From Kofleriaceae bacterium (GTDB taxonomy: Bacteria; Myxococcota_A; Polyangia; Haliangiales; Haliangiaceae), in assembly GCA_018057825.1 (NCBI GenBank), contig JAGPCY010000016.1, positions 124,001 to 188,000 on the forward strand: a stretch of 64,000 nucleotides of DNA. Direction: 5' to 3'. The notes under the pieces are model-generated. The model was not told the origin of the DNA. It saw nothing but the letters and a program-made list of their open reading frames with translations, and did not search any database. Shown one piece after another: positions 1 through 64,000 of this stretch. A program made the translations under genes and the position numbers. The first letter of the stretch is position 1. Every line of letters starts with the position of its first letter.

Positions 1-2
1 GT

Positions 3-383
3 CTATCGAATCGAGGGAGTTGTGCTGAAAACCCGATAACCTCGGAAGCCCCAACGGCTTCTGCGACCGCGCCGCCCGACCTGCGCACCGCGCCGGTGGC
101 GATCGCCTTCCCGGTCGGCCGGGCGAACCTCGACGCCGTAGCCCGCGACCGGCTCGACGCGACGGCCGCGCGGCTCCGCGACCACCCGGAGCTGGAGCTG
201 ATCGAGGTGGCTGGCCAGGTCGAGCGGACGGAGCGCGGACGTGGGCTGGCGGCGGCCCGGGCGCGCACGGTCCACGCCTACCTGGTGGCCCGCGGGGTCG
301 CGGCCGAGCGGCTGGTGGTCACCGAGGCGGCGGCCGGACGTCGGCAGGTCGCGCTGACGGTACGGCTCGCGGTGGACCGCTGA
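3..383 (+). CDS. OmpA-family C-terminal domain protein (5' end outside window)
   Basis: The frame is open from the first bases of the window with no convincing start, so the gene begins upstream. After a Pro/Ala/Thr-rich linker (encoded up to about position 95) comes an OmpA-like peptidoglycan-binding fold: a beta strand ending FPVGRANLD, a helix DAVARDRLDATAARL, a strand LELIEVAGQVE, the helix GLAAARARTVHAYLVARGV and a closing strand ending VRLAVDR. In this family the domain anchors outer-membrane proteins or lipoproteins to peptidoglycan in the periplasm. The usual GHTD of OmpA domains reads AGQVE here, so the canonical diaminopimelate-binding Asp is not obvious. Its last 65 bases overlap the convergent M50-like gene. 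A GTG at 96 is an in-frame alternative start but would cut the linker. Confidence 0.65.
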   Translation, partial: LSNRGSCAENPITSEAPTASATAPPDLRTAPVAIAFPVGRANLDAVARDRLDATAARLRDHPELELIEVAGQVERTERGRGLAAARARTVHAYLVARGVAAERLVVTEAAAGRRQVALTVRLAVDR

Positions 384-1089
384 GCCCGGCCCGCTGCAGC
401 CGCCGCAGGACCCAGAACAAGACCGCGATCGACCACGCCAGCCAGATCGCGGCCCACAGCCACACCGCCCAGGTGGCGTCGGTGCCGAACGTGCCGAGGG
501 CCATCTGGTGCGCGTCGGAGTTGCGCACGACCTGGCCGTCGACCACGAGCGTCGGCTGGAACAACACGCGGATGTCGACCAGGGCGCCCGTGGTGGCCTG
601 GGCGGCGAGGAGCGCCAGGGCCCCGGCGTGCCAGCGCGGTCGGGGCAGGGCGGCGATGGCCAGGAGCGCGAGGCCGGTGGCTCCGATCCCGACCTGCCCG
701 AACTGGTTGCTGATCGAGGCGAGCGCGGTCGCCACCAGGGCCACGCCGAGGGCGATCAGGCCGGCCCGGGCCCACCGTCGGCTGACCGCGACCACCATCG
801 CCACGCCTGCCAGCGGCGCCCCCATGTAGCCGGCCGGGGCGATCACCGCCTTGGCCAGGGGCCCGGCCGCGCGCTCGGCGTGGGCCAGGCCGCTGCCGTC
901 GGCGAAGACCTCGAGCCCGGTGAAGCCGGCGCCGGTCAGGAGCATGGCCAGGGCGTGGCAGCTCTCGTGGAGCCAGGTGCCGAGCAGCTTGAACGGATAG
1001 ATGGCGTAGCCGCCGTAGGGCACCTGGAGCAGCACCACCCCGACGACCAGCGCCAGGCCGAGCGGCCGCAGCGGATCGGGCTTGGTCAC
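319..1089 (-). CDS. M50-family (M50B-like) membrane metallopeptidase
   Basis: A 256-residue multi-pass membrane protein. The first hydrophobic segment is followed by TWLHESCHALAMLLTG, carrying the HExxH-type zinc motif (HESCH) embedded in a membrane helix, as in the M50B-like group of site-2-protease relatives. About six further hydrophobic segments follow. A GTG start at 1089 is chosen because it overlaps the stop of the upstream gene (GTGA), implying translational coupling. The C-terminal 20 or so residues are Pro/Arg-rich and lie over the 3' end of the convergent OmpA-like gene, so that tail may be of little functional importance. Substrate unknown. M50B-like proteins are often annotated only by this motif, so proteolytic activity is inference. 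Confidence 0.75.
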   Translation of the reverse strand: MTKPDPLRPLGLALVVGVVLLQVPYGGYAIYPFKLLGTWLHESCHALAMLLTGAGFTGLEVFADGSGLAHAERAAGPLAKAVIAPAGYMGAPLAGVAMVVAVSRRWARAGLIALGVALVATALASISNQFGQVGIGATGLALLAIAALPRPRWHAGALALLAAQATTGALVDIRVLFQPTLVVDGQVVRNSDAHQMALGTFGTDATWAVWLWAAIWLAWSIAVLFWVLRRLQRAGLSGPPRAVPSARPADVRPPPR

Positions 1090-1712
1090 CGCTCGGGCGT
1101 CGTCGGTGGAGGTTCGCCGTCGCGGCGCCGCCCGATGGCCTTTTGGACCACGCGCTCGACCGCGGCGGTCAGGTCGACCTCGCCGGGCCAGACCCCGAGC
1201 TCGCTCAGGCTGGGCATCGGTCCGCCACACGCCAGCCCGACCCCCAGCCCGGCCAGCGCCCCGGCGACGGCCCCGGCGCCGATCAGGGCCAGCCAGCCGG
1301 CCGGGGTCCACGGCACGACCTGGTTGGCGATCGCCGCGATCACCATCAGGGCGCCGCCGGCGAAGGCCAGGGCCCGCGCGGCGACCCACATGGCTCGCGG
1401 TCGGCCACCGTCGAGGCTGGCCTGGCCGGCGAGCCGACCGACCCCACCGGCGGTCACCACCGCCGGCAGGCCGGCGAACAACGCGGTCAGGCGCAGGGCC
1501 TCGATCATGGACGGCCGCGCCCCGAAGTCGGCCAGCGATCCGGCGGCCCAGACCGTCGCCGCGACCGCCGGGATCAGGGCCAAGATCCCCACCGCGGCCC
1601 CCTTGGCGAAGCCCGGCGGCCGGCGAATTCGGTCGTGACGGCGCGCGGTTGGCAGCCGCTCCCGGGACCGCTCGCCGCCGGCATCGGTGGGGAAGGAATC
1701 CACGCGATTCAC
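1086..1712 (-). CDS. hypothetical multi-pass membrane protein
   Basis: A 208-residue protein with a basic, polar N-terminus (about 35 residues), then four hydrophobic segments: GAAVGILALIPAVAATVWAA, LTALFAGLPAVVTAGGVG, ALAFAGGALMVIAAIA and LALIGAGAVAGALAGLGVGL. A charged cytoplasmic-looking tail ends TTPER. No family recognised. It is the first gene of a two-gene unit with the M50-like peptidase, whose start overlaps its stop by four bases, so it may be a partner or regulator of that peptidase (inference). The start is GTG at 1712. The 71-base gap to the divergent tail-tube-like gene should hold both promoters. Confidence 0.7.
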   Translation of the reverse strand: MNRVDSFPTDAGGERSRERLPTARRHDRIRRPPGFAKGAAVGILALIPAVAATVWAAGSLADFGARPSMIEALRLTALFAGLPAVVTAGGVGRLAGQASLDGGRPRAMWVAARALAFAGGALMVIAAIANQVVPWTPAGWLALIGAGAVAGALAGLGVGLACGGPMPSLSELGVWPGEVDLTAAVERVVQKAIGRRRDGEPPPTTPER

Positions 1713-1763
1713 CGTATCATGAGGGCGTACCGCGGGATCCTCCGCGCCGGCGAGCCCGCCGTG

Positions 1764-1778
1764 TACACTGCCCTGAGG
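1764..1778 (+). promoter_or_regulatory. putative -10 box and ribosome binding site of the tail-tube-like gene
   Basis: TACACT at 1764-1769 resembles a -10 hexamer, and GAGG at 1775-1778 lies five bases before the ATG at 1784, which fixes that start among several in-frame upstream codons. No clear -35 was seen. Confidence 0.35.
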
Positions 1779-1783
1779 TCACC

Positions 1784-2695
1784 ATGCCCAACGAGATGCC
1801 CGAACTCTACGCTTCAGCGCACTTCCTGCTCGAGCTGGACGGTATCAACACCGCGACGGTGAAGTCGGTCGAGGGCGGACAGGCCAAGACCGAGGTCATC
1901 ACCTACCACGCCAACGCCCAGAAGGGTGCGCAGTATCGCCAGGCTGGCAAGCGCAAGTACGAGGACCTGAAGATCGTGTTCGCGGTCGCGACGCAGCCCG
2001 AGGTGTGGAACTGGATGAAGACCTTCCTCGCGGGGGACTGCGATCGCAAGAACGGCGCGGTCGTGGCGGCGGACTACGACTACAAGGAGCGGGCGCGCCG
2101 CACCTTCAAGGACGCGGTGATCGCCGCGATCGACTTCCCGAAGTTCGACGCCAAGGACAAGAGCCCGGCGACGGTGACCCTGACGATCAGCCCGGAGGAG
2201 GTCAGCTACACGCCGCCCAAGGTCGACGGCGCTCCGATCGGCGACCCCGGCGGGCGCGACCAGCAGAAGTTCATCAAGTCGTCGAACTTCGACCTCGTCT
2301 TCGACAAGATCCCGACCAGCGCGACCGCCCGGGTGACCAAGGTCGATGGCTTCTCGCTCAAGTCGAAGATCATCGAGTACCACGCCAGCGGCCTGCTGGC
2401 GCCGATGAAGCTGTCCGGCAAGCTCGAGATGCCGACGATCGCGTTCTACGTGCCGGAGCCGGATTCGGGCCCCTTCGTCGATCTGATGAACAAGCAGATG
2501 GCCGGGCTCCAGCACGACCGCCACTCGGCGACGCTGACCTACTACGACAACGCCGCCAAGGCCAAGGGCACCTTCACCTTCGTCGATTGCACGATCCTGT
2601 CGGCGGCCTCCGAGAAGCACGACGCGGGCAACGAAGAGGTGCGGCAGGTGAAGGTCGAGATGGCGATCGAGAGCCTCAAGGTCGAGACGAAGTAG
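1784..2695 (+). CDS. tandem-duplicated phage/contractile-system tail-tube-like protein
   Basis: A 303-residue protein made of two related halves. Half one runs from about residue 7 to 145 (HFLLELDGI, VKSVEGGQ, VITYHA, YEDLKIVFAV, the W-rich WNWMKTFL, RTFKDAVIAAIDFPKFD, ATVTLTISPEEVSYT). Half two runs from about 160 to 303 (NFDLVFDKI, VTKVDGF, IIEYHASG, MPTIAFYVPE, FVDLMNKQMAG, GTFTFVDCTILSAASE, VKVEMAIESL). The order matches the beta-rich gp19/tail-tube fold of contractile phage tails and extracellular injection systems, in which one fold per subunit is usual. No sheath, baseplate, spike or ATPase gene is in the window, so assembly into a tube is not supported by context. The ATG at 1784 has a good ribosome site; in-frame codons back to 1082 lie over the divergent gene and lack coding character. 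Confidence 0.75.
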   Translation: MPNEMPELYASAHFLLELDGINTATVKSVEGGQAKTEVITYHANAQKGAQYRQAGKRKYEDLKIVFAVATQPEVWNWMKTFLAGDCDRKNGAVVAADYDYKERARRTFKDAVIAAIDFPKFDAKDKSPATVTLTISPEEVSYTPPKVDGAPIGDPGGRDQQKFIKSSNFDLVFDKIPTSATARVTKVDGFSLKSKIIEYHASGLLAPMKLSGKLEMPTIAFYVPEPDSGPFVDLMNKQMAGLQHDRHSATLTYYDNAAKAKGTFTFVDCTILSAASEKHDAGNEEVRQVKVEMAIESLKVETK

Positions 2696-2706
2696 CGCCC
2701 GGGCGC

Positions 2707-2726
2707 CGCGCCCCGTTGGGGCCGCG
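2707..2726 (+). terminator. candidate hairpin terminator of the tail-tube-like gene
   Basis: Eleven bases after the stop, CGCGCCCC (2707-2714) pairs with GGGGCCGCG (2718-2726) across a GTT loop, with one bulged C. No T tract follows, as is common in very GC-rich genomes. Confidence 0.4.
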
Positions 2727-2820
2727 CCCAGTGAGCGCCCAGTGAGCGCCCGCTGAGGAGGAGGAGGAGGCAGACGGGCGAAAAAGTTGCCCGCGCCGAT
2801 CGCGGGTGCGAGCGTGCCCC

Positions 2821-3042
2821 ATGGCCGCCGAGACCGTCTTCGCAAGCGGGTTCACCCCCGATCCTGGTCGCGCGCTCGACGTGCTGGCCTTCGTCCTGTG
2901 CCCACCCGAGGTGTTCGCGCCGACCGGCGATCCGGACGAGGTGGCCGCGGTCGCCGAGCTCATCGAGCCGGCCAAGGCCGAGGCGGTGCGTCGCTGGCAC
3001 GCGCTCCACGCTGAGCACGCTGCGCACGCCGCCCACAACTGA
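2821..3042 (+). CDS. small hypothetical protein
   Basis: A 73-residue frame starting MAAETVFASGF, with a mixed acidic/hydrophobic middle and a helical His/Ala-rich end (HALHAEHAAHAAHN). Not recognised. A GTG at 2806 could add five residues. The purine run at 2757-2770 (GAGGAGGAGGAGG) looks like a strong ribosome site but lies 36-50 bases too far upstream. The amino-acid composition is plausible for a real protein, but evidence is limited to an open frame between two intergenic spacers. Confidence 0.35.
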   Translation: MAAETVFASGFTPDPGRALDVLAFVLCPPEVFAPTGDPDEVAAVAELIEPAKAEAVRRWHALHAEHAAHAAHN

Positions 3043-3096
3043 GGCTGGCCCACGACGGAGTCACGCGGCGCGAGGGTAGAGCGGCGGCGCGCGTAC

Positions 3097-3198
3097 GAGG
3101 CCGAGGCCGAGTCGGAGACCGAGACCGAGTCGGAGACCGAGACCGAGACCGAGGCCGAGTCGGAGACCGAGACCGAGTCGGAGACCGAGGCCGAGACC
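3097..3198. repeat. hexanucleotide array 1: 17 units of GAGRCC/GAGTCG
   Basis: Seventeen contiguous hexamers in perfect phase: nine GAGACC, four GAGGCC and four GAGTCG. The trio GAGTCG-GAGACC-GAGACC recurs three times, a higher-order 18-30 bp pattern. The array sits between the ends of two convergent genes (the small ORF on + and DUF507 on -). The + strand frame through it reads Glu-Thr/Glu-Ala/Glu-Ser but has no start codon. Confidence 0.95.
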
Positions 3199-3224
3199 GT
3201 GGAGCGCTCGTCCTCGAGAGACGC

Positions 3225-3740
3225 TCAGTCCTTCAGGCCGTGCTTCTGCTTGACCTGATCGAGGACGCGCGCGTACTCGAGCTCCCACGCCGAGGTGCCC
3301 TCCTGCAGGTTCTTGATCCGCTGGCGCACCTCTTGGTCGAGGTCGTCCTCGACCGCCATGTGCTTGCGGACGATCTCCTTGATCTTCTTCCGCAGGATCG
3401 TGTCCTCGGCGTAGACCTCGTCGACGTTCTTCGACTGCATGAAGGTCTCGACCATCTGGTTGGTGATCCAGGTCAGCGACTCTTCGCCGAGGCCGAAGTC
3501 CTTCTGATCGGCGAGCTGCTTCTTGGTGCGGAACAGGTGGCCGTGGGGCAGGCCGCGGATCTCGAGGATGTCCTTGGCGCGCTCGGTCAGCTCGCGGTCG
3601 ACGCGGAGGTACTCCTTCAGCACCGCCGCCACGTCGAGCTGGGCCTCATGCGGGTCCGCGACCTCGAGATCGCCGTCGGTGGTGAGCTTCGTGATCACCT
3701 CGGCGGCGATCGTGTCGACTTTGCCCGCGTACAGTTTCAT
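3225..3740 (-). CDS. DUF507 family protein
   Basis: A 171-residue, charged, mostly helical soluble protein beginning MKLYAGKVDTIAAEVITKL, typical of DUF507 proteins, whose function is unknown. The N-terminal half carries the family's short helices; the C-terminal half (EDTILRKKIKEIVRKHM, DDLDQEVRQRIKNLQEG, WELEYARVLDQVKQKHGL) is strongly amphipathic and could form helix bundles. No signal peptide or membrane segment. The ATG at 3740 is chosen because the MKLY start matches the family; in-frame codons further upstream lie across the divergent Nudix gene. TACAGT (3752-3757 on the minus strand) lies 11 bases before it and may be its -10 box. Confidence 0.8.
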   Translation of the reverse strand: MKLYAGKVDTIAAEVITKLTTDGDLEVADPHEAQLDVAAVLKEYLRVDRELTERAKDILEIRGLPHGHLFRTKKQLADQKDFGLGEESLTWITNQMVETFMQSKNVDEVYAEDTILRKKIKEIVRKHMAVEDDLDQEVRQRIKNLQEGTSAWELEYARVLDQVKQKHGLKD

Positions 3741-3795
3741 GGGGGTCCCGCACTGTACGAGCCGGGATCGACTTTCGCAAGGACGCGGTCGGCCG

Positions 3796-3801
3796 TATTC
3801 T
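3796..3801 (+). promoter_or_regulatory. putative -10 box (TATTCT) of the Nudix gene
   Basis: TATTCT ends eight bases before the ATG at 3810, a spacing that would put transcription initiation at or next to the start codon. A purine run GGAG touches the ATG and is too close for normal ribosome binding. Confidence 0.4.
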
Positions 3802-3809
3802 CGACGGAG

Positions 3810-4253
3810 ATGACGGTCCGCGCGCGCAAGCTGGTGGTGGCCGGGTTGATCGTCGCCGACGACGGCCGGGTGCTCGTGAGTCAACGCCAGCCCGGCGGTC
3901 CGCTCGGCGGACAGTGGGAGTTTCCTGGCGGCAAGCTCGAGCCCGGCGAGGCGCCGATCGATGGCCTGGTGCGCGAGCTGGCCGAGGAGCTCGGCGTCGC
4001 GGTCGAGGTCGGGCCGATCTGGGACGTTCTCCATCACGCCTATCCCGACTTCGATCTGCTGATGCTGGTCTACGCGTGTCGACTGACCGCGGCCTCGCCG
4101 CCGCCGCGCGCGCTCGAGGTCGCCGCCTTCGCGTGGTGTCAGCCGGCCGAGGTCGGCGGCTATCCGATCCTGCCGGCCGACGCGCCGCTGGTGATCCGGC
4201 TGGCCGTCGAGGGCGCGCCGCGGTGGCCGGCGACGTCGGCAGCCGACGCGTGA
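3810..4253 (+). CDS. Nudix hydrolase, MutT-like
   Basis: A 147-residue protein with a complete Nudix box, GGKLEPGEAPIDGLVRELAE followed by ELGV, fitting GX5EX7REUXEEXGU with all metal-binding Glu residues present. The N-terminal strand KLVVAGLIVADDGRVLVSQR and the WEFPGG before the box resemble MutT/8-oxo-dGTP diphosphatase-type enzymes that hydrolyse oxidised nucleotides in the cytoplasm. The length is normal for the family. The substrate is not readable from sequence; other (d)NTP or nucleotide-sugar pyrophosphatases are possible. It is divergent from DUF507 with a 69-base gap and is followed 68 bases later by the kinase operon. Confidence 0.88.
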   Translation: MTVRARKLVVAGLIVADDGRVLVSQRQPGGPLGGQWEFPGGKLEPGEAPIDGLVRELAEELGVAVEVGPIWDVLHHAYPDFDLLMLVYACRLTAASPPPRALEVAAFAWCQPAEVGGYPILPADAPLVIRLAVEGAPRWPATSAADA

Positions 4254-4284
4254 GGCCCGGGCGATGGATCGGCCACGAGAACGG

Positions 4285-4314
4285 GTGACTTGGCCGGTCC
4301 CGGGCCCTTAGAAT
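4285..4314 (+). promoter_or_regulatory. putative promoter of the pseudokinase-HOT-thioesterase operon
   Basis: GTGACT (4285-4290) and TAGAAT (4309-4314) are separated by 18 bases and fit sigma70-type -35/-10 elements at four of six positions each. The ATG follows seven bases after the -10, suggesting a leaderless or near-leaderless transcript. Confidence 0.45.
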
Positions 4315-4321
4315 CGAGGCG

Positions 4322-5794
4322 ATGGAAGGCCGCGCCAAGGTCACCAAGGAAGTGTTGTGCGAGGAAGCTCGCTTCATCCTCGCCAACGTCATGGCCGAGG
4401 CCCGCTACGGTCGGCAGAACCGCTTCGACGACATCCGCCGGGTGTGTGAGGGCGCGGTGTCGATCCCGTTCGCCGAGTACGTCAGCTTCCTCGAGAAGAG
4501 CGGCTACCTCCGCCAGGATCGCAACGGCGATTCTCTCGAGGTCACCGCCGAGGGCGAGGACGTGGTCAACGGCGGCAACCTGACCGACTTCACCGAGCGC
4601 GCGGTCAGCCACTTCAAGAAGCTGCGCCAGACCCGGACCCAGGCCGGCCTGGTCGGCCCGGCCGCGCCCGGCCTGTCCACCAACTCCGGCGTCGTGACCT
4701 CGGCCGCCGGTGGCGGCGCCTCGGGGGCCCTGCCGGTGCCGCGCAAGGAGCCCCTGGTGCCGAAGATGATGTCGTCGGGCGGCCGGCAGTCGATCTCGGT
4801 CGGCGGCGAGATCAGCGGCAACGGCGAGGGCGAGCGCTACGAGAAGCTGGCGTCGCTCGGCTCGGGTGGGATCGGCACGGTCTATCGGGCCCGCCAGGTC
4901 GCGCTCAACCGCGAGGTGGCGATGAAGGAGGTGCGCGAGCTGTTCGGGTTCTTCTCCGACGAGCAGCGCTACGAGATCGTGCGCCGGTTCTCCGACGTGG
5001 TGCGGGCGGCCGCGACCCTGGCCCACCCCAACATCCTGCCGATCCACGACGTCAGCCTCGACCGCGACTTCCCCTACGTCATCACCGAGCTGGCGCCTAA
5101 CGGCTCGGCCCGTCGGCTGATCAACGACGCCGAGGACATCCCGGTCGATCTGGTCTTCAAGTACCTGCTGCAGACGCTGCACGCGCTGCGCGCCGCCCAC
5201 GCCCAGCGGGTCTACCACCGCGGCCTCAAGCCCGAGCAGCTCCTGATCGACGGCTACGGCAACGTCAAGGTCTCGGACTTCGGCTTCTCGCGCGTGGTCG
5301 AGCGCGATCAGGCGGTGATCCGGCAGGTCTACGTCGGGATGGGCAACGTCGCCTACATGGCGCCCGAACTCTACGCCGACCCGATGGGGGCCGGGGCCCA
5401 GACCGACATCTACGCGCTCGGCATCATCTTCTACGAGCTCCTGACCCGGAAGCTGCCGGGCCGGCGCTCGCCGATGCCGTCGCAGGTGAACGCCGCCTTG
5501 CCCAAGGGCATCGACGACATCTTCGACAGCATGACCCGCGACTCGCGCACGGAACGCTACACCACCGTCGACGACATCCTCGAGGACATCGACAAGCTCG
5601 ACGGCCTGGGCGAGCTGCTCGACAAGCAGACCCAGGTGCTGGTCGGCGAGAACCCGCTGATCGCGATCCGCTTCCGCGATGGCGCCGAGGCGCCGATGGG
5701 CGCGCCGCTCGAGGGTGAGGACCCCGACGGCGACAAGAAGGGCCCGACCCACCGCCCGTACTCGTTCCAGCAGCGCCGCGGCAAGAAGCCCTGA
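4322..5794 (+). CDS. Ser/Thr protein kinase-like protein, probable pseudokinase
   Basis: A 490-residue protein. Residues 1-100 form a small helical, winged-helix-like domain (FDDIRRVCEGAVSIPFAEYV, FLEKSGYLRQDRNG); 105-165 is a Gly/Ser/Pro linker; about 173-432 is a protein kinase fold. Visible kinase features: glycine loop LGSGGIGTVYRA, beta-3 Lys202 in VAMK, Asp319-Phe-Gly, and APE at 347-349. The catalytic loop reads HRGLKPEQ instead of HRDLKPxN: codon 301 (5222-5224, GGC) is Gly where the proton-accepting Asp belongs, and the metal-binding Asn is Gln. The protein may still bind ATP through Lys202 and Asp319, but phosphotransfer is doubtful. No membrane segment. Its stop overlaps the next start (TGATG), coupling it to the transhydrogenase, so a regulatory or scaffolding role for the downstream enzymes is possible (inference). 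Confidence 0.85.
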   Translation: MEGRAKVTKEVLCEEARFILANVMAEARYGRQNRFDDIRRVCEGAVSIPFAEYVSFLEKSGYLRQDRNGDSLEVTAEGEDVVNGGNLTDFTERAVSHFKKLRQTRTQAGLVGPAAPGLSTNSGVVTSAAGGGASGALPVPRKEPLVPKMMSSGGRQSISVGGEISGNGEGERYEKLASLGSGGIGTVYRARQVALNREVAMKEVRELFGFFSDEQRYEIVRRFSDVVRAAATLAHPNILPIHDVSLDRDFPYVITELAPNGSARRLINDAEDIPVDLVFKYLLQTLHALRAAHAQRVYHRGLKPEQLLIDGYGNVKVSDFGFSRVVERDQAVIRQVYVGMGNVAYMAPELYADPMGAGAQTDIYALGIIFYELLTRKLPGRRSPMPSQVNAALPKGIDDIFDSMTRDSRTERYTTVDDILEDIDKLDGLGELLDKQTQVLVGENPLIAIRFRDGAEAPMGAPLEGEDPDGDKKGPTHRPYSFQQRRGKKP

Positions 5795-7098
5795 TGGCGT
5801 GCGCCCACCTGGCGGCGGTGGCGGCCGGCTGCGACCCGTGCTTCACCGTCGATGCCTCGCGGGTGACCTTCGGGGCGGGCGCGCTGGCCGAGGTCGGGCC
5901 GCGGACTCGAGCGCTGGGCGTGACCCGGGCCCTGGTGGTCGTCGACCCGCGGGTCCATGGCCTGCCGTGGTTCGCCGAGGTCGAGGCCTCGCTGGCGGCC
6001 GCCCGGGTCGCGACCGTGGTGTTCACCGAGGTCGCCATCGAACCGACCGAGGCCTCGATCGCGGCGGCGATCGCGGCGGCTCGCGACGCCGAGGTCGACG
6101 GCGTCGTGTCGCTGGGCGGCGGCTCGACGATCGACACCGCCAAGCTCGCCAACCTTGGCGCGGTGACCGGCGGCGCGATCGACCGTTTCGTGGCCGCGCC
6201 GCTCGGCCCCGGGCAGGCGATCGCCGGGCCGCTCTTGCCCCACGTCGCGTGCCCGACGACCGCCGGTACCGGCAGCGAGGTGACCGGCATCGCGATCTTC
6301 GATCGCAAGGCCGACCACGCCAAGGTCGGCGTGTCGTCGCCGCGGCTGCGGCCCACCGAGGCGGTGATCGATCCGCGGGTGACCGCGACCTTGCCGCCGG
6401 CGGTGGTGGCGGCCGCCGGGCTCGACGTCCTGTGCCACGCGGTCGAGTCGTTCACCGCGCGGCCGTCGACCGCGCGGGCCGCGCCGAGCCCGGTGACCGC
6501 GCGTCCGGCCAGCCAGGGCGCCAACCCGTGGAGCGACCTCGGCTGTCGCGAGGCCCTCCGTCTGCTCGCCGCGTATCTGCCGCGCGCGGTCGCCGACGCC
6601 GGGGACGCCGAGGCCCGCGGCCAGGTGATGTGGGCCGCGACCCTGGCCGGCATCGCCTTCGGCAACGCCGGGGTCCACGTGCCGCACGCGATGGCCTACG
6701 CGGTGGCCGGCGGCGTCCGCGGCTACGTCGCCCCCGGCTATCCGCCCGACCGTGCCCTGGTGCCCCACGGCTTCGCGGTCGCCCTGGGCGCGCCGGCGGT
6801 GGTCGCGGCCTTCGGGGCGACGGCCCCGGCTCGCCACCGCGAGGCCGCGGTGCTCCTCGGGGGCAGCGCCGACGTCGACGACGGCCAGGCCGGAGCGGCG
6901 CTGGCGGCGGCGGTCCGGGATCTGGCGACCCGGGTCGCGGCGCCGCGCGATCTGGCGGCGGTCGGCTACGTCGCGGCCGACGTGCCGGCGCTGGTGGCCG
7001 CGACCCTGCCGCAGCGCCGGCTCCTCGACAACGCCCCCCGATCGGTCGACGGGGCGGTCCTGGGCGCGTTGTTCGCCGCCGCCCTCGAGGTGCCGTGA
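5794..7098 (+). CDS. iron-containing alcohol dehydrogenase, hydroxyacid-oxoacid transhydrogenase (HOT/ADHFE1-like)
   Basis: A 434-residue group III metal-dependent dehydrogenase. It carries the nucleotide-binding [10 protein letters not shown] (108-117), [13 protein letters not shown] (153-165) and the expected metal ligands Asp211 and His215 ([11 protein letters not shown]), His298 and His325 (VPHG). N-terminal GCDPCF, internal [16 protein letters not shown] and a GYVAPGY loop resemble the hydroxyacid-oxoacid transhydrogenase branch, which oxidises 4-hydroxybutyrate while reducing 2-oxoglutarate without free NAD(P). A general alcohol dehydrogenase role cannot be excluded. It overlaps the kinase-like gene by one base and the downstream thioesterase by four (GTGA), forming a tight three-gene operon. 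The pairing with an acyl-CoA thioesterase suggests handling of short hydroxyacids or CoA esters (inference). Confidence 0.85.
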
Positions 7099-7538
7099 CC
7101 GCGCCGCGCCCGACCCGGGCCGGCTACCGCCAGTTCGTGCCGATCGCGACCCGCTGGGCGGATAACGATCTCTACGGTCATGTAAATAATGTTGCGTATT
7201 ACGGCTATTTCGACACAGCCGTGAATTCCATCTTGATCGCGCAAGGCCAGCTCGACATCCACGCCGGCCCGGTGATCGGGGTGGTGGTTGAGTCGGCCTG
7301 CCAGTACCACGCGCCGGTGGCGTTCCCGGATCGCCTGTGCGCCGGGGTGCGGGTCGATCGCCTGGGCAACCGCGCCGTCACCTACGGGCTGGCGATCTTC
7401 GTCGAGCCGGGCGACGCCACCCAGGCCGCGGTCGCCCACGGCCACTTCGTCCACGTCTTCGTCGATCGCGCCACCCGGCGGCCGGTCGCGATTCCGGACC
7501 CGGTGCGCGCGGCGCTGGCGACCCTGGTCGTCGGGTAA
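7095..7538 (+). CDS. hotdog-fold acyl-CoA thioesterase (4HBT-like)
   Basis: A 147-residue single-hotdog protein. The N-terminal [22 protein letters not shown] is the conserved 4-hydroxybenzoyl-CoA thioesterase/YbgC-type motif, where the Asp in NDLYGHVNN acts in thioester hydrolysis. Later strands ([35 protein letters not shown]) complete the fold. The start is GTG at 7095, overlapping the previous stop. The segment 7161-7240, encoding the catalytic motif, is only about 42% GC (codons such as AAT, GTA, TAT, ACA), far below the surrounding genes. Predicted cytosolic; substrate unknown. Confidence 0.88.
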
Positions 7539-7542
7539 CCGA

Positions 7543-8301
7543 TCACCCGAGGGCGCCGCGGCGGACCTCGCCGTCGGGGAACACCTGGAGGTAGCCGCCG
7601 CCCGGCAGCTCGAGGCAGGTCAGCGGGCCGCCCTTGCCGGCGCCGGTGTCGAGGCCGACCAGCGGACCGCGCTGCCACGGCGCGGTCCGCGCCGCGTCGG
7701 GGGGCGGCAGGTCGGCGACCGGGGTGTGGCCGAACACCAGCCGCGGCCCAGCGTAGCCGGTGAAGAAGTCCGGCTCGCGCTGCCATAGGAGCGCGGTCGG
7801 ATCGGAGGTCTCGGGCGGTTGCCAGGCCGTGCCCTCGCCCGACAGCCCGGCGTGGACGTAGATGGCGTGCTCGTCGCGGTGCCAGTGCGGCAGCGCGCGC
7901 ATCCACGTCACCACCGGCGCCGGCAGCCACTGCGCCGGATCGAAGTACCGCGCGACGTGATCTTGATCGAGCGGATCGACGTCGGGGCGATCGAGGAACG
8001 ACCGGTAGCTGGCGGCGACGCCGTTGCCGACCGGCAGGAGGAAGCTGGGATCGCGCCGATCGATCGCGCCCAGCAAGGCGTCCTCGTGGTTGCCGCGCAG
8101 GCACACGACGGCGCCGGCGGTCTGCTCAGGCAGCCGGCGCAGGAGCTCGATCACGCCGCGGCTGTCGGGGCCTCGGTCGACGTAGTCGCCCAAGAAGACC
8201 AAGCGATCGCCGGGGCCGATGAACGGCAGCTCGGCGAGGAGCCGCGTCAAGAGCACGCGCTCGCCGTGGATGTCGCCGATGACGAAGGTGCGATCGGTCA
8301 T
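7543..8301 (-). CDS. PPP-family metallophosphoesterase (Ser/Thr protein phosphatase-like)
   Basis: A 252-residue enzyme with the three signature motifs in order: GDIHG (residues 9-13), GDYVDRG (about 42-48) and RGNHE (about 71-75), followed by VHAG and FGHTPV, which supply the remaining metal-binding histidines. This resembles bacterial PrpA/PrpB-type phosphatases and Ap4A-hydrolase-like enzymes, so it may dephosphorylate Ser/Thr (Tyr) phosphoproteins or nucleotides. The window holds one active-looking Ser/Thr kinase and one pseudokinase, making protein phosphatase activity plausible. The ATG at 8301 lies right before the motif-bearing region; no good ribosome site precedes it. It converges with the thioesterase four bases away and has the long hexamer array upstream. 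Confidence 0.85.
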   Translation of the reverse strand: MTDRTFVIGDIHGERVLLTRLLAELPFIGPGDRLVFLGDYVDRGPDSRGVIELLRRLPEQTAGAVVCLRGNHEDALLGAIDRRDPSFLLPVGNGVAASYRSFLDRPDVDPLDQDHVARYFDPAQWLPAPVVTWMRALPHWHRDEHAIYVHAGLSGEGTAWQPPETSDPTALLWQREPDFFTGYAGPRLVFGHTPVADLPPPDAARTAPWQRGPLVGLDTGAGKGGPLTCLELPGGGYLQVFPDGEVRRGALG

Positions 8302-8391
8302 GGCAGGAGGGGGGCGACGCGGGGCCGGTGATCCACGGCCTCGATCCCGGAAGTTGTACCGGCGCGCCGTCCCCCGCGCCAGGCCTCGACT

Positions 8392-8651
<260 letters not shown>

Positions 8652-8701
8652 CGCCGGGATCGGCTAGCCGGTCGCCGGCGGTCCCGGTCGACCCGCGGCG
8701 G

Positions 8702-8707
8702 TACAGT
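8702..8707 (+). promoter_or_regulatory. putative -10 box (TACAGT) of the helicase gene
   Basis: TACAGT ends six bases before the GTG start at 8714, with no ribosome site between, as expected for a leaderless transcript. No convincing -35 was found in the 50 bases between it and the hexamer array. Confidence 0.35.
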
Positions 8708-8713
8708 CGCGCC

Positions 8714-11700
8714 GTGCCTGCCGCCGACGCCATCGCGCGCCACCTCGATCGCTGGAAGCTGTCGCTGCTCGATCTGACGCTGCGCAACCGTCTGCTCGAC
8801 GCCCGTGATGGGCGTCAGGTGGTGCCGCTCGTCGGCGCCGATCCGCTCGCGCTCCTGGCTCGGCTCGACGACGGCGCGACCTTCGAGCTGGCGCCCGGCG
8901 CGACGGTGGCGCCCGACGCGGTCGGCGGTCCCGAGCGCGCGGCCGAGGCGATGGCCAAGGCCGGCGCCGACGCCCTCGAGCGCAAGCGGCTGCTGGCGAG
9001 CGTCGGTGCCGACGAGCTCGATCGCCGGTTGGTGGCCATGGCGCGCAGCGCCCGCGAGAGCCTGCAGGAGAGCGGGGCCTCGACGCTGTGGGTCGCGCTC
9101 GGCCTCCTGCGCTGGTACGAGGCCGACGACGCCCCGGTCCCGCGCCACGCGCCGCTGGCCCTGTACCCGGTCGAGCTGCGGCGGACCGCCGCCGGCGATC
9201 GCTATCGCCTGGCCGCGCGCGCCGACGAGGAGCCGCGGTGGAACGACACCCTGTTCGAGAAGCTCAGCGCCGACTTCGGGATCGCGGTCGCGCGCCCCGA
9301 CGGCGACCGCGACGAGCTCGACCTGGCGGCGGCGATGGCGGCGCTCGGCGAGGCGATCGCGCGCTTTCCGCGCTGGCAGGTGGTGCCCGAGGCGCGCCTC
9401 GGCATCTTCTCGTTCGCCAAGTTCGTCATGTGGACCGATCTGGCGGCCCGCGGGGACGCCTTGCTGGCGGCGCCGGTGGTTCGCCACCTGGCCGAGGGCA
9501 GCGGTGCGGCGTTCCCGGCGCAACCGGCCTTCCCCGAGCCGGCGACCCTCGATCGCACGTTGCCGCTCGGCGAGCAGTTCGCGCCCCTCGACTGCGACGC
9601 CAGCCAGCTCGCGGCGGTGGTCGCCGCCGCCGACGGGCGGAGCTTCGTCCTGCAGGGCCCGCCGGGGACTGGCAAGTCGCAGACCATCACCAACCTGATC
9701 ACCCAGGCCTTGGTCGCCGGCAAGACCGTGTTGTTCGTCGCCGAGAAGCAAGCCGCGCTCGAGGTGGTCCACCGGCGCCTGGCCAAGGCCGGGCTCGGCG
9801 ACTTCTGCCTCGAGCTGCACTCGCACAAGGCCGGCAAGCGCGAGGTCATCGCCGAGCTAGCCCGGGTGCTCGAGCGGGTCTGGCGCCCCAACGTGCCGGT
9901 GGCCGGCGACGACGCCCGCCTGGCCGCGGTGCGCGACGAGCTGAACGCCTACGTCGCCGCGCTCCACGATCCGGGGCCGGCCGGCATCTCGGTCCACGAC
10001 GCGCTGGCGGCGCTGGGCCGGCTGCGCGACGCCCCGGCCTTGCCCGATGGCGCCGCCGCCGACGCCGCGGCGATCGCCGCGCAGCGCGACGCGGTCCGCC
10101 GCTACGCCGAGGCCGCGGCGGCGATCGCGCCGGTGGCCGAGCACCCGTGGCGCGGCGCGACCCTCGACACCTGGCAGCTCTCGACCGAGGACGCGGTGCG
10201 CGCGACCCTGGCCGAGGCGGTGGCGGCGGCGGCCGGCCTCGACCAGGCGGTGACCGCGATCACCGCGGCGGTGCCCGGCGTCGCGGCCCGGACCCAGGCC
10301 GAGCTCAGCGCGCTCGGTGAGCTGGCCGGACAGCTCGCGGCCAGCCCCGGCCCCGGGCCGGCGCTGATCGAGGCCGCGGTCGCCTCGGCCGGCGGTGGCG
10401 CCGCCGGCGCGGTCGCCGACAAGATCGCCGTGGTCAAGGCCCGGGCCAGCGGCGACGACGCCGCGGCCGCGCCGCGCGACGCGGTCGCGTGGTTGGCCCT
10501 GGCGCGCCGGCGCCGCGAGCTGGCCCGCGGCCTGGCCGCGCGCTGGAGCGAGCGCGTGTACCAGCTCGATCTCGACAGCCTGGCCGCGCGCTTCCGCACC
10601 TGGGCCGGGCGATTCCCGCTGTTCCGCTGGTTCGCGCTGCGGGCGGCGCGCCGGCAGGCGCGGGCGGCCCTGGTCAGCGGTCCGCTGCCGTCCGACCGCG
10701 AGGTCGCCGAGGAGCTCGCCACCGCCGGCGAGGTCGGCCGCGCCGATCGCGCCCTGGCGGCGACCGCGGTCGAGGCCCGGACCTGGCTCGGCGCCCTGGC
10801 CCCGGCGGTCGAGCCCGACGGCGACCTCGACGTGGTCGACCGCGCGGTGACCTGGGCCCGGTCCGCGCGCGCGGCCTTCGCGGCGCTGGCGGTGGCCCCG
10901 GCGGCGCGCGAGGCGGCCTGGCAGGCGGTGGTGACCGCGGCGAGCGCGCGACCGGTGGCCCCGCTGTGGGCCGAGGCCGCGGCCGCGATCGCGCGCTGGC
11001 GCGCGGCGCTCGGCCGCCTGCGCGACGTCTGTGGCGTCGTGGTCGACGACGGCGCCGGCGATCACCGGGCCGAACTCGCGGCGCGCCTGACCGCGTGGGC
11101 CGCGGCGCCGACCGCGCTGCGCGACTGGACCGCCTACGCCCGGGCCCGGGCCGCGGCGCTGGCGGCCGGGCTGGCCAACACCGTCGCCGGCGTCGAGGCC
11201 GGCACGGTCGGCGCCGCGGCCGTGGTCGCGGCGTGGGAGCGCGCGCTCTACCGCGGCGTCGCCGAGCGCGCGATCGCCGCCACCCCCGCCTTGGCCGGTT
11301 TCCACGGCGCCAGCCATCACGCCCGGATCGCCGAGTTCGTCGAGCTCGACCGCGCCCAGCTCGGGGTGGCCCAGGCCCGGGCCATCGCGCGCCTGGCCGA
11401 GCGGGTGCCGCGGGTGTCAGGCGACACCGCCGACGGCGGCGAGATCGGGATGCTCCTGCGCGAGGCCGGCAAGCAGCGGCGGCACAAGCCGCTGCGCGCG
11501 CTGTTTCGCGACATCCCCAACCTCTTGCCGCGGCTCAAGCCGTGCCTGCTCATGAGCCCGCTGTCGGTCGCGCAGTACCTCGACCCGGCGGTGCGGCGCT
11601 TCGATCTCGTGGTCTTCGATGAGGCCTCGCAGATCCCGACCGCCGACGCGATCGGCGCGCTGGCCCGCGGCCAGGCCGCGATCGTGGTCGGTGACTCCAA

Positions 11701-13609
11701 GCAGCTGCCGCCGACCCGGTTCTTCGCCCCGGGCGACCGCGGCGGCGACGGGCCCGACGACAGCGACGCGGTCGAAGAGCTCGAGAGCATCCTCGACGAG
11801 TGCGTCGCCGCGCGCCTGCCCGAGCTGCGCCTGACCTGGCACTTCCGCAGCCGCCACGAAGATCTGATCGCGTTCTCGAACCAGCGCTACTACGACGACC
11901 GCCTGGCGGTGTTCCCGACCGCCGCCGCCCGGGTCCCCGGGCTCGGGGTCGGCTACCGCAAGCTCGACGGGATCTACGACCGCGCCAACACCCGGCACAA
12001 CCGGATCGAGGCCGAGGCGGTGGTCGCCGAGGTGGTCGCGCGCCTCACCGATCCCGAGCGCGCCCATCGCTCGATCGGCGTCGTGACCTTCTCCAAGCCG
12101 CAGCAGGAGCTGATCCTCGATCTGCTCGACGCCGCTCGCGCCGCCGACCCCGGCCTCGAGCGCCACTTCGCCGACGACGCCAAGGAGCCGGTGCTGGTCA
12201 AGAACCTCGAGACCATCCAGGGCGACGAGCGCGACGTGATCCTGTTCTCGATCGGCTACGGCCCCGATCGCGACGGCAAGGTGGCGATGAACTTCGGGCC
12301 GCTCAACCAGGACGGCGGCGAGCGTCGGCTCAACGTCGCCGTCACCCGGGCGCGCGACGAGCTGGTGATCTTCACCTCGATCGAGCCCGAGCAGATCTCG
12401 CCTGAGGTGACCGCGCTCGGGGTCCGCCACCTGGCGGAGCTGCTGCGCTTCACCCGCGATGGCGGCCAGCCGGCCGCGGAGCGCGCGGCCCGGCCGCCGG
12501 CCACCGAGCTGACCGCCGCGATCGCCGCCGCCCTGACCGCCAAGGGCTGGACCGTCCACCACCAGGTCGGCTGCGCCGCCTACCGGATCGATCTCGCGGT
12601 GGTCGATCCCGACGACCCCGGGCGCTACGTGCTCGGCATCGAGACCGATGGCCCGGCCTACGCCCTGGCCGCCACCGCCCGCGATCGCGATCGCCTGCGG
12701 GCCCAGGTCCTGGCCGGCTTGGGCTGGCGCCTGCACCGGATCTGGTCCCTCGACTGGTTCCACGCCGCCGACAAGGAGCTGGCCCGGGTCCACAACGCGA
12801 TCATCAACGCGATCGCCGCGGCCCGGGCGGCCAAGAAGGGTGGGGCGACCCGCTCGGGGCCCGTGGCCGCGCCCGAGGCGACCGCGCCCGCCGCCGCGCC
12901 GACCCCGCCCGGTGCCGGCCCAACGCCACCGTCCGCCGGCTCGGCCTCCCCGTCGGCGGGCTTGGCCCCGACGGGGCGCGCCGCTGCGGTCGCCAGCCCG
13001 GCGCGCGCCGCTCGCCCGGCCCCGGCTCGCCCGGCCGTCGAGCGCACCGCGATCGGGCGCTACGCGGTCGCCAGCGTCCCGGCCGGCCGGCGCACCGTCG
13101 ACGATCTCTACGACGTCGGCCGGGTCGACGAGCTCGGCAAGGTCCTCGACGCGGTGCTGGCCGTCGAGGCACCCATCCACGTCGGCCTCCTGGCCCGGCG
13201 GGTCGCCGCGTATTTCGGGATCGGCCGGATGTCGCCGCGGGTGATCGAGCGCGTCCGGCTGATCGCCGCGACCCGGGCCCAGGTCGGCAGCCCGAGCGAG
13301 CCCGACGTGGTGTGGCGCCGCGATCAGGATCCTGCGGCCCTGCCGAGCGTCCGGGTTCCGGACGATGGGCACCCCGACAGCAAGCGCGACTGGGACGAGC
13401 TGCCGGTGGTCGAGATCGCGGCCGCCGCCCGGGTCGTGCTCGAGCGCAACCTCGGCCTGCCGCGCACCGAGCTGGTGCGCGAGACCGGCAAGCTCCTGGG
13501 CTTCGCGCGCCAGGGCGACAAGGTCCTGGCCCGCTTGGCCGAGGGGGTCGAGGTCTTGATCGCGCGCGGCCTGGCCCGGGTCGACGGCGAGCGGATCAGC
13601 GTGCCGTAG
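8714..13609 (+). CDS. DUF4011-superfamily 1 helicase-Vsr-like nuclease-DUF3320 protein (putative phage defence)
   Basis: A 1631-residue multidomain protein. The N-terminal DUF4011 region begins HLDRWKLSLLDLTLRNRLLD. A split superfamily 1 helicase follows: Walker A LQGPPGTGKSQTITNLI at about residue 314, a long Ala-rich helical insert (about 400-900), Walker B VVFDEASQIPTADAIG at about 967, VVGDSKQLPPTRFF, ETIQGDERDVILFSIGYG at about 1166 and LNVAVTRARDELVIF at about 1206. Residues about 1262-1355 look like a Vsr/PD-(D/E)XK nuclease fold (GYxxDL-like YRIDLAVVD, then GIETDG). A Pro/Ala linker and a C-terminal DUF3320 winged-helix region (about 1460-1630) close it. Family members of this architecture include a single-gene antiviral protein reported as Hhe (DUF4011-helicase-Vsr). 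The start is GTG at 8714; codons further upstream run into the hexamer array. Confidence 0.88.
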   Translation: MPAADAIARHLDRWKLSLLDLTLRNRLLDARDGRQVVPLVGADPLALLARLDDGATFELAPGATVAPDAVGGPERAAEAMAKAGADALERKRLLASVGADELDRRLVAMARSARESLQESGASTLWVALGLLRWYEADDAPVPRHAPLALYPVELRRTAAGDRYRLAARADEEPRWNDTLFEKLSADFGIAVARPDGDRDELDLAAAMAALGEAIARFPRWQVVPEARLGIFSFAKFVMWTDLAARGDALLAAPVVRHLAEGSGAAFPAQPAFPEPATLDRTLPLGEQFAPLDCDASQLAAVVAAADGRSFVLQGPPGTGKSQTITNLITQALVAGKTVLFVAEKQAALEVVHRRLAKAGLGDFCLELHSHKAGKREVIAELARVLERVWRPNVPVAGDDARLAAVRDELNAYVAALHDPGPAGISVHDALAALGRLRDAPALPDGAAADAAAIAAQRDAVRRYAEAAAAIAPVAEHPWRGATLDTWQLSTEDAVRATLAEAVAAAAGLDQAVTAITAAVPGVAARTQAELSALGELAGQLAASPGPGPALIEAAVASAGGGAAGAVADKIAVVKARASGDDAAAAPRDAVAWLALARRRRELARGLAARWSERVYQLDLDSLAARFRTWAGRFPLFRWFALRAARRQARAALVSGPLPSDREVAEELATAGEVGRADRALAATAVEARTWLGALAPAVEPDGDLDVVDRAVTWARSARAAFAALAVAPAAREAAWQAVVTAASARPVAPLWAEAAAAIARWRAALGRLRDVCGVVVDDGAGDHRAELAARLTAWAAAPTALRDWTAYARARAAALAAGLANTVAGVEAGTVGAAAVVAAWERALYRGVAERAIAATPALAGFHGASHHARIAEFVELDRAQLGVAQARAIARLAERVPRVSGDTADGGEIGMLLREAGKQRRHKPLRALFRDIPNLLPRLKPCLLMSPLSVAQYLDPAVRRFDLVVFDEASQIPTADAIGALARGQAAIVVGDSKQLPPTRFFAPGDRGGDGPDDSDAVEELESILDECVAARLPELRLTWHFRSRHEDLIAFSNQRYYDDRLAVFPTAAARVPGLGVGYRKLDGIYDRANTRHNRIEAEAVVAEVVARLTDPERAHRSIGVVTFSKPQQELILDLLDAARAADPGLERHFADDAKEPVLVKNLETIQGDERDVILFSIGYGPDRDGKVAMNFGPLNQDGGERRLNVAVTRARDELVIFTSIEPEQISPEVTALGVRHLAELLRFTRDGGQPAAERAARPPATELTAAIAAALTAKGWTVHHQVGCAAYRIDLAVVDPDDPGRYVLGIETDGPAYALAATARDRDRLRAQVLAGLGWRLHRIWSLDWFHAADKELARVHNAIINAIAAARAAKKGGATRSGPVAAPEATAPAAAPTPPGAGPTPPSAGSASPSAGLAPTGRAAAVASPARAARPAPARPAVERTAIGRYAVASVPAGRRTVDDLYDVGRVDELGKVLDAVLAVEAPIHVGLLARRVAAYFGIGRMSPRVIERVRLIAATRAQVGSPSEPDVVWRRDQDPAALPSVRVPDDGHPDSKRDWDELPVVEIAAAARVVLERNLGLPRTELVRETGKLLGFARQGDKVLARLAEGVEVLIARGLARVDGERISVP

Positions 13610-13642
13610 GCGCGGCGCGCGGCCGACGGTGCGCCCGCGTGC

Positions 13643-14155
13643 TCACCCGGCGGCGCGGGCCGGCGCGATCCGGAGGTGGCCGCGCAGGTGCTCGGGCACC
13701 TCGGCCAGCTCCTCGGGATCGTGATCGACGATCAGCCCCCGGCAGGCCGCGGTCCCACACGCGCACGGCTCGGCCAGCGCGCCGACGAACGCGTAGTCGT
13801 AGGTCAGCTCCTCGCCGGGCTCGAGGTCGCGGTTCGCGACCCACCAGGCCAGGAGCTGGCCGCGCTCGTGATCGAAGCGCGAGTCGATCTCGGTGTTGGG
13901 CTCGCAGGCGTGGTTGATCCACCGGGTCTGGTCGACCAGGTCGAAGTAGACCTCGGGGGCGTCGGGATCGTCGTCGCCGTCGGGGCCCCAGCCCGGCAGG
14001 ACCAGGGCGTAGGTGTCGTCGAAGTCGTCGTCGGCGCGGTAGGTGACCCCCTCGCCGTAGACCACGATCTCCCCTTGGGCGAAGCGGCGGGTGGTCACCA
14101 CGCCGTAGCCGTGGATCGAGGAACGGGTCACGCGAAGGCCGGGCAGGAGCGGCAT
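13643..14155 (-). CDS. SET-domain protein (putative lysine methyltransferase)
   Basis: A 170-residue protein that is essentially one SET domain. The N-terminal GLRVTRSSIHGYGVVTTRRF matches the opening strands with the SAM-binding GxG region; WINHACEPNT (79-88) is the NHxCxPN pseudoknot motif; GEELTYDYAF (114-123) supplies the catalytic Tyr; CACGTAACRG (131-140) is a post-SET-like cysteine cluster that binds zinc in eukaryotic enzymes. SET proteins transfer methyl groups from S-adenosylmethionine to protein lysines. Bacterial members are known but uncommon; targets here are unknown. It is divergent from phosphofructokinase with a 60-base shared promoter region and converges on the helicase. 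Confidence 0.88.
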   Translation of the reverse strand: MPLLPGLRVTRSSIHGYGVVTTRRFAQGEIVVYGEGVTYRADDDFDDTYALVLPGWGPDGDDDPDAPEVYFDLVDQTRWINHACEPNTEIDSRFDHERGQLLAWWVANRDLEPGEELTYDYAFVGALAEPCACGTAACRGLIVDHDPEELAEVPEHLRGHLRIAPARAAG

Positions 14156-14201
14156 CGGCGGGATTTTCCAGATCCGCGCGCCGCTGTCAAAGGGCCTCGG
14201 G

Positions 14202-14207
14202 CATACT
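14202..14207 (+). promoter_or_regulatory. putative -10 box (CATACT) of pfkA
   Basis: CATACT ends eight bases before the ATG at 14216, without a ribosome site. GCTGTCA (14183-14189) lies 12 bases upstream; a GCTGTCA also precedes the TAGGGT box of recJ by 11 bases. Confidence 0.35.
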
Positions 14208-14215
14208 GGCGCGCG

Positions 14216-15304
14216 ATGAGCAAGCGTATCGGCATCCTGACCGGGGGCGGCGACTGCCCCGGCCTGAACGCGGTGATCCGCGCTGTGGTCCTGCACGCCC
14301 GCCACACCCACGGCTGGGAGACCGTCGGCATCCGCAACGGGTTCGAGGGGCTCTACGAGGAGGACTACGTCGATCTCGATCCGGCCCGGGTCGCCCACCT
14401 CCTGGGCCGCGGCGGCACCATGCTGGGCTCGAGCAACCGCGCCAACCCCTTCGCCTATCCCCTCAAGCTGCCCGACGGCCGCACCGAGATCCACGACGTC
14501 AGCGCCACTTGCATGGCTAACCTGGCCAAGCTCGACCTGGGCGGCCTGGTCGTGGTCGGCGGCGACGGCACGATGTCGTTCTCGCAGAAGTTCATCGAGC
14601 GCGGCGCCACCAAGATCGTCGGCGTGCCCAAGACGATCGACAACGATCTCGAGGCCACCGAGATGACGATCGGCTTCGCGACCGCGGTCGAGGTCGTGGT
14701 CGAGGCCCTCGAGCGGCTGCAGACCACCGCCGAGAGCCACGAGCGCATCATGATCGTCGAGGTCATGGGCCGCTACGCCGGGTGGATCGCGCTCACCTCG
14801 GCGCTGTCGGGCGGGGCCCACGTCTGCCTCTTGCCCGAGATCGAGTACGACGTCGATCGGGTGGTCGAGCACATCAACCGCCGCCACGGCCGCGGCGTGT
14901 CGTACTCGATCATCGTGGTCGCCGAGGGCGCCAAGCCCAAGGGCGGCGAGTACGCGGTCGCGGTCAAGGGCGACGTCACCAAGCAGGACAAGCTCGGCGG
15001 CGCCGGTCAGCGCCTGGCCGAGGTCATCACCGCGCGCACCGAGTACGAGGTCCGTACGACCGTGCTGGGGCACATCCAGCGCGGCGGCGCGCCGTGCGCG
15101 TTCGATCGCGAGCTCGGGACGCGGTTCGGGGTCAAGGCCGTCGATCTGATCGCCCGCGGCCAGTTCGGGCACGTCGCCGCCCTCGAGCACGGCTCGGTGG
15201 TCGCCAAGCCGTTGGCCAAGGCGGTGAAGAAGCTGAAGCTGGTCGATCCGGCCGGGGAGCTTGTGGCGGCCGCGCGGGCGGTCGGCATCGAGCTCGGCGC
15301 CTGA
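14216..15304 (+). CDS. pfkA: 6-phosphofructokinase
   Basis: A 362-residue group III/PfkA-type enzyme that phosphorylates fructose 6-phosphate to the 1,6-bisphosphate in glycolysis. Visible motifs: TGGGDCPGLNAVIR at the nucleotide loop, GGDGT (115-119), PKTIDND (138-144, catalytic Asp), MGRYAGWIAL and LGHIQRGG. At the two positions used to predict the phosphoryl donor (Escherichia coli Gly104 and Gly124) this protein has Gly (GGDGT) and Lys (PKT). Pyrophosphate enzymes normally have Asp plus Lys, while Gly plus Lys has been seen in ATP enzymes of this subgroup. ATP is therefore favoured but not certain. It is monocistronic, divergent from the SET gene. Confidence 0.93.
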   Translation: MSKRIGILTGGGDCPGLNAVIRAVVLHARHTHGWETVGIRNGFEGLYEEDYVDLDPARVAHLLGRGGTMLGSSNRANPFAYPLKLPDGRTEIHDVSATCMANLAKLDLGGLVVVGGDGTMSFSQKFIERGATKIVGVPKTIDNDLEATEMTIGFATAVEVVVEALERLQTTAESHERIMIVEVMGRYAGWIALTSALSGGAHVCLLPEIEYDVDRVVEHINRRHGRGVSYSIIVVAEGAKPKGGEYAVAVKGDVTKQDKLGGAGQRLAEVITARTEYEVRTTVLGHIQRGGAPCAFDRELGTRFGVKAVDLIARGQFGHVAALEHGSVVAKPLAKAVKKLKLVDPAGELVAAARAVGIELGA

Positions 15305-15317
15305 GCGGGTCACCTCC

Positions 15318-17681
<2,364 letters not shown>

Positions 17682-17694
17682 CGCCGACAGTGTA

Positions 17695-19527
17695 TCAGGC
17701 GTGGCCGCGCCGGAACGTGGCCTCGAGCCGAGCGTAGGTCCCGCCGGCGGCCACCAGCTCGGCGTGGGTGCCGCGCTCGACCACCCGGCCGCGGTCGAGC
17801 ACGACGATCAGGTCGGCCGACTGGATGGTCGACAGGCGGTGGGCGATCACCAGGGTGGTGCGGCCGCGCATCAGCTCGCCGACGCCGCGCTCGATCAGCG
17901 CCTCGGTCTCGGGGTCGACGTGGGCGGTGGCCTCATCAAGGACCAAGAGCTCGGGGTCGCGGATCAGCGCCCGGGCGAAGGCCAGGAGCTGCTTCTCGCC
18001 GGCCGAGAACGCGCCGCCGCGCTCGCCGACCGCGGCGGCGAGGCCCTCGGGGCGCTTGGCCAGGCAGCGATCGAGGCCGACCCGGGCCGCCGCCGCCAAG
18101 AGCTCAGCGTCGTCGACGGCGCGGCCGGAGGCCACCGCGCCCAGGGCCAGGTTGGAGCGCACCGTGCCGGTGAACAGCGCGACGTCCTGCGAGATCACCG
18201 TGACCCGGCGGCGCAGCTCGGCGACCGGCAGCGCGGTGACGTCGACCCCGCCGAGGGCGATCCGGCCGGCGCTCGGCTCGTAGAGCCGGGTCAAGAGCTT
18301 GATCAGGGTCGACTTGCCCGAGCCGGTGGCGCCGACGATGGCCACGGTCTGGCCGCGGCCGACCGCCAGCGAGACGTCGCGGAGGATCGGCTCGGCGCCG
18401 TAGGCGAAGTCGACGTGGGCGAACTCGACCAGCGGGGCCGCGGGGTCGGGGTCGGGCGCGGCCGCGGCGGTTGCGGCGGTCGCGGCGGTCGCGGTCGCCG
18501 GGGCGTCCTTCGGGGTCGGGGCGTCGGGCTCGGCGGTCTCGAGCAGCTCGGTGATGCGCTCGATCGCCGCCATCGCGCCCTGCATGACGGCGTACTTGGC
18601 CGACAGATCGCGGATCGGGATGAAGAACTTGTTGATGTACTCGAGGAACGCGACCACCAGGCCGAGGGTGACGATCGCGTCGGCGCTGACGCCGCGCTGG
18701 GCGACCGCCCACCACGCCACCGCCGCGACCGCGATCACGCCGATCGCCTCGACCAGCGCGTACATCGCGGCGTCGGCGCGGATCGACGCGAGGTACGCGT
18801 CACGGTGGCCGGCGTTGATGACGTCGTACTCGCGGGCGGCGGCGTCCTCGCGGCGGAAGATCTGCACGACCTTGATGCCGCTCAGGTGCTCCTGGGCGAA
18901 GGCGTTCATGGCCGCGAGCCGGACCCGGATCTCGCGGAACGACCGCCGCATCGCCGACCGCGCGTAGTTCACCAGGATCACCAGGAGCGGCAGCGTGGCG
19001 AAGGTGACCAGGGTCAGCTCCCAGTCGAGCGTGAACATGATGATCGCGATGCCGACCATGCGGACCGCGTCGGTCACCAGGGTGATCACGCCCGACGCGA
19101 ACATCTCGTTGACGCTCTCGACGTCGTTGGTCATCCGGGTCAAGAGGCGCCCGACCGGCATGCGGTCGAAGAACCCGGCCCGCCGCGACACGACGTGGTC
19201 GTAGCAGGCCAGGCGGAGGTCGTGCATGGCGCGCTGGCCGAGGAGCTGGATCGCCCACTGCTCGCCGAACGACACCAGCATCTGGCCGAACACCAGCGCC
19301 AGGTAGGCCAGGGCGATCGTCCCCAGGCCGTCGAGCTTGTCGACCGCGATGTGATCGGCGATCGCGACCTTGACCAGGTAGGGCTGGGCCAGCTCGAGGG
19401 CGATCGCGGCCAGGGTGAACGGCAGCCACACCAGGAGCAGCCGGGCGTGGGGGCGGATGAACCGGCCGAGCTTGCGCATCAGCCGGACGTCGTAGGCCTT
19501 GCCCAGCACCTGTTCCCGCTGAGTCAC
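17695..19527 (-). CDS. ABC exporter half-transporter, subunit B (canonical Walker B)
   Basis: A 610-residue half-transporter. Residues about 1-330 form a six-helix type IV exporter membrane domain (for example LLLVWLPFTLAAIALELAQP, FFDRMPVGRLLTRMTNDVES), then an Ala/Thr/Pro-rich linker of about 30 residues, then an ATPase domain with GATGSGKST, a Q-loop VISQDVALF, a divergent signature GGAFSAGEKQ, the normal Walker B LLVLDEATAHVD and switch His in VIAHRLST. The GTG start at 19527 overlaps the stop of subunit A (GTGA), so the two are translated together. A weak signature here combined with a weak Walker B in subunit A is the pattern of heterodimeric exporters with one degenerate ATP site (TM287/288, BmrCD type). 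Substrate unknown; drugs, lipids or peptides are possible. Confidence 0.9.
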   Translation of the reverse strand: MTQREQVLGKAYDVRLMRKLGRFIRPHARLLLVWLPFTLAAIALELAQPYLVKVAIADHIAVDKLDGLGTIALAYLALVFGQMLVSFGEQWAIQLLGQRAMHDLRLACYDHVVSRRAGFFDRMPVGRLLTRMTNDVESVNEMFASGVITLVTDAVRMVGIAIIMFTLDWELTLVTFATLPLLVILVNYARSAMRRSFREIRVRLAAMNAFAQEHLSGIKVVQIFRREDAAAREYDVINAGHRDAYLASIRADAAMYALVEAIGVIAVAAVAWWAVAQRGVSADAIVTLGLVVAFLEYINKFFIPIRDLSAKYAVMQGAMAAIERITELLETAEPDAPTPKDAPATATAATAATAAAAPDPDPAAPLVEFAHVDFAYGAEPILRDVSLAVGRGQTVAIVGATGSGKSTLIKLLTRLYEPSAGRIALGGVDVTALPVAELRRRVTVISQDVALFTGTVRSNLALGAVASGRAVDDAELLAAAARVGLDRCLAKRPEGLAAAVGERGGAFSAGEKQLLAFARALIRDPELLVLDEATAHVDPETEALIERGVGELMRGRTTLVIAHRLSTIQSADLIVVLDRGRVVERGTHAELVAAGGTYARLEATFRRGHA

Positions 19528-21362
19528 GGTGCCTCCGTCGTGAGCTGGGTGCGGTACAGCTCGGCGTAGACGCCGCCGGCGGCCAGGAGCTGGTCGTGGG
19601 TGCCGACCTCGGCGACCCGGCCGTCGTCGAGGACGACGATCTGGTGCGCGGTCCGGACCGCGGCGACCCGGTGCGAGATCAGCAGCGCCGTGCGATCGGC
19701 GAGGATCGCGCGCAGCCGCTCGAGGATCACGGTCTCGGTGGCGGCGTCGACCGACGACAGCGAGTCGTCGAGGATGAGCAGGCGGGGCTCGGCGGCCAGG
19801 GCCCGGGCCAAGGCGACGCGCTGGCGCTGGCCGCCGGACAGGGTGATGCCGCGCTCGCCGACCACGGTGGCGTAACCCTCGGGCATGGCCTCGAGGTCGC
19901 GGGCCAGGCCGGCGGCGGTGGCGGCGGCGATGATGCGCGGCGGGACCTGGCCGTCGGCGACCACCGAGGTGGTCGGGGCGGCGCCGACCGCCGCCAGCTC
20001 GTCGGCCCGGGCCCGCGGCAAGGTCGAGCCGACGCCGTAGCCGAACCCGATGTTGTCGGCGATCGTGGTCGAGAACAGGAAGGCGTCTTGCGGCGCGTAG
20101 CCGATGGCCGCGCGCAGGTCGGCCAGGGGCAGGGTCGTGACATCGCGGCCGTCGAGGAAGATCGTGCCGGCTGGGACCTCGAGCAGGCGGCACACCGCCT
20201 CGACCAGGGTGGTCTTACCGGCGCCGGTGCGGCCGACCAGCGCGGTGGTGGTACCGGCGGGGATCGTCAGGCTGACCCGGTCGAGGACGGTGCGGTCGCC
20301 GCGGGTCAGGGTCAGGTCGCGGACCTCGAGGCCGCCCTGGCGCTCGGCGTCGGCCAGGGCCGGGCCGGGCCCGTCGACCACGGTCGGCGCGGTGGCCAGG
20401 AGCGAGGCCAGGCGCTGCCACGAGGCCTGGCCGCGCTGCAGGAGCGACAGCATCCAGCCCAGGGCCAAAGTCGGCCACACCAGGCGGGCCAGGTACTGGG
20501 TCAGCTCGATCAGCTCGTCGAGCCCGAGGCGGCCGTCGAGGTGCCGGCGGCCGCCGAGGTACAAGACCAGCACCATCGCGATCGAGCCCAGGCCGGCGAA
20601 CACCGGGCCCATCGCGCCGCGGATCCGGGTCAGGTCCATGTTGCGATCGAGCAGGCGGCGCGACGACGCGACGAAGCGCGCGCGGCGATCGGCCTCGAGG
20701 CCGTAGGTCTTGATCGCCGCGATCGCGGTCAGGTCCTCCTGGATCTCGTTGGACAGCGCGCCGAGCTGGGCCTGGACCCCCATCGACGACCGGTAGATGC
20801 GCTTGCCGAACAGGCGACCAGCCAGGACGATCGTCGGGTAGGGCAGGCAGGCCCACAGGGTCAGCCACGGATCGATCCGCAGCATCATCGTGAGGACGGT
20901 GACGAACGCGAACAGGGTGTTGACGATGTTGAGGACGCCGGCCCCCCACATCGCCCGCACGGTCTGGACGTCGTTGGTCAGCCGCGACATCGTGTCGCCG
21001 GTCGGGTGGGTGGTGTGGTACGGCCCGTCGAGCGTGAGCAGGTGGCGGAACAGATCGCCGCGCAGGTCGTACTCGGCGGCGCGGGCGGCGTTGAAGATCC
21101 ACACCCGCGACAAGATCCGGGTGACCGCGGTGCCGAGCGCGAAGCCGATCATCGCCAGGCACAGCCACACCACCTGGTGCTCGGGGTCGCCGCGCTCGAG
21201 GGCGACGATCACCTCGCCGGTGGTGACCGGGATCCCGAGGAACAGGACGTTGGTCGCGATCAGCATCGCGATGCCGCCGCCGATGCCCCGATCGTAGCGT
21301 CGGAGGTAGCTCCACGGGCCGAGCCGGGCGGGCGACGTGGGGCCTGACACCGGCCACGGCAT
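19524..21362 (-). CDS. ABC exporter half-transporter, subunit A (degenerate catalytic site)
   Basis: A 612-residue half-transporter with a six-helix membrane domain (about 30-320; TLDGPYHTTHPTGDTMSRLT is the conserved coupling region) and an ATPase domain with GRTGAGKTT, GYAPQDAFLF, signature TLSGGQRQR and switch LLISHRVAAV. Walker B is LLILDDSLSSVD: the catalytic Glu is replaced by Asp, typical of the non-hydrolysing site in heterodimeric exporters. An Ala-rich insert of about 30 residues follows the Q-loop (GSTLPRARADELAAVGAAPT). The ATG at 21360-21362 gives MPWPVSGPTS and is the nearest start before the membrane domain. It is the first gene of a pair with subunit B. The 196-base gap to the divergent giant TPR gene should contain both promoters. 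Confidence 0.9.
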   Translation of the reverse strand: MPWPVSGPTSPARLGPWSYLRRYDRGIGGGIAMLIATNVLFLGIPVTTGEVIVALERGDPEHQVVWLCLAMIGFALGTAVTRILSRVWIFNAARAAEYDLRGDLFRHLLTLDGPYHTTHPTGDTMSRLTNDVQTVRAMWGAGVLNIVNTLFAFVTVLTMMLRIDPWLTLWACLPYPTIVLAGRLFGKRIYRSSMGVQAQLGALSNEIQEDLTAIAAIKTYGLEADRRARFVASSRRLLDRNMDLTRIRGAMGPVFAGLGSIAMVLVLYLGGRRHLDGRLGLDELIELTQYLARLVWPTLALGWMLSLLQRGQASWQRLASLLATAPTVVDGPGPALADAERQGGLEVRDLTLTRGDRTVLDRVSLTIPAGTTTALVGRTGAGKTTLVEAVCRLLEVPAGTIFLDGRDVTTLPLADLRAAIGYAPQDAFLFSTTIADNIGFGYGVGSTLPRARADELAAVGAAPTTSVVADGQVPPRIIAAATAAGLARDLEAMPEGYATVVGERGITLSGGQRQRVALARALAAEPRLLILDDSLSSVDAATETVILERLRAILADRTALLISHRVAAVRTAHQIVVLDDGRVAEVGTHDQLLAAGGVYAELYRTQLTTEAP

Positions 21363-21467
21363 ACCCGACCGCGGCGGCCGCGACAAGCGGCCGCGGCCAG
21401 TGGCGATGTCCAGCCGCGCGCACCGAAAAACGATCGGCAATCCGGACCGTTTGGCTCGGACGTCGCG

Positions 21468-21497
21468 TTGTTTCGCCGTCGCGTCCGGCGGTAGCAT
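21468..21497 (+). promoter_or_regulatory. putative promoter of the giant TPR gene
   Basis: TTGTTT (21468-21473) and TAGCAT (21492-21497) are 18 bases apart, inside a locally AT-richer stretch (about 21425-21475) in the gap between divergent genes. The leader to the ATG would be about 55 bases. The -35 match is weak. Confidence 0.3.
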
Positions 21498-21558
21498 CGA
21501 GCCGCGCTCGGAGGCGCCGCGCGGTGGGCGCGGTCCCCCGATCCGCCCCCCATCCGCC

Positions 21559-24500
21559 ATGGCCGATCTCCAGACCGTCCTCTCGCGCCTCGACAGCGAT
21601 CCCGATGATCCCCACGTGCTGGCCGGGTTGGCGGCCATCACCGAGGCCGCGCGGGCCGGCCTCGACGTCGCCGGGGCGGCGGCCGTGGCCCACCTGCGCA
21701 AGCGCTGTCGCGATCGCGGTCGGCCCGACGTCGCGCTCAAGCTGTTCGACGCCGAGCTGGCCGGGACGACCGGGCCGCGGGTCGCCGACCTGCTGATCGC
21801 CAAGGCCGAGCTCCTCGACGAAGATCTGCTCGATCCGCGGGCCGCCGAGGCCTGCTACCAGGCGGCGCTGTCGGTGCGCCCCGACGCCGCCGCCGCCACC
21901 GAGGCCCTCGAGTCGATCGCCTTGGCCCGCGACAACTGGCAGAAGTTCGCCGCCAAGTACGTCGACGAGGCCAAGGCCTCGACCGACCGCGAGCTGACCA
22001 CCGCGCTCTACCTGTCGGCGGCCGAGACCTACGCCCGCTACGCGCCCGAGGCCCCCGAGGTCGAGGCCCACCTGCGGGCGTCGCTGGCCGCCGATCCGCG
22101 CAACGCCAAGGCCGGGGCCCACCTGCAGCGCCTGCTGGCGCGGGCCGGGCGCTGGGCCGAGCTGGCCGAGACCCTGGCGGCGCGGGTCGATCACGCCGCG
22201 ACCAGCGAGGAGCGCGTGCCGGCGATCCTGGCGCTGGCCGAGGTCACCCGCGGGCCCCTGGCGCAGCCCGAGCGCGCCCTCGAGCTGTACAAGAAGGTGG
22301 TCGCGATCGATCCGGCCCAGCCGAGCGCGCTCCGGGTGCTGGGCGACGCCCTCGCCGCCGGCGAGAACTGGCAGGCCCTGGTGACGCTCTACGGCGCGGC
22401 CCTGCGGGCCCGCGGCGGCGACGGCGATCTCGGGATGCTCCTCCAGGTCGGGATGATCCTGTGGAAGCGGCTGGCCGACCTCGAGGCCGCCGAGGACTAC
22501 TTCCGCCGCATCCGCAAGCTCGACGCCTCCCACCCGGTGGCCCTCGACTTCTACCGCGCGTACCACGGCGGGCGCGGCGAGGGCGGCAAGCTGGTGGCGA
22601 TCCTGCGCCAGGCCGAGAAGGCGCTGCCGGTCGGCGCCGCCGACACCGACGGTCGCGCCAAGGCGCTCGCGGTCGAGATCGCCGAGCTGTCGGAGCACCA
22701 GCTCGGCACCCCCGACAAGGCGATCGACGCCTGGAAGCAGCTCCTGCGGACCGATCCGACCTCGACCGAGGCGCGGGCCGCGCTGCGCCGGCTGTACCGC
22801 AAGGCCGAGAAGTGGAACCCGCTGCTCGATCTGATCAAGGACGAGATCGAGCGGCTGCCCGAGGCCGAGGTCGCGGGCAAGATCGCCGGGCTCTACGAGG
22901 TGGTCGCGATCTACGCCGACAAGCTCCGGCTCGATCCGATGGTGCTCAACACCTACAACGCGATCCTGCGCCTCGATCCGGGCGACCTGCGCGCGATCGA
23001 CGAGCTGGCCGGCAAGTACCGCGCGATGGGCCGGTGGCAGGACCTGATCGGCATCCTGGCCAAGAAGGCGGAGCTCGAGGCCCTGCCGGTGGCCGACCGC
23101 GCCGCGATCCTGCGCGAGAGCGCCGAGCTGTGGATCGAGCGGTTCGGCAACTACGCCCAGGCGATCCGTCCCCTCGAGCGCCTGCTCGAGCTCGACCGCA
23201 ACGACGCCGACGCGGTGGCGCGCCTGAAGGACATCTACACCCGCCGTCGGCAGTGGCGTCAGCTCATCACTCTCCTGGGCCACGAGGCCGAGGCGCTGAC
23301 TGGGGCCGACCGCCGCGCCAAGCAGAACGAGATGGCGCGGCTGGCGGCCGAGCGGGTCGGCGACACCCGCCTGGCGATCGAGATCCACTGTCGGACCCTG
23401 GCCGAGGCCGGGCCCGGGATCGGCCGCGCCGGCGACGGTCAAGACGAGACCTACGCCGCCCTGGCCGGACTCTACGAGCGCGAGAAGCGCTACCTGGCGC
23501 TGGCCGAGATCCTCGGCCGACAGCGGGTCCGGGCCGCGACCACCGCCGAGGCGGTGGCCCTCCTCGAGAAGCAGGGCGCGCTCCTGGCCGATCGGATCGG
23601 CGCGCCGGCCCTGGCCGCCGAGGCCTTCGCGGCGATCCTGGCGATCGAGCCGCACCACGCCAAGGCGCTGCGCACGCTGCGCGAGCTATACGCGGCGGCG
23701 GCCGACTGGGAGCGCCTCGAGGCGCTGTACCTCGGCCTCGGCCAGAGCGATGAGCTGGTCGACGCGCTGGTCGCCTTGGCCGATCGCCAGGACGATCGCG
23801 AGCTGCGGCTGGCGCTGGTGCGGCGCGCGGCCCGGGTCGCGAGCGAGCGCCAGGAGCCCGAGCGCGCGGCCCGGGTGTGGGAGCGCCTGCTGGCGATCGA
23901 GCCGACCGACGCCACCGCGGCCCGCGCCCTGGTGCCGGTCTACCAGAAGGCCGACAAGCCGGCCAAGCTCCTGCCGGTCTACGAGGTCCTCCTCGGGCAC
24001 TGCACGACCACCGCCGAGCGGCTGGCGCAGATCGCCGAGATCCGCGCGCTGTGCGAGCAGCGCCTGGGCTCGCGGGCCCTAGCCTTGTCGTGGACCGCGC
24101 GGGCCTTCGAGCTGGCCCCCGACGAGCCCGCCCTCGTCGGCGAGCTGTTGCGCCTGGCCCAGGGGCCGGAGCACTGGCGCGACGTGGTCGCGGTGCTCGA
24201 GCGCCACGCCGACGCCGACGCGCGCCCGGTCGAGACCCGCCTGGCGCTCCTGCGCGCCCTGGCCGGCGTCTACCGCGACAAGCTCGACGACGACGCCGCG
24301 GCCCGCGGCGCCCACCAGCGGATCCTCGCCCTGGCGCCTGGCGATCGCGACGCCGAGGCGGCGATCGAGGCGCTGTCCGAGGAGCTGTCGGATTGGCCCG
24401 GGCTCCTGGCGTCGTACCGCCGGCAGCTCGAGCGCGCCGCCCCCGAGGCCCGGCGCGGCCTGTTCGCCAAGATCGCTCAGGTCGAGGAGGAGCGGCTGGC

Positions 24501-27500
24501 GGATCTCGACGCGGCCGCGGCCACCCACGGCCAGGTGCTGGCCGAGGCGCCGACCGACGCGGCGGCGCTGGCGGCCCTGGCCCGCCTGCACGAGGCGCGC
24601 GGCGACTGGGACGGCCTGGCGACGGTCTTGACGACCCAGCTCGCGGTCGCGGCGCCCGAGGCCCGCGCGGCGCTCGAGCTGCGGCTGGCCACCCTCGAGG
24701 ACGGCGCGCTCGATCGGCCGACCGCGGCGCTGCCCCACTATCGCGGCGCCCTGGCCGCGCTGGCGCCGCCGCCGGCGACCTTGCTGGCGGCCTGCGTCCG
24801 CTACTTGCCGGGGGGCGCGCGCGCCTCCGCGATCGACGACGACACCCGTCGGGCCCTGGCCCGCGAGCTGCGCCCGCACCTCGACGCCGCTGGGGACCCC
24901 GCGGCGCGCCTCGCCGCCCTCGGCTGCCTGGCCAGCGATCCGGCGGCCGCGCCGGCCGTGGCCCGGGCCCTCGACCGCGAGATGGTGCCGCTGTTCCACG
25001 CGCTCGGCCGGGCCGAGGAGGCCTGGGCCCCGGCGCTGCGAGTGGTGGCCGATGCGCCCGGCGACGTCGACGCCCGCGGCGCGCTGATCGATCTGGCCGA
25101 GGAGCTGGGCCGGCCGCGCGAGCTGGCGGCGGCGCTCAGCGACGCGCTGACCGCGCTGCGCAAGAGCGGGGCGCCGACCGTCGAGGTGCTGGCGATGGCC
25201 CAGGGCCTGGCCCGTCGGGTCGCCGCCGACCCGACCACCGCGGCCGGGGCCGAGCGGGCGTGGTTGACCGTGCTCGAGATCGCGGCCGACGACGCCGAGG
25301 CCTACGGCGCCCTGGCGGCGCTGTATCGCAAGGACGCGCGCTGGCCGGATCTGCGGGCCCTCCTCGAGCGCCAGATCGAGGTCGCGGTCGAGCCGGCCGC
25401 CAAGCTCGTGGCCCTCGGTGAGCTGACCACCCTCGACGAGGACGTCCTGGGCGATCCCAGCCAGGCGGTGGCCGACTACCGCCGGATCCTCGAGCTCGAG
25501 CCCGGCCACCTGCCGGCCTACCGGGCCCTCGAGCGCCTGTACGCCGACGGCGAGAGCTGGGCCGATCTCGAGGCGGTGCTGGCCGCCGAGGCGGCCTGGG
25601 TGCCCGAGGCCGCGCAGGCCGCGCTGCGCTTCCGCCGCGCCGAGCTGCGCGCGCGCCGCCTGGGCGATCGCCTCGGGGCCGTGGACCTCCTCGAGGAGGT
25701 GGTCGCCGCGCACCCGAGCCACGCCGACGCCCGCGAGCTCCTCGAGGAGCAGCTCGCCCAGCCCGAGCTGCGGCAGCGGGTGGCCGCGATCCTCGAGCCG
25801 CTCTACCAGCGCGATCACCTGTGGCGCGATCTGGTCGGGGTCTTGCGGATCCAGCGCGAGGCGGTGAGCGGGCCCGAGGCCGCGGCGCTGCTCGGTCGCA
25901 TCGCCGGCCTCGAGGAGCGCGAGCTCGACCACGGCAAGGCCGCGTTCGAGACCTGGGCCCAGGCGCTCTACGCCGATCCGGGCGCGCCCGCGCCGTCGCA
26001 GGCGCTGCTCCGCCTGGCCGCGACCTACGATCGCTGGCACGACGCCGCCGCCGCCTTCGAGCGGGCCGCCGACGTCGCCGGCGATGACGTCGCGGTGGCG
26101 GCGCCGCTGCGCGCCCACGTCGCCGAGATCTGCGATCGCTCGCTGGGCGACAACCCGCGGGCGATCGCCGCCTACCGGGCCCTGGTCGCCCTCGACCCCA
26201 GCGACGTCGAGCGGGCCGGCCCGGCCCTGGCCGCGCTGGCCCGGCTGCACGAGGAGGAGGAGCAGTGGCGCGAGCTGCGCGAGGTGGTGGCGCGACAGGC
26301 CGACCTCGACGGCGCGAGACGCCTGGGCTTCCTGGCCCGGGCCGCCGAGCTCGACGAGACCCGCCTCGGCGATCCCGATCGCGCGATCGCGACCTGGCGC
26401 GAGGTCGCGGCGGACGATCCGGCCAACGCCGGCGCGATCGCCGCCCTCGAGCGCCTGTACCAGGCCCGCGATCGCTGGGCCGATCTGGCCGAGCTGGTGC
26501 GCCTGAAGATCGATCTCGCCGACGAGCCGGCGATCAAGATCGGCGAGCTGCGCCGACTGGCCGAGATCCACGAGGTCATGCTGGCGGCGCCGGCCGAGGC
26601 CATCGTCGCCTACCTCGAGATCCTCGACCTGGCGGCCGACGACGTCGCCGCGCTCGACGAGCTGGCCCGGCTCTACCGCGAGGCCAACCGCCCCCTCGAT
26701 CGCCTCGACATCCTCGAGCGCCGGCTGGCGGTGGCCGACGCCCGCGCCGACGCCGATCGGGTGCCGCGCCGCGCCGAGCTGGCCGGGCTCCTCGCCGAGC
26801 TGCGCCGCGGCCCCGAGGCCCTCGAGCGCTGGGCCGAGATCCTGACCCTCGACCCCGAGCACGCCGCGGCCACCGCGGCGGTCCGGGCCGGCTTCGACGA
26901 TCCCGAGCTGGCGCCGCGCGCCGGCGCGATCCTCGAGCCGCTGTACGAGGCCACGGGCCGCGATCGCGAGCTGGCGGAGCTCTTGACGATCGCCGCCGAG
27001 CGCGAGTCGAGCGCCCGCGAGCGGGTCCGGCTGTGGAGCCGGGTCGCGACGATCCACGAGGGTCGGCTGAGCGATCGCCCGGCGGCGTTGACCGCGGCGG
27101 TGGCGGCGCTGCGCGCGGCGGTGGCCGAGCCCGAGCTGCCCGAGACGATCGCGGTCGTCGATCGTCTGGCCGGGGAGCTCGAGCGCGAGGTCGAGCTGAT
27201 CGCGATCTATCGCGACGTCGCCGACGACGTCCTCGACAGCGGGGTGCAGCGACGGCTGTACCTGGACATCGCCGATCTGGCGCAGGCCGCGGTGGGCGAT
27301 CTCGAGCTGGCCTGCACCTATTACCAGCGCGTCCTCGAGGTCGCGCCCGACGACGTCCGCGCCCTGGGCGCCCTCGAGCGGATCTACCGTGAGCGCCTGC
27401 GCGGCGGCCGCACCGCCGACGCCGCGCCGCTCTACGAGATCCTGGCCCGCAAGGCCGACCTCGCCGGCGCCGACGTCGCGGCGCGAACCGCGGCCCTGGC

Positions 27501-30500
27501 CGAGATGGCCGAGCTGGCGGCCGGTCCGCTGGCGCGGCCCGACGACGCGATCGCCGCCTGGGAGCAGGTGCTCGAGGCCTTGCCGGCCCACCCCCAGGCC
27601 GCCACCGCGCTCGACGCGATGTACCGGCGCGAGCGGCGCTGGCGCGATCTGGTCGACCTCTACGAGCGCCGGCTCGGCTTCGTCGACACCCTCGACGAGG
27701 CCATCGCGCTGCGGGTCAAGCTCGGCGAGCTCCACGAGCACGAGCTGGGCGACGTCACGACCGCGATCGAGAGCTACGCCGCGGCGCTGGGCGGCGACCC
27801 CGGCCACGTCGGCGCGATCGCCGCCCTCGAGCGGCTGCTGGCCCACCCCGACGGTCGGGCCGCCGCGGCCGAGGTCCTCGAGCCGGTCTACATCTCGCGC
27901 CACGACTGGGCCCGCCTGGCCCGGCTCTACGAGATCAACCTCGACGGCACGGTCGAGCCCGACGCCCGGGTCGATCTGATCCGGCGCATCGCCCGCCTCC
28001 ACGAGGAGCAGCTCGAGGACCTCGACGCCGCCGCGCGCTGGTACGCCCGGCAGCTCGCCGAGGATCCCGCCGATCCCCACGTCCGCGATCAGCTCCACCG
28101 CCTGGCCTCGGTCGGCGGCGACTGGGCCGGCCTGGCCGCGACCTATCAGCAGGTCCTCGACGCCGACTCCGGCGACGCCGCCCACCTGCGCGACCTCGCG
28201 GTCGCGGCCGCGACGATCTACGACCGCCGGCTCGATGATCCGGTGCGCGGCGGCGCGGCCTATCGCCGGGCCCTGACCGCGCCGGCCCCGGCGGTCGACG
28301 ATCGGCTCGAGCTGTTGTCCCGGGCCGAGGCCCTGTTCGCCCGTCATCAGGCCTGGCCGGCCTTGATCGGCCTGTACGACGACGCCATCGCCGCCGCCGA
28401 CACCGACGACGTGCTGCGCCGCGATCTGTACGCCCGCAAGGCCGCGATCCTCGAGGAGCGCACCGCCGATCCGGCCGGCGCGATCGACGCCTGGCGCGCC
28501 GTGCTCGAGCTGGCCGACGGCCTGGCCGCGCGTCTCGACTACGCGCGCGCCGCCGATCACCTCGATCGGCTGTACCGCGTCACCGGGCGCTGGCACGACC
28601 TCGCCGAGCTCGGCGCCGACCGCATCGAGCGCGCGACCGACGAGCGCGACGAGATCGATCGCCGCCTGGCCCAGGCCGACGTCCTCGAGCGCCACCTCCA
28701 CGATCTCGACGGTGCCCTCGATCAGTACGAGGAGATCCTCACCACCGCCAGCCCCGATCGCGCGCTGCCCGCCCTCGAGCGCCTGGCGGCGGGCGCGGCC
28801 GGCCGCGAGCGCACGCTGGGCCTCCTCGAGCCGGTGTACCGGGCCCGCAACTGGTGGCAGAAGCTGGTGGTCGTCCTCGACGCCAAGCTCGAGTTCGTCC
28901 GCGATCCGGTCGAGCAGGTCGAGACCCTCACCGAGATCGCCGCGATCCACGAGAGCCGCGGCGGTGACCTCGGCATGGCGCTCGACGCGCTGGCCCGGGC
29001 CTGGCGCCTCGAGCCGACCCGCCATGACGTCTTCGAGCGGCTCCTGGCCCTGGGGAGCCGGATGGGCGCGTGGGACGAGCTGTGCGCGACCCTTGCCGCC
29101 GGGGCCGCGGCGACGATGGATCCGCCGACCCAGGAGCTGGCGCTGGCGCGCCTGGCTGAGCTCCAGGAGACCCAGCGCGGCGATCACCCGGCGGCGATCG
29201 CGGCCTGGCGTCAGGTCCTCGAGGTCAGCCCCGACGATCCGCTGGCGCTGTCGGCCCTCGATCGGCTGCTGGCGCTCGAGGCGCGGTCCGAGGAGCTGGT
29301 CGCGGTGGTGGCCCGGCGGGCCGCCCTGGCCGACGACGCCAAGGTCCGGCTGGTGCTCCTGCACCGGATCGCCGCGCTCCACGATCAGGTCCTCGAGCGG
29401 CCGGCCGACGCGATCGTCGCCTACCGCGAGGTCCTGGCCGAGGCACCGGAGGACGAGGTCGCGCTGGTCGCCCTCGAGCGGCTGTATCGGGCCAGCGGCG
29501 ATGGTCGCGAGCTGGCCTCGGTCCTCGAGCAGCGCCTGGCCCTGGCCGACGACGCTGACGCGCAGCGCGCGCTGCGCCTCGATCTGGCCGCGGTCTACGA
29601 GCGCGAGCTGCGCGATCCGTTCGCCGCGATCGCCCACCTCGAGGCCACGCTGGCGGCCGACGCCGGCGACGCCACCGCCCTGGCCGAGCTCGATCGGCTC
29701 TACGCCGACGGGCGGATGTGGCCCGAGCTCCAAGACGTCCTCGATCGTCGAGCGCTCCTGGCCACCGACGCCGGCGCCCGGGCCGAGCTGGCGTACCGCG
29801 CCGCGCGCCTGACCGAGGTCGAGCTGGGCGAGGTCGAGGTCGCGGTCGGCCGCTACGGCGCGGTCCTGCAGATCGCGCCGGGCCACGCCGGCGCCCGGGC
29901 CGCCCTGGACGCGCTCCTGGCCGGCGACGATCACGCCGAAGCGGCGGCCGCGCTCCTCGAGCGCCATCTGCGCGCGGCCGGCGACGCCGACGGACTGGTC
30001 CGGGTCGCCGAGCGCCGCCTCGAGCTGCCCGCCGATCGCGAGGCCCGACGGGCCCAGTGGGCGGCGCTGGCCGATCTCCACGAGACCCTGCGCAGCGACC
30101 TGCGGGCCGCCGCCCAGACCTGGGCCCGGGCCCTGCACGAGGATCCCACGGACACCGCGCTCCTCGGGCCCCTCGAGCGGCTGGCCCAGGTCCGCGGGAG
30201 CTGGGCCGAGCACGCCGCCCTCCTCGAGGGGCAGCTCGCCGGCGGGCGCCTCGACGCCGAGCTCGAGCACGGCTACGCGATGCGGCTCGGCAAGGTCTAC
30301 GAGGAGGCCCTGGGCGATCTGGCTCGCGCCGCGACCAGCTACCGCCGGGCCGCGACCACCAACGTCGACGAGGTCGCCGCCCTGGCCGCCCTCGACCGCG
30401 TGCTGTGGCGCCAGAATCGCTGGGGCGAGCTGGCCGAGGTCCTGGCCCGCGAGGCCGAGCTGGCCGAGTCCGACGCGGTCGCCGCCGACCTGCTGTTCCG

Positions 30501-32862
30501 CCTGGGCGACGTCCGCGAGAGCCAGCTCCGCGACCTGGCCGGCGCGGTCGAGGCCTACCGCAGCGTCATCGAGCGGGCGCCGCGCCACGGCGCCGCCCGC
30601 GCTTCGCTCGAGCGCCTGCTGGCGGTCGCCGAGTCCGAGCGGGGCGCGATCATCGACACCCTCGAGCCGCTGTACGAGGCCGAGGGCGATTGGGGGCGGC
30701 TGGCCGATCTGCTGGCCGCCAAGCTGGCGGTCACCGACGATCGCCACGAGCGAGCGGCGATCTACCAGCGGATCGCCGGCCTGGCCGAGTCGCGGCTCGG
30801 CGATGGCGTCCGCGCCCTCGACGCCGCCGGCGGCTGGCTGGCCGAAGATCCCGCGGCCAGCGAGGCCCTGGCCGAGGTCGATCGCCTGGCGGCGCTGCAG
30901 GGCCGCTGGGTCGAGGCGGCGGCGCGGGTCGCCGGGGTGGCCGGCGCGCTCGACGACGCCGGCGCGCTGCCGCTGTGGATGTACGTCGGCACGATCCAGC
31001 TCGATCGCATCGGCGACGCCGCCGCCGCGGCCGCCAGCTTCGATCGCGCCCTGGCGATCGACGACGAGCACGGCCCGGCCCTCGAGGGCCTCGAGCGCAT
31101 CCACCGCTCGCGCGGCCAGGTCGCGCCGTTGGCCGAGGTGCTGGCCCGCCGCGCCGGGCTGGCCTTCGACCCGCCGACCAAGCAGGCGCTGTGGACCGAG
31201 GTCGCGACCCTGCGCGAGCGCGTCGGCGACGACCCCGGCGCGATCGCCGCCTGGGAGGCGGTGATCGATCTGGCCGATGACGATCGCATGCCCTTGGCGC
31301 GCCTGGCGGCGATCCACGAGCGGCGCGGCGACCTGCGCGCCCTGGTCACCACCCTCGGGCGCGCCGCGCGGATCGCCGGCGACGCGGGCGAGGAGAAGCG
31401 CCTGCGGGTCCGGATCGCCGAGCTCGAAGGCCAACTCGGCGATCTCGGCGCGGCGGCCGCCGCCTGGCAAGGCGTGCTCGATCTCGATCCCGACGATCTC
31501 GGCGCCCTGGCCGCCCTCGAGGAGCTCCACACTCGCGGCAAGGACTGGATGGCGGTGCAGGACGTCCTCACGCGCCGGCTCGAGCTGGCGCGGTCGTCGA
31601 GCGACAAGACCGCGGTCCTGGCCAAGATGGCGCGCCTGGCCGAGCGCGAGCGCGGCGCGCTCGACGACGCGATCGGTCACTGGTACGCCGCCCTCGACGT
31701 CGACAACGCCCAGCTCGCCGCCTACGGCGAGCTCGAGCGCCTGCTGGCCAAGGCCGAGCGCTGGCACGATCTGGTCGAGCTGCTCGATCGGCGCGCCGAG
31801 CTCCACGGCACCCTGGGCGACAACGACGCCGAGATCGCGGCGCTGGCCCGGGCCGCCGACATCTGGGAGGGCCCGCTCGACAACCCCGACGCCGCCGGCG
31901 AGCTCCTCGAGAAGGTGCTGCGGCGCGAGCCCGGGTCGGTCGCGGCGCTGACCCGGCTGGCGCGCATCTACGAGCGAGCCAGCGACTGGGACAAGTGCGG
32001 CGAGGTCCTGGCCAAGGCCCTGGCCCTCGGGCCCAAGGGCACCGACGCCGCCGATCTGTTCTTCCGCCTGGGCGAGGTCGCCGACAAGGCCCAGGGCGAT
32101 CGCGCCACCGCCGCTGCCCACTACCGCCAGGCCTTGACCCACGATCCGCGCCACGCCGGCGCGATCGCGGCCCTCGAGCGCCAGGCCAAGGACGACGGCA
32201 ACTGGGCGGTGGTCGCCGACATGCTGAAGCGCCGGATCGCGATCGGCGAGGATCGCGGCGACGACGTCTTGCCGCTGGCGCTCGAGTACGCCGCCGCCGA
32301 GCAGCGCCTCGGCACACCGGCGGCGGCGCTGGCGGTCCTCGAGCGGGTCGCCGCCGCGGCCCCGGGCGAGGTCCGGGTGCTGACGCTCCTGGGCGATCTG
32401 TACTTCGCGGCCGGACGGCTCGACGAGGCGGCGCCGATCTACGACCGCCTGGCCGAGGACGCCAAGGCGGCGCGGCGGATGAAGGACGTCGCGCGCTACC
32501 GCCAGCGCCAGGGCGGCATCCTCGAGGCCCGCGGCGACGTCGCCGGCGCGGTCGCGGCCTACGAAGAGGCGTTCCGCGTCAACCCGACCGACGTCCCGAC
32601 CATGGCCGGGCTGGGTCGGCTGGCGCTGGCGCAGCGCGACTGGGAGAAGGCGCGTCGCGTCTATCGCTCGCTGGTCTTGCAGAACCTCGACGCCGACGCC
32701 GGCCTGACCAAGGCCGACGTCTACTACGCGCTCGGGGTCATCCACGTCGAGCTGGGCGAGGCGCCCAAGGCCAAGGGCATGTTCCAGCGCGGCCTCGAGA
32801 TCGACCCCAAGGATCAGCGCCTGAAGGACGCCCTGGCCGGGCTCGATCAGCGTCCGGCCTGA
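21559..32862 (+). CDS. giant tetratricopeptide-repeat protein
   Basis: A 3767-residue protein built almost wholly of helical TPR-like repeats with a period of about 73-76 residues, so about fifty units. A typical unit has ALxxLERLYR, then W(R/A)DLxxLLERRxELA, then LxRIAxLxExxLGDxxxAIAAW, then VLExxPDDxxAL. No signal peptide, membrane segment or catalytic motif was seen, suggesting a cytosolic superhelical scaffold for protein binding. The composition is strongly acidic/Ala/Leu-rich and repeats differ from each other throughout, so the array is old rather than freshly amplified at the DNA level. The ATG at 21559 (MADLQTVLSRL) opens the helical part; earlier in-frame codons encode a non-helical Arg/Pro/Gly-rich stretch. 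Very long TPR proteins of unknown role are known in myxobacteria. It stands alone, converging on the HEAT-repeat gene 15 bases away. Confidence 0.92.
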   Translation: MADLQTVLSRLDSDPDDPHVLAGLAAITEAARAGLDVAGAAAVAHLRKRCRDRGRPDVALKLFDAELAGTTGPRVADLLIAKAELLDEDLLDPRAAEACYQAALSVRPDAAAATEALESIALARDNWQKFAAKYVDEAKASTDRELTTALYLSAAETYARYAPEAPEVEAHLRASLAADPRNAKAGAHLQRLLARAGRWAELAETLAARVDHAATSEERVPAILALAEVTRGPLAQPERALELYKKVVAIDPAQPSALRVLGDALAAGENWQALVTLYGAALRARGGDGDLGMLLQVGMILWKRLADLEAAEDYFRRIRKLDASHPVALDFYRAYHGGRGEGGKLVAILRQAEKALPVGAADTDGRAKALAVEIAELSEHQLGTPDKAIDAWKQLLRTDPTSTEARAALRRLYRKAEKWNPLLDLIKDEIERLPEAEVAGKIAGLYEVVAIYADKLRLDPMVLNTYNAILRLDPGDLRAIDELAGKYRAMGRWQDLIGILAKKAELEALPVADRAAILRESAELWIERFGNYAQAIRPLERLLELDRNDADAVARLKDIYTRRRQWRQLITLLGHEAEALTGADRRAKQNEMARLAAERVGDTRLAIEIHCRTLAEAGPGIGRAGDGQDETYAALAGLYEREKRYLALAEILGRQRVRAATTAEAVALLEKQGALLADRIGAPALAAEAFAAILAIEPHHAKALRTLRELYAAAADWERLEALYLGLGQSDELVDALVALADRQDDRELRLALVRRAARVASERQEPERAARVWERLLAIEPTDATAARALVPVYQKADKPAKLLPVYEVLLGHCTTTAERLAQIAEIRALCEQRLGSRALALSWTARAFELAPDEPALVGELLRLAQGPEHWRDVVAVLERHADADARPVETRLALLRALAGVYRDKLDDDAAARGAHQRILALAPGDRDAEAAIEALSEELSDWPGLLASYRRQLERAAPEARRGLFAKIAQVEEERLADLDAAAATHGQVLAEAPTDAAALAALARLHEARGDWDGLATVLTTQLAVAAPEARAALELRLATLEDGALDRPTAALPHYRGALAALAPPPATLLAACVRYLPGGARASAIDDDTRRALARELRPHLDAAGDPAARLAALGCLASDPAAAPAVARALDREMVPLFHALGRAEEAWAPALRVVADAPGDVDARGALIDLAEELGRPRELAAALSDALTALRKSGAPTVEVLAMAQGLARRVAADPTTAAGAERAWLTVLEIAADDAEAYGALAALYRKDARWPDLRALLERQIEVAVEPAAKLVALGELTTLDEDVLGDPSQAVADYRRILELEPGHLPAYRALERLYADGESWADLEAVLAAEAAWVPEAAQAALRFRRAELRARRLGDRLGAVDLLEEVVAAHPSHADARELLEEQLAQPELRQRVAAILEPLYQRDHLWRDLVGVLRIQREAVSGPEAAALLGRIAGLEERELDHGKAAFETWAQALYADPGAPAPSQALLRLAATYDRWHDAAAAFERAADVAGDDVAVAAPLRAHVAEICDRSLGDNPRAIAAYRALVALDPSDVERAGPALAALARLHEEEEQWRELREVVARQADLDGARRLGFLARAAELDETRLGDPDRAIATWREVAADDPANAGAIAALERLYQARDRWADLAELVRLKIDLADEPAIKIGELRRLAEIHEVMLAAPAEAIVAYLEILDLAADDVAALDELARLYREANRPLDRLDILERRLAVADARADADRVPRRAELAGLLAELRRGPEALERWAEILTLDPEHAAATAAVRAGFDDPELAPRAGAILEPLYEATGRDRELAELLTIAAERESSARERVRLWSRVATIHEGRLSDRPAALTAAVAALRAAVAEPELPETIAVVDRLAGELEREVELIAIYRDVADDVLDSGVQRRLYLDIADLAQAAVGDLELACTYYQRVLEVAPDDVRALGALERIYRERLRGGRTADAAPLYEILARKADLAGADVAARTAALAEMAELAAGPLARPDDAIAAWEQVLEALPAHPQAATALDAMYRRERRWRDLVDLYERRLGFVDTLDEAIALRVKLGELHEHELGDVTTAIESYAAALGGDPGHVGAIAALERLLAHPDGRAAAAEVLEPVYISRHDWARLARLYEINLDGTVEPDARVDLIRRIARLHEEQLEDLDAAARWYARQLAEDPADPHVRDQLHRLASVGGDWAGLAATYQQVLDADSGDAAHLRDLAVAAATIYDRRLDDPVRGGAAYRRALTAPAPAVDDRLELLSRAEALFARHQAWPALIGLYDDAIAAADTDDVLRRDLYARKAAILEERTADPAGAIDAWRAVLELADGLAARLDYARAADHLDRLYRVTGRWHDLAELGADRIERATDERDEIDRRLAQADVLERHLHDLDGALDQYEEILTTASPDRALPALERLAAGAAGRERTLGLLEPVYRARNWWQKLVVVLDAKLEFVRDPVEQVETLTEIAAIHESRGGDLGMALDALARAWRLEPTRHDVFERLLALGSRMGAWDELCATLAAGAAATMDPPTQELALARLAELQETQRGDHPAAIAAWRQVLEVSPDDPLALSALDRLLALEARSEELVAVVARRAALADDAKVRLVLLHRIAALHDQVLERPADAIVAYREVLAEAPEDEVALVALERLYRASGDGRELASVLEQRLALADDADAQRALRLDLAAVYERELRDPFAAIAHLEATLAADAGDATALAELDRLYADGRMWPELQDVLDRRALLATDAGARAELAYRAARLTEVELGEVEVAVGRYGAVLQIAPGHAGARAALDALLAGDDHAEAAAALLERHLRAAGDADGLVRVAERRLELPADREARRAQWAALADLHETLRSDLRAAAQTWARALHEDPTDTALLGPLERLAQVRGSWAEHAALLEGQLAGGRLDAELEHGYAMRLGKVYEEALGDLARAATSYRRAATTNVDEVAALAALDRVLWRQNRWGELAEVLAREAELAESDAVAADLLFRLGDVRESQLRDLAGAVEAYRSVIERAPRHGAARASLERLLAVAESERGAIIDTLEPLYEAEGDWGRLADLLAAKLAVTDDRHERAAIYQRIAGLAESRLGDGVRALDAAGGWLAEDPAASEALAEVDRLAALQGRWVEAAARVAGVAGALDDAGALPLWMYVGTIQLDRIGDAAAAAASFDRALAIDDEHGPALEGLERIHRSRGQVAPLAEVLARRAGLAFDPPTKQALWTEVATLRERVGDDPGAIAAWEAVIDLADDDRMPLARLAAIHERRGDLRALVTTLGRAARIAGDAGEEKRLRVRIAELEGQLGDLGAAAAAWQGVLDLDPDDLGALAALEELHTRGKDWMAVQDVLTRRLELARSSSDKTAVLAKMARLAERERGALDDAIGHWYAALDVDNAQLAAYGELERLLAKAERWHDLVELLDRRAELHGTLGDNDAEIAALARAADIWEGPLDNPDAAGELLEKVLRREPGSVAALTRLARIYERASDWDKCGEVLAKALALGPKGTDAADLFFRLGEVADKAQGDRATAAAHYRQALTHDPRHAGAIAALERQAKDDGNWAVVADMLKRRIAIGEDRGDDVLPLALEYAAAEQRLGTPAAALAVLERVAAAAPGEVRVLTLLGDLYFAAGRLDEAAPIYDRLAEDAKAARRMKDVARYRQRQGGILEARGDVAGAVAAYEEAFRVNPTDVPTMAGLGRLALAQRDWEKARRVYRSLVLQNLDADAGLTKADVYYALGVIHVELGEAPKAKGMFQRGLEIDPKDQRLKDALAGLDQRPA

Positions 32863-32877
32863 GCCGGCGCGCCGTTA

Positions 32878-37573
<4,696 letters not shown>

Positions 37574-37585
37574 CCGGCGGTGGCC

Positions 37586-37608
37586 CCGGACCGCATCGGG
37601 CGGTCCGG
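37586..37608 (+). terminator. candidate terminator after queA-tgt
   Basis: CCGGACCGC (37586-37594) and GCGGTCCGG (37600-37608) form a perfect nine-base stem around the five-base loop ATCGG, 13 bases after the tgt stop. No T run follows, so termination could be Rho-assisted. Confidence 0.5.
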
Positions 37609-37659
37609 CCGATCGGGCGGCCCCGGCTGACCGGGAGGGCAGGGGGGCTACCCGAAATC

Positions 37660-37689
37660 GCGGCCCCGAGGCCCTGGCGCCGGGGCCGC
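37660..37689 (+). terminator. second hairpin between tgt and yajC
   Basis: GCGGCCCCG (37660-37668) pairs perfectly with CGGGGCCGC (37681-37689) around a 12-base loop. It could be a second terminator, or a structured leader element if transcription begins upstream of it. No T run. Confidence 0.35.
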
Positions 37690-37703
37690 GGCCGCCCTAC
37701 GTC

Positions 37704-37732
37704 TTGACCCTCACCGGGCCGGGTGCTACTCA
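37704..37732 (+). promoter_or_regulatory. putative promoter of yajC-secD-secF
   Basis: TTGACC (37704-37709) matches the -35 consensus at five of six positions. GTGCTACT near 37723-37730 is the only candidate -10 at suitable distance and is weak. The leader to the ATG would be about 65 bases. Confidence 0.35.
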
Positions 37733-37802
37733 CCCACAACTTTTCGGCCCCGATCCGGCAACTTGGTCGCCCGAACCGGCGACCGCACGACGCGAGGAAC
37801 CC

Positions 37803-38102
37803 ATGCAAGCCATGTCGATGCCCATCATGATGCTCCTGATCTTCGGGGTGTTCTGGCTGCTGATCATCCGGCCCCAGGCCAAGAAGCAGAAGGAGCACCA
37901 GGAGATGCTCAACAAGCTCGGCAAGGGCGCGACCGTGATCACCCGCGGCGGCGTCATCGGCACGATCACCGGCGTGGCCGCGAACAACGTCGTCGTCCTC
38001 GAGATCCAGGAGAAGGTCCGGGTCCGCGTGCCGCGCGCGTACATCGAGAACATCTGGAACGAGGACAAGGGCGAGAGCAAGGCCGACACCAAGGCCGCCT
38101 GA
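37803..38102 (+). CDS. yajC: preprotein translocase subunit YajC
   Basis: A 99-residue protein with one N-terminal membrane segment (MPIMMLLIFGVFWLLIIRP) followed by QAKKQKEHQEMLNKLGKGATV and a small beta domain (VITRGGVIGTITGV, VVVLEIQEKVRVRVPRAYI), the YajC pattern. It associates with SecDF at the inner membrane. GAGGA (37794-37798) four bases before the ATG is a proper ribosome site. The Lys/Glu-rich tail is normal. First gene of the sec operon. Confidence 0.96.
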   Translation: MQAMSMPIMMLLIFGVFWLLIIRPQAKKQKEHQEMLNKLGKGATVITRGGVIGTITGVAANNVVVLEIQEKVRVRVPRAYIENIWNEDKGESKADTKAA

Positions 38103-38158
38103 GGTCGCGCTGTCTCGAGGCCGGCGCTGCCGGCTGTCTGGTCTGAAGAGGTCATTTC

Positions 38159-40081
38159 ATGGATCGCACCCTCCGCACGCGCACGATGATCTTCGCCGGG
38201 ATCCTGGCGTTCAGCGTGCTGTACCTGTTGCCGACCGTCGCCGGTAGCTCGCTGCCGTCGTGGTACTTCTTCTCGAAGAAGATCAACCTCGGCCTCGACC
38301 TGAAGGGCGGGGCCCGGTTCGTCTACAGCATCGACCTCGACGCCGCGGTCGACGACAAGGCCTCCGAGATCAAGCGCGATCTCGACGTCAAGCTGGCCGA
38401 GAAGGACCTGGCGGCGACGGTGTCGACGCCGCGCTCGCTGGCCGGCGCCTTGACGATCAAGCCGACCGACGCCGCCAAGCGCGCCGACATCGAGAAGCTG
38501 GTGATGTCCGAGTACAAGGACATCATCGCGACCCGGGCCTGCAGCGCCAAGGAGGGCGAGGCGGTGTGCGTGCGCATCTCGACCAAGTTCGCCGACGACG
38601 TCCGCCGCCGCGCCCTGTCGCAGGCGGTCAAGACCGTCGAGGAGCGGGTCAACGCCGAGGGCGTCGCCGAGCCGACCGTCATCCAGAAGGACGATCAGAT
38701 CATCGTCGAGATGCCGGGTCTGGCCGAGGAGGCCACGGTCCGGGTGCAGGAGACCATCGCCCGCACCGCCAAGCTCGAGTTCAAGATCGTCGCCAACGAC
38801 GACCCGGTGATGAAGGCGATCTACAAGCACGTCGGCTCGGCCGAGTCGCCGGTCGACCCCGAGGGCATCAAGCAGGGCATCAAGGCCTATACCGACGCCT
38901 GGGGCGCCGACGACGCCAAGGACACCCTCTACGACTACTACCTGACCGCCAGCGACCGGAACGAGAAGCTGACCGCCGAGGAGGCCAAGGCGGTCGAGTG
39001 CCGGACCGAGAACCTGACCGCCGACCGCGACGGCAAGTTCGAGTGCGTGGTCGAGGGCCGGTGGGCGATCCGCCGCTACCTCGCCGCCCTGGGCAACGCC
39101 AACCCGGCGATGGCGATCGGCGACAACTTCGAGGTCGGCTACGAGAAGGTCGAGCCGCAGTCGGGTGACGAGGGCGAGAAGCGACCGTACTGGCGCAGCT
39201 ACTACCTCGAGCGCGCGGTCCGGCTGACCGGCTCGGCGGTGTCGAACGCGGTGGTCGACTGGGACGGCAACACCGGCCGGCCCCACGTGCTGGTCGACTT
39301 CAACCGCTACGGCGGTCGGCAGTTCGGCGACCTGACCTCGGCCAACATCGGCAAGAAGATGGCGATCATCCTCGACGGCAAGATCACGTCGGCGCCGGTG
39401 ATCCAGAGCGCGATCCGCCAGGGGCGCTCGACCATCACGGTCGGCGGGGCCAACGCCCGGGCCCAGGAGGTCGAGGCTCAGTCGCTGGTGAACGTGCTGA
39501 AGACCGGCGCCCTGCCGGCCCGGCTGCGCGAGGAGTCCCACGCCACCCTGGGCCCGACCCTGGGCCGCGACGCCGTCGACAAGGCCCAGCTCGCCTTCGG
39601 CCTGGGCGCCGTCCTGGTCATGGTGATCATGCTGTACATCTACCGGCTGTCGGGTTGGGTCGCGATGGCCGGCACGATCCTGAACGTGCTGTTCCAGCTC
39701 ACGGTCATGGCCGCGTTCAACGCCACCTTGACCTTGCCCGGCATCGCCGCCCTGGTCTTGACCATCGGCTTCGGCGTCGACGGCAACATCCTCATCTACG
39801 AGCGCATCCGCGACGAGCTCTTGCTGGGCAAGTCGGTCAAGGGCGCCGTCGACATCGGCTTCTCGCGGGCGTTCTCGAGCATCCTCGACGGCCAGCTCAC
39901 CACCGCCGCCGCCGGCTGGGTGCTCCTGCAGTACGGCGGCTCGAGCACGATCGAGGGCTTCGCCAAGCTGCTGCTCATCGGCATCGCGACGACCCTGTTC
40001 GTGAACGTCTGGGTCACCCGGCTCCTGTTCGACTGGTACATCGCCAAGAAGAAGGGCGAGCTGGCCACGATCTCGATCTGA
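38159..40081 (+). CDS. secD: protein translocase subunit SecD
   Basis: A 640-residue inner-membrane RND-like protein that works with SecF to pull translocating proteins into the periplasm using the proton gradient. The first membrane helix (TMIFAGILAFSVLYLLPTVA) is followed by NLGLDLKGGARFVYSIDL, the conserved SecD motif. A long periplasmic domain spans about 60-455 and five C-terminal helices include LTIGFGVDGNILIYERIRDE. The periplasmic part is longer than in E. coli SecD's core alignment, with an insert containing cysteines (ATRACSAKEGEAVCVRI and VECRTENLTADRDGKFECV). The ATG at 38159 starts 57 bases after yajC. Confidence 0.96.
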   Translation: MDRTLRTRTMIFAGILAFSVLYLLPTVAGSSLPSWYFFSKKINLGLDLKGGARFVYSIDLDAAVDDKASEIKRDLDVKLAEKDLAATVSTPRSLAGALTIKPTDAAKRADIEKLVMSEYKDIIATRACSAKEGEAVCVRISTKFADDVRRRALSQAVKTVEERVNAEGVAEPTVIQKDDQIIVEMPGLAEEATVRVQETIARTAKLEFKIVANDDPVMKAIYKHVGSAESPVDPEGIKQGIKAYTDAWGADDAKDTLYDYYLTASDRNEKLTAEEAKAVECRTENLTADRDGKFECVVEGRWAIRRYLAALGNANPAMAIGDNFEVGYEKVEPQSGDEGEKRPYWRSYYLERAVRLTGSAVSNAVVDWDGNTGRPHVLVDFNRYGGRQFGDLTSANIGKKMAIILDGKITSAPVIQSAIRQGRSTITVGGANARAQEVEAQSLVNVLKTGALPARLREESHATLGPTLGRDAVDKAQLAFGLGAVLVMVIMLYIYRLSGWVAMAGTILNVLFQLTVMAAFNATLTLPGIAALVLTIGFGVDGNILIYERIRDELLLGKSVKGAVDIGFSRAFSSILDGQLTTAAAGWVLLQYGGSSTIEGFAKLLLIGIATTLFVNVWVTRLLFDWYIAKKKGELATISI

Positions 40082-40139
40082 TCCCGAGCGGTCTCGACGC
40101 TCGACCCCCGCGCCTCCGCACCTGCTCGAAGGACTCGCC

Positions 40140-41384
40140 ATGGCGGCCCCTGCCCACAACTTCCGCTACATCGTCAAGCCCGGCACCGACTTCAGCTTCA
40201 CCGCGAAGTTCCGGATCTGGATCCTCCTGTCGGGGCTGCTCATCACCGCGTCCATCGCCTCGTTGTTCGTCAACAAGGCGGTGCGCGGCCAGTACCTGAA
40301 CTGGAGCATCGACTTCAAGGGCGGCACCGAGGTGGTCTACGCCTTCGTCGACAAGGCCAAGCCCGACACCTTCGTCCACGCCGATCCGGGCAAGGTCCGC
40401 GCCGCCTTGTCGGGGGCCGGCATCGAGGGCTTCGACGTCTCGGAGATGACCTGGAAGGACGACAAGAAGCGCGAGGTCCGCGGCGCCCTGGTCCGCACCC
40501 CGTACTTCGGCGCCACCAAGCCCGCGCAGCAGCAGGCGGTGATCGACGCCCTGTCGGCGCAGTTCGCCGATCGCGAGATCGATAACCTGCAGTGGTCGGG
40601 GGATCGCCTGCTCGTGCGGTCGCGCAAGCACCTCACCGACGCCGAGGTCGCGCCGGTGTTCGCGGCCCAGCAGCTCGAGGTCAAGCCCTGGGGCGACGCC
40701 GCCAAGTTCTACAACCAGCCCGACGAGGGCTCGGGCGAGTACAAGCAGACCTTCTCGATCTACGGCCTCGACCGGCAGTACGAGCAGGTGCTGGAGAAGG
40801 CCCTGCCGGACATCGACGTGGTCACGATCCAGAGCTCGAACGTCAGCGCCAAGGCCGGCGCCGAGCTCCGCAACGGCGGCATCAAGGCGCTGTTCTACGC
40901 GATGCTCCTCATCACGCTGTACCTGGCGGTGCGCTTCGACATCCGCTACGCGCCGGGAGCGATCGTCGCCACCTTCCACGACGCGATCATGGTCATCGGC
41001 GTGTTCTCGGTGACCTGGACCGACGTCTCCCTGACCTCGGTGGCCGCGCTCCTGACCGTGGTCGGCTTCTCGGTGAACGACACCGTGGTCATCTTCGACC
41101 GTATCCGTGAGAACCAGGAGAAGCTCAAGGACAAGAAGCTCGATCGCATCGTCGACATCTCGCTCAACGAGGTCGTGGTGCGGTCGATCCTGACCTCGCT
41201 GACGGTGTTCTCGGTGACGTTCATCATGAACGTCTTCGGCACCGGCCTGGTCCGCAACTTCGCCTTCGCCATGAACGCCGGCATCATCACCGGCGCGTAC
41301 TCGTCAATCTTCCTCGCGCCGCCGATCTTCCTGTGGATCTCGAAGCGGTTCTACGGCGGGACCCGGCCCGCGCGGGCTGTTTGA
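40140..41384 (+). CDS. secF: protein translocase subunit SecF
   Basis: A 414-residue partner of SecD. It has the first membrane helix ILLSGLLITASIASLFVN, the SecF motif NWSIDFKGGTEVVYAF, a periplasmic domain longer than usual (about 60-240), then five helices with VGFSVNDTVVIFDRIREN. The ATG at 40140 follows secD by 58 bases. The repeat cluster begins immediately after its stop codon. Confidence 0.96.
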   Translation: MAAPAHNFRYIVKPGTDFSFTAKFRIWILLSGLLITASIASLFVNKAVRGQYLNWSIDFKGGTEVVYAFVDKAKPDTFVHADPGKVRAALSGAGIEGFDVSEMTWKDDKKREVRGALVRTPYFGATKPAQQQAVIDALSAQFADREIDNLQWSGDRLLVRSRKHLTDAEVAPVFAAQQLEVKPWGDAAKFYNQPDEGSGEYKQTFSIYGLDRQYEQVLEKALPDIDVVTIQSSNVSAKAGAELRNGGIKALFYAMLLITLYLAVRFDIRYAPGAIVATFHDAIMVIGVFSVTWTDVSLTSVAALLTVVGFSVNDTVVIFDRIRENQEKLKDKKLDRIVDISLNEVVVRSILTSLTVFSVTFIMNVFGTGLVRNFAFAMNAGIITGAYSSIFLAPPIFLWISKRFYGGTRPARAV

Positions 41385-41564
41385 TCAGAACCCGGTGCGT
41401 GGTGCGCGAGGGCGGTGGTTCCTACCGGGCGGGTTTCCGGAACCCCGGGGGCGTGAACCAAGCGGCCCAGAGGTGGCGGGAGCGGGGGGCGTAGTTCTCA
41501 GAACCCGGTGCGCGTGGTGCGCGAGGGTTCCTACCGGGCGTAGTTCTCAGAACCCGGTGCGTGG
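41385..41564. repeat. direct-repeat cluster with palindrome after secF
   Basis: TCAGAACCCGGTGCG occurs at 41385-41399, 41498-41512 and 41547-41561. The last two are preceded by GCGTAGTTC, creating the palindrome GTTCTCAGAAC, and lie 49 bases apart. TTCCTACCGGGCG occurs at 41419-41431 and 41528-41540, and GTGGTGCGCGAGGG twice. ACCGGG (41533-41538) can pair with CCCGGT (41553-41558) as a hairpin. No gene is visible in 41385-41641. Confidence 0.85.
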
Positions 41565-41629
41565 CGGGTGCGTTGGGCGTGAGGCTGAGGTGACGGGCGT
41601 TCGGGCGGTGGTTCCTGTGGCGGTGGTGA

Positions 41630-41635
41630 TAGGGT
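41630..41635 (+). promoter_or_regulatory. putative -10 box (TAGGGT) of the membrane protein gene
   Basis: TAGGGT ends six bases before the ATG at 41642, with no ribosome site between, as in other candidate leaderless starts in this window. Confidence 0.3.
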
Positions 41636-41641
41636 CGGGCC

Positions 41642-42352
41642 ATGGAGCCCATGACTTCGTCTGCGGTGCCGATGCCCAGGTCGGGGCGTCCGAATGTGGG
41701 GGTGGCGGCGGCGCTGCTCGTGTGCGCGGCGCTGCTCTTGGGCGGGCTCTTGACGCGAGGGTGGGTGAGCGCGTCGCGGGGGGTGATGGAGGCGTCGGTG
41801 GGCTTGCTCGGCTACAAGTTCTGCGCGGAGGATCAGTGCGACGGCAAGTGGTTCGACACGAAGACCCGGGGCGATGGCGATATCCACGCCGCGCGGTTCG
41901 CGACGTTTGGCCTCGGGCTGGCGACGGTGGTGCTGATCGCGCTGGTCGGCGGGCTGGCCCTGGGCGGTAAGCGCATGAGCCCGATCGCGCTGTACGTCCT
42001 GGCGCCGCTCACGCTGGTGTTCGGCCTGTACTACGTAGTGCGGGTGATGTCCGAGACGCGAGGACCCGACTTCGGGCCTGGGATCTCGTTCATCGTGGCC
42101 TTCCTGGCCCTGGTCGGGGCGCCGCTCCTCGCCGGCCTCGGGCTGCGGGTGCGTCGCGGCCCGCCGGCGGCGTGGGCCGGGGGGCCGGGGTATGGCTACG
42201 GGGCACCACAGGGGTACGGCCCACCGGCGGGCTACGGTGCGACCCAGGGAGCCGGCGCGACGCCCGGCGCGTGTCCGCGGTGTCAGGCGCCGACCCAGTG
42301 GATCGCGCAGTACCAACGCGCGTATTGCAGCCGCTGTCAGCAGTACGTCTGA
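41642..42352 (+). CDS. membrane protein with C-terminal zinc-ribbon
   Basis: A 236-residue protein with four hydrophobic segments (VAAALLVCAALLLGGLLT, ATVVLIALVGGLALGG, IALYVLAPLTLVFGLYYVV, FIVAFLALVGAPLLAGLGL). A Gly/Tyr/Pro/Gln-rich linker (GYGAPQGYGPPAGYGATQ) follows, ending in two CxxC pairs (CPRCQAPTQWIAQYQRAYCSRC), a short zinc-ribbon. The first loop contains two cysteines (FCAEDQCDG). No family recognised. The ribbon would be cytoplasmic if the N-terminus is inside. The ATG at 41642 lies directly after a TANNNT box. Confidence 0.75.
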   Translation: MEPMTSSAVPMPRSGRPNVGVAAALLVCAALLLGGLLTRGWVSASRGVMEASVGLLGYKFCAEDQCDGKWFDTKTRGDGDIHAARFATFGLGLATVVLIALVGGLALGGKRMSPIALYVLAPLTLVFGLYYVVRVMSETRGPDFGPGISFIVAFLALVGAPLLAGLGLRVRRGPPAAWAGGPGYGYGAPQGYGPPAGYGATQGAGATPGACPRCQAPTQWIAQYQRAYCSRCQQYV

Positions 42353-42392
42353 GCGCGATCCCGGGCCGGGGGGCGCTGTCAGACCGGGCGCG

Positions 42393-42398
42393 TAGGGT
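42393..42398 (+). promoter_or_regulatory. putative -10 box (TAGGGT) of recJ
   Basis: TAGGGT ends seven bases before the GTG at 42406. GCTGTCA (42375-42381) lies 11 bases upstream, as in front of pfkA. Confidence 0.3.
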
Positions 42399-42405
42399 GC
42401 GCCGC

Positions 42406-44112
<1,707 letters not shown>

Positions 44113-44117
44113 GCGGG

Positions 44118-44135
44118 GCCGTCGATTCCGACGGC
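44118..44135. terminator. candidate bidirectional terminator between recJ and the malG-like gene
   Basis: GCCGTCG (44118-44124) and CGACGGC (44129-44135) form a seven-base stem with loop ATTC in the 27-base gap between two convergent genes. The stem works for either strand. No T runs. Confidence 0.5.
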
Positions 44136-44139
44136 GGGG

Positions 44140-44994
44140 TCAGCCCTTGACGGCGCCGGCGGTGAGGCCGCCGACGAGGTACTTCTGGAGGACGTAGAAC
44201 AGCGCCATCACCGGCACGCTGGTGACGATCGCGCCGGCGGCGAAGCGGCCATAGTCGGCGGAGAACTCGCCGACCGAGGCCTTGAGCATGACCGGCAGCG
44301 TGTACTTGCTCTCGTCGGTGAGGAAGGTCGAGGCCAGGATGTACTCGTTCCACGCGGTCATGAACGAGAACAGCGCGGTCACGGCGATGCCGGGCCGCGC
44401 CAGCGGTACGACGATCGACCAGAAGATCCGCACCGGGCCGGCGCCGTCGACGCGCGCGGCTTCGAACAGCTCGCGGGGCAGGCTGTCGAAGTAGCCCTTG
44501 AGCGTCCACACGCAAAACGGGATCGCGGTGGTCGAGTACACCAGGATGAGGCCGACCAGCGAGTTGAGCAGGCCGAGCTCGTGCAGGAGCACGTAGAGCG
44601 GGATCATGAGCAAGGACGCCGGGAACATCTGCACCACCAGGAACCCAGTCAGGGCGCCGCGGCGGCCGGGGAAGCGGAACCGCGACAGCGCGTAGGCCGC
44701 GGTGCACGCCAGCACGATGCCGACCAGGGTGGTCGCGATCGCCACCACCAGCGACGCGCCGGCGTGGTGGAGAAAGGCCAGCTCGCCGTGGCTGCCGCGG
44801 GCCGCGAACAGCTCGCGGAAGTGATCGAGCGTGAGGTCGCGCGGCAAGGGCGAGGCCGACGCCGACAAGGTCCGGCCCGGCTCGAAGGCCTTCTTCAGCA
44901 CCATCACGACCGGGTACAGGACCAGGGTGGTGGCGATCGCCAGCCCGACGTGGACCGCGATCATGATCGCGCCGTGGGGACGACGGGCGCTCAT
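44140..44994 (-). CDS. carbohydrate ABC transporter permease, MalG-like
   Basis: A 284-residue inner-membrane permease with six hydrophobic segments and the EAA coupling loop (ELFEAARVDGAGPVRIFWSI) that contacts the ATPase. The start, MSARRPHGAIMIAVHVGLAI, and end, YVLQKYLVGGLTAGAVKG, match the MalG group; the LTAGAVKG ending is typical. It is the last gene of the malK-E-F-G-like operon; its ATG overlaps the malF-like stop (ATGA). Confidence 0.93.
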   Translation of the reverse strand: MSARRPHGAIMIAVHVGLAIATTLVLYPVVMVLKKAFEPGRTLSASASPLPRDLTLDHFRELFAARGSHGELAFLHHAGASLVVAIATTLVGIVLACTAAYALSRFRFPGRRGALTGFLVVQMFPASLLMIPLYVLLHELGLLNSLVGLILVYSTTAIPFCVWTLKGYFDSLPRELFEAARVDGAGPVRIFWSIVVPLARPGIAVTALFSFMTAWNEYILASTFLTDESKYTLPVMLKASVGEFSADYGRFAAGAIVTSVPVMALFYVLQKYLVGGLTAGAVKG

Positions 44995-46568
44995 GGCCGG
45001 GCCTCCTCGTCGCCCTTGGTGAGCGACCGGCCGAGGATCGACCACGCCAGGAGCAGGAGGAAGATGATCGTGCCGAGCGCCGCCGCCATGCCGTATTGCT
45101 CGCCGCGCTCGAAGGCCCAGCGGTAGGCGTCGGTCACCAGGATGTCGGTCGAGCCGCGCGGCCGGCCGGCCGACACCAGGGCGATGACGTTGAACATGTT
45201 GAAGGTCCAGATCGAGCCGAGGATGACCGCCGGACCGAGCGCCGGCTTCAGGTGGGGCAGGGTGATCTCGCGGAAGCGTTGCCAGGCGCTGGCGCCATCG
45301 ACGTCGGCGGCCTCCTCGAGCTCCTTGGGGATCGACTCGAGGGCGCCCAGGGCCACCACCATCATGAACGGGAAGCCGAGCCAGGTGTTGGTCGCGACGT
45401 TGGCGGCGAACGACGTCGACCACTCCGAGAACCACGACACGCGATCGAGCCCGAGGCCGGCCAGCAGATGGTTGAAGGCGCCGTACTCGACGTCGAACAT
45501 GCTCTTCCAGATCAGCGCGGTGATGTAGTTGGGCACCGCCCACGGCACGATCAGGAGCGCGCGCCACACGCCGCGGGCCTTGATCCACGGCTGGCGCAGG
45601 ACCAGCGCGAAGGCGGTGCCGACGCCGACGTGGAGGAGCACGTTGGCGAAGGTCCACAGGAGCGTGACCCCGAGGATGAACCAGAAGTTGAGCGGGTCCG
45701 ACAGGCTGTGGCCGTCGCCGGTCAAGATGCGGCGGAAGTTGGACAGGCCGACGAAGGTCCAGCGGCCGTGGTGGTGATCGTAGAAGCCCAGCGCCAGCCC
45801 GACGACGAAGGGGATGACCACCAGCACCACCATCGCCACCGCGGCCGGGGCCAGGAAGCCCAGCGCGATCCGGTGGGCGCGGAGCCCCGCGATCGCGCGA
45901 TCGAGGGCGCCGCGCGCGTGGGCCCAGCCGGCCAGCGCGCCGAGGACGGCGACCACCGCCGCGGCGATCGGTCCACCCCAGCGCGCCACCGGCAGCGCCG
46001 CCAGGCCGACCGCGACGCCGACACAGACGATGCGGACCCGGCGGCCGCCGACGGTGGCGGCCACCGCGACCGCGCCGAACACCAGGCCGGCGATCCCGAG
46101 GAGCGCGAGCCACGGCACCGAGCTGCGCGGCGCGGCGCCGGCGGTGATCGCGATGGCCGGGCCGTGGGGAGTGGCGACCGCGGCCACCGCGCGGCCGCTG
46201 CCGTCGGGCAAGAGCGCGACGAAGGCGCCGTCGCGATCGAAGCGCGCCGCGGCGTCGTACAGGAGCTTGTCGACCGCCGGCGCGGTCGGCCCGCCGAGCG
46301 GTCGACGGCCGTCGGCGTCGACGACGGTGCGGCGGCGCAAGAACGGGCGATCGGGGCGCTGGCTGGCCGGACCGACGACGCCGGCGGCGGCCACCGGGGC
46401 CAGCGGCCGTTCGCCGGCGGCCACCGCGCTGGCGGCGGCGCTGGCCTGGGCCCGGGTCCGGGCCTCGGCCGCATGGTTGCGATCGCGGACCAGCGCGCCC
46501 AGGGCGAACAGCCACGCCAGGGCGCCGAGGACGGCGACGTCGCGCAGCGCGCGCCCGCGATCGGTCAT
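44991..46568 (-). CDS. carbohydrate ABC transporter permease, MalF-like with long N-terminal extension
   Basis: A 525-residue permease. Residues about 235-525 are the MalF-like core with EAA loop (ELEEAADVDGASAWQRFREI). The first 230 residues are additional: a membrane helix (VLGALAWLFALGALV), a soluble region of about 110 residues rich in Ala/Val/Arg (presumably periplasmic), then about three helices (LALLGIAGLVFGAVAVAAT, VCVGVAVGLAALPVARW, AAVVAVLGALAGW). Enteric MalF also has extra N-terminal helices, but its periplasmic domain sits later. The extra domain might dock the binding protein (inference). The ATG at 46568 overlaps the upstream stop. Confidence 0.9.
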   Translation of the reverse strand: MTDRGRALRDVAVLGALAWLFALGALVRDRNHAAEARTRAQASAAASAVAAGERPLAPVAAAGVVGPASQRPDRPFLRRRTVVDADGRRPLGGPTAPAVDKLLYDAAARFDRDGAFVALLPDGSGRAVAAVATPHGPAIAITAGAAPRSSVPWLALLGIAGLVFGAVAVAATVGGRRVRIVCVGVAVGLAALPVARWGGPIAAAVVAVLGALAGWAHARGALDRAIAGLRAHRIALGFLAPAAVAMVVLVVIPFVVGLALGFYDHHHGRWTFVGLSNFRRILTGDGHSLSDPLNFWFILGVTLLWTFANVLLHVGVGTAFALVLRQPWIKARGVWRALLIVPWAVPNYITALIWKSMFDVEYGAFNHLLAGLGLDRVSWFSEWSTSFAANVATNTWLGFPFMMVVALGALESIPKELEEAADVDGASAWQRFREITLPHLKPALGPAVILGSIWTFNMFNVIALVSAGRPRGSTDILVTDAYRWAFERGEQYGMAAALGTIIFLLLLAWSILGRSLTKGDEEARP

Positions 46569-47745
46569 CGCCCGCTCCCGCGTCGGGTGTAGCGATCGAT
46601 CTCGCCGGCGGCGCGCTCGAGGGCGGCGGCCGGCGCCGCGCCACCGGCGATCTCCGCCAGCGCGTTGGCGTAGGGCGTCCACACCGAGCGCATCGCCGGC
46701 GCGACCGGCATCGCGACGACGTGATCGAGCTGGCGGCGAAACCCGGCCAGCACCGGATCGCGACCCAGCGCGCCGCGGTAGGCGCCGGGGTTGGGCACGA
46801 TCTGCCGCGCCGTGCTCGCGCGCGCGGCGGCGGCATCATCGCTGGTCAGGTCGAGCATGACCGCGATCGCGGCGTCCTTGTCGGTGGCCCGGGCGCTCAT
46901 GAGCACGCCGTCGGTGCCGAGATACGGCGCGGCCGGCGCGCCGGTGGCCGACACCACCGGCAGCGGCGCGACCTGGTAAGCGACCCCGGGCGGGATGTCG
47001 GCCAAGAACCACGGCCCCGACACCGCCATCGCCGCCTTGCCGTCGGCGAACAGGGTCGCGACGCCGGTGGTGTTGGCGTCGGGCGGGATGACCTCGCGGA
47101 CCACCAGCTCGCGGGCGAAGGCGGCGGCGGCGACCGCCGGCGCGGTCGCGATCGTCGGGGCCTCGCCGTCCATGGCGCGGCCGCCGAAGCCGTGCAGCCA
47201 CGGCGCGTGGGCGTAGAGGTCGGCCACCGGGTAGGCCAGCGGGTAGATGCCGCGGGCCCGCAGCCCGGGCGCCAGCGCGATCAGCTCGTCGGTCGTGGTT
47301 GGCGGCGTCGGCACCAGCTCGGTGCGCACGTACAGCGCCAGCGACTTGACCGCGATCGGCAGACCCCACAGCGAGTCGCGGTAGGCCAAGGACGCCAGGG
47401 CCTCGCGCGAGAACCGTCCCGCGGTGGCGTCGTCGATCCAGAACTCGATCGGCTCGACGACGCCGGCCGCGCTCCAGTCGCCCAGGCGATCCTGGGCGTA
47501 GATGAACAGGTCGGGGCCGTTGCCGTTGGGGATCGCGCTGCCGAGCTTGTCGGCGAAGCCGTCGTAGGGCATCGCCACCAGCTCGAGGCGGCGGCCGGGC
47601 TCGCGCCGGTTCCAGTCGGCGGCCCAGGTCTCGAGGGCGGCGCGCTCGTCCTTGGTGTAGGCGTGCCACATCGTGACCGCGGCGTCGCGCTCGCGACATC
47701 CGGCCACCGCCAGGGCCGCCACCACCACGGCCGCCACCCGCCGGG

Positions 47746-47749
<4 letters not shown>
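46565..47749 (-). CDS. carbohydrate ABC transporter substrate-binding lipoprotein, MalE-like
   Basis: A 394-residue family 1 extracellular solute-binding protein. MTRRVAAVVVAALAVAGC ends in a lipobox (LAVAGC, lipidated Cys18), so it should be tethered to a membrane in the periplasm. Family features include VTMWHAYTKDERAALETWAA, GNGPDLFIYAQDRLGDW, WGLPIAVKSLALYVRTELVP and MAVSGPWFLADI. These resemble maltose/maltodextrin or trehalose binders, but the sugar cannot be told from sequence. Its ATG overlaps the stop of the ATPase gene by four bases. Confidence 0.92.
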
Positions 47750-48822
<1,073 letters not shown>

Positions 48823-48993
48823 GGGCTCGTCCTGTTAGCAACCGCGCGGCCAGGCCGCGACCCCGTGGATCTAGCCTGGTTGCGGCCCGCGGTGGGGCCA
48901 GCCGTTGCCAGAAGCAACGCGGCGACGTTGCCGGCGCCGGCGGAGGAGGCCGAGGCGGAGGCGGCGGCCGGGGGCGAGAGCGGGGCCGAACCC

Positions 48994-49233
48994 GAGACCG
49001 AGACCGAGGCGGAGACCGAGACTGAGGCGGAGACCGAGACTGAGGCGGAGACCGAGGCCGAGACCGAGGCGGAGACCGAGGCGGAGGCGGAGGCCGAGGC
49101 GGAGGCCGAGGCGGCGGCCGGGGCCGAGAGCGGGGCCGAGGCGGAGGCGGAGACCGAGACCGAGGCGGAGACCGAGACCGAGACCGAGGCCGAGACCGAG
49201 ACCGAGGCCGAGACCGAGGCCGAGACCGAGGCC
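48994..49233. repeat. hexanucleotide array 3: 40 units, mostly GAGACC/GAGGCC/GAGGCG
   Basis: Forty hexamers in one unbroken phase, with a GC-rich interruption at units 21-24 (GCGGCC GGGGCC GAGAGC GGGGCC). A near-copy of the interruption lies just upstream at 48961-48989, so a block of about 149 bases looks duplicated. Three GGAACC units (49234-49251) follow. The array lies in the 680-base gap between divergent malK-like and outer-membrane-protein genes. The flanks 48823-48993 and 49252-49502 show no gene I can support. The + strand frame reads Glu-Thr/Glu-Ala. Confidence 0.95.
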
Positions 49234-49502
49234 GGAACCGGAACCGGAACCCGAACCCGAGGCCCGATGGAGGTGAGGTGAGCGGGCGCGCCGCGGCGCG
49301 TCCTGCCGGGTGCGGGCCCGGAGGCCGGACGGGGACCCGATGACCCAGGGCGGCGGGAGCAGTGCCCAGGGCCCGACGCCGGCGCCGGATCGCGCGACAG
49401 TTTTCCGTCGCGCGTCGGGGGCGTCGCCTCCTGATCTCGACAGGTTGTCGCGGTCGATCGCGGCTCACACGGCCGGCACTCGGCTTGCTTTACCAGTGCG
49501 CC

Positions 49503-50342
49503 ATGGTCCGCACCCTCGCCACCGTCGCCGTCCTCGCCGCCGCTGCGCCCGCGTTCGCCTCGCCTGAGACCCCGGCCGAGGCCGCGGGCCCGCGGGTGGC
49601 GGCCGTCGAGCCGGCCGGTCCGATCGCGGTCGCCGCGGTGCCGGCGATCGCGACGCCGGGCGACCCGGTCGGCGCGCCCGCCGCGGATGCGCCCGAGCCG
49701 GCCGCGACCCTGGAGGCCCGCGTCGAGGGCGACGCCGCCAGCAGCCGGCACTACTTCGGCGAGTCGGCGCTGACCCAGCCGCGCGGTCGGGCGGTCCTCG
49801 ACCTGCGGATGCCGACCGCGCCGGCCGGCGCCGCGACCCTGCGCTACGGCCTGACCGATCGCGTCGAGGTCGGGGTCACCGGGCTCTCGATCTTCGAGGA
49901 GAACGACGAGGCGGTCGTCGGCCTGTCGGCCAAGGCCCGCCTGTGGAGCAACCGCCGGATGGCCGTCGCCGTCGGCCTGGCCGCGTACACCGACGGCGAC
50001 GACGACCTGTACCAGCCCTACCTGACCGGCACGATGTGCCTGGGGACCCGCTGCCACGGCGCCTTGAGCATCATGGTGAACGCGGTCGCCGAGGAGGGCG
50101 TCGACGAGGTGCCGGTCCTGGGCGGGGTCGGCCTGGCCTGGGGCCGCCGCGCGCAGTTCATCGCCGAGCTCCACCAGACCCGCGACGACGACGGCGATAC
50201 CTTCGTGTTCGGCTACCTGGGTGGTCGTGTGGGCAAGGAGACTGTCGCCGTCGACGGCGGCCTCGCCTTCGTCATGCTCGATGGCGGCGACGGCGAGGAC
50301 GGCGGCGCCTTCCCGTTCGTCGCCCTGTCGATCCGCCCCTAG
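49503..50342 (+). CDS. putative outer-membrane beta-barrel protein
   Basis: A 279-residue exported protein: MVRTLATVAVLAAAAPAFAS is a signal peptide cut after AFA. An Ala/Pro/Val-rich segment (about 21-80) follows, then alternating beta strands (AATLRYGLTDRVEVGVTGLS, AVVGLSAKARLWSNRRMAVA, VPVLGGVGLAWGRRAQFIAE, VAVDGGLAFVML) ending FPFVALSIRP, whose hydrophobic/aromatic end suits beta-barrel insertion. Two cysteines (MCLGTRCHG) may form a disulfide. No named family recognised. The gene is flanked on both sides by hexamer arrays. Confidence 0.7.
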   Translation: MVRTLATVAVLAAAAPAFASPETPAEAAGPRVAAVEPAGPIAVAAVPAIATPGDPVGAPAADAPEPAATLEARVEGDAASSRHYFGESALTQPRGRAVLDLRMPTAPAGAATLRYGLTDRVEVGVTGLSIFEENDEAVVGLSAKARLWSNRRMAVAVGLAAYTDGDDDLYQPYLTGTMCLGTRCHGALSIMVNAVAEEGVDEVPVLGGVGLAWGRRAQFIAELHQTRDDDGDTFVFGYLGGRVGKETVAVDGGLAFVMLDGGDGEDGGAFPFVALSIRP

Positions 50343-50348
50343 AACCTC

Positions 50349-50516
<168 letters not shown>

Positions 50517-50580
50517 CGGCTCCCGCCCGATCGCCGCGCTTGCGCCGCTGCCGCCGCCGCGGTACCCGTACCAGCCCCCC

Positions 50581-51831
50581 ATGGCGCGCCGTACCAAGCC
50601 GATCGCCGCCGTGCGCCCGCCGCCGCGGCTGTGGCCCCGCCGTCGCGTCCGCCGCGGGCTCCTGCCGGCGGCCGACGATCTGCTGGCCCACTCGCGGCCG
50701 ATGCCCGACGACGCCGGTCCGCGGGTGGTCGGCACCGGCGAGGTCGCCTTCCAGCGCATCCTCGAGCGCATCCGCGGCGCGACCCGCTCGGTCGACATCC
50801 GCGCGTTCCTGTGGCGCGACGATGACGCCGGCAACCTCCTGGGCGAGGCGGTCCTGACCGCCGCCGAGCGCGGCGCCAAGGTGACGATCCACAAGGATCG
50901 GATCGCCGCGGTCTACGAGTACGCCGGCGGCAACAAGCAGAGCTTCTTCCACAAGCGCGTCGATCCCATCCGCGGCGTCCAGGCCTGGTTCCTCGGCGCG
51001 GTGTTTCGCGCCAAGGGTTCCTTCAAGCAGAAGCCCAACGCCCTGGCCCAGGCGATCGTCGGCCACCCCAACATCGCGGTCGATCACCAGCGCAAGCGCT
51101 TCGATCACTCGAAGGTCTACGTCGTCGACGACGAGTGGATGTGCCTGGGCTCGATGGGGATCGGCGACAACCACCGCACCGACTGGGTCGACCTGATGGT
51201 CGAGCTCGACGGCGCCGAGCACGTAGCCCGGCTGCGCCAGCGCATGGCCGGCGAGGACGAGTTCGATCCGTCGCGCGGCCTGGACTTCCTGGTCCACAGC
51301 CGCTCGGCCCACCGACCCAAGACCTGCCCGATGTTGACCCACCGGGTGGCGCTCATCGACAGCGCCAAGCAGAGCCTCACGATCGAGATGGCGTACCTGG
51401 GCGACGTCCGCTTCACCAAGGCCCTGGTCCGGGCCCTGGGCCGCGGGGTCGCGTTGACCCTGGTGACCGCGGCCCAGGCCGACGTCCTCGGCAACTCCAA
51501 CCGCGCCACGTGCGAGGCCCTGCGCCGCGCCGCCGGCGCCGACGCCGCGCTGCGCATCGTGGTCCTGCCGCGCATGGTCCACTCCAAGGCGGTGGTCATC
51601 GATCACCGCTGGGTCGACGTCGGCTCGGCCAACTTCACGCGGCTGTCCCACGGGGTCTACGACGAGATCAACCTGTACGCCGACCACGCCCCGTTCGCGC
51701 GGGCGCTCGAGGCCGAGATCGCCGCCCACGCCGACGAGGGCGAGGTCATCGACGGCAAGCTGCGGCTGCGGCCGGTGCGGACGTCGATCGAGCGCGCGGT
51801 GGTGGCCTTCCAGTCGCGGCGAGGTGGGTGA
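50581..51831 (+). CDS. phospholipase D-family protein (cardiolipin synthase-like)
   Basis: A 416-residue protein with two complete HxKxxxxD motifs: HSKVYVVD (His176, Lys178, Asp183) and HSKAVVID (His334, Lys336, Asp341), each followed by the GS(M/A)N-like segment (LGSMGIGDN, VGSANFT). Cardiolipin synthases and related phosphatidyltransferases share this layout, but no N-terminal membrane helix is present, only an Arg-rich basic stretch (PPPRLWPRRRVRRGLL) that could bind membranes. It could instead be a phosphodiesterase. The ATG at 50581 has no ribosome site. Its stop overlaps the TetR gene start (TGATG), suggesting the regulator controls this unit. Confidence 0.85.
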   Translation: MARRTKPIAAVRPPPRLWPRRRVRRGLLPAADDLLAHSRPMPDDAGPRVVGTGEVAFQRILERIRGATRSVDIRAFLWRDDDAGNLLGEAVLTAAERGAKVTIHKDRIAAVYEYAGGNKQSFFHKRVDPIRGVQAWFLGAVFRAKGSFKQKPNALAQAIVGHPNIAVDHQRKRFDHSKVYVVDDEWMCLGSMGIGDNHRTDWVDLMVELDGAEHVARLRQRMAGEDEFDPSRGLDFLVHSRSAHRPKTCPMLTHRVALIDSAKQSLTIEMAYLGDVRFTKALVRALGRGVALTLVTAAQADVLGNSNRATCEALRRAAGADAALRIVVLPRMVHSKAVVIDHRWVDVGSANFTRLSHGVYDEINLYADHAPFARALEAEIAAHADEGEVIDGKLRLRPVRTSIERAVVAFQSRRGG

Positions 51832-52454
51832 TGGCGCGGCCGGCCGAGGACGATCGCGCGGCGGCCGCCCGGGCCGAGCGCCGGCGCCAGATCCTCGACG
51901 CCGCCAAGCGAGTGTTCGCCGACGCCGGCTACCACGGGGCGTCGATCGGCGCGATCATCAGCGACGCCGCGATCGCCCGCGGCACCTTCTACCTGTACTT
52001 CGAGTCCAAGGAGGCGGTGTTCGGCGCGATCCTCGACGAGGCCCTGGCCGAGCTGCGGACCCGGATCGTGCGGGTCGACACCGGCGCCGGCGCGCCGCCG
52101 CCCGAGGTCCAGCTCCTCGACGGCGTGGCCCGCGTGCTCGAGTACATCGTCGCCGATCGGCCGCTGGCCCTGGTGCTCCTGTCGTCGAGCGCCACCCCGG
52201 ACGCCGAGGCCGCGGCCCGGCTGGCCGCGTTCTACGACGAGGTCCGCTCGTTGATCGCGCTGTCGCTCGAGCGCGGCGCCGCGATCGGCATCCTGCGCCC
52301 GTGTCACCCCGAGCGCACCGCGGCGGCGCTGCTCGGGCTGGTCCGCGGCATCGTCGAGTACTGCACGCATCACGAGCGCGACGGCGCCGGCCGGATCGGC
52401 GAGGTCACCCGCGAGCTGGTCGACGTCGCCCTGCGCGGCGTGCTGCGGCGCTGA
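51831..52454 (+). CDS. TetR-family transcriptional regulator
   Basis: A 207-residue regulator. The N-terminal helix-turn-helix (about 18-64) reads RRQILDAAKRVFADAGYHGA, SIGAIISDAAIARGTFYLYF, ESKEAVFGAIL, the TetR pattern. The rest is an all-helical ligand/dimerisation domain. The ribosome site GAGGTGGG (51821-51828) lies inside the end of the phospholipase-D gene, with which it overlaps by one base. It most likely represses its own operon in response to a small molecule. The ligand is unknown, and no operator could be identified near 50517-50580. Confidence 0.92.
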   Translation: MARPAEDDRAAAARAERRRQILDAAKRVFADAGYHGASIGAIISDAAIARGTFYLYFESKEAVFGAILDEALAELRTRIVRVDTGAGAPPPEVQLLDGVARVLEYIVADRPLALVLLSSSATPDAEAAARLAAFYDEVRSLIALSLERGAAIGILRPCHPERTAAALLGLVRGIVEYCTHHERDGAGRIGEVTRELVDVALRGVLRR

Positions 52455-52544
52455 CCGCGCGGCGATGATCGTGGGGCGCGTGGGCTCGGCCGCGTCGGCG
52501 GTGGTGTTTCGGCGCGGTTGTCGCTAGCCTGGTGGCTGGCGTCC

Positions 52545-55500
52545 ATGGACCACCCCATCACGTCGGTGATCGCCGGGCGCTACGCGCTCGCGGACAAGCT
52601 CGGCGAGGGCGGGATGGGCGCGGTCTACCGGGCCCGCGATCGCCTGACCGGCCAGTCGGTCGCGGTCAAACGCCTGGCGATCGCCGCGGGGATGGCCGAC
52701 ACCCAGGCCCGGGTCGAGTTCGCCGGCACCACCGTCGGCGACCTGCGCCCTCTGGCCAGCGACGACCGGACCCGCAACGTCCGGCGGCCGACCGAGAGCG
52801 GGCCGGGGCGGACGCGCGCCGCCGGCGCGGCCGGGCCTCTCGACAGCCTCGGCCGCCTCGCCATCGCCAACGAGTTCCGCATCCTGGCCTCGCTGCGCCA
52901 TCCCAACATCATCTCGGTGCTCGACTACGGCTTCGATCGCGACGAACCGTACCTGGTGCTCGAGGTGATCGAAGGTGCAGCCACGATCACCGGCGCCGCG
53001 CGCGGCCGCGCGGTCACCGCCAAGCTCGAGCTCCTAGCTCAGCTTCTGCGCGCCTTGCACTACCTGCATCGCCGCGGCATCTGCCACCGCGATCTCAAGC
53101 CGTCCAACGTCCTGGTCGCCGACGGGCGAGTCCGGGTCCTCGACTTCGGCCTGGCGCTCGAGCGCGGCGACGATCACCGCCCGGCCGGCACCCTGGGCTA
53201 CATCGCGCCCGAGGTCCTGCGCGGCGCGCCGGCGACCGCGGCCGCCGACCTCTGGAGCGCCGGGATCATCGCCTTCGAGCTGTTGGCCGAGCGGCACCCC
53301 TTGCCGCGCGCCGACGAGCGCGGCCGCGTCGAGCTGCGACCGCCGCGCCTGACCTTGCCGCCCGGCGAGCTCGGCGTCGACGCCACGAGCGCGGTGACCG
53401 AGCTGGTCGATCGCCTGCTCGCGGTCGATCCCGGCGACCGACCGTCGAGCGCGGCCCAGGCCCTGCGCATCCTGGCGCGGCTCGGCATCGGCAGCGCGGT
53501 CGACGAGCACGAGACCGTGAGCGCGGCCCTGGGCCGGGCCCCGCTGGTCGGCCGGGTCGCCGATCGCGCGACCCTGGCCGCCGCCGTCGACGAGCTGGGC
53601 GCCGGTCGGGGCGCCGCCCTGGCCGTCGTCGGGCGCGCCGGCAGCGGCAAGTCTCGCCTCCTCGACGACGTCGCGACCTACGCCCTGGTCCGCGGCTGCG
53701 CGGTCGCGCTCGGCGAGGCGCCCGACGACGCCGACGGCCCGTATCAGGTCTGGCGCGCGGTCTTGCGGCGCCTGATCGCGCGGGTCGGCGTCGCGGCGCC
53801 GGTGCCCTGGCCGTTCTTGGCCCAGGTCGTCCCCGACGTCGGCGAGCTGCTCGGCGTCGGTCCGCTGGCGGTGCCGCCGCTCGATCCGCAGACCCTGCAG
53901 GCGGCGCTCCACGGCGCGGTCGAGGCCCTGGTGCGCGCGCAGCCGGCGCCCACCGTGATCCTCCTCGACGATCTCGACCGCGCCGGGCCCGAGAGCGCGG
54001 CCTTGGTCGCGGTGGTCGCGCGCCTGGCCAGCCAGGCCCCGGTGGTCGTGATCGCGACCGCCGCCGCCGAGGCCGACGTCGACCTGTGCCGCCTCGGCCT
54101 GACCGTCCGCGAGCTGCCGCCGCTGGGCCGCGCCGACGTCGCCGCCTTCGCGGTCGCGGTGCTCGGCCCGCTGGGTGATCGCGCCGAACTGGTCGACCTC
54201 CTGGTCGCGGCCTCCGGCGGTCAGCCGCGGCTCCTGGTCGAGTCGATCCGCACGCTGGCCCGCAACGCCGGTGGCCTCGAGCAGATCGTCGCCGGCCCGG
54301 TGCCTCGCGAGCTGGTGCTGGCCGGCGTCGAGGCCGCGCTGGCCGCCCGCTTCGCCGAGCTCGACCCCGCGATCCAGACCTTGCTGCGCCACGCCGCGGT
54401 GATCGGGCCGGAGCTCGAGCTGGGGCTCCTGACCGCGGTCGTGCCGACCGTCGACCTCGCGGTCGCCCTCGACGAGGCCGAGCGGGCTGGCTTGATCGAG
54501 GTCGGCGTCGGCGGCTGGCGGTTCCTCCACGGCCAGGCCCGGGCCGCGGTCCTCGGCGCGATGTCCGCCGAGGACCGCCGCGCCGCCCACGCGGCGGTCG
54601 CCGCGGTGCTGTCGAGCGGGCCGCCCGATCCGGTGGCGCTGGCGTTCCACTTCGGGCAGGCCGAGCTGACCGACGCCGAGGCGCGCTGGATCGCCGCCGC
54701 CGCCCAGGTGCTGTTGTCGCGGGCCTCGTACCCGCGGGCCCTGGCCAGCTTCCAGCGTGCGCTGGCGCTCCTCGACGCGCGCGGCCTGACCGGCGCCGCG
54801 CGCGATCACGCCGAGCTCGAGCTCCAGCTCGGCCTCGGCACCTGCGCCCTCATCCTCGACGGCCTGGCGTCGCCGGCGATGGCCGCGGCCTACGATCGCG
54901 CCCAGGCCCTGGTCGAGGCCATCGGCGGCGCTGGCGGTGGGCCGGCCTTCGCGGCGCTGTTCGGTCAGTCGGCGGTTCATCTGTTCCGCGGCCAGATCAC
55001 CGTGGCCCACGGCCTGTCCGAGCGAGCGCTGCGGCTGGCGCAGGACGTCGGCGACGTCGATCTCGAGATCGAGGGCCGGTTCTCGCTGGCCAACGCCGAG
55101 TTCTGGCTGGGCGCGCTGTCAGCCGCCGAGCGCAACGTCGTGCGGGTGGTGGCGATGTGGTCGCCAGGCCGCGCCGCGCTCCACGCCGAGCGCTTCGGTC
55201 AGGTGCCGCGCGTGACCTGCCAGACCGCCGGCGCGTGGGGCCTGTGGGCGGCCGGGCGCCCCGACGCTGCGCTGGCCCGCGCCGAGGAGGCGCTGGCGAT
55301 CGCGCGCGCGTGCGGCCACGGGTTCTCCGAGGCGATCGCGGTGCAGATCGTGGCGGTCACCCGGGCCCTGCGCCGCGACGTCACCGCGACCCTGGCGTGC
55401 GCCGAGGAGCTGCTCCGCTTCGGCGCGCCGTATCCGTCGTATCGCGTCACCGCTCGGCTCTTGCTGGCGTGGGCCCAGAGCAATCGCGAACACGACCCGC

Positions 55501-55967
55501 AGTACCTCGAGGACATGGCCGGACAGTGGCGGTCGTGGCAGGAGATGGGCGCCGGCCTGGCCGACACCTTCTACGCCGGGCTCATGGCCGACGCTTACCT
55601 CCGCTTCGCGCAGCCGGCGATCGCCCTCGAGGTCGCCGCCGAGGCCCGCCGCCGAGGCGACGCCACCGGCGAGCGCGTGCTCCTGGCCGATCTGCTGCGC
55701 CTCGAGGGCGAGGCCCACGCCGCGCTCGATCGCCCGCGGCCGGCGCGCCAGGCCTTCGCCGACGCGATCGCCCTGGCCGAGACCCAGGGGGCGATGTCCT
55801 TGGCGCTGCGCGCGGCGGTGGCGTGGGCCCGGCTCGAGCACGATCGCGGTGACGCGGTCGAGGCCCGCGCCCTGGTCGCGCCCGCGCTCGAGCGCATGGG
55901 CGACGGCGCCGACACCGTCGATCAACGCGAGGCTGGTCGCCTGCTGGTGCGCCTGGGCGCGCGGTGA
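52545..55967 (+). CDS. Ser/Thr protein kinase fused to AAA ATPase and TPR domains
   Basis: An 1140-residue myxobacterial-type signalling protein. Kinase domain (about 11-310): glycine loop LGEGGMGAVYRAR, Lys42 in VAVKR, His181-Arg-Asp183 in HRDLKPSN, Asp200-Phe-Gly and TLGYIAPEVL, all intact. About 60 extra Arg/Gly/Ala-rich residues (about 50-110) are inserted between Lys42 and the C-helix. Then an AAA_16/STAND-like ATPase (about 340-650) with Walker A GRAGSGKSR (about 366) and Walker B VILLDDLDRAG (about 470), and TPR-like helices to the end. Such proteins couple ATP-dependent oligomerisation and peptide binding to phosphorylation. The ATG at 52545 (MDHPITSVIAGRYALADKLG) gives a normal kinase start. 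The gene stands alone, converging on the DUF917 gene. Confidence 0.93.
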   Translation: MDHPITSVIAGRYALADKLGEGGMGAVYRARDRLTGQSVAVKRLAIAAGMADTQARVEFAGTTVGDLRPLASDDRTRNVRRPTESGPGRTRAAGAAGPLDSLGRLAIANEFRILASLRHPNIISVLDYGFDRDEPYLVLEVIEGAATITGAARGRAVTAKLELLAQLLRALHYLHRRGICHRDLKPSNVLVADGRVRVLDFGLALERGDDHRPAGTLGYIAPEVLRGAPATAAADLWSAGIIAFELLAERHPLPRADERGRVELRPPRLTLPPGELGVDATSAVTELVDRLLAVDPGDRPSSAAQALRILARLGIGSAVDEHETVSAALGRAPLVGRVADRATLAAAVDELGAGRGAALAVVGRAGSGKSRLLDDVATYALVRGCAVALGEAPDDADGPYQVWRAVLRRLIARVGVAAPVPWPFLAQVVPDVGELLGVGPLAVPPLDPQTLQAALHGAVEALVRAQPAPTVILLDDLDRAGPESAALVAVVARLASQAPVVVIATAAAEADVDLCRLGLTVRELPPLGRADVAAFAVAVLGPLGDRAELVDLLVAASGGQPRLLVESIRTLARNAGGLEQIVAGPVPRELVLAGVEAALAARFAELDPAIQTLLRHAAVIGPELELGLLTAVVPTVDLAVALDEAERAGLIEVGVGGWRFLHGQARAAVLGAMSAEDRRAAHAAVAAVLSSGPPDPVALAFHFGQAELTDAEARWIAAAAQVLLSRASYPRALASFQRALALLDARGLTGAARDHAELELQLGLGTCALILDGLASPAMAAAYDRAQALVEAIGGAGGGPAFAALFGQSAVHLFRGQITVAHGLSERALRLAQDVGDVDLEIEGRFSLANAEFWLGALSAAERNVVRVVAMWSPGRAALHAERFGQVPRVTCQTAGAWGLWAAGRPDAALARAEEALAIARACGHGFSEAIAVQIVAVTRALRRDVTATLACAEELLRFGAPYPSYRVTARLLLAWAQSNREHDPQYLEDMAGQWRSWQEMGAGLADTFYAGLMADAYLRFAQPAIALEVAAEARRRGDATGERVLLADLLRLEGEAHAALDRPRPARQAFADAIALAETQGAMSLALRAAVAWARLEHDRGDAVEARALVAPALERMGDGADTVDQREAGRLLVRLGAR

Positions 55968-55986
55968 CCGATCGGCCGAGCGGTCA
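55965..55986. terminator. candidate bidirectional terminator containing both stop codons
   Basis: TGACCG (55965-55970) pairs with CGGTCA (55981-55986) around ATCGGCCGAG. The two ends are the stop codons of the convergent kinase and DUF917 genes. The stem is short, so termination is only suggested. Confidence 0.3.
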
Positions 55987-57087
55987 GCCGCCGAACGGCA
56001 CGTAGGGTCCGGCGTAGCCGATGGCGGCGAGCTGGGCCCGGAACTGATCGACGATGAACGGCACCCGCATCGCCGGTACCGACGGCTGCGCCACCACCGT
56101 CACCACCGTGCCTGGGGCGGCCTGGGGATCGGCGTTGGAGAACCCGACGCCGTCGTCGGTGAGAAAGCAGATCAGATCGGGCGCCATGGCCAGCGGCGCC
56201 GCGCTCTTCGACGACCACGCGATCAAATTCTCGTTCTGGTTGTAGATCGTCAGCACCGAGCCGTCGTCGCACGTGACCACCGTGGTCCCCAGGTCGAACC
56301 CGCCGCTGGTGGTCTCGCCGTGGCTCTTGATCGGACCGCGCCCGAGGACAGTGCCGCCGAGGAAGGCCACCGCGGCCGCGACCTTGCCCCCGGCCGGCGC
56401 CTGGCGGATGGTCCGTCCGAGCTCGAGCGCGTAGCGGGTGGTGCCGAGGACCGCCGCGGTCCGCACGGTGGCGCCGGTCATCGTCCACATCGCGATCCCT
56501 GCGTTGTCGCCGAGGCCGTCGATCACGCCGCGCAAGACCGCGTCGGCGGTGATCGCGTCGGGGACGTCGAGCCCCAGCGTCTGGGTCGGGCTGGCGATGA
56601 TCATCGGCGCGATCGGCACCCCGGCGGCGGCGTAGGTGTCCTCGCCCAGCGCTGGGATGGCGCGGCGCGCGCCGGCGCAGTCGACCACCGGCAGAGCCGG
56701 CGACAGCCCGGCCGCCACCGCCATCGGGATGAAGGTGTTGCCGGCGCCGACCTCGCCCGGCAGGACGAAGGCCAGGGGCGCCGCGGCCTTGGCCGACAAG
56801 GCGGTGAAGGCGGTGAGCGCCGGCGTGTAGTCGAAGTCGCCGGTGACCGCGTCCGGGGCGCCGGCGAAGGCCGACACCGCGCCCAGGGCGTCGTCGGGCA
56901 GGTCGGCCGGATCGATGAGCTGCGGCAACGTGCCCGCGGCGACCAGGCGATCGATGATCTGTTGACCGATCGATCGCGGGCCGCCGCCGCCGGCGCCGAG
57001 CACGGCCGCGCCGTTCAGGAGGTCGTCGAGATCCTGCGCGGTCAACGCGCTGGCAGGCGGGGCGGAGGTGGGGGGCGGCTTGTTCAC
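55984..57087 (-). CDS. DUF917 family protein
   Basis: A 367-residue protein of the DUF917 (S-methyl-thiohydantoin-desulfurase-like) family: LLNGAAVLGAGGGGPRSIGQ matches the family's N-terminal glycine-rich motif, followed by PLAFVLPGEVGAGNTFIPMA, PVVDCAGARRAIPALGE and KSHGETTSGGFDLGTTVV. DUF917 proteins include enzymes acting on hydantoin-like compounds, often with hydantoinases, which are absent here. The GTG at 57087 is chosen because GAGGAG lies five bases before it on the minus strand; an ATG at 57129 would add 14 residues and lacks such a site. It is 48 bases downstream of the VioB-like gene and probably in the same operon, so it may act on that protein's product (inference). Confidence 0.85.
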   Translation of the reverse strand: MNKPPPTSAPPASALTAQDLDDLLNGAAVLGAGGGGPRSIGQQIIDRLVAAGTLPQLIDPADLPDDALGAVSAFAGAPDAVTGDFDYTPALTAFTALSAKAAAPLAFVLPGEVGAGNTFIPMAVAAGLSPALPVVDCAGARRAIPALGEDTYAAAGVPIAPMIIASPTQTLGLDVPDAITADAVLRGVIDGLGDNAGIAMWTMTGATVRTAAVLGTTRYALELGRTIRQAPAGGKVAAAVAFLGGTVLGRGPIKSHGETTSGGFDLGTTVVTCDDGSVLTIYNQNENLIAWSSKSAAPLAMAPDLICFLTDDGVGFSNADPQAAPGTVVTVVAQPSVPAMRVPFIVDQFRAQLAAIGYAGPYVPFGG

Positions 57088-57135
57088 GACGTCTCCTCGC
57101 TGGTTGGATTCATGGCAGCGCAAGCGCACCGAGGC

Positions 57136-59130
57136 TCACGTGGTCTCGCCGCGCTGGACCCGAGCGATCCAGCGCTGCAGCAGGCGGCGCTTGCCGTCGG
57201 ACAGCTCGCGCGTGATCGGCATGTACAGGGTCGAGCCCCACGCGCTGGCGTCGGTCAACATCGCCAGCATCGTCGCGGCGCGCTCGCACGCCGCCTGGTC
57301 GTTGAGCGGCAGGTGGGCGTCCATCACCGGGTACAGCTTGTAGAAGTACCGCAGGACCTCGGCGTAGACCCGATCCCAGGTGACCTCGTCGTCGGGGATG
57401 GCGTCGAGGTGGGCGTCGGACGGCAGCACGCGGACGTGGACGAAGTACAGGTCGGCCCACGCGGTGGCGAAGCCGTTCAGATCCGGCGGCGGCGGATTGG
57501 CGCCGTCAGGGGCGAACACCAGGATGCACATGCCGGGATCGACCCCGGTGAGGGTCAAGCGCAGCGTGCCATCGGCGTCGGTCATCCCGCCCTGCGGATC
57601 GACCGTGACCACCGCGTAGGGGTTGGCCGGATCATCGCCGGCGCCGGCCGGCTTGCGATCGGACCACGGCCGGGTCACCGGCACGGTCAGCTTGGCCGGC
57701 ACCGCCTGGGTGCCGTCGGGCGACGCCGGCAGGATCTCCAGCGAGCGATACTGCTGGATCATCACCGGCACCGGACCCGACGGGACCACGCCGCGGGCGC
57801 GGACCTGGACCGCGATCGACTGCGAGGCGCCGGCGGTGAGGTAGGTCGCGCGGTCGTCGCTCTCGGCCACCAGCGGGGTCTCGACCAGGAGCGGCCCGGG
57901 CACGGGCACCGTCGGGGTCCCGGCCGCCACCAGCCGCAGGGTCCCGCTGGCGATCGTCGGCCCTAGGCCGTCGGGGATCGGCAGCTCGACCACGCCGGCC
58001 CCAGCCAGGTAGGTCGCGGCGTCGTAGGGCACCGGGCCGATCGGGTGGGCCAGGCCCGCGGCGTCGACCACCTCGAGCGCGGCCGCGCCCAGGTCGAGCT
58101 TGGTCAGCGCCGACGCCGGTGGCATCGGCGCGTCCAGCGGCGGCGGCGGCACGAGCTGATCGCGAAACGCCGCGATCAGATCGAGGGCCACGGTGTCGCC
58201 GATCACCTTGGCGGTGGCCGGCGCGAGCTGGAACGTCGACACGAAGACGTCGGGCACCGGGTTGGTCAAGACCGCCCCCGGGTTGAGCCGGCGGCCGTCG
58301 GGCACCGAGCCCCACTCGCCGGGCAGCCACGGCGCGATCGTCCCCAGCACGACCCCGATCGATTGGTTGAGGACGGTCTCGCCCAAGGCGAAGCGCTGGG
58401 CCAGCTCGGGATCGGTGAAGGTGCGATTGAAGTAGTAGGTCGCGAACCGCACCACCAGGCCGAGCCCGGCCGCCGCCGCCTCGGCCAGGGCCGCGATCGC
58501 CGGCGAGCCGGTCGCGGTGAACGCCAGGGTCGCGTTGGGCAACGCGAGCTGCCAGGTCGCGGCGAAGGTGGCGTCGGGGAACACCGCCGGGTTGCGCGTC
58601 AGGTCGAGCCAGCGCGAGTGGGCCCGGGGCAGCGCCGCGGTGGCGCTGGTGGTCGCGGTCAAGCCGGGCCCGCCGCCGCCGACCGCGAGCTGGGCGGCGA
58701 AGATCTGCGACGAGAAGTCCGAGGTCGGATCGATGTCGACGATGATCGCCGGCGTCGGCTGATCGCCCCAGGTGTTGCCGAGGAGCGCCACCGGCTGGCC
58801 GAGGATCGGATCGCCCGCGGTGATCCGGCCGCCGGTCGGCGGGTCGTAGGCGGTGATCGCGGTGTCCTTCCACACCACCGAGTTGTCGCCGTAGTAGTTC
58901 CAGTTGCTCTCGAGGACCTGGGCGATTCCCATGTTCACGATCGACAGGTTCTTCAGCACCAGCGACTTCATCGCCTGGCGGAACTGCGCGTCGGACATCG
59001 CCAGGAAGCGCGGGTAGAGCGTGGCCTGTTGCGGCTCGACCACCAGATCGTAGTTATTGTTGTTGGCGGTCGGCGTCGACACCGCCATCGTGCCGCGGAA
59101 GTGCAGGCGGGGACGATCGAGGGCGCTCAT
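57136..59130 (-). CDS. VioB/RebD N-terminal-domain-like protein without the ferritin-like half
   Basis: A 664-residue protein. The start ALDRPRLHFRGTMAVSTPTA followed by a poly-Asn run resembles the start of VioB and RebD/StaD (pattern LDxPRxHFxG...PTAN), enzymes that couple two indole-pyruvate imine units in violacein and rebeccamycin synthesis. The end also matches the close of VioB's first half: VLRYFYKLYPVMDAHLPLND, then LYMPITRELSDGKRRLLQRW. In VioB a ferritin-like catalytic domain follows; here the protein stops. There is no signal peptide, and two Ala-rich beta-rich regions lie between. The ATG at 59130 overlaps the stop of the cytochrome-like gene. Function unknown: a binding domain or a partner of an unlinked ferritin-like protein is possible. 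Confidence 0.7.
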   Translation of the reverse strand: MSALDRPRLHFRGTMAVSTPTANNNNYDLVVEPQQATLYPRFLAMSDAQFRQAMKSLVLKNLSIVNMGIAQVLESNWNYYGDNSVVWKDTAITAYDPPTGGRITAGDPILGQPVALLGNTWGDQPTPAIIVDIDPTSDFSSQIFAAQLAVGGGGPGLTATTSATAALPRAHSRWLDLTRNPAVFPDATFAATWQLALPNATLAFTATGSPAIAALAEAAAAGLGLVVRFATYYFNRTFTDPELAQRFALGETVLNQSIGVVLGTIAPWLPGEWGSVPDGRRLNPGAVLTNPVPDVFVSTFQLAPATAKVIGDTVALDLIAAFRDQLVPPPPLDAPMPPASALTKLDLGAAALEVVDAAGLAHPIGPVPYDAATYLAGAGVVELPIPDGLGPTIASGTLRLVAAGTPTVPVPGPLLVETPLVAESDDRATYLTAGASQSIAVQVRARGVVPSGPVPVMIQQYRSLEILPASPDGTQAVPAKLTVPVTRPWSDRKPAGAGDDPANPYAVVTVDPQGGMTDADGTLRLTLTGVDPGMCILVFAPDGANPPPPDLNGFATAWADLYFVHVRVLPSDAHLDAIPDDEVTWDRVYAEVLRYFYKLYPVMDAHLPLNDQAACERAATMLAMLTDASAWGSTLYMPITRELSDGKRRLLQRWIARVQRGETT

Positions 59131-60314
59131 CGCTTGGCCTCGCGCAGCGACCACACGAAGTCGAGGGCGGTGAACTGATCCGGGCCGGGGCCAAACGGCG
59201 CCGTCGGCGGCGCGCCGGTGGGCCCGACCAGGTTGCCGCCGCTGAGCGTGAAGAAGTCGAGGCGCGGCTTGGCGCCGGTCGAGACCGAGGCCAGGGCGTG
59301 GCACGAGATGCACGACGAGGTGGCCTGGAAGTAGGTCTCGATCTGGGTGTTGGCCAGGAGCGTGGGCTGACCGTCGTCGGTGGTGAAGGTGGTCTGGATC
59401 CCCATGAGCTGGTAGGACGCCCACGGCGTGCCGGCCAGCCGGGCCTGGAAGCGGGCGTTGGCCTCCGCCACCGCCGGCGCGAGCGGCAGGCGAGGCGTGA
59501 CCCCGGTCGTGGTCGGGTTGTCGACCTGCTCGAAGGTCATCCAGATCCAGTCGGGCCGGGCCTTCGACGTCACGTGGAGCCCGGTCAAGAGCACGGTCAC
59601 CGGCAGCGGGGCGCCGCCGCCGTCGCTCGGCATGCGGGCCTGGGCGACCAGGTACCGGGTGACGTCGTCGGCCGGGGTGGCGAGCCGCCACGACGCCTTG
59701 ATCTCCATGGCCTCGGGCGGGAAGGTCACCGGGGCGGCGCCCGGGTTGCGCAGCGCGGCCTGGCCGGCCCAGCCGTAGAGCCCGCGGTCGACGACGTAGC
59801 CGAAGGTCGCCTGGTTGACCGCGACCGTGTACGTGATCGGCGCGCCCTGGCGGTCGGCCAGGGTCCGGCCGTCGATCTCGCCCAAGGACAGAAGCGGCGG
59901 CCCGGGCGGTCCGCCGTCGTCCCACGGCCCGGGCGCGACGCCGCCGGCCAGGTAGGTCTCGTGGACCTCCTTCCAGGTCTGCCACACGGTCGGGGTCGCG
60001 CCGAGCGGGCGGCTCGGATCCGGCACCCCGCGGCGCCCGGCGGTGGCCGGCCAGTTCAGGTACAGAAACACCAGCCACGCCGCGTCGGGGCTCGGGTCGG
60101 CGGCCAGGGTGGCCGGGACGGTGGCGACCGCCGCGACCTCGGCCAGGGTCGGCGCGCCGGTGCCGGCCGACGGGAGACGGCCATCGCGGGGCGCGGTGCC
60201 GCCGTCGCGGTCGCCGTCGCGCGGGCCGGGCGCCGGGCCCGGGCGGGGCGAGTCGGAACGGCCGCAGGCGCCCAAGGCGACGGTGGCGGAGAGCAAAGGC
60301 GCGATCAACCGCAA
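59127..60314 (-). CDS. c-type cytochrome-like lipoprotein
   Basis: A 395-residue exported protein. The start is a TTG at 60314: LRLIAPLLSATVALGAC gives a lipobox (ALGAC), and a G-rich run lies four bases upstream. An Asp/Arg/Pro-rich flexible tether follows (about 20-50). Near the C-terminus SSCISCHALAS contains one CxxCH heme c site (about residue 348); other conserved-looking parts are VWQTWKEVHETYLAG and WIWMTFEQVDNPTTTG. One covalent heme on a membrane-tethered periplasmic protein suggests electron transfer. An axial Met could not be assigned. First gene of a three-gene unit with the VioB-like and DUF917 genes, coupled by a four-base overlap (ATGA). Confidence 0.75.
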   Translation of the reverse strand: MRLIAPLLSATVALGACGRSDSPRPGPAPGPRDGDRDGGTAPRDGRLPSAGTGAPTLAEVAAVATVPATLAADPSPDAAWLVFLYLNWPATAGRRGVPDPSRPLGATPTVWQTWKEVHETYLAGGVAPGPWDDGGPPGPPLLSLGEIDGRTLADRQGAPITYTVAVNQATFGYVVDRGLYGWAGQAALRNPGAAPVTFPPEAMEIKASWRLATPADDVTRYLVAQARMPSDGGGAPLPVTVLLTGLHVTSKARPDWIWMTFEQVDNPTTTGVTPRLPLAPAVAEANARFQARLAGTPWASYQLMGIQTTFTTDDGQPTLLANTQIETYFQATSSCISCHALASVSTGAKPRLDFFTLSGGNLVGPTGAPPTAPFGPGPDQFTALDFVWSLREAKR

Positions 60315-60478
60315 GGAGTCCCCCCGGTGGGATGAGCGGTCAGGGTAGGGCGGATTCGTAGGCCTGGTCAAACGGCTGCGGCTGCGAATGTCGCTCATCG
60401 GGCCGCGCCGACTCGGGCCTCCCGCGGGGGTGCGACATCTGGTCCGACCTTTAACCTGGTGATCTCACCCTTCTTTTC

Positions 60479-60544
60479 ACTAGACTGACGTGTCAGTCCA
60501 CGACTAGACTCCCATGTCACCAGCGACTAGACTGACGCGTCAGT
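60479..60544 (+). promoter_or_regulatory. three direct repeats with TGACGYGTCA palindromes, probable operator region
   Basis: ACTAGACT recurs at 60479-60486, 60503-60510 and 60526-60533 (24 and 23 bases apart). Copies one and three continue as ACTGACGTGTCAGT (60484-60497) and ACTGACGCGTCAGT (60531-60544), inverted repeats, the last a perfect palindrome. Copy two keeps only the GTCA half (CCCATGTCACC). TAGACT inside the unit resembles a -10 box. The site lies 50-115 bases before the activase start, in a 280-base gap. Spacing of about two helical turns suggests cooperative dimers. The rest of 60315-60594 shows no gene. Confidence 0.65.
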
Positions 60545-60594
60545 TCAGTCCTCCTGCTGCCGCCCCGCCCCCGGGGCCCCCGAGGCCATCCCGC

Positions 60595-64000
<3,406 letters not shown>

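Follow-up and report, generated by a model that had tools for sequence, protein, structure and literature searches.

The window (the whole stretch of DNA analysed, 64,000 nucleotides in length) carries on its minus strand a gene for a stand-alone relative of the N-terminal, non-ferritin part of VioB (VioB-N), preceded by a gene for an exported heme lipoprotein. The features of the locus are listed below.

55984..57087, minus strand: DUF917 / S-Me-THD-like protein, 367 aa; a neighbour judged to lie outside the module
57136..59130, minus strand: stand-alone VioB-N protein, 664 aa; homology to RebD-type residues 1-594
59127..59130, minus strand: ATGA shared by the stop of the heme gene and the start of VioB-N; translational coupling
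59127..60314, minus strand: exported lipoprotein with a single c-type heme, 395 aa; begins with TTG, lipobox LGAC, CISCH at 335-339
60484..60544, no strand assigned: two 14-bp palindromes (ACTGACGYGTCAGT), operator-like, in a divergent intergenic region

A sequence-only reading of this DNA had described a 664-aa open reading frame that keeps both ends of the non-ferritin half of VioB. Both ends are present in the gene at 57136-59130: the protein begins MSALDRPRLHFRG, carries LDRPRLHFRG near its start, and has LYMPITRELSDGKRRLL near its end. The protein ends once the N-terminal part is complete, at residue 664, and matches no Pfam family; the ferritin-like half is absent. The described coupling to an exported single-heme lipoprotein was also evident in the ATGA overlap, and the lipoprotein has one CxxCH. 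The DUF917/S-Me-THD gene does follow VioB-N, and behind it lies a Ser/Thr kinase-AAA-TPR gene. On the heme-gene side of the pair is a divergent BcrAD/BadFG-type activase gene. In 22 predicted genes of the window that were scanned with Pfam, there was no ferritin-like domain, no flavin monooxygenase, and no amino-acid oxidase such as a tryptophan oxidase, in agreement with the claim that no such oxidase or monooxygenase is nearby.

Judged by sequence comparison, the VioB match of the window protein is far beyond chance. With hhalign, it is collinear with residues 1-594 of full-length actinobacterial RebD-type proteins (E 1.5e-36). The NCBIfam VioB model (TIGR04492) matches it in two stretches, up to position 584 of 1003 (E 5.3e-30), and also matches 24 of the 25 members of our VioB-N family alignment. 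A search of PDB sequences gave no useful matches. The earlier reading had suggested a comparison with VioB residues 1-450; the relationship to VioB and RebD stands, but its extent is greater, and these alignments indicate that the protein covers the non-ferritin part of VioB in full and is not a fragment of about 450 residues. Compared with VioB/RebD/StaD (iminophenyl-pyruvate dimer synthase, TIGR04492), the window protein thus shares the whole non-ferritin part, but it lacks the ferritin-like half, scores 104 bits against an equivalog cut-off of 1250 (and so falls below it), has no tryptophan oxidase nearby, and is accompanied by a dedicated c-type heme lipoprotein.

The AlphaFold2 model of VioB-N is of good quality (pLDDT 87, pTM 0.90) and includes a predicted Ig-like beta-sandwich at residues ~418-570, identified with Foldseek; residues 1-417, queried as part of the whole 664-residue model, had no credible match. 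Fourteen positions are invariant across 25 VioB-N sequences (M1, P7, R8, G13, N23, W77, N78, G81, D317, G348, G447, P601, M603, and R641). The suggestion that stand-alone copies might share cofactor-binding residues found no counterpart among conserved histidines or cysteines: in the same 25 sequences, no column is at least 40 per cent His, and Cys reaches 40 per cent at best, in one column. This speaks against VioB-N itself holding a metal or heme. From these sequences, a role in substrate binding or as a scaffold, with the redox centre elsewhere, would suit the protein.

By reading, the window VioB-N has no signal peptide and starts directly with the VioB motif. The same holds for the VioB-N proteins of those relatives that were read, while the heme partners read do have signal peptides. 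The two proteins therefore present a compartment puzzle, in that VioB-N lacks an export signal and its partner is exported, which leaves direct contact between them unexplained. Either the two act in steps on opposite sides of the membrane, or VioB-N is exported by a route that its sequence does not reveal.

Every intact heme partner that we found has exactly one CxxCH, and His247 is invariant in 19 of 19 aligned partners. Foldseek alone returned no significant match for the AlphaFold2 model of the heme protein, which is of moderate quality (pLDDT 78, pTM 0.80). In a structural ranking, rows 1-17 were all cytochrome P460 or c'-beta, with Z 5.4-6.4 and rmsd 3.7-4.9 over 125-137 residues, though a Z of this size can arise by chance; the next row had Z 4.5. 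A sequence link to P460 was considered and rejected. The P460 family model (PF16694) matched none of the heme-protein alignment members at E 1 and nothing in the window's genome, and hhalign gave a probability of 13-30 per cent, which exceeded all 200 column shuffles but is not evidence because the shuffles destroy the CxxCH motif. Like cytochrome P460 and c'-beta, the heme protein is exported, with a single C-terminal CxxCH and a predicted central beta-sheet, but it is about twice as long, has no Pfam match, and compares weakly at the profile level. The models thus weakly support a protein that is P460-like in predicted fold and not a member of the P460 family. Distant relatives of the heme protein on plasmids adjoin either a tyrosinase-family gene or a pair of GMC-oxidoreductase and sorbitol-dehydrogenase genes, a setting that suits a redox partner of oxidoreductases.

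We found the heme gene followed by VioB-N on the same strand in 27 genomes from Myxococcota, Cyanobacteria, Planctomycetota, and Proteobacteria. These comprise seven myxobacteria (including the window), Gloeothece, Xenococcus, Telmatospirillum, Marinobacterium, one planctomycete, and fifteen Pseudomonas. The alignment used to scan contigs for related loci was made up mostly of heme-linked sequences, and the scan overstates the share of VioB-N that is heme-linked. The 4-base overlap of the window recurs at one other locus (L024), and most relatives have a gap of 3 to ~112 nt. Thirteen Pseudomonas loci hold two heme/VioB-N units in tandem, one of them (L051) with broken reading frames. Searches of phage and viral collections found no relatives, and a nucleotide search of E. 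coli with the gene from Pseudomonas gave no match.

Within the window's own order, profile searches found both genes in the same 7 of 35 genomes and neither gene in the other 28. The pair is contiguous in six of the seven; in the remaining genome (G399), it is split over two short contigs. The heme-gene and VioB-N trees are congruent (Mantel r 0.96), and none of 2000 permutations reached this value (best 0.34), although the permutation leaves species relatedness in. Both trees place unit 1 of Pseudomonas with Telmatospirillum, and its unit 2 with Marinobacterium and a myxobacterium. The two paralogous units of a single genome nevertheless each keep their pairing, and shared species history does not account for that. 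The two-gene pair is real and ancient. Its conservation across phyla and its co-inheritance make a functional two-component unit likely, and we are highly confident that the heme protein and VioB-N are functionally coupled. The expectation of a conserved three-gene order held for these two genes but not for DUF917, which lies beside the pair only in near relatives, and there on the other strand.

Some of these loci fall within ebo/EDB-type clusters, namely in Pseudomonas, Marinobacterium, and Telmatospirillum. In Pseudomonas, homologues of eboD, C, A, B, E, and F are followed by the pairs and then by an NHL/strictosidine-synthase-like gene. Marinobacterium has the same layout with one pair and with no eboD in the stretch examined, and in Telmatospirillum the pair stands ahead of eboA, B, F, D, E, and C. 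As described in the literature, the EDB cluster of P. fluorescens NZI7 contains a full ebo cluster together with further reading frames that are not ebo genes, some of which carry signal peptides, and mutants in this cluster no longer repel C. elegans (PMC6282210). The EDB cluster has also been tied to indole products (PMC9655573, PMC6282210). EDB-type loci of fifteen Pseudomonas genomes hold homologous pairs, in thirteen of these genomes two in tandem, and the NZI7 cluster itself would be expected from its genus to hold heme/VioB-N pairs. No paper that treats ebo and VioB together came up in a literature search combining the two. The window pair differs from the Pseudomonas arrangement in having no adjoining ebo genes, its neighbours being the kinase, DUF917, and BcrAD/BadFG-type activase genes, and queries with EboB and EboE had no match in the window's genome (a search without an internal positive control).

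VioB-N also occurs with other partners. In Azospirillum, Spirosoma, Pseudarcicella, Undibacterium, and a second copy in Gloeothece, a separate ferritin-like gene adjoins a stand-alone VioB-N, an arrangement that we call split VioB; the three of these ferritin-like proteins that were scanned match PF12902 at E 7e-49 to 5e-68. Chitinophaga and a Saprospiraceae genome have VioB-N followed by an exported kelch-like protein, with neither a heme nor a ferritin-like partner, and a stand-alone VioB-N in Enhygromyxa likewise has neither. VioB-N thus acts as an independent module whose partners can be exchanged, redox partners apparently among them.

The best explanation, in our view, is a conserved two-gene module in which VioB-N would handle a substrate and the heme lipoprotein would oxidise it, a reading to which we give about even weight. 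VioB-N would bind or shape a small aromatic substrate, perhaps one derived from indole-3-pyruvate, without a redox centre of its own. The partner would supply that centre, as ferritin-like iron in split VioB and as heme c in the window pair. The substrate of VioB and RebD is an imine derived from indole-3-pyruvate. The individual parts of this reading differ in strength. The pair probably carries out an oxidative tailoring step on an aromatic metabolite. That the heme partner itself oxidises the metabolite handled by VioB-N is a proposition on which we are evenly divided, and an indolic substrate is less likely than not. Weighing against the reading are the export signal on just one of the two proteins, the lack of a nearby tryptophan oxidase and of EboB or EboE matches in the window's genome (in a search without an internal positive control), and the VioB-N copies of Enhygromyxa, Chitinophaga, and Saprospiraceae that have neither kind of partner.

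The most serious competitor is that VioB-N never contacts the pathway substrate and instead helps to scaffold or mature the heme lipoprotein, or whatever that protein works with. The heme protein would then be the functional part, for example as a c'-beta-like sensor that binds NO or small molecules, or as an electron carrier. In its favour are the strict pairing and co-inheritance, the different compartments implied by the signal peptides, and the lack of conserved metal ligands in VioB-N. Ig-like domains such as that of VioB-N are common in proteins for binding and adhesion, the closest predicted folds to the heme protein are c'-beta and P460, and in Bacteroidota the exported kelch-like protein follows VioB-N in place of the heme protein. 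This reading must nevertheless account for the same domain being part of an enzyme in VioB/RebD and split VioB, where it is fused or adjacent to ferritin-like proteins, and the c'-beta match that it draws on reaches Z 5.4-6.4 at most. We consider it unlikely.

A second alternative would make the window protein one half of a split VioB, working with an unlinked ferritin-like protein, while the heme lipoprotein has a separate function and merely travels along. Split VioB does occur in other bacteria with a stand-alone VioB-N of similar length, and the window's genome encodes one PF12902 protein. This single match, however, is on another contig (G000:C80) beside a TP_methylase gene, a different context, and no ferritin-like gene stands beside the window VioB-N. 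The two kinds of VioB-N are also distinct in sequence, as the window protein matches the heme-linked copy 1 of Gloeothece far better than the ferritin-linked copy 2, and the congruent trees bind VioB-N to the heme gene. Where split VioB has a ferritin-like partner, the window pair has an exported heme protein, and we regard this alternative as improbable.

The sequence-only reading had placed DUF917 in a three-gene operon. If so, this thiohydantoin desulfurase-like protein might act in the pathway of the pair. The gene does match the two domain models (PF06032, E 2.6e-27; PF20906, E 4.8e-29), but its scores of 64.3 and 55.4 bits are below the equivalog cut-offs of 440 and 450 for named desulfurases. 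The operon has in its favour that DUF917 lies on the same strand as VioB-N and ~48 nt behind it, an arrangement found in the window only. In close relatives, DUF917 comes immediately after a protein-kinase gene and is encoded on the strand opposite to the pair, and at one locus (L026) the kinase and DUF917 genes stand together 3.4 kb away from VioB-N. DUF917 was not found at loci of the pair in other phyla. It alone is turned round in the window relative to the relatives, so a local inversion, and not a conserved operon, seems to have put it behind VioB-N. The operon claim was therefore abandoned, and a role for DUF917 in the pathway is very improbable. The intergenic palindromes were also considered as regulation of the pair itself and rejected. 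Of 30 family genomes, 25 have them, some of which lack the pair, and they lie mostly beside the activase gene, to which we assign these operator-like sequences. Finally, the lack of a ferritin-like half might suggest the remnant of a full VioB that has decayed, but this is refuted by the seven genomes of the order with open copies of similar length, 61-76 per cent identity, and intact partners, together with the copies in other phyla.

Returning to the two-gene oxidative module, it may act as a tailoring step for a secreted metabolite, probably an indolic one in Pseudomonas EDB clusters, and the heme step would follow export, on the periplasmic side. VioB has been reported to use heme b (PMC9705886), and for scytonemin, steps on opposite sides of the membrane with ebo-dependent export have been proposed (PMC6282210). 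The sequence-only reading had suggested an undescribed oxidative pathway involving a stand-alone VioB-N and a redox partner. A dedicated heme partner conserved across phyla strengthens the latter point; the pathway itself we infer, and in Pseudomonas the EDB-type setting has already been linked to indole products in the literature. A bolder version would make VioB-N a general substrate-handling module with an exchangeable redox partner, and its heme version both a two-component oxidase of a new class, with its halves on either side of the inner membrane, and an as yet unassigned core of the nematode-repellent pathway of Pseudomonas EDB clusters. We offer this as a speculation that is rather less than probable.

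VioB and its relatives make bisindole pigments and drug scaffolds. According to a 2021 review, no structure of VioB was known and its catalytic properties were largely unknown (PMC9705886). That the N-terminal part of VioB occurs naturally without the iron domain, in a conserved form and with either of two redox partners, offers a direct route to the role of that part, and the link to EDB-type clusters opens the heme/VioB-N genes to simple knock-out tests. The heme-paired VioB-N is a real, conserved variant of the VioB family, undescribed in the literature searched, whose function we infer.

Beside the activase gene, which diverges from the VioB-N and heme gene pair, the window carries two short inverted repeats:

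60484-60497, 14-bp palindrome ACTGACGYGTCAGT
60531-60544, 14-bp palindrome ACTGACGYGTCAGT

There were no further copies of ACTGACGYGTCAGT in the 8.9-Mb genome beyond this pair. Among the family genomes, the palindrome was found in twenty-five of thirty, while the reversed control gave no matches. It mostly lies immediately 5' of the BcrAD/BadFG-type activase gene and is frequently paired, with a spacing of about 24 bp. The palindromes probably serve as an operator for this activase gene.

In a related locus, L022, the stretch 3725-5748, which holds an antitoxin/toxin-like pair, splits the upstream region of the heme gene, and a duplicate of the heme gene's 5' region is left beside the palindromes. 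In several close relatives the DUF917 gene comes after the kinase gene and shares its strand; the window copy (55984-57087) is inverted by comparison.

Elsewhere in the window, an exceptionally long open frame of 3850 codons occupies 21310-32859 and contains many TPR repeats. The protein encoded at 1019-2692 has a T4 gp19 tail-tube domain and is possibly a component of a contractile injection system or a phage remnant.

Stand-alone VioB-N genes also occur with other partners. In two Bacteroidota loci (L031:8984-10465 and L037:9224-10654) an exported kelch-like protein, alike in both, is encoded next after the VioB-N gene and takes the place of the heme or ferritin-like partner. A single Gloeothece locus (L007, NC_014533.1:697037-707420) holds both a heme-linked and a ferritin-linked VioB-N, and the two copies flank a sugar-phosphate-cyclase-like (EboD-like) gene. 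The Kofleriaceae genome has one ferritin-like gene, on another contig:

G000:C80:56949-57638 (locus L059), PF12902 ferritin-like gene, the sole one in the genome

Its neighbour is a gene with a TP_methylase domain, and a repetitive stretch lies close by, an arrangement that we take to be reminiscent of split borosin-type RiPP loci.
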